This document shows, piece by piece, positions 1 through 64,000 of a stretch of 64,000 nucleotides of DNA; position 1 is the stretch's first letter; each line of letters opens with the position of its first letter. This DNA is from Anas platyrhynchos. Taxonomy: Eukaryota; Chordata; Aves; Anseriformes; Anatidae. A program made the position numbers and the translations under genes. The notes below the pieces were generated by a model that worked only from the letters and a program-made list of their open reading frames with translations, ran no database searches and was not told the DNA's origin. Where the stretch lies: positions 14,962,001-15,026,000 of the forward strand of contig NC_092590.1 in the NCBI RefSeq assembly GCF_047663525.1, in the 5' to 3' direction.

Positions 1-139
1 GGTGTTCAACTGCATAGCATGGTAAAACCACCATAGCTACATCCATAGCTTGACATGCATCAAGGCATGCAGTCCTCACTGAAAGCATTCCCTCCCACCT
101 TGAGGCTATAACATGCTTCAGTTCTTCATTTGTGCTCTA

Positions 140-218
140 GGTGATCATGTTTGGCAGGGGCTTCGGACTAGATGATCTTCAGAGGTCCCTTCCAACCTCA
201 ACCATGGTTCATTTCTAC
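140..218 (+). repeat. CR1 LINE 3'-end fragment
   Basis: The stretch reading GGACTAGATGATCTTCAGAG followed by GTCCCTTCCAACC is the characteristic 3' end of avian CR1 elements, in plus orientation. Only the last part of the element is present, which is usual for 5'-truncated CR1 insertions. The remaining bases from 1 to 455 show no exon that I can recognise; they would be intron of the HERC-like gene. Confidence 0.7.
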
Positions 219-455
219 AGTCAGCCAGGCACTGCTCAAGAGCATGATTTGGGGTAGGTAGCGTGACAGTAATAGGTAGGTAGTGGGACAACTCAACTCC
301 TTCAAAGACATGCTAAAAAGATTCCTAAAGGAATGTCAAAGCACCATGTTTCCTCATAAGAAGGAAACACCGAAAATTCAACAAAGAAAAATGATTGAAA
401 TATTCTAAATCATACTGATGCATCCTGTCTAATCTGGATCCAAACACTTTCTCAC

Positions 456-3400
456 CTGGTAAAGAATATGCAGTATTTGCAAAGCCTCATGCAGTTCAAT
501 GGGAGTCTGGTGTCCAAAGAGATATAATGGACTGTTGAAAATATATCTGAAAAATCGAGACATTGTGTTCTGCGAAAGCTTCTGATATATACGGACCAGA
601 TTCTTGAAAGATAATGTGTCTAGATTTGACCACAGGCATTCTGTAAATAAAACAACAGCTAGTAAGATACCCACCACAGGTAACATGCAAATAACTACCT
701 TTTTTTTTTTTTTTTTGGATTAAGTTGCATTTTCCCTTCTTATCAACTGAACAAAACAAAATGCTTAATTTCATAGTACAAAATTAGTAAACCTCAGATT
801 GAAAAACACTGTTTTTCTTGTGCCTGCTTTTTCTGTAGTAGTCCCCATATTTGTGTTTCTACCAAAAGCATTTTTTCCAGGCTGAACTCTGGAACAAATT
901 ACATCAACAATATTATCTCTTGTTCCATAGCCCAAAATGACCAAACATTTAATCATTCAATTCCATCAACTTCAAACCCTACCAAGAGCTTTCCGGTCCT
1001 TCTTCTGGAGCCTCAGAATGGCTTTTGCTAACAGCTGGAGAGAACGGTAAGAGCTGTCATCATCTCCCTGAAGAAGAAAAGGCAAAATCAAGTAGACTCT
1101 GAAATTTTCTGGTGAGATGGGAGATGAAGACAATGACGACAGCAAATTCACAATTCCATTTTGCACCTTCAGAATAATAAAAAAAAAGAAAAAGAAAAAA
1201 AAGGGATTAAAAATGCAATTGGGTTATGCCAAAGTAATCTATGATTTAGGTTAGCACAGAATTCGTTTCATTCACAAATCTTCCTTCACACACTAGGTCT
1301 AGGATACTACCTTTAAATTCAATTCCTGAATTAGTCAGTTTTCTGATTGATTTTGGGTAACTCATTCATCCACTTATTTCCCCCAATAGAAGACAGACAA
1401 CTTCTTTCTGGGGTAATTCTGCCATCATTTCTCTTCATTGGGAAGCCCGGCAGCTTTTTGTAAAAGGGCTTATTCCCTGCATGAAGACTTTCATAAAACT
1501 TCACCTCTCCATGATTCAGCTTCAGCAGGGACAACAAACAAACTCTTCAAGAAGCTTCCTGAAAGGTTGGATTTTTTTTTTTCCATTCAGGTTGGAAAAG
1601 ACCCCTAACATCATCTAGTCCAACCTTTAACCTAGTCCTAAAGCCCACCACTAAACTATGCTACTAAGGTCTAAATCTAAGGCTTCTTGAAGACCTCCAG
1701 GGATGGTGACTCAACCACTTCCCTGGACAGCACATTCCAATGCCACACAACCCTTCCGGTAAAGAAATTTCTCCTAATATCCAACCTAAACCTCCACTGG
1801 CACAATTGAGGCTATTTCCCCTCATTGTATCACTTGATGCTTGGGAGAAGAGACCAACCCTCACCTTGCTACAACCTCATTTGAGGTAATTGTAAAGTAC
1901 AATAAGGTCTCCCCTGAGCCTTCTCTTCAAGCTGTACAACCCCAGCTCCCTCAGCCACTCAGAACAAGTCATAAGACTTCTCTAGACCCTTCACCTGCTT
2001 TGTTGCCCTTGTTTGGGCACACTACAGCACTACAATGTCTTTCTTGTAGCAAGAGGCCCAAAACTGAACACAGTTTTCAAGGTGCAGCCCAGAACCAAGT
2101 ACAGGGAGGGGAGGGGAGGCAATATCTTCCCTGGTCTTGCAGGCCACACTATTTCTGATACAAGCCAGGATGCTGTTGGCCTTGTTGAACCTCATACAGC
2201 TGGCCTGATGCCATCAACCCAGCCTATCCAGAGTTCTCTGCAGAGTTTTCCTACCCTTGAGCAGATCAACACTCATGCCTAACTTGGTGTTGTCAACAAA
2301 CTTACTGAGGGTGCACTCAATCCCCTCATCCAGATCATTGATAAAGATATTGAAGAAAAGTGGCCCCAATACCGAGGCCTGAGGGACTCCACTAGTGACC
2401 TGCCTCCAACTGGATTTAACTCCATTCACCATGACTCTTGGGCCCAGACATACAGTCAGTTTTTAACCCAACAAAGCGTACACCAGTCCAGGCCTTGAGC
2501 TGCCAGCTTCTTCAGGAGAATGCTGCATGAAACAGTATCATAAGCCTTACCAAAGTGTAGCTAGACCACATCCACAGCCTTTCCCTCATCCACTGAGCGC
2601 ATCACCTTGTCATAGGAGATCAGGTTCCTCAGCCTTTGATAAACCCATGCCAGTCAGCATGATCACCTGGCTGTCCTCTAAGTGCTGTGAGATAACACTC
2701 AAGATAACCTGCTCAGTGAGCTCCCTTAGCACTGAACTCAGACTGACAGGCCTGTAGTTTCCCAGATCTTCCTTCCAGCCCTTCTTGTAAACGGGCATCC
2801 TATTTGCTGACCTCCAGTCAGCTGGGACCTCCCCTGATAGCCAGGACCACTAATAAATGATGGAAAGCAGCTTGGTGAACACTCCCACCTGCTCCTTCAG
2901 TACCTTCAGGTGGATCCCATCTGGCCTCATATGCTTGCATAGATCTAAGTGGACTAGCAGGTTGCTAACCACTTCCTCATGGATTATGAGGGCTTCATTC
3001 TGCTCCACATCCCTATCTACCAGCTCAGGGGGCTGAATACCTGAAGAACAACTGATCTTGCTGCTAAAGACTTAGGCAAAGAAGGCATTAAGTACCTCAG
3101 CCTTTCCTCATCTCTTATCAGTAGCAAAAGGTCCAGCGGGCACTGTCCCTAGCTGGCTCACTCAATAGCTCCGTCAGGAAGTTATCTTCCACACACTCTA
3201 GAAACCTCCTAAACTGTTTCCTCTGTGCTGGGTTGTATTTCCAGCAGACATCTGATAAGTTGAAGTCCCCCATGAGAACAAAGGCTAGCAATTACAAAAC
3301 TTCTCCCAGCTGTTTGTAGATAATTCGTCTGCTTCTTTGGCCTAGTTAGGCACTCTATAACAGACGCCCACCAGGACATCTGCCTCATTGGCCTTCCCTC

Positions 3401-6400
3401 TGATTCTCAGTCATAAACGTTCAATCCTGTCATCACCGTTATTAATCTCAAGACAACCCAAATGCTTCCTAACATATGGGGCTACCCCACCACTTCTTCC
3501 TTTTGTGATTTCTAACCTGCCAATATCCCTCGTGCCTTTGGTACCACATGGTTCTCCATCCCCTACCTCAACAGGGGTGGTAGACCAATGGACCTTGCTA
3601 GCACACTGTTCTTTAACCATTGTCATATCACCCCTAGGCTTGTCTCTGTCAAGCCTGGTTTTATCCCCTTCCCCTTTCAAATCTAATTTAAAGCCTTATC
3701 AGTGAGCCCTGCTAATTCCTGAGCAAAGATCCTTTTTTCCCCTTAGAGACAGGTGAACACCATCCAGTGCCAGCAGGCCAGGTGTCTTGTAAAATGACTG
3801 ATGGTCAAAAATTCCAAAGTTCTGCTGGTGACACCAGGCTTGGAGCCAGATACTGATTCGCTGACTTTTCCTATTCCTCAACTCATCAATTCCTGCAACT
3901 GGAGAGAGGGGAAAACACCACCTGTACTCCTGACCTCTCAAAAACTATGTCACAAGGCCCTGAAATCTCTTTTGATTGTCCTCAGACTTGGTCTTGAAGC
4001 TTCATCTCTGCGTACGTGAAAAATAACTGACAGCTAATAGTCTGAGGGTCAAACCAGGGCAAGAAGCTTTCTCTTCACATCCCTAATCCGGGCCCTGGGG
4101 AGGCAGCAGACCTCCCTATGAAGCAGATCTGTCTGCACTTTGGGCCTTCTGTTCTCTTCAGAAGGGAGTCTCCCACAACAGTGACCTGTCTTTTTGTCTT
4201 GGTGGGATCTATTTTAATGCAGGTGATGTTTGTGTCACATCCAAGCCAGATGTACCGCATTCCCCAGTGTTGCTCAGATCGACCTGCAAAGCTTCACACC
4301 TATTGTGCAGGGGCACCTGAGAAGGTGGGAAGTTCCTAAGGGGACGAGCCTGCTGCGCCAGACCAGGACTTGTTGCCATTGCCCCTTATTCTCTAATCGG
4401 TGCATGTGAGAAATGCCTTGCATGCCCTGATCCCCCACTCTGCTGCAGAACACCTCTGTCCTGCATTTGCTTTGTTTGTGAAAGACTGGGAAAACCTAAA
4501 CCTCTGGGGAAAATAGCAGTCAGACCTAGAGCTCCTTGGTGTCCGTGTAGTGAGAATTCTTACATCAAATTCTTACCTCCTGGTAGAGTGATGTCTTGTT
4601 GCTGATCTTCTTATAAAAGCATTGCACTGCTCTCATGTCTACACCTGAAATTTCTTTGGAAGTTTTGAAATGTGTGTCTCTGTCACAAAGGAAAAAAAAA
4701 ATCAAATGAGCTGTTTTTTGTTACTGACTGAACAGTGAAGCACCCTAACATCAGAAAATACTTAGAATTAAGCCCCAACTCCAGCGAGTACAGCTTCACC
4801 TGTTTTATAAAAATATTCTCACTGTGGTGTGTCCTCATTGATATTCTGTCATTCCCATCTTGTCTAGTGATGCACTGTTAATAACTGTTAATAACAGGCT
4901 TGCTTGTATTTCACCCAAAAATGAATTGCACTTCAGTGCTGGGAGGAGCTGTTATGGACTGTAATAAAGTGGGAGCTGTAATATTGCCTCACAAGATTAA
5001 AATCATCCATCAATTGTCACTATGGGATGGTCTGCTAGAATATCAGCTTCTACAGCAAATTTTGGTAGGAACTACAGGATAAAAAATAATTTTAGTTCAG
5101 GCTTTTCCTTGAAAATGCAGACTTGCTTCTTGCAAATTCAGATGCAACTATTCTTCTCTACATACATAGCTTAAAATAACACTTTGTGATCAGTTTATGT
5201 TAAGCAAATATTTTTTATGTCTATGTCAGCACACATTACCCCTTCTCCAGGAAGCTTCCATTGATGCAAGCCTCAGATGAAAAGATCAGTCTGATATTCC
5301 TGAGTAAGGGAAAAAAAAAAAAAAAAGCAAAGAAAAAAAACAATCCTTTGAACAAAAGTAGCAACTTCCTTATTTAATTCTGAAAGAACAAAAGCCATGT
5401 GTACAAGTGTATCTCCACATAACCACATAAAAAATCTTAACAACACTATATTGAGAGCTTTTACTCAGTCTCTAGACTGGTTTAACTTTGTCAGCTCTTC
5501 ACCAATTTAACAACCAATTATTGCAACGAGAAGGACTGGCTTCCAAAACCAGGCAGTACATCTGTTCTGTTCTTTCAAAAGGGTTATCAAGGGGCTGTTG
5601 CTTATGAACACATGTTTTTCCTATGAAAAAATGAAGTAAGAATTTCTGGTACAAGATATGGCCCTCAGCTAAATTCTCCAACATCAGTTCCTATAACAGT
5701 CTTCAAAGAATAGTAATTTTTAGGGAAAATTATATGTAGGGAAAAAAAAAAATCAACACCAGCATTCTGACTTACTTTTTTATAGTTTCCCAGCGTTTTG
5801 GACGGGAATTAGAAATCCATGCATCCACTTCATTCTCCTTCAGAGTTGCAATTCCATTCAAAGGATAGGAATTCTGTATGGAATGCATGAATATGTGATG
5901 AAATTTAAGGTATAGCAGATGTGATTCTTTTTTTCAAGTCAATCACTACAAGAACATCTCAGCCTAAATATAAATAAATTAATGGTCATCCAGAGTGACC
6001 CAGATGCAGAAAACATAGAACAGAAATATAATTGCAATACAAGTCTGTTTCTGATGTAGGCATGAAAAGAACTGCAAAGAGACTTATCTTTAGTTGGAGC
6101 ATTAAAAGCAGAATAGAAAAATCAAAAGCTTCCAACAGTATTGTGAACAATGGTAAAACTACTGTAAAAAAAAGCTGTAAACAAATATGTACATACCCTT
6201 TCCTTCAAACAAAGCACAATACTCTCATTTTCTTCTGATGTAGTTTCAATCACCTTTTGTGAGGTATTGTTTTCTGTGAAAGAATAAAAAGGTTTTCAAA
6301 CAGTTGAAAACAGTCATTGTTACATAGAGTTCAGTGCACAGAGGTGGCATATTAAAAAAAAAGACAGCAGCTGACTATCTAAAAGTTGATTCCTTGAGGC

Positions 6401-7970
6401 CATTACTCATGGTGATAAATCAAATAGCAAATAGATTTACACATTGCTAGACTGTGTTTGGGACTATCGAGCAAGCATGAGATAACAGTCTAAGCAACTA
6501 GAAGCCATTAGCTTTCTAGTGTAAACTGGAAATCAAGAAATCAAACTGAACTGAACAAATTAATACAGTTTGTACACATCTGCAGTGTTCATTACCCTGA
6601 CAGGATTTTCCATTATCCACTGGTGAATTGATGGGAAGTGGTATCAACTGATTAGCTGTTCTCTCATTTCCCGGCTGTCCTTCATCAGAACCAAATAAAT
6701 AGACTTTGTCCAAGGAGGGGACATAGACCAGGGTGTGCTGTCTGTTCAGAAAAAGAAAAATGGTCAGAATAAGTTAATACCTCTGAACTAGTTAGAGTAC
6801 AATTTACAAAAATGTTTTCAGAGGGGATAGCTGAGGCTTGTCTTTAGAAGTCATAACAGTCCAGCCATAGAGTCCCTTTAACTGAAGCCATAGGACCCTT
6901 TCCTTCTATAAACATAGTAAAAAAGTAAAAAAATACAGACTCAAATTTCCTATACTATCCCTGAATGTTTATGGTTTACCCTGCATTAAAATAAATAAAT
7001 AAATAAATAAATAAGTGTTATGCCTTGCTAAATTCCTTCCATTTTTTCCAAGTGCAATTTCCACACTGCTGAGTCTGATTCAAAACCCAGGAAATTCAAC
7101 GGGAGACTTTTTCTGTCCCAGTTCCAGAAAGGCAGAATGAAACCGGGTCATTTTCACCATTTCTTGGTTCTTTCTAAGGTTCCACCCAGTCTTTTGAATT
7201 AGATTGGAACTCAATGACTTTTCTGACTTAGCCTTTTGACAGTCTTCTGTCCTTTGGAACCCAGCACATCCTTCATTTCTTGGAAGAGCAAGAGCCAAGG
7301 ACTCCTGCTGGTTTTTGCAGCCCTCTCCCCCTGCTTGACACTTGCTGAGGGTTCTGATTTCACAGGGTTTTTGGCAGAAGGGTGGCCTGATCAGGAAGAT
7401 CCCTGAGAGAGCTGAACATACAGGGATTTGAACATATTGGTGACTTTCATCCCTGCTGTGGTTCAGTGATTTCCCTAAAACTCAGACCTCAAAAGACATT
7501 TTATTAAGGTACTTTCCTACCTTCCACAGGCAACCTGCGAAACTTTTGCTCCCCACAGCTCAGCCACTACACGAGGTGTTAGTTCATTCCGGGTGGAGTT
7601 GTGGCCAAGCTGGCCAGCCCCTCCTGCTCCAAACGTGCACACCAAGCCATCCTTGAAGATGAAGAAACAAACAACAGGATCTCTGCATTATTAACAGCAT
7701 TCAGATGGTCACCATCAAGAGAGAGACCCAGCAAGACACAATATGCATTATGGACCTTTTCTCAAAACATCCCTCATTGAAACACAGTTCACTTCTCATC
7801 AAGCCTAATCTGATGCTGTTTTTATGCCCAAATCCTTTAACTCCTGGAAAAAAAAGAAAAAAAGAAAAAAAAAACAAACCCTCCTGAGAATAACTCCCTG
7901 TTGTTTAAGAATTTTATTGTATGAGTTAAACCTAGCGAATGACCTATTGCTCTCATTTACTCACAGTATG

Positions 7971-8018
<48 letters not shown>

Positions 8019-10501
8019 AAAGTGTGTTTAAAAAGTATGAAGTATTGAACAGCTTCTCTTTGCCCCAGGATTATCATTCACCATCTCTCTCCCTGTTTAT
8101 GCAGATGATATGAATCTGAGCAAAGGCCAATTTTCCCACTACCACAGTTAGTCTGCCTTCGGGATCATTCATATCCAGAGTCTGATGGAAGCAAGCGTTG
8201 CCATTCCAATTTCTCTGTGTTGAGTTTTAACAGTGCATCTTTTCTCCCAGCATTTCTCAGGTGCTGAGTTTCAATTTCAGACTCACCTTGGAGAGAACTG
8301 CAGTATGATCTGCCCCACATGAGATAAATACAGTCTTCCAGTGCTCTAATGCTTCGATGTATGATGGGTAGTCCTTGTCTGGAAAGAAAATAGAGCATAG
8401 ATAAAGTGAAAGCATACTGGAGTGTAGAAATAAAGATTTAGAAAATACTTTTTTTTTTTTTTTCATTTTACAGTCCTATCTTACAGCAATTCATATATTT
8501 GTGACTTGGTTTCAAGGTTTTTTTTCTACCCTCCACTATAACGTTCTCTTTCTCATAATGTTCTGTCTGGTTCATAGTTTTTTCTCTGTTCAGTTACACT
8601 AGGTCTGAAACAAAATGCAACGCTTTCAGGTTTGTTGGACAAAAGGTACTTGGCCTCAAAACATCTGATTTTCAAGGAGTTGAACATATTCAACAACTTC
8701 AGGTTCTTTCTGGCTAAGGCAACTCTGCTCTTGCCTTCCAAGTTTGAAGACAGTGGGTCACTTCAATTATTTTCTCACCTTATTTTCACAGAAAATTAAA
8801 GAAGGCAAAGAGGTATAAAACGAATCTCTTTCATGAAAGATTGCCTGGAAAGAGACATATGGTTTTAGGAGCCCAGGCTACCCACTTGGCCACATAAAAT
8901 GATGACAAAATGATCTGTAGATATCTAACACCTAAATCCCTTGACCCTTCATGCATTTTCTGGTCAGGATGCAATAGCTTCAAAAGAAAAAACTTATCTA
9001 GATATACTCACTTCCAAAGTCCCTACCACCCACTGCTGTTCCAAAGAGATTTGGCACTCTAGAACAATTCCTGTGTGTGCAGAAAGTTCACTGAGCAGGA
9101 AAATACCTTTCTATTGCTTTGCTCTCAAACTGCTTTATTTTCTTACCTTCTGTGTGTCCAAGTCCCAGCTGTCCAAAGTTGTTCTTTCCCCAGGAGTACA
9201 CGGCTCCAGAGAGTGACACAGCAACGCTGTGAGCTCCTCCAGCAGCAATTTGAGCAAGTGGGATGCCCTTTAGTCCTTTCACCAGCTGCGGTGTGGAGGT
9301 GAGTGTCACTTGTCTCCCCACTCCAAGCTGTCCACGGGTGTTCTGGCCCCAGGTAAAGAGCTCACCTCCTTCACACGTGCAACAAAAGAAAACAGCTCTG
9401 TGTCATGCTTCCCTTGAGTCTTTGTACTCTGGGAATGGGAGTGAGAATCAGTGCTGGTTTCAGAGATCTGGCTCCTAAGCGCTAGGAGTACAGCAGCAGC
9501 AGCAGCAGCCAAATCTCCCTGTCTGCTTCTGCCCCCTTCAGGGCAGTGCCTGTGTGACTCAATGCAGCAAGAGCAAAAGCAGGGTGTTGCCTCTATTGCC
9601 ATACTTTTATGAACCAAAGAGCTCAAACGTAAAAATGTGCAGGTCTGGTGAGCATAGGGCGGGGCAGCCACGTCTGCTCTCCACAACGCACCTTTGAGGA
9701 GGGGCAGTGCTGAGGAATTGGGGAAGGACAGATCTGCAGGTCCCCGAGAGCTGGGGAGGAAGGGCAGTGCTGACAGAGAGCAGTTTGTGTCCCCTATCCA
9801 CTGCTCATTACTCGCTGGTGGTGTCACTAACTACTGCACACGGTTCAAGGTCTCCCTTCTGAGCGAGCCTGTCAAATGGGACTCCCATTTGGAGAAGAGG
9901 TGTGCATAAAAGAGACTACCTCTGCACAGTGCCATGGCGTGATGGTCCCCGCAGGTTATTTGAACAACTTCTTGGTTTCCCAGTTCTTTCACCAGCCTAC
10001 GAAGATAAGGAAAAAATACCAAATCAGAACAGATGCTGTGCCATGAGACTAAGTAAAAGGAGGAGGATCCTCTGCTCACCACGACCTAGGATGTTTAGCA
10101 GTACTTATATAGAAAAATATCGGTCGTCTCTCAGTTGATTCACCCTGCTCTTATACAAGCCTCCTTCAGCTGCACTAACTGATTTGATTGTGGTTCGTGA
10201 CAGAGGAAGCTGAAAGAGAATCAGTCTCATCCCTGGGCAAGTTAAGAGCAAATTCCATAAATGATATCCTGCTATTTCATTTGTAGATGCTGGTCACCCT
10301 CACAGATTAACCAGAAGGTGGTGAGGTTTAGGTGGGCCTGGGTCTTTCACACACAGCTTTCCTAAACCACGTGTAGTTCACCTGTCATTTGCAAACTGGT
10401 GTATCTATTTATCCTTACTGAGTTCTGAGAGGAACCTGTACTGTCAGTATCTCAAACAGCTCAGATCTTAGTGTTACCCTCGAGATCAGAGCATTTCTTG
10501 C

Positions 10502-10548
<47 letters not shown>

Positions 10549-11529
10549 AGAAAGTTCTGAGTTTTAGAAATGCAAGTATTCTTGTTTCATTTTTGCAGTA
10601 AGAGCATGCCTAAGTTTCTTGACTGTTACCTTTAGGAAAAGGAGGCCATGTTCTATAACCATTGCAATGCATACTTTCACCCTGAGGAAGCTTCTTACCT
10701 TGGCTTAAAGCAGTCATCTGAAGATGCAGCCCAGTTTTTGGAAAGCTTCCCATCACAGGAGAAAAGGGGTGTATGTGTTTCATCGCAGTTTGGACATGTC
10801 GCCTTCTCCTTTCTCTGCAGCTGCACTTGTTCTACAGCACAGATAAAGACAGGCATGGCAGTCACACCAAGGAAGCAGGCACCTCAACCATCTCTGCTCC
10901 TCCCCCAGTATCTCCGTGTGCTACTGCTTTCACTGAGAGTTTCTGCTCCTTGGGAAGAAGAGCAACAAGCATAGGCAATAATTTCTCATGTCACTTGGGG
11001 CTTCAGTGTCCTATGCACTACTTTGTTGTCCTCCAGCCACTCCCCTGGCTGTCACTGGAAGACACCTCTCCATCTCTCAGATACAGGCTCTGAATACAAT
11101 CCCTGACACGCCAGCAGAAGCACACGGATACTTTTGCACAGCCGTGGAGAGTATCCAAGGGAAAAAAAAAAAGGCACTTGCTGAGTTATCTGACTGCCCT
11201 AGATCCATCACACGCTTAGGCACAGGTTGCCTCGAAGCCAGATGTTTTGCAAGCAGCAAAATTCACACCTCGGCCATCCCACCGCCCACCCTTCTCACCT
11301 CCCCAGCTCAACCAACAGCATGCAGCCAGGCAGGGGCATCTCTCCCCATCACCCCCGTCTCCTCCCTGTCCCCTGGCTCCTGGCAGGGTCCCTGTCCCCC
11401 CACCCCCGGTACGCCGCCGGGTCCCCCCCCAGCACCTCCCGCTGCCGCCGGCTTCTGCTTTGCGCTGCGCTTCTGCTTCCCGGCCAGCTGCCGCCGCCGC
11501 TGCCGCTGCTTTGTCCTTCTCCCGGCCAT
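456..11529 (-). CDS. HERC5/HERC6-like E3 ubiquitin ligase, 5' part (HECT domain outside window)
   Basis: Thirteen minus-strand exons join in frame: about 11529-11413, 10820-10699, 9996-9920, 9365-9147, 8378-8287, 7651-7521, 6741-6596, 6273-6197, 5873-5776, 5299-5240, 4679-4577, 1166-983 and 640-456. They encode about 537 residues. RCC1-like blades are clear ([39 protein letters not shown], then [12 protein letters not shown]), followed by spacer motifs such as [14 protein letters not shown] and [11 protein letters not shown]. Recalled human HERC5 lines up throughout, closer than HERC4. Such proteins conjugate ubiquitin or ISG15 through a C-terminal HECT domain, which would lie left of base 456. 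The first exon is least certain: ATG at 11529 starts a short basic leader ([13 protein letters not shown]) like that of HERC5, but its donor near 11412 is weak. One blade reads GQPGN instead of GQLGN. A large CR1 copy lies between exons 983-1166 and 4577-4679. HERC3 is the alternative. Confidence 0.85.
1582..4350 (-). mobile_element. CR1 non-LTR retrotransposon, degenerate, with ORF1, endonuclease and RT remnants
   Basis: Read on the minus strand, from about 4350 down to 1582, the element keeps the order of a CR1 LINE. An ORF1-like part contains [13 protein letters not shown] and [14 protein letters not shown]. An endonuclease part near 3390-3300 reads like LVGVCYR. A reverse transcriptase part includes [14 protein letters not shown] (2798-2610) and [20 protein letters not shown] (2432-2214). 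The usual YADD catalytic box region reads FVDN. The CR1 3' end is at 1585-1630. Stops and frame changes interrupt every part, and at about 2.8 kb it is shorter than a full CR1 of roughly 4.5 kb, so it is dead. It lies in a HERC intron, same strand as the gene. Confidence 0.9.
6985..7013. repeat. (AAAT)n microsatellite
   Basis: A run of about seven AAAT units lies in a HERC-like intron. It is simple sequence with no sign of function. Confidence 0.9.
7972..8013. repeat. (TA)n microsatellite
   Basis: About 20 uninterrupted TA units followed by an A run lie in a HERC-like intron. The tract is long and pure, so it is likely to vary in length between individuals. Confidence 0.95.
10507..10545. repeat. 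poly(A) tract, 39 bases
   Basis: An uninterrupted run of A lies between two HERC-like exons (9920-9996 and 10699-10820). No recognisable retroelement precedes it on the plus strand, so it may be a plain homopolymer and not a retroposon tail. Confidence 0.9.
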
Positions 11530-11620
11530 ACCGTGCCAGCAAGCAGCCCGCTACCGCTAGGCTGAGCCCCAGGCAGCTCCTTTATCCCTGCTCCCCGCCC
11601 CAGCCAGCCTCAGCTTTCGG

Positions 11621-11648
11621 GAAACGAAAGCGAAAGCGAAAACGAAAG
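11621..11648. promoter_or_regulatory. Tandem ISRE/IRF-binding array upstream of the HERC-like gene
   Basis: Five GAAA units follow each other, the last four at exact 6-base spacing (GAAANN pattern). This is the interferon-stimulated response element bound by ISGF3 and IRF factors; the consensus needs only two to three units. It lies about 90 bases upstream of the proposed HERC-like start codon at 11529, in a GC-rich promoter region, and works in either orientation. That position and strength imply interferon induction of the HERC-like gene and favour the HERC5/6 branch over HERC3/4. Binding itself is inferred. Confidence 0.85.
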
Positions 11649-12246
11649 CCGGGAGCCCCAGCAGCCAGGATGCTGCCGCCTGGAGGTGCTGAGCTGGGAA
11701 ACGGGGATCTGCGCTCGAAAGGCTTTCCATTCTCACATGTCCTCTGCTGATGTCTGCTAAATCTCCCCCCCTGCCTCTAAAGGAGAGCACACGCAGGGCT
11801 ACGTGACCGCCTTGTGCGATAAATGACGCCCGTGTTAGGGATCAGATGCATGGAAAGACATAAGAGCATCTTTATACCCAATACCTTTAACAGATGAACT
11901 AAATGCTTAAAAAAAATCATGCTGCTGAATGCTGAGCACAGCTGGGAGGATAGCAGGGTAAGGCGTGCTGTGAAAGTAGCACTAGGGACGTGATTTTACA
12001 GATTCTTACTGGCGTTGAGTGAAATGCTGCAGAAAAAAAAAAATACTGAGACAACAGAAGTGTTTAATGTGATACATTTAAATGAAGCAGAATGGAGTGA
12101 ACAAAAAGGCACAGAAAGTCAATGTGGTGAAAAATAACAACAGGGTGGAGACGGAGAACACAGCCCTTTGACAGGGCTGGGGCAATGCTGTCCAGGGCAG
12201 GGCCCAGCCCAGGTCCTGCAGCACTCAGCATTAACCAGAGCAGTGC

Positions 12247-12366
12247 TGTGAGGCTTGGGACACCAAAGCACGAGCCGCAAAAGCACAGTCAAGTCCCTGT
12301 GCACCAACAGATGAGCTCATCTGTCCTCCAAAGAGAGCAAAGGAGCTCCAGACAAAGGCACAGGAA
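12247..12366 (+). repeat. Copy 1 of a diverged local duplication
   Basis: This segment, beginning TGTGAGGCTTGGG and ending near GGCACAGGAAT, recurs about 415 bases downstream at 12661-12771 with many substitutions and small indels. Shared blocks include CCCTGTGCACCAA versus CCTCTGCACCAA, ATGAGCT, GTCCTCC and GGCACAGGAAT. I do not recognise the repeat family. Confidence 0.6.
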
Positions 12367-12660
12367 TGTAGAGACTTGAGGGGAGGATATGAACAGAACA
12401 GTCACTAAAGCTCTTTCTTTCCTTTCAGAGCTACATCCATGAAGGTGAAAGTCACTCAGGGTACACACCGCAGTTCCCCATCGTACAAGTACCCCTGGGT
12501 CCTTGAGCAGAAGCAGTCCCACAGTTGGGTTTGCCTTTTGCCCACAGGGGAGCAAACAGCACTTGTCTTCCTAGCCTGTTGCCTGCAACACTACAGGGAC
12601 CTCATCTCTTTCTGTGATACATAGGAAGGTCTTTTGACAATGAAATAGCAAGCTATGGCC

Positions 12661-12771
12661 TGTGAGGCCAAAGTATGGGCTGCAAATGGACACTAGAGGT
12701 CCCTCTGCACCAAAGCATGAGCTAACGAGTCCTCCCAAGGGAAGAAAGGTGCTCCAAGCAGAGGCACAGGA
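12661..12771 (+). repeat. Copy 2 of a diverged local duplication
   Basis: This is the second copy of the segment at 12247-12366, in the same orientation. It ends with GGCACAGGAAT exactly where a CR1 fragment begins, so the CR1 insertion or a recombination at its edge may mark the boundary. Confidence 0.6.
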
Positions 12772-12772
12772 A

Positions 12773-13305
12773 TCGCAGAATCATAAGGTTGGAAAAGATC
12801 TCTAAGACCATCAGTTCCAACCATTAACCTCGTACTGCCACGTCTACCACTAAACCATGCTTCTCAGTCCCTCTTTGGACATGCTCCAGCACCTCAATGT
12901 CTTTCTTGCAGTGAGGGGCCCAAAGCTGAACACAGGGTGAGGTGCAACCAAAAGCCAGAGCCAAGTACAGGGGGACAATCACTTCCCTGGGCCTGCTGGC
13001 CACGCTACTTCTGATACAAGCCAACAAGCTGTTGGTCTTCTTGGCCACCCGCCCCCAGTAGCCAGCACACTGCTGTCTGATATTCAGCTGGCTGCTGACC
13101 AACCTCCCCAGGTCCTTTTCCAACAGGCAGCTTTCCAGCACTCTTCCCACAGCGTTACCTGGGGGTGCTTTGCTCCCAGTGCAGGACCCTGCACGTGGCC
13201 TTGTTGAACCTCATGCACTTGGCCTCGGCCCATCCAGCCAGCCTATCCAGATCCCTCTGCAGAGCCTTCCTACATAGCCTCAAGCAGATCGACACTCCCA
13301 CAAAA
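12773..13305 (-). mobile_element. CR1 LINE 3' fragment
   Basis: The plus strand begins AGAATCATAAGGTTGGAAAA, the complement of the CR1 3' end. It continues through reverse complements of CR1 3' coding sequence ([14 protein letters not shown]-like and [12 protein letters not shown]-like reading on the minus strand). The 5' part is missing, so it is a truncated, inactive insertion. From 13306 to about 14100 I see no repeat and no coding exon apart from possible 5' leader of the next gene. Confidence 0.85.
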
Positions 13306-14108
13306 TAAAAGTCCTCTCATCAAGCATGTATAGTTTTCCAGGGAAAGAAAGATTCACCACTGCTTTCGAATGGTATGACCTTATCTGACATCACCACAAC
13401 AAAAGCTACATAATGAACAGTGAAAAAGGTGTGAAGAAGAAAGCAGTCACCAGTCTACCACCAAATTTAACCATTGTGCAACACATTAAAGTCACAAGAC
13501 TTATATCAGGAAGCAATGTGCCCCAGCAAGTTACATATTTTGAGTTTATGTCAATAAATGGAGAAAGATAAGGAATGAAAACTTCTTCTATTTAATGAAG
13601 AATGATATTTGTGTCATCTCTATGCAATATTGACAAGTATGGGAGTCACCAGCTGGGCCTGCCTGTGCCACCACAGCCCCTGAGCACCCCACTGGTGCTG
13701 CGGGCAATGCCACAGCTGCCCCACAGCCCCTGGGAACAGCACGGAAGGATGAGCATGGGTCTGGGGGGCCTGGCAATGCCCCTGCACTGGCACAGCTCCT
13801 CCTCACTGAGCATTTTGGAGCACAGACCCTGCCCACAGGGCTCCGGCTCAGGCCTCAGTGGTGAGGCAGACCCAGACCTGCAGCAGGGGGGTGACCGTAG
13901 GAGCAGCTGGCTGAGAAATTTGGCTCCCCAGGGTCTGCCTCCCTGCCAAGACTTTCCCCTCTTGCTGGGTGCCCCATGACGGCCTTGTGACATCGCAGGG
14001 CCATCGGTGACAGCACTGTGGGGCTGCTGGCACCATCACCCGCTCAGCGTGCAGACAGCGGTGCTGCTGGTGACGGCCAGAGATCACGCCCAGAGCAGGA
14101 GCAGCAAA

Positions 14109-15126
14109 ATGCTCAGCCTGGGGCTCTCCTTGCTCTTCCTGCTCTGCATGGCCTCTCAGCTCCCCAGCAGCCCTGGCTGTTCCAGCCGGCCCTCCTGGGC
14201 CACGGTTATGTGGGACGTGGCTCCCGAGGACCTGGAGCACCAGGGCATTGGCACGGGAAGCCAGTGCTCCTACCTGCCCTACCTTCTGGACCAGCTGTGG
14301 TCCTCCCTGGACATGCTGGATGGAGCTTTTTGGTCCATGGAGGTGCTCTATAGGAGCATCCCAGCCCTGTGCCTGCTTGGTGGGGTTTTCCTTGTAGGGA
14401 TTTGCTTATGGAGGAAAGCCAGGAGATGCCAGAGAGAGGTGAGTATGGGGGTCAGGCAGGTCAGACAGTGCCAGGTTGCTGGGACTGCCAGGCCTTGGAC
14501 TTTGGGTCAGTAATGGGTAGAACAAGGAGTAACAGCCCATGTGGTCATGAAGGACTCAGTAGGACCCTAAGGTGCCCTGGGTCTTCCCTGGACCTCCTCC
14601 CAGCCCTGGGAGGCAGAGATGGGTCTCATCCTCAGAAGAGCAAACAGGGACAGGCTCATGCCTGAGGGATAAAAATACGGGACCTGCCTGAGGCTTTCTT
14701 TGCACATCATGCTGCCTGGAGCAGCCCAGCAGGACCCAAAGTTCTCAAGAAGAAGCCAAGCCCAGCTGTAGATGTCTCTAGCCCTCCAAGGCCCATGTTC
14801 CTTTCATCATGCCCCCTTTGGCCTCTTGTTTCCAGGAGGTGAGCAAGACACCCTCAGCTTCCTCAGGGATGTGCTGCCACTGTGGGTACTCCTACAACAG
14901 CTATGAGGTATTACACCAGATGGAAGGAAACATTGTCCTGATGCAGAAGCACCTAAGAGAGCTGCAAATCTACCACCCAAAAGCTGGTAGGACTCAGAGA
15001 GCCAAAAGGAAGAGGAAGGTGGAAGACATGGAAGAGGACGAGAGCATTTTCTCCACCTGCCTGGAGAGCCACGGCTCCCAAAAAGGCTCTGGGAGGGAAT
15101 CGGAGGGATTTCTCCCCAGTGAATAA
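14109..15126 (+). CDS. Small single-pass membrane protein, two exons (possibly TEX50-like)
   Basis: Exon 1 (14109-14438) and exon 2 (14836-15126) join in phase 0 at AGAGAG/GTGAGT and TTTCCAG/GAG, giving 206 residues. The ATG at 14109 has A at -3 and begins a signal peptide (MLSLGLSLLFLLCMAS). An extracellular part of about 60 residues carries WATVMWDVAPEDL and SQCSYLPYLLDQL. One membrane segment lies at about 82-100 and ends CLWRKARRCQRE, so the tail is cytosolic. The tail has a CCHCG cluster, a helical stretch, a basic run (RAKRKRKVE) and an acidic run. From memory, the W...PE...SQC-LPYLLD-L...LWRK pattern resembles the testis-expressed protein TEX50, which I could not verify. An upstream in-frame ATG at 14007 exists but would bury the signal peptide. 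No clear poly(A) signal was found. Confidence 0.65.
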
Positions 15127-16515
15127 TGTGTGTGAAACAAAACAATGGGGGTTGCGTGTATTGTCTACACCCACCCCTGGCACACATGTCCCCTGGGAAA
15201 GTGGGAGAGGAGAAGGAAAGAGAAAAAGAACACGAGAGGTAATCTGAAGGGGGGAGCCACCACGCACCGCCTCCCAGAAGCAGATCAATGGCCAGCCAGT
15301 GTCTGAGCAATGGCTACTCTGGTTTTCAACATCTACAGGTTTTATTTCTTAGCATTATTTTGTGCTGTGATTCTAACACCGCTCCATGTCTGGGAGAGGC
15401 CACCAAAGCTGCAGCATCACTCAGGGCCTGCCCAGCTGGTTAAGCATGGGGCAGCATTGCCACAGCCGTGGCAGGGTTTTCCCGTGCTGCACCTTAGCCC
15501 AGTGGCAGTATGCTGCAGTGCTCTCCTGGTGGCATTGGCAGAGCCCACCCTGGCTGTGGCAGTGGCACCGGCAGTGGTTTGGGGAGCTGCAGGCCCTGCT
15601 GCTGTCAAGCTGCCTGCTGGGCTGGGTGCAGGATGCCCGAGGGTGCTGCTGACTTCTGTTTGCTTTACCTGATGCATTTACCTGATGCCTTACCTGATGC
15701 ACAGGAGCCTTAGAATAGGCTTGTTTATACCCCACAGGGTAACAGATTCCTTTCTGTCATCCTCCAAGTGTCTTTCTGTGAGCCCCAGGGACCTCTGAGT
15801 GCCCTTCAGCTTGACCCAGGGCCATCTGATTGCCCTTTGGCTCGGCTGAGATGCCTCTGAACTCCCCTCTGTTCCACAAAGAATCTGCAAGTCTCTTTTC
15901 ATGTTCAGCAATGGTATCCAAGTGCCTTTCAGTTCAAAGCAGGTGAATCTAATTGCTTTCCTGTGTGCCCAGGCACCTCTGATTTCCTACCAGGTCAACC
16001 CAGGGATCTTCCCATGTCTATATGTGGCAAGGTTTTGGCCAGTGGCGGGTCCCTTTTCAAGCTGACTATTGTTGGCTCTTATCTAACATGTGGCAGCTTC
16101 TGGTCTCCTCCCACGGAGGCCAGCCATGCAGCCCCACTTGCTACCAAAATTTTGCCACTTACACCCAATGTCTTGTCATGGTTCCCCACAGGAACCACGT
16201 CTTCCTGTTCAATCCAGCTCTTCATAGTACCTTTCCACGTGCATCTTGCCCCCTCCACCAAGAGGACCTGCCTCTTCTGGTACCTGTGGCCCCAGGTGAA
16301 AATATGTTGCCTATGGTGAAGTGGGCAGGAGGAAGCTGAGGGGATGTATGCAGACAGTCATGTGGTCCTTTAATGATTACCTAATGACCTTGAGGGGTGG
16401 AGGGATGTGAGGGGAGTAGGGCCTCCTGGGTGCCAGGTTCCCCCCCCGCACATCGGACCTTGCTCTTTGCCCTGTCCCTCCTCCTGGCCCCTTGCCTTTT
16501 GGGCCCAGCTTGGGT
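15127..16515. other. Intergenic spacer, nothing recognised
   Basis: No supported gene is visible. A plus-strand open stretch at 15310-15672 has no splice context or family resemblance. Near 15665-15702 the motif TTACCTGATGC occurs three times in close succession, a trivial local repeat. Confidence 0.5.
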
Positions 16516-16518
16516 GAG

Positions 16519-16526
16519 TATAAAAG
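16519..16526 (+). promoter_or_regulatory. TATA box of the RNase gene
   Basis: TATAAAAG stands about 70 bases before a consensus splice donor (CACACAG/GTGAGG at 16593/16594). This fits a short non-coding first exon of roughly 16550-16593, spliced to the acceptor at 17030 just before the RNase start codon. That two-exon plan with all coding sequence in exon 2 is typical of RNase A genes. Confidence 0.7.
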
Positions 16527-16599
16527 AGGCACGGGGGGGTGGGAGGGACCAGGAGACCCTGACGCCTGAAGGGGAACTGAGGTGCTCACACAGGTGAGG

Positions 16600-16985
16600 G
16601 ATACATATGGGACCAAGTTTCTGCGGGAGGGAACTGCAAGGAACCCAAGCATCCAGTGGGAGAGCAGGAGTATGGCAGGGATCCAGGTGTCCGAGCACGG
16701 GGGCAATTGATAGGGGATCCATATGTCCAGGGGGGCGTTCCATAGGAGACCCAGACACTTGTGGGGTGCAGGACTGTAGGGGACCTAGTGCTGGTGGGGT
16801 GTTCTGTAAGGGACCCAGGGGTCTGGATGGGATCTACAGATGACCCAGGTGTCCAGGGGACTTCTGTAGTGGACCCAGGAGTCTGAGGGGCACTTCCTCA
16901 TGCATTTGGAGGGGATCTATAAGGGACCTGGCTGTCTGGGAGTGAAATCCGCAAGGGACTCAGGTGGCCAGGGTGGGTTTTTCAT
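16600..16985 (+). repeat. Degenerate minisatellite in the RNase 5' intron
   Basis: A unit of about 40-45 bases recurs eight to nine times with drift. Its core reads GGGACCCAGGTGTCCAGGGG, followed by a spacer with TTCTGTA or TTCCATA. It fills nearly the whole intron between the non-coding exon and the coding exon of the RNase gene. The units are G-rich on the coding strand. Confidence 0.8.
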
Positions 16986-17036
16986 TCAGGGCTCCTGCAG
17001 TCCCAATGGCCCTGACCCTACTTACCACAGGTACTC

Positions 17037-17462
17037 ATGGCAAGCTGGACGTTATGCGTGGTGCTGCTGCTGGCATCAGTGGCAGGGTCGGTGGGTGAGA
17101 CCCGCTATGAGAAGTTCCTGCGGCAGCACGTGGACCATCCCCGGACACTCGGGCTCACGGGGCACCGCTACTGCCAGGTCATGCTGGCACGACGGCAAGT
17201 GACGGCCTCAGGGCGGCCTTGCAAGCCCTCCAACACCTTCGTGCACGCCCCGGCTGAGGACCTGGTAGCCACCTGCAAGAACCCTGCCGATGCTATGGGG
17301 ATCCACAGCACCTCAATGCCCATGGGCATCACAGCCTGCCGCCTGCGGGGTGGGGACACCCGGCCCCCTTGCAACTACCGGGCCCGGCAGCTCCAGCACC
17401 ACGTGCGTGTTGCCTGCCTGGATGGGTTGCCCGTGCACCTTGCTGGCACCTATGGGGCCTGA
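17037..17462 (+). CDS. RNase A superfamily ribonuclease, 3-disulphide angiogenin/leukocyte type
   Basis: This is a complete 141-residue secreted RNase encoded in one exon; a 3' splice acceptor ends at 17030, six bases before the ATG. Residues 1-20 form a signal peptide, cleaved before ETRYEKF. The catalytic triad is intact: H31 (FLRQHVDH), K63 in the CKPSNTF signature, and H134 (LPVHLAGT). The mature protein has six cysteines (46, 62, 80, 101, 112, 127), so three disulphides as in angiogenins and chicken RSFR/leukocyte RNases, and not four as in pancreatic RNase. Such proteins cleave RNA at pyrimidines and many are antimicrobial or angiogenic. Chicken RSFR matches in length, FLR-HVD, NTFVH and GLPVHL. 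The basic mature chain fits host defence, which is an inference. Confidence 0.95.
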   Translation: MASWTLCVVLLLASVAGSVGETRYEKFLRQHVDHPRTLGLTGHRYCQVMLARRQVTASGRPCKPSNTFVHAPAEDLVATCKNPADAMGIHSTSMPMGITACRLRGGDTRPPCNYRARQLQHHVRVACLDGLPVHLAGTYGA

Positions 17463-17523
17463 TGTGTGGGGAGGTGGATTCCCCCTTGCTTCTGGCAGGG
17501 GCTGTTTTAAGGGCTGTTTTTAC

Positions 17524-17529
17524 AATAAA
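17524..17529 (+). terminator. Poly(A) signal of the RNase gene
   Basis: AATAAA lies 62 bases after the RNase stop codon, implying a very short 3' UTR ending near 17545. Confidence 0.85.
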
Positions 17530-17549
17530 GGTGGTGTCACAGGCCTGGG

Positions 17550-19389
17550 CTCCAGCATCAGCTTGTGGGGGGACCCTGGGACCCTACTCCCCTCTGGGTA
17601 CCCTTTGGGTACCTCTAACCCCATCCAGGGTGGTTATGGCCACCCTAGGTGCCCCCATAAACCCTTGTATTCTCCCAACCTCCTGGATGCACCCTCTAGG
17701 TGTCTCTCACCCCTACGGTACCCTATAGACTGCCCACCATGTTCTCTGCCCCCTACCAGGTGCTTCACAACTTCCCATGAAAGGGGCTGGAAAGCAGCCC
17801 TATACCTTTATTCCCCACCACTCATTGCTGTGCATGGCCCCCAGAGCTGCATACCTTTTGTCTCGAGATCTCTGTGGTCAGTTTGAGGGGAACCAGAACA
17901 GAGTTTAGTATCCAATGGGATCAGTCTCTTCGTACAAGTGACGTGGCTGAGCTCAAGAGCTGCAAGACTCGGTCTGTGGAAATTTCACTTAATTTAATAA
18001 TTTATTTCCATAAGCTTTTCATTACTGGTTTGGGTATTGAGAAACAAAGAAGACATAAAACAATTACACTAGCACTTACGGTAATGTCTTCCCAATGCTC
18101 AACTTCGGGCCAACACCTCTCCTCCCTCCTTGCTACTCTCTACTTCTTTGGTTTTTGCTGTGTATTACCCTCCCTCCCTTCTTTCTGAGGGATGGCGGGC
18201 AATTCAGAAGGCTGGAATTGGGGCATACGGGTTTATTTTCTGATTCTCTTTGCTTCTTCTTGCTTCTTTGCTCTAACACAGCTTTCTCAGTGTCCTGCAG
18301 TCTCTTTGGGGGCAATTCCTGTTCTGGTGTAGGTTGCACCTGGCCTGTAATCCCTTTGTGTTCATACCTGTTCTGACATTGTTTACTCCAAGGGCAGCAG
18401 AGCCTTTGAGTAAATATGTGCTCAGACATGGGTCACCCATGGGCTGCAGTTCCCTTGGAGCTGTATCTCCTTTGGTAGAGCTTCCTCCATTGGCCAAGTC
18501 CTGGTTTCAAGCCCTAGTTTCAGCTGGAGCCTGTGCCATGAATATCAGAAGAGGACTTGGTGAGTCGGGCACCTAGAGCTGGGGGCAGACAGGCCTCCTG
18601 CTCCTGCTGCCCAGGGCCACCTTGGTTCCCTTTTCCCTGGCTTGGTGGAGAAGTTGGATGAAGTTGGCCTGGAAAATTGGCACCTCCAGCATCTCTTCTG
18701 TCCAGGGGCTTGCTTGGCTAGGGTGGAGCCGGCTATCCTTCCCTCCTCATCCCTCTTGTCCCAGCGCCATCTCCATGGGCTTCAGGGCAGGCTGCAGCAG
18801 TTTGTCTCCATAGCTGGAGCAGAGAAAGGAGAGTGATAGAGGGTCTCTCTACCTCTACAAGCTCTGACTTCAAGCAAAATTGCTGGTGCCTGGCCTCTGG
18901 AGCACAGGGTGAGTCCACCATCATGGCAAACCCCTGCTTTATGGGTTAGCAACTATCACTGATTAATGGGGCTGAAAACAAGATAGCTGCAACCACCCAT
19001 CCAAAGACATCAGCATTGGGAAGGGGAGCACGAAAGAGGGGGACACAAGTACTAGAGCCACCCAGGACCCTCCCTGCAAGGAGTCTCCAAATAAATCCAC
19101 TGGCTCTAACTGTTTTACTCTAGAGAGTGTGGTGGGAGATGACCAATGCAGCTCTGGGACTGGGAGTAGGGAACCTGAGTAGCTAAAACACCAGGTGGTG
19201 GAGTCTTAAAAGAGCTTTGAGAGACCTCAACACTTGAACCTCAAAAGAGAAGAGAGAAGAGGCTGGGACATATGTTGAGTCCCTTACAGGTCTCTCTGGG
19301 TTTGCTGGGAGAGGCACTGGAGGTGGGCTGCCTGTGAGGCCAGTGCCCTTACTTAATGGGGCACTTCTCTGCAGTCCTGAGACCTTGGG

Positions 19390-19428
<39 letters not shown>

Positions 19429-20418
19429 TAAACCCAATTCCTCTTTGGCAGGGTTGGTTGTTTTCCCTTTGCCAATAAGAGGCCTGACTTAGTAAAAAGG
19501 AACTGAGGAGAAGAGACTTTGTGTGGGCCCTATGAAGCACCAGAGGCTCTGTAACCCCAGATTTGCAGCTGTAAATAGCCCGGTCTCGTGTAATTTCAGT
19601 TCAGCCTCCTCTGTGTACTGTGATAGATTTATGTATTGATTTTGCTTTCATGGCCAGAATGGGCCTCCGGGCCACCTCTACTAGATGCTATTTTACATGT
19701 CAAAAGTGTATTGAGGAACATGTTCAGCCTAACACATCCACTGAATATCCTACCAAAGCACAGAGCCACTGTACTAGCACTCTGGGAAGTATAGAACTGC
19801 AAAATATTTGCAAAAGTGAAAGTAAGCAGACTGTAGATGCTGAGCCAACAGGCTTTATAAAGGTACAGGGCTGTCTGTGCTTCAGAAGTTACTCAGGGAC
19901 TCAAAGCTGCTGAGATGTTTGCAGTCACAGCTGTACATTAAAACAGTGTATAAGAGCACTGAGGCAGCCTTTTAAATGCTTCCCGCTGGCTACTCTCAAA
20001 TTCAATTTGCACACAAACACATTTTTGCTATCGCCACCGGGAGGAAGAAATGGCAAGCCTTGCAAAGCCAGCATTAGCAGCACCACTATGCATAGACTTT
20101 GGCCTAGCACCTGGTCGAGGTCCAAAAGTTGAGACAACATGAACGTGACTGACAGTTTGCTTTGCACTGGAGGACACCAAACTTCAGCCACAGGCCAGCA
20201 AGAGCATTTACTCAGGGTTCATCAGGCAGGTCTTTCTCAATCATTTCAGATAAATCCACCTGTCCCAACCGGACTTTCGCTTCACGAAAGGTAGAAAAAT
20301 TACTGTGACTGCACGAGCCTTTTCAGAGCATATGCACAGCAGTTTAAAAGTGCCGACACGGAAAATGGGCCAAAAAAATGCCACTTGAGGGCAGCACTGC
20401 TCCATCAAATAGTACTGC
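17550..20418. other. Intergenic stretch with a long poly(T) tract
   Basis: No gene is supported here. It holds a 37-base T run at 19391-19427. Bases 18100-18850 are pyrimidine-rich and look like an old, unidentified repeat, but I could not match them to a family. The last few hundred bases probably include 3' UTR of the minus-strand gene that ends at 20419. Confidence 0.5.
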
Positions 20419-21780
20419 TCAGAACTCGAACTGCTTCTTTAGGAAATGACCCCAGGCATCTCCTTTGGCAATTTTATACTCAGAATATATCCATCCAGTT
20501 TTAAGCAAAGCTTTCAAGGATCCATCTTCCTTGAAGCTGAAGAAACTGTGCGAGGGTTTACATCTTGACTGAAAAGGGGTTCCACGTGGGTAGGGAGTGC
20601 CAGTGTACCCCTCAGGCACTCCAAGCACTTGGTACCTCAGAATAAATGCCTGCACATCTTCAAGAAGAGTTACAGAAGTACTGCTGAACAGAGCACACAG
20701 CAAGGTGAGAGGAGCCTCAGAGAGGAAACTACAAGACGTGTGTTGCAGAATTAAAGTGCATGATGATATTGTAGGACTTACCATCGAACACAGAAGACCT
20801 GAACTCTGGGAGAAAACAGATTTGAGGCAACATCTTGCCTAATGCATAACAGATGAGCCTGCAGATTCTTCCAGTTTACTGGCAAAGACTAAATGACTGC
20901 AAAATTAGCTGATGACTTTCTTTCTTCCCTCTCTCCCGCAAAATCTTGTTGATCTAACAGTAATATGAAAGATACTTTAGCAGCTTACTGATTAAAAGAT
21001 ACTGCATATTTTCAGTATTATTTTTCACTGGTTTCTTTTAAATACCTTGCAGCCATCTGGAACCACAGCACGGTTAGTTACACACTACCCTGCTCAACAT
21101 CAGCAGCAAGACTGACTTATTTATAGAAGGCACCACTGTGCTTATCACATTCCCAGAAAACAAAAGCAGTGGAGCCATCCCTATACTGAACAGGAGCAGA
21201 GAGAAAGATCTTACACGAGCTGTCCGACTTATTTAGAGCCTGATGCAATGACTGACACTGTGGGTTGTGGTTAGTTTGCAAGTAAACTGAATATACTTAC
21301 AATCTTGCTAAAGTTTCTGTGTGCATGCAGCAAGCAGATTGCATGCCTGTGCTGTTCCATGAGCTACTCTGACTGAAAGAAAAAGAGGTATCAAGGGGGG
21401 TTGGTTCAGTTTGGTTGTTGTAGTTCTGTTTTGGTAACGCCTCCTGCAGATGTCAATGAAAATGAGTACAGAGCATCCATTAGTATATATTGATGTGTGC
21501 ACAAGCAAAAGTTTTCTTGGAACCACTCGTTCTAACACACACACACAAAAGAGAAAAAAAGAAAAAAAAAAAAGAAAAAGAAAAAAGATAGGCTTCTCTA
21601 GCAGTCCACACAGCATTGCTTGTGTACCCAGTGGTTTCAGGTGGAAACAGCAGCACTCACAAAAATTGTGCAGCAAGGAACTGGACTAACAGAACCTGAA
21701 TTCTGCAGCGTACCTCATCAAGGTCACTTTTGTTGTAGAGTATAATAGTCATTTGCTTTCCAGACCTTAGATCCTCAAGT
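20419..21780 (-). CDS. Unrecognised gene, last four exons
   Basis: Four minus-strand exons fit together in phase: 21780-21714, 21368-21301, 20805-20782 and 20683-20419. Donors are GATGAG/GTACGC, AGATT/GTAAGT and CGATG/GTAAGT; acceptors follow pyrimidine tracts (TTTCTTTCAGTCAG, TTTTCTCCCAG, CTCTGTTCAG). The product tail is about 141 residues. Readable parts are LEDLRSGKQMTIILYNKSDL, SSSWNSTGMQSACC, VTLLEDVQAFILRYQVLGVP, and the end GDAWGHFLKKQFEF before a TGA stop. The last exon is a continuous reading frame with ordinary codon use for its GC level. There is no membrane segment. Upstream exons, if any, were not identified. I do not recognise the family, so no function is offered. It could be a pseudogene or a lineage-specific gene; the four consistent phases argue for a real gene. 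Confidence 0.5.
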
Positions 21781-23010
21781 CTGCAATTTGTTGTGAAACG
21801 GGACAGAGTATGTGTTTAACTTGGAAAGCTTTCACAACAAGAAATGGTCAAAAGACTATGCCACTGTGCAAATCTAAAGAAATTGCTAAGCATGCAAGCA
21901 TACTGCATAGCATAAATATGATTCATCCTGTGAACCTGCTGCCAAGATTGAACACCCCAGTGCTGCTCTATGGAAAGTCCTTCCACTTGCCTCTTCCACA
22001 GCCAAGGCTGGGTACCAGCTTTCTCAGAGATGGTCCTGAACCACTATTTCACGAAGACCCTCAGGGTCCTTCTCCTTGCACCAAATATCCCTAGAGTCAT
22101 TGCCTCCACTTTGTGTCTCCCTTTCCTGAGCAGCTGTGGTTTTTTTTGTTGTTTGTTTTTTTGTTTTGTTTTGTTTTGTTTTTGGTTTTTGTTATTGTTG
22201 TTTTCTCTTTTCTATTCAAGTACACCAGACAACACAGTAGACCCAAAGGAAAATGTTTTCAAGGCAAAAATTAATCACAATTTCAGACAGTCCAATTATA
22301 CAGTACAGTCTGGAAACAACATATTCACAGTGTGTCTCAGCCTCCTTTTATGCAGAAGACAACCACCACCAAACCCTTCCTTAGCAGCTGGGACTCTGGA
22401 TAAACCCACTTCATTAACAGTCACATCAAGCTGAGTGCAAGGGCCAGGCTATTTGTTCGGTGGTGCAGGTCATTCAAAAAGATGGGTTTTACCCAGGCTC
22501 AGACCAGACTCTTGAATCTTCTCTGATTTCCCTAACTTCAGACTACATCTCTATTGACCAGATGTCCCTGTACACCTAGAGCCAGGCAACAGGAGTCACC
22601 AGCCAGAGGGACCTAGCTCAAAGCTACATCACCATGGGGCAGAGAGATTTCTCAGACCTCTCTGACTGGGGTCATGGCTACAATAAGAGACTTCGTCACT
22701 ATCCTTAAACTTCTGGGGTTCAGCCCTTCTTCCAGGAAGACAAAAATGTCTTTACCACAAGCAACCATGGGCCATTTACAGGCAGCAGACAGCAAATCTG
22801 TAATGGCAACAAGTAGCAAAAAGCCAGTAAGGGACCAGTCCCTGCAAACAAAGAGTTTTTGCATTTTTCTGTTTTAATAAAGCCTTGCATTTATTTTTTA
22901 ATTCCCTTCTTATTTAGGCACTTTCATGTTCTGCTTATCACAGCCAAATGTGAAGTCCCAAGGTTTCTAGTTGATTCTGCCTTTTAACACTGCAGGGAGA
23001 CAGAAACTAT
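21781..23010. other. Non-coding stretch, (GTTTT)n simple repeat
   Basis: A GTTTT-rich simple repeat lies at about 22139-22190. No exon of the unrecognised minus-strand gene and no other gene could be supported here. Confidence 0.5.
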
Positions 23011-23019
23011 CGTCTTGTT

Positions 23020-23100
23020 TTGTGGGTGGGAAAGTCCAGGCTGCCCAAGGTCACAGAGAAACACGGAGACAGGAGCTCAGTCCAAACTTCCTAAACCTTA
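23020..23100 (+). repeat. MIR-like ancient SINE relic
   Basis: The sequence GGGAAAGTCCAGGCTGCCCA followed by AGGTCACAGAGAAAC matches the MIR/CORE-SINE core (around CTTGCCCAAGGTCACACAGC) in position and spacing, and is followed by GGAGCTCAGTCC, like the MIR right half. Such relics are very old in amniotes. The match is from memory and is short. Confidence 0.4.
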
Positions 23101-25275
23101 TTTTTTTAAATATCATTCCTTCCTATTTATGTGCTTTTCTCTAGGATAAAGACTAAACCCACTGGTCTGACTTTTTTCTTTAAAATATATATATACTTTG
23201 CCTTTGATTCTTATCTTGCATTTTGCTGTGTGTCCTGCAAATTAATTTATGTGTATCACATATATATCTTAAATATGTATAAGGTCAGTGTGTGATGCAT
23301 TACAACAGGCCACCAAAACTGTTCCTGAAGCAGCACTATACTCCACTAAGAAAGCAGGTATGAACTTTGGGAATACCAGCCCAGGAATAGTGTCTGAGTC
23401 CTATCTGCCCAGATGTCGTGCCCACAGTTTGCTCTGACACTGCTCATCCCACTTTCTGTCAAATAATTAATTCCTCAGACAGGAACAGGGCTGTTGCTTG
23501 TGTAGTACATACAAATGAAGCAAATAAAGCTCTCTCACAGTTTTCTCTCTGGCTCATATGCTCACTTTAAGATCACACTTCCACGGCCCAGCAGCTAACA
23601 TTATAAAATAAGCAGCATCACATTTCCAATGCTACTGTGCAAATTCATTTTTGCTTCTTGAAAAGCAATGACATTTTTTCAGAACCATAGCAGCGAATTG
23701 CTTAAATAGGCACTGCAAAGACCTTGAAAACTATTTACACAGCAAAGTTAGTGCTGGGCTCCATGAATTCGGCAGCATGAGTCCTGTGAAACCAGGCTGT
23801 TGCTGCATGCCATGCATGCTGGAAGTGGCGTGGAGAGAAGTTTTTTCCATTGCTATCACATATGAACTGCAAATATTTAATGTCTTCCTCTTAAAATATA
23901 CCTTACAAACACAGCAAAATGAAGCACCAGCTCTCCTGCAGTTTTCCCTCTGAGTCATTTTTTCCACTGGGAAAAATGCCTTCTTATAACCCCTGCCTTC
24001 TTATAACCATTCCAAACAATATGGTAGGCTTGCCAACATCATGGTGACTTGAAAAGCTCTGTGAAGAGTAGAAACATTTGCAAAAGTTTTAAAATTAAAA
24101 TTTCTTTTTTTTTTTTTTTTTGAGAACAGATTTTTTCTGTAACATTAGGCAAAAATTTTGCTCTTTTTTTACTGAAAAACAGTATTTTTAAATATTTTTA
24201 ATAATTCATCCAAGGAAGGCAAAAACCTTTCTTCTGCCTCTCTAATAAGTAATTATTTTTTTTCATACAGAGGGAAATTCCATGGCATTTCTCGTCACAA
24301 TCGTACTGTTCATATGCCTAAAATAAAGCAGCTATCAATGGAATAAAACAAAAACCAAAAACAAAGAAATAAAAACAAACATGAGCTTTCCATTTGAATT
24401 CACCTAGATTTTCTTACCTGTATCTCACAAAGAAAAATGAAGAACAAAGTCCTGTAGACTGACTTTGTTTTTGTGGGCTTTTTTTTTTTTTTTTTTTGTG
24501 GTCTGTTTTGCTACGAAATACCACTAGTGGCATTTTGAGAGCAATAGCAACTGTCTTCAGATCACCCGAGAGCTCAGTCTTCAAATCACCTTTCAGGTCT
24601 GACAAAAAGAGGAAATTTTGCTTTTCTACATGACACATTTCTGAACCAACGTGCAGTTTAACAGCAACAGCTGATTTCTGTGATCTCGAGTATGTCTGTG
24701 ATTCCGTTTTTCATCTTCTCAAAGAAAAAAACGTTCAGGAAGAATAGAACTATTTCTTTATGTCTGGTAAGTGAAAAGGCTGTGTGGCTCAGGCTGAGTA
24801 CTGGGGCTGATGGGCTCACCCTGCGCTGGCCTTTTGCAGAGGTGCCAGAGCCCATCTTCTCTCTGTCACCAGGAATTTAAACAGCAGGAGATCCCCACCA
24901 CCACCACGACAAGCAAGGCCAGAGATGGGAAAGAGCCACAGCTTTCCATGAAGGACTGAGCTGAGATGAGGCCAAGCCTCTTCTGTACCTGGGGATTTTG
25001 CTCTGAAGTGCATCCCAGCATGACACATTTGGCAGCTCAAGGAGGCTCACATCTCGGTGCTCACTCTCACTGCCTGCAAAGCACGTGGTAACGGCACAGG
25101 CATCTGGCAGAGCAAATAGCCAACCCCTAACTTTTTCCACCTGCTCACAAACCTTGGGAGAGAGGCGCTGCAAGGAGCCAGCACTGACAAATGCAAAAAC
25201 CACGCACCTCCTCCTGCAGATACCTCTGTTTCCTTGGCTCTGCTCTGTTTTTTTTGCTGTCTGTGACGTGGTCCT
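23101..25275. other. AT-rich intergenic stretch
   Basis: No supported gene. It contains several T and A homopolymers (for example 24105-24121 and 24480-24497). Two minus-strand openings, at 23735-23866 and 24414-24638, are preceded or followed by splice-like signals but do not fit each other in phase; I treat them as unproven. The right end is the MBOAT4 promoter. Confidence 0.45.
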
Positions 25276-25281
25276 GCCAGA

Positions 25282-25287
25282 TATAAA
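25282..25287 (+). promoter_or_regulatory. TATA box of MBOAT4
   Basis: TATAAA lies 61 bases before the MBOAT4 start codon, implying a 5' UTR of about 30 bases. A strong TATA box suits a gene expressed in one specialised cell type such as gastric or proventricular endocrine cells. Confidence 0.6.
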
Positions 25288-25342
25288 GCAGAGACAGAGG
25301 AGCCCTTGGCTCAGCCCGTTTTCCAGAGAAGCAAGCTGCTCG

Positions 25343-27291
25343 ATGCTCTGGGCGGACCTGCTCATCCTTCTCCCTGCAGCCTGGTACCAGCTGGCAGCGT
25401 TCCCCTTCGCTGCGCTCTTCCACCAGCTCTGTGCCTCGGGGCAGCTCTCTCCGACTGCTCGGTACGTGGTTGCCACCTCTGCTGCTGCAACAAGGGCAGG
25501 TTGTGTCCGTGGGTGCTTTCTGGGTCTCTCCTAGCCAGAAATGCAGTGGGGCACAAGGTAGCGATTCCCTGCTGATGCAGGTATGGACGTGAGCTGTCCC
25601 ACTCCCCTCTTTGAGCAGTGGGGCCCGTTCAGGGTGGTTAAGGCTCAAAAAGCCAGGCCAGACTCTCCTGTTGAAAGAGGTGGTTTTAGGGGTGTACTGG
25701 GATGAGTGCATGGGCAAAGGGAGCAGGGAGGGAATGGGGACTGCCTCTGGCATGACAAAGATAGGGACCAAGCAGGGACTGCGATACCCAACCTAATCAC
25801 CCCGTCCCTGCCTTGCAGCTATGGTGGTAGCTTGGGTATAGCTTGCCTCAGACTACGCCCTACCACCATCACCAGGGCTGGCGCCTCAAGCACCAGTTTC
25901 CCCAAAAAGCCAGCCAGAGGGCATCTGGTCTCTTCTAGGTACACGTTCCTCCTCGCTGGAGGATGTCTCCTTGCAGTCACAGCCATGGGCAGCTATGCCG
26001 TGTTGCTCCTTATCCCCGCTGCTGCCTCCGTGCTCGTCCTCCTCTCCGCCAGCCCAGCTCACGTCCACACCTGGGTCTTTGGCCTCCAGATGTGCTGGCA
26101 GACCCTCTGCCACCTGGGCCTGGGCAGCTTGGCGCTGGAGTCAGGGGATGCCAGGTAACCTTCCAGCCCTGCCTCCCTCCCTCTCCACCTTCCCAGACAT
26201 TTTGGACGGGTGGAAGCCCACCCAAGCCAAGCTGGTTGGTCTCCCCTCGGCCCCCAGCTGCATCCCTGCTGATGGATGGTGCCGTGGGCATGGCAGCAAG
26301 GGGGTGGGAGGGACAGCACGAGTGCCCACACACTCCTTCCAAGGCACCCTCAGCTTTCTCCCCGTTGCTTTCTCCTTTCAGGCCAGCTGTTGCCCTCTCT
26401 GCCATCATGCTGCTCACCCAAAAAGCAACATCTCTGGCCCTGGACGTCCACGAAGGGACCGTTCTGCCCCAGGCAGGCCAGGGGCTTTTGCAGCAAGCCT
26501 TGCCTCTCTGCAGCTACCTGCTCTATTTCCCAGCCCTCCTCGGAGGCCCCCTGCAGCCCTTCAGCAGCTTTCGGGTCCAAGCCGAGTCCCTGGGGGCTGT
26601 CCCCCTGCCCCTGGAGGCTGCTGGATGGAGGTGCCTTGGGGCACTGGCACTGCAGGGGCTGCGTGTGGGGCTGGAGGGCTGCCTGCCCCGGGTACAGGGC
26701 TGCTCCGTCCTGGCCACCCTGTGCCACACGTGGATGCGAGCCCTGCTCTTCAGGCTGGCCTACTACACGCAGTGGGTGCTGGACGAGGCCCTCCTCAAGG
26801 TGGCAGGCTTTGGGCCGGAGGAAGGGCAGGGAGACCTTTCAGGCCGTGAGCTGTGGGTGCTGGAGACCACGCACCGCCTGGCTGTCTTCACCCGCACCTG
26901 GAACAGGAGCACGTCCTGCTGGCTGCGGAGGCTGGTCTTCCAGCGCTGCCCAGCCCAGCCGCTCCTCGCCACTTTCGCCTTCTCCGCCTGGTGGCACGGC
27001 CTCCGGCCCGGCCACGGCTTTGGTTTCCTGTGCTGGGCTGTCATGGTGGAGGCCGACTACCGCATCCATCCCTTCCTCAGCGCCTGGGCCACCTCCCGCG
27101 TCGCAAAGCTCCTCTACCGGGGCACGACCTGGGTCTTCACGCAGCTCCTTGTCGCCTACATCCTGGATGCTGTGGAGGCTGAGAGCTTCTCTGCACTCTG
27201 CCTGCTCTGGACTTCTTACAAGAGTATCCTTCCCCTCTCTTACGGTGTTGTGCTGCTGCTGCTACTTTTCAAAAAGGCAAAGCAGAACTGA
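25343..27291 (+). CDS. MBOAT4: Ghrelin O-acyltransferase (GOAT)
   Basis: Three exons, 25343-25461, 25939-26154 and 26382-27291, join at consensus sites (GCTCG/GTACGT, TCTTCTAG/GTACAC, GCCAG/GTAACC, CCTTTCAG/GCCAGC). They give 414 residues; human is 435. The enzyme attaches octanoate to Ser3 of proghrelin in the ER membrane of ghrelin cells. The chain is hydrophobic with many membrane segments, as in all MBOATs. Both active-site residues are present: N286 in [17 protein letters not shown] and H317 in [13 protein letters not shown]. They are 31 residues apart, as are human N307 and H338. Long stretches match recalled human GOAT (AAFPFALLF-like start, [35 protein letters not shown]). It is tail to tail with PRAG1. 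No clear poly(A) signal was found. Confidence 0.96.
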
Positions 27292-29690
27292 GCCTGTCCT
27301 GCGCTACCTTGAGTGGATGGCTCGGGGATGTCCCTGTACATGTGAGCATGCAGTGACAGTGGCTATTGGTCAAGTGACCTCCAGAGACCCAAGACTGTCT
27401 TTTACTCCTGGGATATCCCCAGCTTTGAGGGAAGCACTGGAGCAAAGTATAGATGTCACCAACCTAGACAAAAGAGCTCCCAGCCATACTGCTTGCCCCA
27501 CATTTGTCTTGGGGCTTTGGGTCTCAGCCTCAGCTCACGTGGAAAGCATGCAACCTCCCCGCCAAACTCAGCAGTGCTGCAAATACCCAATCAGCAGTAC
27601 GAGTGAGAGGCATGAGTCTGCGGTGCTTCTCCAGCAGTCGCCCCTTGACACTCTTCCCGTGGCACATGAACCCCAAGCTTTGTCCCAGCTGGATGTCTTC
27701 TGCAGTCCCCCTGAGTGGGTGGCATGCTTGGCCCCCAGGGTGTAAGGTCAGGGAACACAGATGATCCATCTCAGCCACCTCTGCAGGGGATCCTGGGCAC
27801 GTGGGCAAGTAGAATTGGGGTCTACTGCCCTGGGCATGCTGAGGACAGCATGGGCAGAGGGGGAAATAAGCCAGCAAGGCCCTCAGACTTGGCTGTGACA
27901 TTCAGCTAGGGCTTGAGGGTTGCTTTCCCCACAACAGCTGCACAATGCTCTTCTTGAGTCCAAGCACTGACTTAGGACCCAAAAGCCTGGGGCTGCTTAG
28001 GCATGAGATACCAGAGGGGAAAATATCAGGAAGCCATGGAGCTAGGAGCTTTTGTTTACATGAAAGCATGAAGCCACCCACCCAACCTCAATATAATATG
28101 GCTGAAAACGCTACAAGACTATAGCTGGTCCCTAATCTACGGGGGATACTGCTGCAAGGTACCAGGACCACCAACACCTGAACCGGTCTCAATCCAGTTG
28201 CCCCAGTTGTTATTTTCCAGCTGGCATTATGATTGGATTGGTCACGGTCAGGCCCCATCTCCTTCGGTGTTAGTCCTGCAGAGCTGCCTCCAACTTGTTC
28301 CCTACATCCATGCTTTAAAACTGAGTCATCTCTTCATCTTACCTCTGCAAAACATGCTGGGCTCCTTCAGACAGGCTCTCCGGCTGTTCAATCACTCCCC
28401 TGGCCAACGTGAGACCACATGCAGCCGGCTGCAGCCAGAGATCCCAGCAAAGCGTGCGGGATGGTCCACAGGACAGTGGCTCCCAAGCCCGAAGGCTCAT
28501 GCTGCCCGTGTTGGAGGGAAATGTACACAAGAGACAGGGCACAAGAAAGCCTGTGTATAAAAAATCCCTGACAGTAGCGGCTGGAGTCATTCCACATTCT
28601 TGCAGCAGGCAGGGACGTGCACAGCTTCCTCCCTAAGGGGACTAGGGGAAATTCATTGCAAACGGGTGCCCAGCCAAGAAACCATTCCCTCCCATCAGCA
28701 GCAACTGCAGCCAAACAGATTAAAAATCCAGGTGAGAAGCCTGGAAAAGATTCACAGAAAGCATGCAAAGTGTCAAAAATCCTGGGGAATTAAAATTCCC
28801 ACAAGAGAGCAGGCTGGAGCTGGAGGTGAATGAAGGTTGGAGGAGAGTGCTCGTGACTTTCTCCCCATTTTCAGCTGGGATGGGGGTAGCTCAGATGGTG
28901 ATGTCCTTCCTCAGCAAAGTTGATGCTGGGTTCCCTCCATGAGCCCCAAATCGACCCCTCCAAGTGCTGCACAACTGGTCCCAGCAGCAGGGCAGCTCAC
29001 CTCTGCCTCGTATTGAGAGGGAAGGGCATAAAGGCAGCCCACAACCTGCCTGAAAAGTCAGCAGCAACACGGCCTCTCCACCAAAGGGGTTAAACACATG
29101 CTACGCACAAGGGACAGGTGAGTTACCAGGTGAAGGGGATAAGCTGGGTGGATGGGGAAAGCAGAGCAGCCTGGCCCCGACTTTCTTCCTCGGGGGCCTT
29201 GGAGGTGAATTGGGGATTTTCCATTTCATTAACTTTACAAGGGGTAATTCCCAGCACGCAGCATCACCTTTGTGAGCAGCCCCATCCTGGCTCTCTCCCC
29301 CCTTCACAAAGGCAGCAGTGCTAGACAGGAAGGCAATGCTGCATTAACATCCAGAGAAGGCAACAGGCAGGTGATAGTTGCCCACAGCAGAAACAAGCAG
29401 TGATTTTTGTTTTTTAAAGCAAAAAAATTAAAAAATAAAAAACACAGAACGGATGTCAAAGCAGAAATGAATTTGAAAGCAGCTCCTGGCTCTCCCATGG
29501 GAAGGAGCAGTGAATGCATTGTTTTTACTCCTCGGGAGAATAACCCAGCTGTTCCTCCTTGCTGCCCACCCTGGCAATCAGCGGTGTTTCCAGGCAAAGA
29601 GGCTCTGAGGCTTCAGGGGGTGGGGATCAAAGGGCTGTCCCCTAGGCTCAGAAATCAACTCAACTGCGCCGTGCTCATTAGAAACATGCA
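27292..29690. other. Spacer between the MBOAT4 and PRAG1 3' ends
   Basis: This converging interval should hold the MBOAT4 3' UTR. I see no gene, RNA or recognisable mobile element in it. Confidence 0.5.
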
Positions 29691-29706
29691 CACACGCGGG
29701 CAGGAA

Positions 29707-29712
29707 TTTATT
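29707..29712 (-). terminator. Poly(A) signal of PRAG1
   Basis: On the minus strand AATAAA lies about 195 bases after the PRAG1 stop codon. It is the first canonical signal downstream and predicts a short 3' UTR ending near 29690. Confidence 0.65.
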
Positions 29713-29907
29713 AGTCAACAGACTTACCATAGCAAAACAAAACAAAAAAAATCCCCCTAGAGAGGGTTCGGCTCCCAGTTTTGCCTGCTCGCAATTGTAC
29801 TGAATGTCTTACACGGATGGGAGCACACGCTCACGGCTGAGATCCCAGCCTCCCCCGTGTAACGGGGCTGTGCCCCTTCCACAGCCGCCCCCGAGACACG
29901 TCCAGCA

Positions 29908-32900
29908 TCAGAGCAGCTGCAGCAGCTTCAGCGTGTGCGAGAGGGAGGCAGGCTCGGCGGACGCCAGGTACTGGCAGCAGAGCCAGTCCTCCAGTTCGAC
30001 GCTCCGCTCCGTGTCCACGGCTCGCTCAGCAAACTTCATCATCAGCAGGGCCCGCTTCATGTCCACCCAGTTCTGCAGCACCTGGCAGAGGGCTTCCTCG
30101 TGGCTGAGGGGCTGCTCGGTGAGCTCCCGCCGGGGCCCCCACAGCAGGCACTGCAGCATCCGCTTGGCCTCGGTGATCCGCACGCGCTTGATGGGGTCCG
30201 CCTCCAGAAGGAGGTGGGCCAGCTGCTGGAGCCCCCGCGAGTAGATGGACAGGCTGGGCAGAGCAGGGAGGTCCTCGGGGCTGTACTCCTGCTCCTTGAG
30301 GTGCACCTTCTCCTCAAAGGGGTTGGGCTGGTGCAGCAGCTCGTAGATGAGGATGCCAGTCTGAAACTCATCGAACTTCTTGTACTGGGAAGCTGACACA
30401 ATCTCCGGGGCCAGCCTGGCCTGACTCTTCTTCAGCTTGGAGTCTCCGGATCCCGGTTTCTGCTTGGCTTTCAAAAAGTTGCTGATGATCAGGCGGGGCA
30501 AGTGCTTGTCATCTTTGGCTTTCACACAGCTCATGGGGGGCTTGCAGGGGACAAGCAGGAGGTTCTCCAGGCACAGGTCACGATGGATTATGCCATGCTC
30601 TTTGAGGTGCTCCAGCCCGTTGCAGAGCTGGAGGAGCAAGAAGCAAACCCGACGTTCGTACAGCTCAGGCTTGGCTTGGTGCAGCATCACCGAGTCCCTC
30701 ACGAAGTCAGCAGTGGTCTGGCTCGGCACCTCCCGCGTGATGACCACCACGCAGTCGTGCTCGCTGGCAGCGCGGGAGGCACGGAGACCATCCCCGGGCA
30801 CGCTCTTCTCCACATCCGAGGCCAGGAGCATGCTGGAGGGGACGGAGGCCACGAAATGCCCACAGTCCTGCTGGATGTTGAAGTGGACGGGCACCGCGGG
30901 GCTGCAGTATGAAGCGGCCACCTTGGACTCCTGGCTTTTACAGATCTGCAAGGAGAGACCAAAGAAAAAGTTTTATCCATCAGTGACAGAGACCGGGCGC
31001 AGACCAGAAGCTCAGAGGTAGTTCCTTAAGCTGGGATTTGAAGACATTAAGATATTGGTAGAAGCAGGGTGCATATTAGTTCCTTTAGCACTTTAAACCA
31101 TCTCTAGATTTTCTTGAACTCGCATGACTTTGTCTTCATTTTGTTCTGTGTTTTAGCATTATGGCTGCATTAAAGACGACACAAACCCAAAACCAGGTTT
31201 CTTATAGGAGCATCCATTAGCTTGTGAGGCCTTCTGGCATTTCTTTTGTACGCTTCTGTTTTTTTCCCCCCTTCTATTTAGGGATGTATTTATATCTCAA
31301 CCACAGGAATCAACAACAGGCTGAAACTCAGCATAAAAGGCTTCAAACCCTGGAGCGTGCCACTGCCAGTCATGGTGTGCGTGCAAAATCGGACAAGAAA
31401 TCAATTTTGCCTCCAAGCTAAAATAAATGCAATAATAGAGAGGAGCTGGAGAAACAGGCTGCTTTTGTACTCCGCTAGCAATGGTTTGGATCCAGGCATT
31501 TGCAGGTAATTCACTCAGATGAGATGATCGTGTAGAGATAGGACAATAGGGGCTTGAAGTGCCCCTTCTCTTCTAAAGGAAAATACCCTGCTGCTGCTTC
31601 ATGCTTATTTAGGGGAAAGATAATCTCTGCAGAGTGGGGCAGACTACAGATTACCATACCAAGGAAAGAGGAGCCCCTGGAAGAATGAATGCAGCCAGAT
31701 GGAGTCAGGGAGATCTTCCCCAGCCAGCCTTTCTTCCTGACTTTGGCTGCACCAGAGGCATCCTCCATGCAACAGCCTCCAAGTAGGAGCCTGGGGCTGG
31801 CTTAGTCGTGCACCTTTAAGCAGAGAAAGAAGCCAAGGAGCAGAGCATATCTTGGCTTAATTCCTCTAAAGCCATTTCATGTAAAACTGGCTCCTTCTGA
31901 CTATTTTATACATATCCTTGTGTGCCTGTACACAGCCTAAACCCTGGCTCTGGCTGCTCAGCTGGCCCCTTGGCTCACGTCAGATCCTCTGCCCATCTTG
32001 AGTTATCCAAATCTATTTTAACTACCGGTCTGCGATTTCTTGCACGTCAGAAAATCTGTATCACATCCAGGAGGGGCAGTGAGAAGTCAGCTGTAAAGTT
32101 TTGCAAGTGTTCTCCATTTCAGCTACCAAAATAAGGTAGCACCCTGGAACATTGCAAGAGATGTGCGAGTGCACGTACATAAACACGTGCATGACTTTAT
32201 GCTGGTGCAGAGTACAGCCCTGTTGGGCTGCTCTGGGCTTTATCACAGTGCTCTGCAGAGTACCAAGGACACAGAATAAGCACACAGGGACCCAAGAGCA
32301 GCTCCGTTAAGAGACTGAAATTGTGGTGTTTCTGCCTTGGTCGTAATTCATCCACTACAGCAGTGGAGGCAGAGCCACTGAACCACACCCAGCGTGGCTG
32401 GCAAGAGGAAAGGTCTGTGTGTGCCACCAGGAACCACATATTGAAAAGGAGCTGACCAGCTCTGAGGTTTCTGGAAGAAAATTTTGATGGACTTTGGCTT
32501 GTTATACCTAAAAAGTTGCTGCTCTGACCGCTGGACTAGAGGTATTGGGGCAAGCCCTGATTCAACTCCGGTTATTCAAAGCACCCCCCTGTTGGGTTGC
32601 CTGCTTCCTTTAGAAAATCTTTTTTAAGGCTTTAAAGCTATCACTTAACTAAAACATCCCCTTGGGGGTTGTAATTGTGTAAAGGATTCAGCAGATCTTT
32701 TTTTTCCTTGCTTAATGCATCTCTGGCAGCGCTTGTTTGGGAATTATTTTAGTTTTTGAAAACAACATGAGGAGGAAGCAGCAGTGAACTTCTAGGTTAA
32801 AGCCCAAACAGAAGTTAAAAGCCTCTGCATTCAAGTAGTAACATGGATCAAGAACCCCAAATCCACGGGATGTGCATGAAACAAGCTGCCTAAGCTTATT

Positions 32901-35900
32901 TATCCAGGTTTCGGAGAGCTGAACCATCGCACCCCACATTTCCATTTCAAACGTGGATTCTCTACACTTACAGGGATATATTTCAGAACCTGACCTTACA
33001 CACCATCTCTAGGTCAGCCTTTCATTATTTAATTGAGACCTGGAATACCTTAAAGCCTGTAGTTTCAACATCATACAGGCACTCACATGGTTTCTGGGTC
33101 AGACCTTCCCCTTAGAAGGAGGTGCAATGGGGAAAAAGGCTGTCTTTTGAGCAGTTTTTAAGCAGTTTGGTTTGTCAGAGGTGAACTATGCTGAGTTTAA
33201 AATATAGTACTAGCACTAAGTTTTTCAGAGAGAACCTGGCTGGGTTGTAGACCGGTCCCAGCTCCGCTGTGGGAAGCAAACCCTGCGGCTGCTTGGAGCT
33301 GGGAAGGTGGGGATGAGCCACGTACCCAGGCTTGCTCTGGTCACAGGCTTACCTTCACAGCATAGGTGGTTGAAGGGTCCTTGGAGCAGGTGGCACAGTA
33401 GTAGATGGCATCCCCCGAGTCGCAGCAGGGCTTGTTGCACGCCAGCTTGAAGAGCGACCAGTTGTTCTCGCTGAAGCGCAGCTCGTTCTTCTGCTCCCGC
33501 ATGAAGCAGTCCTCGCACTTGGCGACCAGGCGGCGCAGGGACTCGGCGTAGAGGGCCCCCAGCTTGGCGTACACCCCCTCCTTGCTGTCGATGTTGCTCA
33601 GGAGGTTGTGGAGGTGGAGGCTGGAGCTCGACGACACCTGGCTGGAGACGCTGAGCTGCGAGGAGGAGAGGGACTGCTGGTTCCTGCTGGGGATGCAGGC
33701 CCCCGTGCTCTTGCTGGTAGCCGAGCCCCAGTAGCTGTTTCCTTTGGAGGCTCTCTCCAGGGACTCAGAAGAGAAGGTGCCGGGGCCCCCCAGGCCGGCT
33801 GGGTGGATGAAGGGAGGCTCCTCCCGCAGGCAGAAGTTGCTCTCGGAGTGGCTGACGTTCAACCTGGGGCTGGCAGTGCCGGCTGCTCTGCCGGAAGATG
33901 TTTGGCTCCCAAAAAAGCCATCCGGGGAGGACACCGTTCTGCTCATCATCTTCTTCTGGGGCAGAGGGGGCGGGCAGCTGGGGCCGGCAGAGGGAGCATC
34001 CTCACTGGAGGTGGGGAGGAAGGAGCCAGGGGGAAACACTTGGCTCTCAGCTGGAGGCGGCGAGTGGTTCGGCTCAGACGAGTGCCCTAGGGGACAGGGA
34101 GACACAACGGGGTTTGACTCATCCATTCGTGGAGGCAGAGCTGCATGGAAGGGGTTAGCTCTCCTTAATCTGGTTTAACACAGCAGCTTCGCGAAGCAGG
34201 CCGCAGGCAGCTCGCTAGAGAAATGCTCCCTCCACCTGAGACTGCTTTCCTACGAACCTCACACACGGCAGAAAAAGCTGGCAGAGGGCAAATATTTAAG
34301 CCGTGACATCAGCCACGAGGAGGTAAGTAAGAAGGAAGCACTTGGAGGACACTCATTCAGCAGCAATCCTTCCAGCAAAGCCTGGGAGCTGCCACCCGCT
34401 GCCTGAGCAGCACAGTGTGATAAGAGTGACTCACGCAGCTCTGACTTCACAGCCTGGCCACAGCTGCCCAAGAAGGATATTGAACCTGCCTCTGCCTCTC
34501 GTTGGGTAAGGGTCACCGGGTAAGGGCTGGGATTCGGCCAGCTCCACCCTACTGAAAAAAAAATATCTGGCCTCCCTTCTGGCTGTCCCCCAGCTTACGT
34601 GAGATCTCTCTGCCTTCCTGCCCCAGCTAGGCTGGAGACAGGCAGCACAGCTGCACGCCTCAGAAGAGGGGAAAAGCAGAAAAGGGTGATTTGACGTTGA
34701 AATAGACAGCAAGACTTTCAGGTCGGAGAGAAAAAGGTGGTGGGGATCTGAAGCAGCAATTGAAAGAAGTGACAATTACTGGGACAGCCATCCCTGGTAG
34801 CTGCTCGCTGCCTGTGATGACCACGGTGGGAGCAGGTCCACTACGTCTCAGCTACCAGAGCAGATGCCAGCTCAGCCTGTCCTGCAGACAGCAGTCATGC
34901 AGCAGGGCATCTCCTGCCACTTCCAGTCCTAGGGGCTTCGTCAGAAGACGCAACCAAGAGAAATTCTTCAGCAAGCAGCCCAAGACCAGCACCTCTCTGC
35001 CAGGACACGCAGTGGAGCCCCCATTTCAAGAGGATAAATTTATTTGGTAGAGGCTTAGGGAACAAACAGCAGCCCCAGAACCTTTGGCAACAAGTCCACA
35101 AACGTCAAATTGCTGTCACCTCTTTTTTACACGCCGATGGACTCTGCCCCAAGCACTGGGTAACAATTAAAACCTTTTCACAGCTTTCCTAACACTGCTC
35201 TGCACCTTCAGCGTGGGGTTCTCCTGCATGAGATGGGATGGGGCTTATCCCATCCCCCTGTATTTTCACATCTGACAGCACAGCCAATTAATCTGAGCTC
35301 ACTTCACCCGGTGACTGACTGCGTAGCTGCTTGCTTACACCAGAACAAGAGCTCACGTGTGGGTTATTCATTTTAAAGCTCAACCTTCCTGAGATGAGCT
35401 TAAACAGTTGCCTCTGCTAGTGGAAGCAGAGTACTCCTGTTGTTCCGTATCATTTTTGACAGCAAATTGCTTTTGTGTCCAGCAAGTAAAGATCCAAAAT
35501 ATGTGAGTTTTTCTTCCCCACGTACAACTTCCTGGCAGAGCCTCGCTCTCAGACTCCAAAGTTAGCAGTGGAAAAATGGACTTTCCAGAGCTCTGGCTCT
35601 TAATTTTATTGCTGCACATTGTTGCTCTTGGAAAGACAGAACTTCCACTACACGAAGATTACTTCTGCAAAGGAAATACTTTCTGAGCTGCCGAACACGT
35701 TAGTGCATGTCTCAGTTACGCACTTATGAAGAAAGTGACTTCATAGTAAGTATTTTTTAATCTCAGTTAAACTAGTGCAGGCAGATTTTTTTTTCCCCCC
35801 CTTCAAGAAACAACTGGGAAGACAAGGAGAGGGAGAGCACAAAACCCCTTCTGGTACTCCTCAGATGTGTGGAGGATATTCCATGAGAGCTTACTTGTGG

Positions 35901-38900
35901 CCTTGTGCAACAGGGGAAGCACAAGCAGGATGAGCACAGTTGCTTTCAGATAGAGGCTTCATCCAGACACGATGGATAAACAGATTTTGGCACTGGCCAA
36001 ATGAAAGAGGGAAAAAAAAAAAAGATGGTCTGGCTCTGCCACGTTCATCTTAAGTGCATCAAGAGGCAGAAGGGTGAGAGCAGACAGACGGAGGGTTGAT
36101 GAGAGGACAAGGTGATGGGAGCCCTGTGACCCCTGCCCTGCAGATGCCACCCCAGCAGTGGGACTCAGGATGGGATAATCTCCTCCCCGGGTCTGATGCT
36201 ACCTCTCCGACACCCACTCGGCCACTTACTGCCATCGCTGCCGGTCTGCGTGTCCGAGCTGAGGCTGTCGGTGGATCCGGCCGTGAAGCTGACGTGGATG
36301 CTGCGGAAAGGCGGGCTGAGGCTCTCGGTGGAGCTGTTGCTGCCCCTCTCCAGCTCAGCGTTATTCGGGTTCATTTTCAGAGCGCGCCTAGAGACAACAA
36401 AGGCAAAGAAGGGTCAGGAGGCAGGCAGGAAAAGGTGCCATGCACGCAGCTGCAAGCACAGATTAAAGTTGAGAGCAGCCTCAGCTTGGTCCCCACATAT
36501 TCATACAGACACTGCAGTCTTACCAGGCACTAGCATTTCATTGTCAATTTTTTCCTCCCCTTTCTCTGGGATTTGGAGGTCGTATTCCACTGACACCAAG
36601 CAGGTCGTGGCCTTGCAAGGCACCACTTCCTCTGAGAACCCACGTGTGCTTGAGCAAAGAGAATCACGGAGCCAGCAGCACCCAGCCCCAGCCTCCCCTT
36701 TCTAGCACATGTGTGATCTTGGACTGCATCCCATTTTGGCCACTGCCACCAGGAAGCGGGGACCCACGGATGTTTGCCTCCAGTAAAACTCCGTGGAAGG
36801 GAGCAGCATCACTCCTCCTAGTCTACAGGAGGAGAAGTTGGTGCTGGGCACCAGAACCCAGCTCCTACACGGTGGAGACACGAGTAAAAGCACAGTCCAG
36901 CAGCAGCAGCAGCTTTCTGCTCTGTGCACCACCCTAACAGCTGAAAAAAGAAGCACCTCTTCAGAAAACAATCATACATCAGACGCAGGACCCACCATGC
37001 GGCTTTTAGGGTAAGACCTACTGTTCTCCACACAGCTTCCATCTACAATAAATAAATCCTTAAACTACAAGCTGCCCTCCTTATGTACTGCCAGAGCCAC
37101 AATATAAGTGATCAGTTGTAGGCAAGCAGGACTATCTGCTGAGATAATGAATTTTCCCCATATTTTCTTCATTTTTTTTTTCCTCCCTGGAAAACAACAG
37201 GAACTGGCGAAACCAGGCAGCACACCAGAGCACAAATACCCCTAGCTTTGGTACAGATCAAACTCTCCGTTGAGGTTATTTGCCACATTTTTAAATAAAG
37301 CTGCCAATCCACCGATAAAACTCAACGCATTGATGACTGAGAATGCAAAAAGGTTAGCGGAAGACTTGCAAAAAAAGAAAAGAAAAGAGAAATAACTTCC
37401 ACCAGCTATCTCGCTGGAAGGTATCCGGCATTTCCTAATCAGACGGCGGAGCGGCTGCAGAGAAAGACAAACAAAAGACATGCACAACTATTTTCTTGTG
37501 ACACACTGCTCACGCATGCAGAATCCCTCCTCTTCCAAAATCCCCAGGCACAGCAGATGCCACGAGCGCTTTATTTTCAGATTAAGAAACGTTTCATCCT
37601 GCGTCCAGACAAAGCACTTACTCTGGTGTCCACACAACCACATGGAGAGCAGCATGTATGAGAAGCCCGGAAGAAACTTCTGCCAGACTTCCTCATTTGC
37701 CTGAGCAGGCTCATTCTAAAAATACTCGGGGGCTGATCAAAATAAGGGTCGGGGAAACCACCTCAGGTACAGCCCGGCAGGGACGCTGCCCTTGGTCTTG
37801 CCCCGGTGATGAATTTTCCACGCGCACTTGGTCACCACAGCCAGCCCCTCAAGGAGGATTTACGAAACTTCACGTGCACCACGCAAGACAGGTTTATTTA
37901 AAAAAGAAAAAAAAAAAAAGAAAGAAAGAAAGAGCAAGTGAGAGACACTGTGGTTTTTAGCTCTGTTATGATTAATGCTGTTGAAAACAGCCAACTGGAG
38001 TCTAGTCTTTTTTTTTTTAAATAAAGCTACATATACTAAATAAAACTACATACATAGTTTTATATACATATAAGCTATATAACCTTATCCCATAACCGAT
38101 TTGCTCAGAAACTTAACTTTTAGTAACTTGGGGTGGAAAAAAAGACGAAGGGGTGCACATCGATGCGTGCGCCCTGCCTGACTTGGTAAGAATCAAGGAA
38201 GTGTTTGAATCCAGAAGAAAAGCGAGAGATCTCAGGAGAGAGCTGGTCTCGATTTGCACAGATGAGAGGTTTCCTGACACATCCCTCCCCCTCCCCAGAC
38301 ACACACACACATCCACACGTGCGAACACACACAGAAGAAAAAGCTGGTGCATTTTTCTTTCCTCCCCATCACTTAAAACACGGATCCACGGAGCTGCCTT
38401 ACCATTCCCACACTCGGGCAGAGATGGGACTTTGCTCGCCAGGGTCCAAGGTCCAGCCCGCGCAGCCCCACCTATTCCTCCAAGCAACCTGGGCACAGCA
38501 CGGCGCCTGCCAGCACCATCCTGCCGGCTGTGTTTGCTGAGCCCAGCGCTGCCGTGAAGTCATACGGACGGGGAGCACCGCTTCCTCCCCGCGCCGCGAT
38601 GTAAAAAATGTAGTTCCTGAGCGGGTCGCACCAAAATAGAAAATTGCTCGCCGCTGTAATGACATCCTGCTCTTGTTTCAGATGCTGCAGCCAGGCCAGC
38701 TATTGCCTCCTGCGCATATTTTTGCTCCAAATCTCCCTCCTTTCCTCTAAGCTCCTCCTAGCCCAGACAGCGCCCAGATCGAAATACCCATCGCTTTCCC
38801 GAAGAATTACTGGAAATACTCGCTATGGCCAAACTGTCCCGCTTCCAACAAAAATAAAATCCACTCCAAGAACTGAGCAACCAACCACTGCAACAGCCCG

Positions 38901-41900
38901 TGGGATCCTTACTTCTCCTCCGCTTGTAGCGTTCATTCATGCCATGCACAGCTGTACGGGTTCGCTGCCCTGCCCTTTCCTCCAAAGGCTACTGGAAATA
39001 AAGAGCACGAACCCATTTTAAACCTGAAGAGATCACTGGGATTGTCCCCCGTTGCCTGCTAACACGTGTGGGCTCTGCTTCCCTCAGAAAGAGGTCACAG
39101 TGGGTAATTCCCCTCCATTTCCTCAGCACTTTAAATGTTAAGTGCTAACTTCAGGAACAGCAGCAGAGCCTCCACTGAGCATGAGCACCTAGAGAGCGGG
39201 TCACAAAAGAGTCAGCTCTCAATCTAATAAGCTAGTAAGACAGGATTTCCAGCTCCCCTAATTATTCTGGCGGCTTTAAACACACTTGGCTTCTTCAACA
39301 TCCTCCACATGACATCCTAGCATATTTGGGCAACCCCTACAATTCACTATTCACCAGTCTTCCCATCCGAAACAATTCCATCTAGCTGGCTTTCCAAACG
39401 ATTCCCACAGTCCTGCCTAAAACAAACCAGGGTGGAAAATGGAAGATTATGGTCTTCTAAAGAAAAAAAAAAAAGGGTTTGGAGATCTGTAACATTGCCA
39501 CGGGACACCAGATCATTGGCAATGCTGCATCTCCTGCTAGTGCGGAGTAATGCTTTGCGTTTCTTTGTGTGCTGTGGTGATGGGAAGCACAGCAATGTCC
39601 TTGTTTCTCCCTTAAGAAGGCAGTTAAACCCATACTAACCTCATCTGGCCATGGAGGAATTGGTTTCTCTGTGTACAGTGACCCACAAAGCAGAGCGCGT
39701 TATTTCCAGATGCTTCCACGAACGGAGCAGAGTGGGAGCACCAAACCCCTCAAACAGAGCAGTAAGGAACTGCCAGGGGAAGGTGGTGCAAATGTGAACG
39801 GGACATCCCTTCCCAAAATACAGCACTGGAACTAATGCATAGCAGAGAGAAAAGCCAGGCTACATGGCAGCCACACGTGCCTGGGCATAACTATTATACA
39901 AGGGGAAGCATCGTGGCACCACATGCTTGTCTGTCATGAAACAGGAATCGTTTTATTTTCCTCCTCCCTCCACTGCTGCAGGTGAGCACTAGCAAAGGGG
40001 TAGAGCAGATCTGTGGTGCCAGGGAGCTGTTTTTATACCTCTGTTTCTGGTTTAGGCAAACCAAGCAATCTAAAAAAGCTAAGCATCCTCTGCCCCATCA
40101 ATACCAGCATCCCATCTAAAACCTTTTTGTGGTCAGGTCATCCGAATGCTTAAATCTGTGTAGCTATTAAAGGTCTTCCCATCTCTTTTACACTAAAGGT
40201 AAAATGTCCAGAGAAAAAAAAAAAAATCAATGGCACATTCATATAATCCATACTCTTGGGGGTGACTCAACCCATACTTTTTACAATTTATTTATTTATT
40301 TATTTATTGACTTATCAGGAGACAGGCTCTTTAGAACTGGCACAGGCTGCCCAGAGAGCTTGTGGGTGCCCCATCCCTGGGGGTGTTCAAGGCCAGGCTG
40401 GATGAGGCCCTGGGCAACCTGATGTAGTGGGTGGCATCCCTGCCCATGGCAGGGGGGTTGAACTGGATGATCTACGAGGTCCCTTCCAACCCGAGCCACT
40501 CTATGAGTCTGTGGTCTCCCCCTGGATGCCAGAGTAAATTCATACGGAGAGCAGAATTAATGATAGCTGAGTCAACAGTGAAATCACTGAACGCTCCAAT
40601 GTGGTGAAGAAGACAAATCTGATTTCCAACCCCATACTTTTTACGTGGCAAGATAGGAAACACAAAGAACAGAGATTGTTTCTTTCAAAATGGGAGTCAG
40701 TCTCTCCCAAAAGACTTGCCCGATAAGTCACAACCTGCAGAAGTGATCCATTGGCAGAAGCAACAAAAGAAATTCCTGATTAGTTTCAGACAAAAACCAC
40801 TCGGAGAATCCGAAAGGCCTATTAGCTCCCTGTCCTGGAGTGGGATGCTCTCTCCTGCATGAGCCATACTAGCTCTTCTTTGCTTTATGTACTTTTTAAA
40901 ATACACTCTAGAGTTTGTGATTTATTTATTTTTTTATAATAATAAGTCTGGCTTGTTCAAAGCAACTCCCTACTGCCATTCACAGTCATAGAGACCACAA
41001 AGAAAAGGGTCAAATTTGGGGACCTGTATGACTTCCAATTGCATTTTGTACTGCCACAGGAGCACCACGTAGCCAGTTTGCTTCTGTTCACCGGAGTACA
41101 CATCCACACCAAGATCCAGAAGGAAACAGGTGCCTCAGGAATGGTACTAGAAAGACACCTACAGCGCTGCCTTTTGAAGGTGGCAGTAATTGTGACAAAA
41201 CCAGCTCAAGAGCCAATGCAAAACAGCAGCACCATTTCCTTTAAGAGGCACGTGGCATACATGAACAGTTAAGGCTGACACACTGGAAGGAACCCGAGGA
41301 TCATTTAACCTCACCCGCTGCATAACAAAGGCAGAAGTTTCAGCAAGGATTCCCTTTCTGTGCCAAATAACTGAAGGCTGTGCTTTTTGGATGCCCACTT
41401 TTAAAACCCCCCAAAAGCACTCCTTCGGCCATCCTAGGAGATAGCTTACAGCAAAACCAGAGTTTCCTCAGTGCCTGGCAGGAATTTACCTTGTAATTTT
41501 TTTTCTCTTTTAATTGTTAGAGCAAGGACGAACAACAAAAAAAATGCACGAACAATGCCCAGGCCTCGGGGAGGATGAACGTGCCTCAGAGTCACCCCCG
41601 TGCGGAGGATCTCTGCCCTCCTCCAGGCACGTGGCTGCAGCCCAGGAGCCCCAGAGATGTTCCCCCAGCACCAGGCAAGCCACACCAGGAGAAGAAGCTG
41701 CCAGCGATGACTGCCCAAGGTAACACAACCCCGCTGTGGTGGTTTCAAGCAGCGTTGCACGTAGCCATCCCTCCTGCTGCCACGTACAGGTAACAACACC
41801 CCGGTTCCTGTGTGAACACGCTCAGAGGAAAACACGAGCACCCTCCGAGCAAACAAACAAAGCCAGCAGCTCGTGAAAGCCGCCGTCTGATCGAGTTGCT

Positions 41901-44900
41901 CCCAGAGGGAGGGCTGTGCTCTCAGCAAGGCACCCCGAGGCCCAGCCGCAGGCAGCACGGTGCCGAGGAGGCAGCTACACGCAGCGCGAAGCCTCGCCTG
42001 CGGCCACAGAGACTAAGAGCAATGCCAGCACCTACCTCAGCCACCTGGCACTGGTACAGCTCCAGACTTTCAGCAGGTGACTGCACATTTCCTAAAGAAT
42101 CACTCCTGAACAGCTCTGCCGAGCCCCCGCAACAACACCCCACACGTGGCAGCCACGACCCCGAGCCGGGTGCTGATACAAGACACCAAGCAGCAGCAGC
42201 CACCAAATAAAGTTCTCAGGGTCAGGACTGAAGCACATCTCAGTGTCATCTCTGATTGTGAAGGCAATAAAGCTCGTCTGTGTGCTCGCCTGTGGGCTCT
42301 TTCTTTCCTCTGACTTCAGCAGGGATCACGTGGCATCGCAGCAGAAAGCCCAGCACTAAGGGCTGAAGGCTCTTTTTCATCTGCTTCCTTCCCTTGAGAA
42401 ATCTGATTTGCTCATCGTTTGGTCAATTTAAAACACTTTAAAGTATTTTGTTTAAAGGAGCTTTAAAACAAGGTAAAAGTTCCCTGTATTAGCCGGCCCT
42501 AAAAAGTTGAAATTTTGGTGTAAGAACAAAGTAGTGCTTAAATTAATCCATTAATTAAGGAAGCACCAACCCAAACACCATCTCAGACTGGTGAGCGCTG
42601 ATGACCACGCACAAGCCTGACCACAGGCCCTAAGAGCAACTTCTCCAGACACCCATCCCTTCCCTCAACTTCTAGATTGAAGAGACAAAGCCCAATCTGC
42701 CACGCAACACAGAAGTGTGCAAGAAAGCAAACGCAGGACACCTGCAGGACACAAAGTGTCCCTCCCTGCCGTGATCAGGCAGCCTAACCCATTGCTGCAC
42801 GGGAGGGAAATCAATTGCTTTCACTCCTTTGGGCAGTTTTTGGTTGTTTTTTGTTTTTTTTCCCTTTTCTGATACACAGCCAACTGCAGTCAGTGCATAC
42901 ACAGAAATTATTGGAAGATTAAATTATTAATTAATTTTTTAGTGGAGCTTCTTCCTTTCCAGACAGACAGCAGTCCTGCATTTGTTTTGTAGGCACTGCT
43001 GTCACCCCGCCTGCAGACCTGAATCCCAGGAGAGCTGCAGTGAAGGAAAGGCTGCCTGAAGCAAGCACATGTTCGACAAGCTCCGGTTACTTGCTTGCAG
43101 GCAAGGAGCCCTCCCTGGGAAGCTACAGCTTCACGCATCGGCCTTTAAAGCAAGAAGACGTTAGGGGCAAACAGAAAATTAGGATTTCAGAGGCCCTCGC
43201 TATGAGAATCAAGAGGGGAAGCTGCCCAGTTCCACATACCTAAGGACCTTGTAACCTGTTGCTTTTGATCCCAAAAGCCTTGCTGGCCAGTCAACCCCCG
43301 CAGCAAACACATCACAACCACAAATGTGTGACAATCACGCACACACTCACAAGGCTGAATACCTGGACTGCTTCTTTGGTGGTGGCGGTGGAGGCGCAAA
43401 CTCCGTGCCATTGCTCTTCTCCTTAGGGAATTCAAAGGACGACGACTTGCTGATCCCAGGCTGGCTCTCCACCACCGGGCAGTCATCCACGGGGTCAGCG
43501 TCGGCTCTTCCAACCTCAGCTCCCACTGCCCACGGGTGGGTTGAGAGCGCCTGCTGCTCCTCCTCCTCCACCTCCTCCTCCTCCTCCTCTATCCGGCACT
43601 GCTTGGCCCACGTTGGGGTGTAGTGCTTCTGCCTCCTGTCGTAGGACAAACCTGCCAGGCCCCTGCCTGACTCCTCCACGGAGGCTCCGTTAATGTGAGC
43701 GCACGGAGAAGGGGACACCCCAAAGCCCCCCATGTCCGCACAGCTCCTCGGCAGCGGGTGGGCTCCAGCTCCGTCGTGGTTATTGCCGTCACCGAGCCGT
43801 GCCAGGGGGGAGCTGGCTGGGAGCACGCAGCTCCCCTCGCTGCCCTGCTGGCTGTTTTTGGACATCTTGGGAGGGATGGCCGGGCTCTCTGTAACCGAGC
43901 TCTTGGGAGGAGCTGCGAAGTGAAGCCTCAGTCCGTTTTCACTTCCCGATGCCTGAAACACCTCTCCGGGCTCAACAGCGGGCGGCGAGGTCCCAAAATC
44001 AGGGTGGGAAGCGGAGCTGACGCAGGGCCACTGAACCCCCACAGCGGAGTCGGGGCTGCTGAGGAAGATGGTCTTGTGGTCGTCCTCCGTGTGCGCGGTC
44101 ATGACGGTGATCTTGGCCGCCACCTGGGTGGCGGGGTCCTGGTACTCCTTCTCGGTGCCCCACGCCCAGCCACCATCCCTCCACACGCCGTCCGCCTGCT
44201 CCGTGCCAGGGCTGTGGGCTGGTTTCTCCACGCTCACTGCTCCGCTGAGGCCCTTCAGCTGGGCTTTCTTCCTCTTGGTGCTCTCGGCGTAGATCGGGTC
44301 GCCGCGGGAGCACTGCGGCTCCACCAACGCCTGCTGGGGACCGCTCATGCCTCCAGCAGCATCTGCGTCCTCCTTATCCTGGCACAAAGCGCAGGCAGCA
44401 GCCGCCTCGGCGCAGAGGGATGACTTTTTCCTCTCCGAAGACAGGGCAGAGGGATCGCCCTGCTCTTTGGCGATGCAGAAGGCCACGCTGGCAGCCCTGC
44501 GCTCCTCCTCGCTGAACTTCACCGCCCTGCCGCTCGGCCTGGCCGCCTCGGGAGCATCCCGCTGCCTCCAGCCGCGGGGCGCCGGGCTCTCCTTCTCGCA
44601 CCAGGCCCCCTTCCCCTCGGCACAGCGCGGGGCAGAGCCCTCTCTGCGGCAGTCCGTGATCGAGCAGTACTCACCCCCTTCACCCTCGAAGCTGGAAGAG
44701 ACGCGAGCACGGTCGCCCTCTGAGGGAAGCGCTGCTCCTTCCCTCCCGTGGGATGAGGGGTTTCTGGCAGAGCTGCCGACTCCTCTGTCCCCCAGGGCGG
44801 GCGGGTTAGGGCAGACGGGCTGATGCTGATGCAGCAGGGCCAGCTTATCTTTGGCTCTGCTCTCCTGCTTGCCCACCTCCCCCAGGAGCACCAGGCTGTG

Positions 44901-46427
44901 GATGGAGACGTTCCTCTCCACGCGCCCCTCCAGGCTGCGCAGGCCCACCATGGAGTAGCTGGGAGAGCAGCAGGACAGGCACTCGCCCGGCGGGCCGTGC
45001 AGGAAGGGCTTCCTCATGCCGCCGTTGCCAAAATTGTCCCGACAGAGCCGCTGCGCATCGCCTGACTTCAGCAGAAGGTGCTTGCCGGAAACCATCCCCC
45101 AGCTGACCTGCAGGGGACGAAAAAGGAGCACACCATCAGCACGTGCAAAATGAAAGAGAAAGCAAAAGAGATAAACAGATGCATAGGAAAATCCTCTGGC
45201 ATGTGCAGCCTTTATCTGCTCTGCGCTCACCCCGCCAATAAGCCTTTGCTGCTCCTTCTTCTTCCTGGACCGTTCGCAGCCCTCGCATTACCAACAATGG
45301 CAATGCAATGAAATGAGGCATTCCCCTTTCTCTTTGCATGGGTTCCCTGCCAGCAACACGTCCAACCTGTCATCCTGTCTGTGAGTCACCGTGCAATTAC
45401 GGATTCAGAGAGGGAAGGAATCTTTGTGCTTCCCTCTGCTGTTTTTGTTTCGCTGCACACTGCTGCTCCTGAGTGGCAGACTCCAGAGCATCGACGGGGT
45501 CTATCGCAGGTCATCCCCTGATAGCAGTATTGCTTCCCAGAAGGGAGGGATTTTCGCTAAATTGCCCTTCCACCTCAAAGGACTGGCAGCCTCAACTCAG
45601 CTCCCATAGACTTAGTTTCGCAGCATGGAAACCTGACAGAAAAATACACGGTAAATTGAAGGAGCAGCGTTGTGATGGGTAGACAGGTACTACAGCAGCC
45701 CCTCTTTTCCTGACGTGCTAGGCGTTGGTAGATATTCACAGGGTGGTAAACCCCTGCTTTCTAGGAGACCAAGCTTCTCCTGCCTGAGAGCAGGAGATCC
45801 TGGGGCAGCAGGGACAGTCCTCACGCCCCCTTTTTGCCAAGGCAGAAGCAGAGGTACCAGCTGCAGCCCGAAGGGCTGGGATGTTGCAAACCCCACTCCC
45901 ACAGCACAAAATTCAGCCTGGGGCAAGATCCACGTGTGCAGATCAAACCACACCAGTAACGGCAGCCTGCAACGTTTAATTCAGCTTTAGCCAAAAACGC
46001 GTTGGGAAGCCAACATTAGCTTAAAAGCCTGAGTCAAGAACAGAAGGAGAAGCAATGGGAAGGAAACCGTTTTAACAGATATTCCAAGAGCTCCTGAGAG
46101 GAGGCAAGTAACGGGAAATCACGCTTGGACTGGATTAATCATTACCTGTGACAGATCTGCATTCATATTCACATCCGCCCACGTGTCAGAAACATCTGAG
46201 TTTATCATCGTTGGTTTCACAGCAATCGTTGGCTTTGAGACAGGGGTATTCACGCCTTCGTCTTCCAACGCTGGGCTCTCAGCCTTGGTCCTAACTCCAT
46301 TCGGGAGCACACCACAGGCTCCCACGTCGGGGGGTGTCTGCAGGCGATGGGAACTCTTGGGGCTGAAGCAGTTTTTGCAGGAGCCGGGCTTCCAAACGTG
46401 TTCCACAAAGTCACTGCACGCAGACAT
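29908..46427 (-). CDS. PRAG1: Pragmin, PEAK-family pseudokinase scaffold
   Basis: Five coding exons, 46427-46146, 45107-43363, 36387-36230, 34086-33353 and 30945-29908, join in frame for 1318 residues; human is about 1400. Pragmin is a cytosolic scaffold that binds CSK, dimerises with PEAK1 and acts in Src, Rho and Notch signalling. The start MSACSDFVEHVWKPGSCKNC matches human. Y367 in DPIYAES is the conserved CSK SH2-binding site; Y241 in GGEYCS is also conserved. An acidic run (IEEEEEEVEEEE), PPPPPPKK and PPPLPQKK follow. The pseudokinase domain (about 935-1290) keeps the VAIK-type lysine (TYAVKICK) and HRD (IIHRDLCLENLLL), but DFG is replaced (RLIISNFLKAKQ). The C-terminal helices end SLSHTLKLLQLL. 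An in-frame ATG at 46499 would add 24 residues, like the human upstream Met, but the ATG at 46427 has the better context. Confidence 0.97.
37900..37932. repeat. A-rich / (GAAA)n simple repeat
   Basis: An A run passes into GAAA units within the largest PRAG1 intron. It is plain simple sequence. Confidence 0.8.
40286..40310. repeat. (TTTA)n microsatellite
   Basis: About five TTTA units lie directly before a CR1 3' fragment within a PRAG1 intron. Confidence 0.85.
40325..40515 (+). mobile_element. CR1 LINE 3'-end fragment
   Basis: The sequence GGCACAGGCTGCCCAGAGAG, then TTCAAGGCCAGGCTGGATG, then GATGATCTACGAGGTCCCTT and CCAACC is the well-known CR1 3' terminal region in plus orientation. It is about 190 bases long, heavily 5'-truncated, and sits antisense in a PRAG1 intron. 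It is better preserved than the copy at 1582-4350, suggesting a more recent insertion. Confidence 0.93.
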
Positions 46428-48249
46428 CTTCAAATCCTTGCGGCTCAGCCCGAGAGCCTCCCGTGTCGCCTGCACTGTTCTCTGCTGTTCATCTTGCATT
46501 GGCTGTCTCCAGAGCCGCTCTTGAAGATCACCTGGTTACCTGGAGAAGCACGAACCGTCCGATTAGTTTTGTTATCCACAAAAAAAAAATGGAAAGATCT
46601 TTAATAGGACAGGTGATAATTGCGCTCATTCTGCCTTCATCACAAAGGCTCGTTGTTTACAGGGCTTTTTTCACGGCTCAGCTAGAGCCCACACAATCAC
46701 ATTAAAAGCCCCAACTTCTAAGCATAACTCGGTAATAGAGAAGACATCAAACAAGCAGCATTCCTATGTGATTTCATTCCCTGTTTAACAAGCATGTAGA
46801 ACCAGCCTCGTGCGAGGCTTGTATCGAGGGTAAAGGAGAGAGGCCTTGGAATTGCTGTTTGCATCCCCGCAGAGCAAAGCTGGGCAGGAAAAAATATATA
46901 TTTTCCAAAGTGGCTTGGAGATACAGGCACCAGACTCGGCGACTGTGTAGCCAAAGGGACCAGCAGCAGCTTTCCTTCTCCGGGAGACACCGCCGTGATC
47001 ACTGCAGTCGTACACAAAGGCACCTCTCCCACCCAGCGCCACGGAGAAAGGCAGGCAGCAAGTCTGGGGCTGGCACTGATTTGAGCAAGTGCCTGGCAGA
47101 AAAGCTCTTATCTGGTTTGCCAGGAGCCACAAATAACAGTGTCAGCTCGCTGAAATGATTCATTGTTTGCAAGGGGAGAAGAGCTTTGCTCTTGGATTAC
47201 TAACACGCAAGGATGCCTTCCCATCTTCCTTCCCCAGGAGGAAATGCCCCAGGACCAAGACATTCCTGCATTCCTGTGCCCTCCCTCCCCGCACAGCCAG
47301 ATCTGATTGCACTCAGCCGGTAGCTATCTGCAGCTAACAACTTTGGAGATACTTCAGACAACGACTCCCACAAAGCGCAGGGGATTAGGGAAGAGCAGAT
47401 CAGAAAGTGCAACCAGGGGAGGAAAACTGCAGCCGGCTGCTACAGGTGACCCCGCACACGACTCCCCTGTATGATTCTGCAGAGCCATATAACCCATTTC
47501 TTCCCCATACAACCAATTTCAGGTCACCACAAAGGCAAAGTTAAAGGGGTGGAAGGTTTTAAGAGCTTGAGTGGGACCAAGTGAACGGGGGAAGAGCCAC
47601 TGACCTGCAAGCATCAGACACCAGCTTTGGGAAGGGAGGCTTCGATCACATGAGGCATCAGTACCTGCAGACTGGCAGGCCGATAAATTAGGAACTGTTT
47701 TATGACAGAGTAGCAAGAAGAGCAACAGCAATGGGATTCATAAATAAGATAAAAGGATGTCTCACTATTTCAGAGAAGAGACTCTTTTAGACAGTTTTTT
47801 CCATGGATTTTCAGACTCCAAATTAACCAAAGGAGAGCAAATCACTCTCGAACATACCCCAACACCCCCAAGATTAACAATATTTGCAAGAAAATCATCT
47901 TTAAAGACATTACAGTGCTCCTGCTTTGTTTTCCTTCAGATTTAGCACACAGCATCCAGCCCTTAACCAAGCAGGGCACCGCCAGCAGGTTTGGGCTGGT
48001 CGCTGAACCAGGGTGGATGATCCAAATGGCCCAACATTAGTTTTATCAACCTGACTGGGGTGGGGAAAAAATGAAAATGTTGAAATGCAGGGATGCTAAA
48101 TGCCACGGGGAAAATTGGGAAGCCAGCCACACCGACAATGCCCAAAGTTTACCAAGCGTCCTGATGAGAGCCAGCAAAAAAAAAAAAATAATAATAAAAA
48201 AATATATATGCAAGGGAGGAAAGGAGGGGCAGGAGCCAGAAAAAACTCT

Positions 48250-48800
48250 CCTCGCTGCTGGCTGAATGGCTGGCGCTGCCAGGCGCCCTTCTCAGCCGGG
48301 AGCCCCCCCTGCGCAGGGGGAGCAGCAGGCACATCCCCCCCGGGGGGCTGCGGAAACTTCCCCGGGGCTCCCCCCGGGAGCTCGCCGCGGAGGGCTCCGG
48401 CTCGCCCCCCCGACCCCCTCCCGGCCCCGGCGGGGTCTCTCCCAGCCCGGCTTTGTCCCGGGGGGCTCCGCCCGGAGCTCCCCCCCCCCCCAGCCCCGGC
48501 GCCGCCCGCTCCCGGCCCCGCGGCTCTCACCGGCCTCCCGTGGATGCTGGGGGGGGGCCGCACCGGGCTCGGCTCCCTGCTGCCGCCCGGCTCCGGTGGC
48601 CACCGGGCGAGTGGCGAGCGCGGCCCCGCGTGGGCAGGGGGCAGCGGGAGCCCCGCCTCGGACCGCCCACGGGGCCGCCCCCACGGGGCCGCGCCCCCGG
48701 CACGGAGCGCCCCGGGCACCCACGCGTGGCACCGGCGCGCACCCCCAGTGCGCGCACCTGCGGGTGGACACGGATGGATCCCCGGGGCCGAAATGGGGCC
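48250..48800 (-). promoter_or_regulatory. CpG-island promoter and probable non-coding first exon of PRAG1
   Basis: This is the most CpG-dense part of the window, with many CG dinucleotides, GGGGCGG-type boxes and C runs. On the minus strand a splice donor, GGCCG/GTGAGA, ends a possible exon at 48531. A matching acceptor (CTTCTCCAG) lies at 46540, just before the first coding exon of PRAG1. Together these suggest a non-coding exon 1 and a transcription start between about 48540 and 48800. The long open frames seen here on both strands are a by-product of the high GC content. Confidence 0.65.
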
Positions 48801-48984
48801 GGTGTCCTCGGGAGATCCTAAATTCCTGCCGGCTCGGGGAGGGTGGGGTCACGGAGAAGGGAGGTGGGGGAGGTTTGGGTCCCCGTAGGGTTTGGGGTGT
48901 GCTTTAGGGTGGGTGGGAAATGGAGAGGTGTGCCCCCAGCCGCTCGCTGGGCTGGGTGGTTTTGAGAGTCTAGTGCAGCTGGAG

Positions 48985-49347
48985 CTGGGGGAGGGAAAGA
49001 AAAAGAAAGAGGGGAAAAAAAAAAAAAAAGAGAGAGAGAGAAAAAAAAAGAAAAGAAAAAAAAAAGAAAAAAAAAAGAAAAGGAAAAACAAATTTAAAAA
49101 AATAAAAAGAAAGAAGAGGAAAAAAGAGTGAGAAAAAAATGAAAGAAGAGGAAAAGGGGAGAAATAAAAAGGGAACAAAAGGAAAAAAGAGGGAAAAAAG
49201 AAAAAAGAGGAACAAAAGGAGAAAAAAGAGGGGGAAAAAGAAAAAAGAGGAACAAAAGAAAACAAGAAGAAAAAAAGAAGAAAGAGGAAAAAAAAAGAAA
49301 AAAGAGGGAAAAAAAAAGATTAAAAATAATAATAAAAAAAAGGAAGT
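48985..49347 (+). repeat. Long polypurine (GAAA/GGAAA) tract
   Basis: About 360 bases are almost purely A and G on the plus strand, with only scattered T or C. The units vary (GAAAAAA, GAGGAAAA, AGAAGAAA), so it is not one clean microsatellite. It lies about 200-550 bases behind the CpG-island promoter of PRAG1. Such mirror-like polypurine tracts can form triplex DNA, which here is an inference. Confidence 0.9.
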
Positions 49348-52300
49348 TCTTCTTGTCTCTGTTCAGGGCCTGAACTCAGGTCCTTGCTAAAGCCACCTCT
49401 CGTTTAGTACAACAAAGGATGCCAAGTGACATGCATTTTGGGGCAAAATAGTGGAATAAAAAGGTAAACCGGCTTCCAACCAGAAATCCAAGTCCCCGAA
49501 TAGAAAAGCTGAAGTTGGAGATACGCACAGCATTCATCATGGAAAAAAATTACCCACCCAGGAGCCGATCAGCCCAATGAATCCTTCCACTTCGGGGGAT
49601 TTTGGCAGTGCCACAGGTTGCAAACCTTTCTGTTCACAGATGCCCCGGCTGGCCAGGCCTGCTCTTTGCTTCTGCTCTCAGCCCTTACTCTGATCAGTTA
49701 TTAAAATAGCCAGGAAAACCCACAATAAGCAGAAAGTTAGGAAAACACAGGGCTCCTCTGCTTCATTTGCCTTAACGTTGCTGTAAAGAAATCTGCCCAG
49801 CACACCTCCTGCTTGTCCTTAACCACTCGTTTGTTCACAATCTGCTGTGCTGTTTGCATGCAAGATCCCAGGGCATCCAGTCAAATGGGTAAATTAGCTC
49901 TCCAAAACGCATTAATCACGACAAACCTCTAGCACAGCGATGTGCTGGGGGGGAATCAGCTGTGAAAATCAGCTGCACGGCTGTGGCCAGACACCTGGGG
50001 ACACCTGGGGACACGGGTGCTTTGACCTCACAGCCTTGCCCGTGAGCCCCTCCTGCCAAGACGGCTGGGTTGAGATGTCCCAGTGCTGCCAGGAGCTGGA
50101 AAACAGTGTATCCTCAAAGTTTCCAAAAAAAAAAAATTTATTCTTCAAGGTCTGAGATCGAGAACGGCAGCTTTTTGGGTGGCTGCAAACTCCCAGGGCT
50201 CCTCCAATAGAGTGTTCATCATTGTTCGTTTAGGTATTTTACCAATGGCCAAGAAAACTTGCAATAAAAAGGCCCTCTCAAGTGGAAATCAGTATACAAA
50301 GCCTGCTGAGATGTGACCGTGTGTCCTGGCTGGCCATATTTCTTCCAGCGTATTGTTCCCAGCGCGCTGCGTCAGCAGCGAGGCCTGGAGAAACCCTGAG
50401 GGCACAGGGGAGGCTTCAGGCCCATAGGGTCTGCAGGCACGACCCCCGAGAAGAGGAGGACAAAAAAAAAAAAAAAAAAAAAAAAAGCATAAACTGATAG
50501 AGAGCTTCCCTGTGGTCAGAATGAAATGAAATGAAATCTCTCACAGCCAGCAAAACCAGCTTGTGTCCACAGTGCTTTTTCCTCCAGGGGACTTAAAAAA
50601 CAACAGTGCCCCTGATGTGCTGGGGCTTCCACCTGGCCACCAGGTTCAATGTGCCCACCCCTGGGCGCTGCCTCTCTGCGTACCCCAGGCCTTCTCCTGC
50701 TTCCAACACTGGTTGCTTTGCCATGCCCCTGGCTGCTCAGCTGGTCGCCTTCTTTCCTGCATGTGGGCTTTTTTTAGTTTTTTAGAAGCCCATGTGAGCA
50801 TCTCTCCCCCAAAGGCAGCTGCCCGTCTCCCTTCCTCCCCCTCCGCCCCACCACGGCGGAGGGCCACGAATCAGCATGCCCATCAGCAACAGGCACCGCG
50901 CCGCTTCTCCGTGGCGAAGGGCAACAGTGGCTGCTAAGAAATCGGGGATAATAGCCCCTTTGAGGGATGCTCGCTTCGTGCTTTTCGGGACGCAGCCTCA
51001 GTGGTGGGACCGGGCAGGGGGAGGGGGCGCGGAGGCATATGACAGCGCCGACAACAAGCGGGCTTTGTGCGCTGCGCCCAGCGACATCCACAGCTGTTCT
51101 AGCCCCTCTCCTGCCTCTACAAAAGCTCAAGAGAATGAGTGTAAATCAGATAAGATTTTCGTGATTCGGTCCCTGCTTGCCAAGGGGAAGCTGTGCCGTA
51201 GCATCTTCTCCTCCCAGCCGTGCAGCAGTCCCCTGGGAGGAGAGCCTGCCTCGCGTCCTGCTCCGGCTGCTGCTTTGGCTCCTGGAAAGGGGATGCCCTC
51301 GGGCTGGTCCCTTCGGTTCGGGTTCCCTCTCCTCCTGTCCCTGGGGAACACCGGCAGCCCACGTTGACATATGAAGACCAGGGCCCATCATCACTCGATG
51401 ATGCCCATCATCACTCGATGGCTGTGGGCTGCTCACAGGGCAATTTACGCTCCACCTGCAAATAACCAAGCTGCCAGCAGTTTGTGCCCCCCATCCCACC
51501 CACAGCAGCCACTGGGCAGCAGTGGGAACACTTGCCTTTGCCCTGACCCCGGCCCCAGCTAAAACCTGCTTTCCTGCCCATATCGGGGAGAGGGAAGGAT
51601 GAACCCCAGCAGGGAGCAAGAGCATACGTGCACGCAGGTGCAGAAAGCTGGCAGCCAAACAAAGGGAGATCGTGGGAGCAGATAGGGGCGCGTGCAGGCT
51701 GCGGAGCTCGTCAGCAGGACTGCAAGCGAGACCAAAGACAAGTGGAAGGGGAGCGGGAAGGAGCCAGGTTCTCATCAACGGCAAGGAGCTGAGATGTGCC
51801 AGTGATAGGATCCCACTGCTTTGCTTCAAATCAGGAACCTACGGTGGGGCTTTTGGTGGTTTTTTTGTCGTTTTGATGCTCTTTGCTTGGCCAGCTGTGA
51901 GCAGTGGGGGCTCACCAGGCAGCTGGGGCACCCCGCAGGACAGAGCTGCCCGGCTGCCCTAGGAAGGACTTGCCAAGCATCTCCAGCCTCAGCTGGCTCC
52001 TCAGCTCCAAAAGCTATCCTCGTGTCTCTCGGCGGCCTTCTGGGGGCAGTTCAAAGACACACAGCCCCTCGTGCAGCGGGGAGCTGCCGCCGGCCTCGCC
52101 GGAGACAGGCCTCCGCTTGCAGAGCCGGTGAACCGGTTCCAGGGGCGCGAGCTGCATGGGCAAGCTCTCCCACGCACAGAGGGGTTTTGCATAGCCGAAG
52201 TGCAGAGCACAGGCTGCTTTTTTTCACTCCTCTGAAGGCAGGAGTCAGTTCAAGGAAAGGGTGATGAGCTTCAGACAAAGCAACTGGTGCAGGAACCACG

Positions 52301-55180
52301 GAGCCCCAGACTTAGTGGAGAGAACAGCTCTGGCAGAGCCAGCTGAAGGCCCTTGACCTGTGCCAGGTGACCGCTGTCAAGCACCTAACCAGATGTCATC
52401 CAGGGCAACAAACCCCCCAGACTCTTCCAAATTCTCCTCCCAAAGCAGCCTCCAAGCTGCCGAGCAGCGTTGCTGGGGGCAGCACCCACCACCCCGTCTC
52501 ATTTCGGTGCAGCCCCTTGGCTGATGCTCTGGGCACACTCAGAAAACATAGCTAGGTCTGGAAAAGTCACTGCCACGGGAAGAGCAGCCTGCTGATTTTT
52601 GCCTCTCTCCCTTGCTGCTCGGTGGCTTTCGGTATTTACGGGAACCAGGGAACATTTGCTCCTTGCACGCCTTCCAATGGAGCGTGGGAAAAGCTCTCAC
52701 CCAAAGCAAAAAAAAAAAAAGCAAAAAAAAAAAAGCAAAAACAAAACCATGGGAATTTGCTTTCAAGTCTATTCTTCTTGTTCTCTTTCTCTCCAAGTGA
52801 AAAGCCCTGAGCTGGCTTTTTTCTTTGCAAGGCAAGTTTTCTGGCCAAGGCAAACCAGCATTTGTCTCTCGTGCTGTCAGCAGGGTGACAGGCGTCGATA
52901 CCGGCTGGGGGGCATCACCGCAGCGAACCGAGCGGGACAGAGGGAGAGGTGGCAGGGGGCACAGGGCCTGTATGCACCTTTGCCCCCTTTTAAGTCAGAA
53001 AAATGGCACGTTTTAGCTTCGGCATAAAGAAATAAACACTTGGTTTGGGGAGCAGCAAAAGGGGGACCGCAGCCCGTGGTAAAACACCCAAGAGCCCCCC
53101 TCTGTGTGCCCGGGCAGGAGAGGGAGGAAGACCCTTTGTGCCCAGGGCTGCAGGCAGATCCCACGTGCCTTCCTACCCCTCAACCTGCGGGCAGCCCCGC
53201 ACGATGATTTTCCCTGGGTGAAACTGCCCCCTGCCAGGGCTGCCTTAGGTGAGCAGCTGCAGCGGCCAGACCCGGAGCCGGCGGAGGTGTTTGCTTTCTC
53301 CGTCTTCCCCCCACGCCCTCTTTTTAATTGTGTGCGCGTCAAGAAAAGACTTGCAGAGGGTTGCAGCCTCCCGAATGGAGGCAGGCGTTGAGCTCACCAC
53401 CCGAAACTGCCTCTCCAGAGGCAGCCAGCACCCACCTCCCTCGGTTCCCACGTCCTTTTCCCAGCCAGGAGCATCCCCCCCCTCTCTCAGCCTGAGATGC
53501 TTTTCAGGGGGAGCCGTGTTTCATCTGAGGTGTGCAAGCGGCGCGGTGAAATTTTAATGCGGCCTGAACGTGACGCGAGGCCGCCCGAGCGCCTTTCAAG
53601 CAGCCTGCCTGTCTCCGGCAGCCTCTTTGAAGGCAAGAGCGCTTCAGCGCTGCACGGAAAGCTTCAAAGAGAATATTTGGGACAGATTTTGACACGACTC
53701 GGGGAAGGCAGCAAGCCTCCGAGCAGCGTTTCCCCCCAGGGATGAGCGCAGCCTGGTCCCAGTGGGCTGTATGGGAGTCACTGGGAGGACTGGGGCTGGA
53801 CAGGGCTGGAGCCACGGGGGGCAGCACCCATGGGGCACCCACTGAGCTTCCCTTCTGAGCACACCCCCATGGGGAAAGGTGTCCTGGACCTCTGGTTACA
53901 TCGCAGGCCACACCAGGGGTGCACCCCCAGCTATGATTTAAGGGGATGGAAAGGAGGGGAGAGGTCCCTGCACCCAGAGTGGCTGTGTTGGTAGGAGAAG
54001 TATGAAAATCAGGCAAAACACGGGTGTTAGCCCAAACAGAAAGAGATGCTGATAGCACCCAAGGACTCCTCTATGTCCAGGACAGGTAAACAAAAGGGAG
54101 ATGAAAAAAACAACAGGGTACAAGAAAGTAGAGCTAGGATATGAATGAGCAGGATGAGGTAGCATGGGCAGAGGGGGGAAACTTCAAGAAGGGCTTTGGA
54201 AGCCTCCATGAGCTCAGCTAACAGAAGGCCCTCATACATTTTGCTGCTGGAGATGCAGGCTGCAGCCCTCTGTGCCTTGTGCCACTAAAAAATGAAGGGT
54301 AAAGCCCTTTGAAAGGAGGGTAGAGCAGGTGCAAAGCACAGCCAGCCCCAGGTTTATATTAAATTATTATTATGATTTTTGGAGGTAGATTTGGAGCTTG
54401 GGGCTACCTACGGAGAGGAATCAACCTGATATTAAGCTTGGGGTCATTTCTCACACCCAGAGAGGACGTTCCCCTCTTTAGGGCTGCCACATCTCCCTGC
54501 AGACACCAGAGGCCTTCGCTTGGGAGAACCAGCATCTGCTCTAACCCCCCCTGCGTGTTTGTGGCTGTTCAGAGAAGTGCAGCTGATGCCCCTGGCCTGG
54601 CTGTCGGTGGGGAACAAGTGCAGAGAGGGCCCTGTCCTAGGTTGCCCCTGAGAAGCCCCAAAGGAGGATTTCATCTGCAGAAAGTCAGCGGATCTCAGAG
54701 ATGAGCCGTATTGGCAAGAGGTTTGGCAGGCGTGTCTCCTAGGACATTTTCTGAGGGAGAGCTCTCAAAGTCAAGTGGGAAATGAAATCAACCGGGAAGT
54801 GAAATTGACTTGCCAGAATTAGCCCAGAGATGGCAGAGGCACCATGCCACCTCCAGCAGGCTTGCTTAAGGACAGTCACCAGCCATGTAACAGGACTGTG
54901 CCCCCCCTTGAAATATGTCAGCAAGGTTTTTGGGCTGAGGACAAGGCTTGGGCCCAGTCTGTGCTCCCTCGGATGCAGGAAGAGGTGAGATGGTGAGCTA
55001 TCTGCTTCCTTGGGGCCTGCTGCTCCTGAAAGGCGGCAGCCACAGGAGACTGGAGACAGCTGAATGCAAATTATGTCCCGAGCGTAATAAAAGAAAACAG
55101 CAAAACTCGGTTAGATAACAGCCACGCCTTGAGAGCAGCCGACACACCCGTGAGCATGTCTGCGGGGAAACGTCAGAGTT
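49348..55180. other. Intergenic region, simple repeats only
   Basis: No gene could be supported. It contains a GGGGACACCT tandem at 49996-50016, a poly(A) tract at 50463-50487, GAAAT units at 50520-50538, and a 17-base direct repeat at 51384-51419. Open frames here are GC-driven and lack splice context or family motifs. Confidence 0.5.
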
Positions 55181-58100
55181 TCCACGTGCTCACACCCTTT
55201 ACGTTTGAAAGCCACCTCCTGAAGCTCTCGCTCCTCTCAGCAGGGCGCACTGGTGGCGTGAGTCCGGCTGTGCAGAGCCATTTGGGTTACTGGGCAGTCC
55301 CCACCTCTGGGGACAGCTCCTCCAGCAGCGTGGCAGAGCTAACTGCCCGGATGCTGGAGCCCAGGCTGGCTGCAAGATGCACCTCCAGAAAGCCTCTTGT
55401 GGCCTGAAGTCTCTGCGATGAGTGATGGTCCAAGGAGACACGTGGGTAGGAGAAGGTAGAGCCGTGCTGACCAGAGCCTGTTGTGCTTCTTCCAGCGCCC
55501 GCAGGAAGGTTCCCATGTAGGAGGGCCCAAGGTCCATGGGGACCACAATATTTTCTCCTGCTGTGCCCAAAATGCACAGGCATATGGAAATCTCCTGGCC
55601 TCCAGCAAACTTGTGTAAAAAAACAAAAAACAGTACTGTGCCGGGCTGTGATGTGCATTGGGCACAGCACCTTGGCATTAGTACTCATTGGCTCTCAGCG
55701 TAGAGCAGAAAAAGTTGTGGTGGGGTGGGAAGATGCATGGTGTGTTTCTGTGCTATCCCCTCTCCCAGGGGCTGTCTTTGCAGAGATAAGATTCAGCCTT
55801 TCAAGACTGGCATCGAACAAATGAGAATTTGTCCTGGAATTTGTCCCGTGAGCAGAGCGAGCTCCTGCAGAATGAGGTTAGCGGATGTTTCAGGTGATTC
55901 ACTGCCTTCTGGTAACTGCCCAGCTCCCCGGGCGTTACCGGCGTGCAAAGACAAGGCAGGCCCGGGTGAATCAGAGGGCTGAGGGAAGAGCGTCGGCAGC
56001 AGTGGGCAAAGGCATGCAAATGTTTATTGGGGGCCAGGCTGTAAACTAACACTCTTTTCCAAACCTGCAGTGAGCTTCCTGGAAAAAAAAAAATAAGGTT
56101 TCTCTCCTGCCGTGTTTGGGGATTGTCTTGGGAGAGAGCCCCTTGCTCCATCTCCCAAAGGCTGGAGTGGAAGTCCAGGCTGTGTGGTACCTCCTCACGC
56201 CCTCCCAAAACATACCCAGCAAGCCATCCGTGCCAGGCAGCTCGTGGTAAGGCTTCACTGGTGCTGCCTGGATGATCCTGGTCGTCTCCAAAAGATGGGG
56301 AATACAATAATTTTGTACAATAATTTGTCAGTGCCAACTGAGAGCATCCTCACCACAAGCTTCTCACCTTAATCTAGTCAAGTATTTGTCACAGAAAGAA
56401 GAGGAGCAGAAAACACAGGGCTTTGCAGTGCAGCCCGATGGCCTTTCATACATCCCGGGGTGAACTTTGTAGTTTGCCCTGATGAATCAGCTGGCTCCGT
56501 GCTCAGTGTTTGCCTTGACAATGACCACCTACCCGTGGGAAGACAGCTGAGATGCTGAAAAGCCAGCGATGGACCTGAGAAGCAGCCTTTTGGGGGTGAA
56601 GAGGAAGGACCAAGGGGCAGGTGGGACCATTACTATTGCTCATTTGAGGAAAGCAAATGGGAGAAACTTATGACACCGCTGTCATAACCTTCACATGAAA
56701 GTCTAATCTGGAGGCGCATAACCCACTGAAAGGATCCACTGCCCTCTGCCAACCACCAGGATGAACAGATAACTAGCTGAAACTCTGCAGTCTCTCTCAA
56801 GCACCTACAGTTACTAAGCCAAACCCTTGCCCCGGCATTTAGCCATGATGATGAGCAGCAAAGGGGTCTGGAAATGGGCCAGGATTGCGAAAGGAGAGGT
56901 TCACGAACTTTTAGCTAGGTGAAACGTGTACGAGCTGTAGCAACACCCATTATCAGAGGAGGAGCCACCTCCAGTTCCCAAGTCATGCTCTCCAAGAACT
57001 GCTGGAGGGCTGGAGCAGGACCAAGGCGATGGCAAAGGATGAGCACAGCGTCCTGTTTGAAAGAATTTAATGCAAGCTATAGATCCACAATTCAGTGCCT
57101 GGAAAATCAACATGCAGGAAGGACCAATGCAGTCACTTAGGGCTAATATACGAGCTAGGAAGCAGACAAGAACCACTCCATACTACACCATTTCAATTTC
57201 TCTCAGTGATGAGGCAGAAAATCATTCAGAGTGCTTGTCATACAGTGTAAGGATGCTTACAGCTCTATTCCCATTGCTCACTAAATGTCAGGGACCAAAC
57301 TGGTGCCCCAGAGGTGTTCAGACTTAGTGGCTGGAGGTGGTTCACCACAGCTTCATCCTGTCCGTGACTGCCGTGTCTACCTGCTCCCCTCCTTCTTATC
57401 CAAGCATCTGGCCAGCTGCTCTCTCATGACAGCTTTGCTTTAACGAAACTCCAGTGGGCTGGAAATGATGTTGGGTGTCAATTATCCACGTGGCTTGTGG
57501 TCTGCAGCCTGTGCCCACTTCAGAGGTGAGAGCCCGTCACTGGGCTCTCTGGTTTCTTTGCCATCCAGCCAGTGCCCAGCACTGTCCAGGGTCTTCTCCC
57601 TGTGCAGCAGCTCAGTTAAGCCCTTGCAGATGCCTCGGGAGCTGTGTAAGAGCGATGCCAGGCTCAGCCTTGCCAGAGACACCTCCCCCTTGCAGCCTGC
57701 TCTCCCAAGCTGTCTGGCAGTTTTCCATGCCTTCCTTCACGACACAGCTTTGATGAGCACGGCTAATTTATTGCTATTGTCTAGCAAAGCGCTGGGTGTC
57801 ACACACAGTTTTGAACTGTTTTGTCTCGGTGCTCCTGCTTGATGCTCCTTTGAAGCTGACGTTGCTCCGGGACATCTCCTTTCCTCCTTTGTTTCCCTGC
57901 TGGTAAACGCAGGTTCCTGTGCTTTTGGCTCGATGTCTCCCTCACTTTCTGCCTTGCTGACTGCCGCCAGCCTTGTGTTAATGCCCCACACTGCCATGGC
58001 ACAGCGGCACCGCACCAGTGATGCGAAGCAGATCTGCTTAAATCAGACTGCTGCAACGCATAAACACTCACCACCCCAGAAGGGCTCACCCCTTTGGGGA

Positions 58101-61000
58101 TTGCTAAGGTTTCTAGTGACCTTCTGATGGGACGAAGAAGATGAGGAGGGACGTGCTTTGGCATTGCTGCTGTGGGCCAGTCCTGCATCAGGGGACAGTG
58201 TACACCCGAGAGCTGCTTATGCATGCTCTGCAGTTAGTGGTTTCAGCTGGCGTTTCTGTGCCAAAATCAATTCGTTTTGTCTCCACTGGAGTGCTGGTTT
58301 CCTTGAAAGCTTGTGTTGATGGTATCGCACACACCGAAGGTGTGCTGTGCCGCGTGGATCTGACACACAGACAGAAAACTGTTTCTCTTCCATTTGCAGA
58401 ATCTCCCTGACCAACCTGGAAGAGTCCCGTGCTTTCCTGAGCAGCGGCCAGGATCCTCCTGCGGAGCAAAATCCTACAGTGTGCTGGCCAGCAAGTAACA
58501 TGGCAGCAAGACAAAACTATCCTTCCAGGTCAAAACGTCCGTGTAGTTTGCAAATACAGCGGGGGAATTTCCTACAGTCATGACAAAGGCCCTGTCCTTT
58601 TCCTGTGCAATGTCAGAAAAAAATAATAATCCCAAAGACCAGAGGTCCTGCTGTTCCTCAGTCACTAGCACAGGTGTTGGATGAAGCTGTCTCCTTCCCA
58701 GGGCTTTTTTTAAGAGGAAAGGTTTAAGCAAGTCTTTTGGGTCAAACACCCAGAGGTCTGACCAGCACGGAGCTGCCCAGACTCCTTGGAAATATGCAAA
58801 GGCACAGTCATAAACTGGCTGTGCACTGGATTCTGGCCTTTTAGCCCAAGGAAAGAGCAAAGTACGTGCAGGTGAGTCACATTTACAGTAGGTAGATGAA
58901 CCTCGTTACAAAGTACTGCTTTCACCTTGCTGGTTGCAACACGTTCAGTGCCCACGGGCACTGGCACTGCCTTTTGCTCTGAGATCTGTAGCCCAGGAGC
59001 TGGACAAACATGCAGTTTCCACAGCCAGCCACAGCTCACACAGCTCTCTTCTCTCCGTCTGAAAAGGGTCACATCCTGGAAACCCAGAAAAGCAAGGGCT
59101 TCGCGACCAAATCCCTCTCAGCCGCTTTAGGATTGAGTCAGATAGAAACAGCTTCAAAAATGCTTTTTACATCACTTTCTGAACCGAAAGCAAAGATTCT
59201 CAGAAGATACTCTGGGAAATCTACAAGTCTGAATACAGCAGCTTGGAAAGGGAGCGAACAGATGAGTGCATAGCTGGGGGGCATCTAATAAAACTTTCAA
59301 CAACTCGTTCCCAGGAGTGGAACTGAGATCTGCTGCTCTCTGCAGGCACCGCAGGATGCCGTCCCCAGGCTGCGTGGTTGCATGCAGCTCCCTCACGCTG
59401 GGTTTGGGGTCTGGGGGAACAGCCAGGACTCCTACAGGCCATGGTCTGAGTGTAGTAAAACCGCTGCTAGGTCACAGCCCTAGAGGGGGATCTACCAGCA
59501 CAGGACTTGCAAGCCCTGTGCATGCCCAGCACAGCTTCAGGTCTCTGATACCCCCCTAAAGCGCAGCCTGATGACTGCCACATCCAGCCTGGAGGGTGGC
59601 AGACAGATGAGAAGCCGATAAATCTGCTCCCAGAAGACACAGCCCGAGGGCTGGAGAGCTGGGGCACGGGGCTGCACGTCAAAGGACACCATGCCCAGGG
59701 AGGAGGCCAGGAGCTGGACCCACTGCAGCTGCAGCTCTTTGCACAGCGCAGAGCACGGCCTGGCTGCTCTCACGTGCTGCTGGGACCATGGCTCAAAGTT
59801 ATGGCTGAGATGATGGGGAATCCTAATCTCACACTGAATTCTAGAGGAAAAAGCAGGCAAATGGAGCTGTCTGGACCAGGTCTTCCAGCCGGGCCTGGTG
59901 CCTCCTCCGGCCTTGCAGCCCCGCGGCGTAGGGCAGACGTGGAGCCCCACGCTCGGCAGGACACAAACAGGAATTGCCAGCTGCAGGCTCCCCCTAAACA
60001 GCCCCGGCCCTGGGTGTTCCCAGCACGGCAAACAGGATGCTGAGAGATCCTGCTGCTCCTGAAGGCAAGCCCTGCAGCGCGGCAGGAAGGGGGTGGGAGC
60101 AGCCCCCTCGCGAGCGCGTGCCCCGCTGTTCTCCGTGCCACGAATTCAGCCAGCACAGGGCTGCCTTTGTGCGGGAGGGCTCTCCTCCCCTCCAGGATCG
60201 CTTCTTAAAAGCTCAGCTGGGCCTGGGAGGCTGGTCACAGGCTCTTGCTCTTGATGGTCACAGCCCTCTTGCCTCAAATGCATCCGCAGCCTTCAACGAC
60301 GCAGGGTTCGTGTGGCTGGAAGCAGCAACTTGGCACTCAGTAGCCTGTCCATTTATTTATTTTTTTTTAAGTTATTATTATTTTATTTTCCTCCTTGGAA
60401 CTGGGCACAAGCTCTGACCGTCCTACCCCAGATCTCTTCCCCTTCCTGTTAGCTCAAGGCCTCCTGCTGCTACTTCGATTTACAAAGTGGGGGTGAAAAA
60501 AAAAAGTCGCAAGCCTACTCAACCAGGCCTGGGTAAAGTTTCCATCGCGATGGCTTTGCCAAGGTAGGGAAAACCACGTCCTTGGAGGAGTAGAAAACAC
60601 CAAGTAAGGTAGCTCTCCCCACCCAGCAGCTGGGGAAACGTGGGAAGGAAGGCCACTTCAGCCAGCCCATTTTATCTCCGAGACCAGATGGCTTTGAATG
60701 CTTCCCCAGAGCTCGGAAGGGCCAGCCTCGGCTTTGAATGGCCTTTCACACCGCTTCATTAAAAACCAAAAGGGGAAGAAATGAACAATCTGTAACGCCG
60801 TAGGAAGAGTGGGAAACAGCTCTGTTAATCCCATTTCCTTCCCTGGGTTTACTCAGGGCAGGTCATCGAGCATCGGGGCCACATCACCTAATCTCATTGT
60901 TACCCGGCGATCGGGAGCCTGGGCGCCAGCCCAAAGCGCTGCTGGGCATTACGAACAGAACAGGGGGGCCCAGGCTGTTAAACCTGTGCAAGGATGCTGT
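55181..61000. other. Intergenic region with a few coding-like minus-strand stretches
   Basis: No gene is established. Two minus-strand stretches look like exons. One, near 55621-55469, follows a T-rich acceptor and reads FAGGQEISICLCILGTAGEN. The other, 59840-59537, follows CCTCTAG and reads through LCKELQLQWVQLLASSLGMV to a stop after RLRFRGVSET. I found no consistent set of exons connecting them and recognise no family. Confidence 0.35.
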
Positions 61001-61760
61001 GGGGAAGGCGTGCAGCCAGCCCTCCCGCTCAGCTAGGATCGATCATCCCAAATTAATCCAGAGAGGATGCTGCCCTCTTTTGGACCCAGCGTGACCGGCA
61101 GAAATTCAGCGAAACCGGGAGACGCACAAAAGCAGTGATTTTTTGGGGTGCAAAAGCCCACGTAGGGAACCTTGAAAAGTGCTGACTTACCCACAGTTGC
61201 CCCAAAGGGACATCCCAGGAACTTTTCCTGCTGGGAGCTGGGCTGCCAGCACCACCTGCGGGTGTGCCTCTGAGCAGGACCAAGCTCAGGAGCGGTCCCT
61301 GATGTGCAGGGAGATGCTCGCTGGGAGGGCAAGCGAGGAGACGAAGGGGCTGGGGAGGTCTCTTGGGCCAGCAGAGGACCACACAGCGTCCTTACCGATT
61401 ACAACTGGAGCTGCAATTGCATTTTAATGAATGATTTTCATCAACCGGCTCCTGCCCCTGGCCTCCCAGCCGCTCTACCTGCGAGGGCAGAGCGGGGAGC
61501 GATGCCTTGGTGGCTCCTGCAGTGCCGTGACCCCGCAGGGTGCTGCCGGAGGGTGCTGCCCCCCCTGTGCTGCCTGGGTGCTGCCCAGCTCTGCTGCCTG
61601 CCCCCGGCTCCTCCCTGCCTGCACTTCCTCCTGCTGCCAGCACCTCCCGCAGCACGGCCCCGTCGCGGGATAAACCCCACGGGCACGGAGTCGGCGCTGA
61701 TTTCCCTCCCTCCGGCGAGCGGGAGCTGAATTTGGGCAGCACCCCCCCACCTCTCCGAGC

Positions 61761-62456
61761 ATGAGGACGCCGAAGGCGATGATCGTGGGCATGGTGCTGT
61801 GCCCCTGCGGGCTCCTGCTGACGCTGGTAGGCACGATGACGCCCAGCTGGAGGCAGGTGAGCCTCGTCCCCGAGCAGCCCTCCGACCTGGTCTTCGAGCA
61901 GGGCATCTGGGAGCTGTGCAGCGAGAGGCAGAGCAGCCACCAGCGCTTCTGCGGGCAGGCCGACGAGCTGGGCTACTTCAAGGAGGTGCCCGTGCAGGTG
62001 GCCCGAGGGCTGATGCCCACCTCGCTGGTGCTCACCCTGCTGGGCTTGGTGGTGGCCACCCTGGGGGTGCGCTGCTGGCAGGAGGAGCCCCGGCACCCGG
62101 TGGCTGGGGCAGCGGGGCTGGTGCTGCTCCTCTCGGGGCTGATGAGCCTCCTCCCCGTGTCCTGGTACACCCACGAGCTGTGGGCACTGCCCGCGGTGAC
62201 CGGCAGCACGCTGGCTGCGGGTTACAGCTTGGTGCTGAGCTACCTGGGGAGCTGCCTGGAGATCCTGGGGGGGCTGGCCCTCACCCTCAGCTTCCACCAC
62301 TGCTGCAAGAAGCGCAGGGCCCCCAAATATCCCCCCGGCCCCGCGCGGGAGCCCGGGCCACCCTCCACCACCTACAGCAACCCCTGGGACGTGCTGGAGG
62401 ACGAGCGAGACGGGCGGCCCTGGAAGAGCACCCTGCCTTGTGACTCCGACCTGTAG
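61761..62456 (+). CDS. CLDN23: Claudin-23, tight-junction membrane protein
   Basis: A single-exon gene of 231 residues; human CLDN23 is also intronless and ends in the same LPCDSDL. The start MRTPKAMIVGMVLCPCGLLL matches human MRTPVVMTLGMVL-PCGLLL. Four membrane segments lie at about 8-27, 82-102, 115-135 and 155-178. The first extracellular loop has the claudin signature: W30, then GIW at 48-50, C53 and C64. The conserved ARGLM-TSL at the start of TM2, GVRCWQ-EP and PVSWY are present. Claudins form paracellular strands at tight junctions. The cytosolic tail is about 60 residues shorter than in human and lacks the usual claudin YV end. ATG has A at -3, and the upstream 300 bases are GC-rich. 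It lies next to PRAG1, as in human 8p23.1. Confidence 0.97.
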   Translation: MRTPKAMIVGMVLCPCGLLLTLVGTMTPSWRQVSLVPEQPSDLVFEQGIWELCSERQSSHQRFCGQADELGYFKEVPVQVARGLMPTSLVLTLLGLVVATLGVRCWQEEPRHPVAGAAGLVLLLSGLMSLLPVSWYTHELWALPAVTGSTLAAGYSLVLSYLGSCLEILGGLALTLSFHHCCKKRRAPKYPPGPAREPGPPSTTYSNPWDVLEDERDGRPWKSTLPCDSDL

Positions 62457-62760
62457 CCCCAGCACGGGGAGAGCAGCGGGCACTGCCCTGCCTGGTGCTG
62501 GGAAGGGTGCCGGCTCCGGGGCACCTCAACAAGGACCCAGCCTGAATCTCTGCAGCCTCCTCAAAAGCCTGCCCCGCTCCAGGCTCCGTGACTGTGCCAA
62601 AGCTGGGCTTTGTGTGCTCCAGGCCCTGCACCGTGCGGCGTTTCAGGGTGTTCTCCCACGAGCAGGAGGCTGCTTACAACTGCACAGCCTGCAGGGTGGG
62701 GGAGAGGGGAGGGGAGCGCCTCCCACACCTCCGCTCAGCTCAGGGCTGTGTAAACATGAA

Positions 62761-62766
62761 AATAAA
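62761..62766 (+). terminator. Poly(A) signal of CLDN23
   Basis: AATAAA lies 305 bases after the CLDN23 stop codon, predicting a 3' end near 62785. The following bases to 63262 should be the 3' UTR of the converging minus-strand gene. Confidence 0.8.
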
Positions 62767-63262
62767 TGAAGAGGAACAGGTCCGTGCCGTGGGGTAGTTA
62801 CGGGCTTTCTGCCAGGCAGGCTGGGCTGAGAGCCAGGGGCACGGCCAACCCTGCTCCCCTGAGCTTCACCTGAGAGCGGGGAGGGAAGGTCTGCGGGAGG
62901 ACAGGTGGCTTTTACAGCCGCCTTCCTCAAGGACTCCTCTCCCGTGGTTAAAACGGGCTCAGGAGGAGGTTTCTCCTTCCTCCAAAGCACAGCCACTTTG
63001 GGGAAAAATTGCCTGGATTTTGCTTCCCACCGTGAGGCTGGTGCAAGGCAGCAGAACTGGCTGCACTGGTTTGTAAGGGACACCCAAGGGGCCAGGACTG
63101 CACCATAAAATCCCACCCACCAGCCTGCGTAAGGGGGCTGAGCCCAGCCAGCCTGCTCGCAGAGCTCTTTTGGCCAGTTTTCCACCCCAACGGAGCCCTG
63201 AGCACGCTCTGCTCCCCCAAACACAAAGCACCATGGCACCAGAGCTGCTGCACCATGTTCCT

Positions 63263-64000
63263 TTATGGAAATACAGGAGCGGGGCGAGGCGGTCCCTTCC
63301 CAAGTGCGGCTGGCAGCTCCTGCAGAGACAACAGATTCATGCATCCAGGATGGATCTACACCAGCCTCCCTGGGCCCACCCACACCTCGGCACGGGGCTT
63401 CTGGCCACAGGAGGAGCGGTACAGCCCCTCCATCAGCTCAGCCTCCTGGCATCCCCACATCCTGCTCCTCTCTCGCCTCAGCAGGCGTGCACTGGGCCTG
63501 AGGTGTATCTGGAGGAGCCCCAGGGCAAGCCAGGCTGTCAGGAGGGTTCAGAGCAGGGCCCACCCCGCACGCTGCTCACCTCTTTCCCGTCATAAGCTTC
63601 GTTCACAAAGGTATCGCTTTTGGGGGGAAGCTCTTCCTCCTCCTCGTCCTCTTCCTCGGGGTCGCTTTCACGGTGGTACAGGGTGAGCACGCGGGTGGAA
63701 GCGGTGCTCGAGGTCCTGCGGAGAGCAAATAAAGCATCTCAGAGCGACAGAGCCCTGTCTTCAAGGTGGAGCAGGATCCCAACATTTGTCGTTGTCCTGC
63801 TGGGTTTACTGCAGCTTTCCATGTGGCAGAGGGGCGCACCAGACCCCGCTCTGCCCCCAGGCCCCTCTCCAACCCCACAGCTCACCTCCTCCGCCTGTCC
63901 TGCCTCCGCATGTAGGCCAGGGCCCCCACGGCAGCGGCGGCCAGCAGCAGGAGCACGGCCACCCCCAGGGCGATGGGTCCTGCCACCGGCTGCACCTCGG
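63263..64000 (-). CDS. Unidentified single-pass membrane protein, C-terminal exons (partial)
   Basis: Three minus-strand exons join in phase: 64000-63886 (continues beyond the window), 63715-63580 and 63319-63263. Splice sites are GGAGGAG/GTGAGC, CTCTCCGCAG/GACC, GGGAAAGAG/GTGAGC and TCTCTGCAG/GAGCTG; the stop is TAA. The 101-residue piece starts with EVQPVAGP and has a clean membrane segment (IALGVAVLLLLAAAAVGALA). A basic stop-transfer (YMRRQDRRRR), a Ser/Thr-rich part (TSSTASTRVLTLYHRE), an acidic run (DPEEEDEEEEE) and TFVNEAYDGKE follow. FVNEAY resembles the FxNxxY class of endocytic or phosphotyrosine motifs. The layout is that of a type I receptor or adhesion protein with a tail of about 70 residues. 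I do not recognise it. It converges on CLDN23. Confidence 0.75.

Follow-up and report, generated by a model that had tools for sequence, protein, structure and literature searches.

A tandem run of GAAA units lies in front of a HERC-like gene in the duck genome, and the locus raises two questions: is this run an interferon-responsive promoter element, and, since ISG15 is missing in birds, which tag does the encoded enzyme attach? The window, that is, the whole stretch of DNA analysed here, has a length of 64 kb and corresponds to C4:14962001-15026000 of its own genome. According to a 2018 survey, which adds a caveat on annotation, HERC5 and HERC6 are missing in most birds (PMC6002735), whereas we observed in the HERC5/6 slot of this chromosome a small HERC gene with 13 open exons, a HECT domain and an apparently interferon-type promoter.

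On the plus strand, positions 11613-11650 read GCTTTCGGGAAACGAAAGCGAAAGCGAAAACGAAAGCC. GAAA units start at 11621, 11626, 11632, 11638 and 11644, hence with spacings of 5, 6, 6 and 6 bp, and on the HERC strand the same array (11621..11647, plus strand) appears as TTTC repeats. Direct reading thus confirms the five units, four of them at exact 6-bp spacing, described in an earlier note on this DNA, which set the end of the array at 11648, one base beyond the true end at 11647. If the first unit is taken as GGAAAC, starting at 11620, it also falls into the 6-bp register. Adjoining the array is an extra unit, GAAAGC, in the inverted orientation (11613..11618, minus strand; GCTTTC on the plus strand), which may be functional as well. 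Taking an ISRE/IRF element to comprise at least two half-sites GAAANNGAAA, we found three exact GAAANNGAAA registers in the array and one GAAANGAAA.

The gene itself lies on the minus strand. Its model within the window has 13 exons whose AG/GT borders agree in phase, amounting to 534 codons with no stop; the borders were picked by hand to keep the phase, guided by provisional sequences of the human HERC proteins. The coding part of exon 1 (11436..11529) begins with an ATG at 11529, the first ATG of the gene, 92 bp from the array, which lies upstream, and ends with a weak donor, GAG/GTGCTG. A stronger donor at 11299 (GAG/GTGAGA) fits the phase of exon 2, but the frame of the ATG stops before reaching it, hence exon 1 was modelled with the modest donor; either the weaker donor is used, or the true exon 1 differs from the assembly. 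An open frame without a methionine (11299-11529, minus strand) does reach the 11299 donor, with a run of eight G in between. Exon 2 (10699..10831) has good splice signals and a fitting phase; its similarity to the provisional HERC5 was not significant, as a score at least equal was reached by 73 of 500 shuffles, and for exons 1 and 2 taken jointly this number was 2 of 500.

RCC1-like sequence was observed in exon 3 (9920..9996), in exon 4, which carries RCC1 repeats (9147..9368, in an open frame at 9088-9402; PF00415, E 5.9e-25), in exon 5 (8287..8378), in exon 6 with a further RCC1 repeat (7521..7651; PF00415, E 4.3e-12), and in exon 7 (6596..6741), where the domain ends. These exons form the one RCC1-like domain expected of a small HERC, with PF00415 matches in two of them. 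A search with exon 4 in a collection restricted to bacterial and archaeal genomes gave 52 loci, whose titles accordingly name only bacteria or archaea. The minus-strand model continues with exons 8 (6197..6273), 9 (5776..5873), 10 (5240..5299), 11 (4577..4679), 12 (983..1166) and 13 (456..640), and the gene then runs on past base 1 of the window.

In the 80 kb examined downstream, HECT exons are situated 5.2-9.2 kb beyond window base 1, and the linker from exon 13 to them was scanned by eye for open stretches. Joined, with one HECT stretch missing from the join, they match PF00632 (E 2.5e-57). The last of them contains the motif STCSYILYLPRYSS, with a stop shortly after, and the gene hence ends in a HECT domain with a catalytic cysteine, as placed by eye against the provisional HERC3 and HERC5. 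LINE reverse-transcriptase remnants, which we take to be CR1-like, were seen in an intron of the gene at 2030-2850 (minus strand) and, past window base 1, at distances of about 1.6 and 12.7 kb, in a HERC intron and downstream.

HERC3 follows the small HERC on the same strand, 17 to 49 kb beyond the window, and the 92 kb examined (the 80 kb downstream together with window positions 1-12000) contain one small HERC and HERC3. The HERC5/6 locus is reported to lie beside HERC3 in both human and chicken (PMC6002735, PMC4974698); thus, a small HERC directly before HERC3 occupies the same position here. The gene is not HERC3, which is a separate neighbour. Nor do the exons found suggest an eroded or partial gene, as has been suggested for the turkey HERC5-like gene, since they are open and the HECT domain is present, in an exon model that is itself incomplete.

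As to which HERC this is, the two ends of the protein give different answers. In the RLD, the identity to the provisional human proteins was 61.8% for HERC5 (over 207 aligned residues), 52.6% for HERC3, 50.5% for HERC4, which was set aside on this value, and 44.6% for HERC6, and in the RLD tree the duck gene grouped with the provisional human HERC5 with support 100/99. In the part following the RLD, the identities to the provisional HERC3, HERC4, HERC5 and HERC6 were 37.1, 32.7, 30.4 and 28.8%, respectively, and thus this part gives HERC5 no preference. In the HECT tree, HERC5 and HERC6 formed a group with support 100/100 that did not include the duck gene, whose row is a long branch of unsure placement; both trees comprise six rows, four of them provisional sequences. 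Hence, membership in HERC5 is not established, and a clear HERC5 orthologue is a reading that the HECT evidence, for all the uncertainty of the placement, leans against. The discord between the domains might possibly stem from domain-wise gene conversion, from the existence of a separate subfamily, or from a long-branch effect.

Compared with human HERC5, which is an ISG15 E3 ligase, the duck gene is alike in the RLD, in having a HECT domain and in its slot beside HERC3; it differs in that its HECT domain, though of unsure placement, stays outside the HERC5/6 group, and in that no ISG15 candidate was seen in the duck genome. The earlier note was right about the HERC5/6 neighbourhood, but the gene is not simply to be named HERC5.

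We give an even chance to a different assignment, by which the gene would belong to the non-mammalian HERC7 subfamily and encode a ubiquitin, not ISG15, ligase dampening the interferon response by degrading factors of the RLR pathway. Li et al. name chicken among the carriers of HERC7 and treat HERC5/6 orthologues as restricted to mammals, and zebrafish HERC7c conjugates ubiquitin rather than ISG15 and inhibits the interferon response (PMC10003058). The position of the duck HECT domain outside HERC5 and HERC6 and the lack of an ISG15 candidate among the duck matches described below agree with such an assignment, whereas the grouping of the duck RLD with the provisional human HERC5 does not, and the HECT branch is long and its place unsure. 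Also counting against it, carp HERC7 is reported to conjugate both ubiquitin and ISG15, and salmon HERC7/9 are regarded as the counterparts of HERC5/6 by synteny (PMC12234341). In the available part of a paper on sea bass HERC7, no passage on birds was found. The likeness to fish HERC7, drawn by description only, consists in an interferon-stimulated non-mammalian small HERC with proximal ISREs in zebrafish and in the naming of chicken as a carrier; the zebrafish herc7c promoter, however, has two separate ISREs, while the duck gene has a single array (PMC10003058).

Whichever name applies, the placement of the array relative to the gene would suit a promoter element. A TATA-like motif, GATAAA (11581..11586, minus strand), would put the transcription start near 11556 and the array approximately 65-90 bp upstream of it, so that the array would sit in the putative core promoter of the small-HERC gene. 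Both the GC content and the CpG ratio go up in this region. The stretch GGAAACGAAA (11620..11629, plus strand) fits the ETS-IRF composite (EICE) consensus, for which we assumed the form GGAANNGAAA; the window contains five fits to this consensus, the one in the array included. The only place in the array fitting the full chicken ISRE consensus (PMC5931624) is GCTTTCGTTTCC at 11631-11620 on the minus strand, which has one-base spacing, as in chicken Mx, and four further places in the window fit this consensus too. With four fits to each consensus elsewhere in the 64 kb, either match is weak evidence alone.

A similar promoter is known from chicken IFIT5, where two ISREs are located within 85 bp of the start, mutation of the proximal one lowers induction, and one two-unit ISRE is enough for a response; six consecutive GAAANN elements are predicted further upstream and ascribed to IRFs, and IFIT ISREs in general are described as usually proximal and working in either orientation (PMC5931624). 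Proximal TTTC-repeat ISREs near the start and predicted GAAANN elements are what the chicken and duck promoters have in common. They differ in that the chicken gene has its six GAAANN farther upstream and a two-unit functional ISRE, whereas the duck HERC gene has one contiguous array of five units. The six GAAANN elements of IFIT5 make the length of the array unexceptional for an IRF element. The array was called unusually long in the earlier note; it does exceed a minimal ISRE, yet GAAANN runs in birds are already on record (PMC5931624), and the bare pattern is common genome-wide.

Two comparisons within the duck genome support the reading of the array as an ISRE. At the neighbouring HERC3, the CpG-rich stretch before the gene (13.6-14.4 kb beyond the window) contains no GAAAN1-2GAAA site; at 16.5 kb beyond the window, some 2 kb past this stretch, comes the nearest such pair. 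In 20 kb around the duck OASL gene, there are exactly four two-unit ISRE-like sites, all within 100 bp of one another and clustered approximately 0.3-0.4 kb before the predicted start codon.

The third support comes from chicken. LOC422513, a HERC-like gene that spans PYURF and adjoins HERC3, was induced in chick fibroblasts by interferon-alpha, with a rise of 87-fold for one end of the gene and a larger one for the opposite end, while chicken HERC3 was not induced (PMC4974698), in line with the site-free stretch before duck HERC3. The orthology of LOC422513 and the duck gene rests on gene order, and PYURF and CCNG2 were not located at the duck locus; besides, Giotis et al. consider that LOC422513 may be two genes (PMC4974698), whereas the duck locus shows one small HERC and HERC3 in the 92 kb. 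LOC422513 is also present in three four-species lists of genes differentially expressed upon influenza infection, given without the direction of change and jointly spanning chicken, crow, duck, goose and turkey, but does not figure in that table's row for all five species (PMC10011077). In stimulated DF-1 cells, the proteins with the strongest rise include one labelled HERC4 (PMC13259848), which may or may not be the gene at the HERC5/6 position, and a core-gene table flags HERC6, ISG15 and UBA7 (PMC5747502).

On this evidence, the array is very probably the proximal ISRE of a small-HERC gene that occupies the HERC5/6 position on the bird chromosome and responds to interferon. The interferon-driven expression proposed in the earlier note would, by analogy with the strong induction of the chicken gene at the same position (PMC4974698), hold for the duck as well. 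Several observations count against the ISRE reading: the bare pattern is common, an imperfect hexanucleotide microsatellite would look similar to the array, the donor of exon 1 is weak, exon 2 has no significant similarity to HERC5, the gene model has gaps in the linker and the HECT domain, and LOC422513 is missing from the five-species row.

If the array works as an ISRE, interferon-activated ISGF3 (STAT1, STAT2 and IRF9) would bind the overlapping GAAANNGAAA half-sites, and in infected cells members of the IRF family would presumably bind them, too. The three overlapping two-unit registers, or four with the 5-bp one, might accommodate more than one complex or allow for fast re-binding. Binding of ISGF3 or IRFs would switch on the HERC E3 ligase, which would then conjugate ubiquitin (most likely) or possibly OASL to its targets, acting either as an antiviral effector or as a feedback on the interferon response.

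IRF multimers are suited to GAAANN runs, and hence the array could alternatively act mainly as an IRF element, with direct binding of IRF1 or IRF3/7, or of ETS-IRF pairs (PU.1 with IRF4/8) at GGAAACGAAA, and with virus-induced activity or basal activity in immune cells not driven by ISGF3. We consider this doubtful; it overlaps with the ISRE reading and does not exclude it. The EICE-like match covers the first units of the array, but the recurrence of that consensus across the window reduces its weight. The ascription of GAAANN elements to IRFs in IFIT5 (PMC5931624) speaks for direct IRF binding, and in zebrafish IRF3/IRF7 act on the herc7c promoter, although it responds to IFN and STAT1 as well (PMC10003058); the induction published for chicken, on the other hand, was by interferon-alpha (PMC4974698).

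A much less probable reading is that replication slippage produced the array as a short hexanucleotide repeat, an imperfect (GAAAGC)5, which would lie near the promoter by chance and play no role in transcription. Tandem Repeats Finder does report it as a repeat (11621-11649, period 6, 5.0 copies, 87% matches), and it also finds a second period-6 repeat, GCTGCC, nearby at 11487-11509. Within the window the array is the sole run of at least three GAAA units at 6-bp spacing on both strands of the 64 kb; 100 dinucleotide shuffles of the window yielded a mean of 0.01 three-unit matches and none with two, and simulation at two Markov orders, with 60 windows at each, gave no four-unit run. The genome-wide picture is different. 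The complete duck assembly (1.26 Gb in 42 contigs) contains 13,915 + 13,779 = 27,694 exact four-unit matches, hardly above the 13,916 + 13,626 = 27,542 of the reversed control in the same genome, these counts including overlapping registers of single repeats; on average, the bare four-unit pattern occurs approximately 1.4 times per 64 kb. As the bare pattern is so common, it is composition and position that speak for a function. The 100 genomic matches listed, which are the first by position on one contig (C1), fall in a handful of places and do not sample the 27,694 at random, are A/G-only simple repeats, whereas the duck array carries C and CpG. As to position, the array is found in the putative core promoter of the HERC gene, the chicken counterpart of which responds to interferon (PMC4974698), and proximal ISREs are used by chicken interferon-stimulated genes (PMC5931624). 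The same two properties argue against pure chance, by which the array would be rare under the within-window models, common though the bare pattern is in the genome. The 24-bp core of the array had no exact match in a viral contig collection.

Finally, it is hardly credible that the array serves the opposite strand and drives a hitherto unnoticed plus-strand gene in the interval 11650-14500, since HERC exon 1 and the TATA-like site are both found on the minus side at no more than about 100 bp and the list of open reading frames has no plus-strand exon near the array, even though a short signal-peptide-like frame starts at 14109 (plus strand) and ISREs are bidirectional, as described for IFIT genes (PMC5931624).

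With the array read as an ISRE, the second question is what the induced ligase would attach. Among 29 matches to the ubiquitin family (PF00240) in the duck genome, no ISG15 candidate was seen; nine of these loci were translated (two of them being the same OASL place), and 20 were judged by their place and the span of the match. This agrees with the published statement that birds have no ISG15 (PMC8764230), which the earlier note had put as the lack of a clear ISG15, although a very diverged or unassembled ISG15 in the duck genome is possible.

Tandem whole ubiquitin domains are found at three sites in the genome, two of them of the polyubiquitin type. The third, C13:13129623-13130072 (minus strand), is a frame ending in LRLRGGARPQHPSCPSS, where tandem ubiquitin-like domains lead to LRLRGG and then to an 11-residue tail. 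Its best single match over both domains is the chicken OASL structure 7sbi (E 3.3e-53), and its best ISG15 match has E 3.5e-24; polyubiquitin chains score at the top through repeated matches to the second domain. Judged by these matches, the frame is the OASL of duck. In the precursors of ISG15 and ubiquitin, a C-terminal extension is trimmed before conjugation, and the 11 residues beyond LRLRGG would likewise need trimming.

As no ISG15 candidate was seen and OASL has LRLRGG, ubiquitin and OASL are the candidate cargoes, and the same genome thus poses the question which of the two the bird HERC attaches. The question of cargo, raised in the earlier note, is not without published leads: ubiquitin is suggested by fish HERC7 (PMC10003058), and OASL by chicken, since transfected chicken OASL, which ends in LRLRGG, forms covalent conjugates (PMC8764230). 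These conjugates arose whatever the antiviral treatment, and the authors propose that the enzymes are either constitutive or induced by the plasmid (PMC8764230); constitutive enzymes would speak against a strictly induced OASL ligase, whereas induction by the plasmid would not. In the passages on OASL conjugation, no HERC is named for OASL (PMC8764230). Ubiquitin would be the plainest guess for the cargo of the duck ligase, and OASL the bold one.

The bold guess can be put as follows: the interferon-driven HERC at the bird HERC5/6 locus became an OASL ligase, and OASL with its LRLRGG end is a replacement modifier ("OASLylation"). We regard this as unlikely. If it is true, the ligase and the modifier, both having ISRE-type sites in their promoters, would be switched on together.

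Elsewhere in the window, an open frame (14109-14513, plus strand), parts of which resemble a signal peptide and membrane segments, lies upstream of the HERC gene on the opposite strand, followed by an RNase A family gene (17049-17450, plus strand; PF00074, E 3.4e-27) that consists of one open frame and begins like a signal peptide. Further along are an MBOAT-family gene (25939-27291, plus strand), presumably ghrelin O-acyltransferase-like, a kinase-fold gene (29908-30972, minus strand), which we take to be PRAG1-like, and a claudin-family gene (61701-62456, plus strand), presumably claudin-23-like. A long polypurine (G/A) tract occupies 48950-49400 on the plus strand, and the AT skew for 49001-50000 is 0.44.
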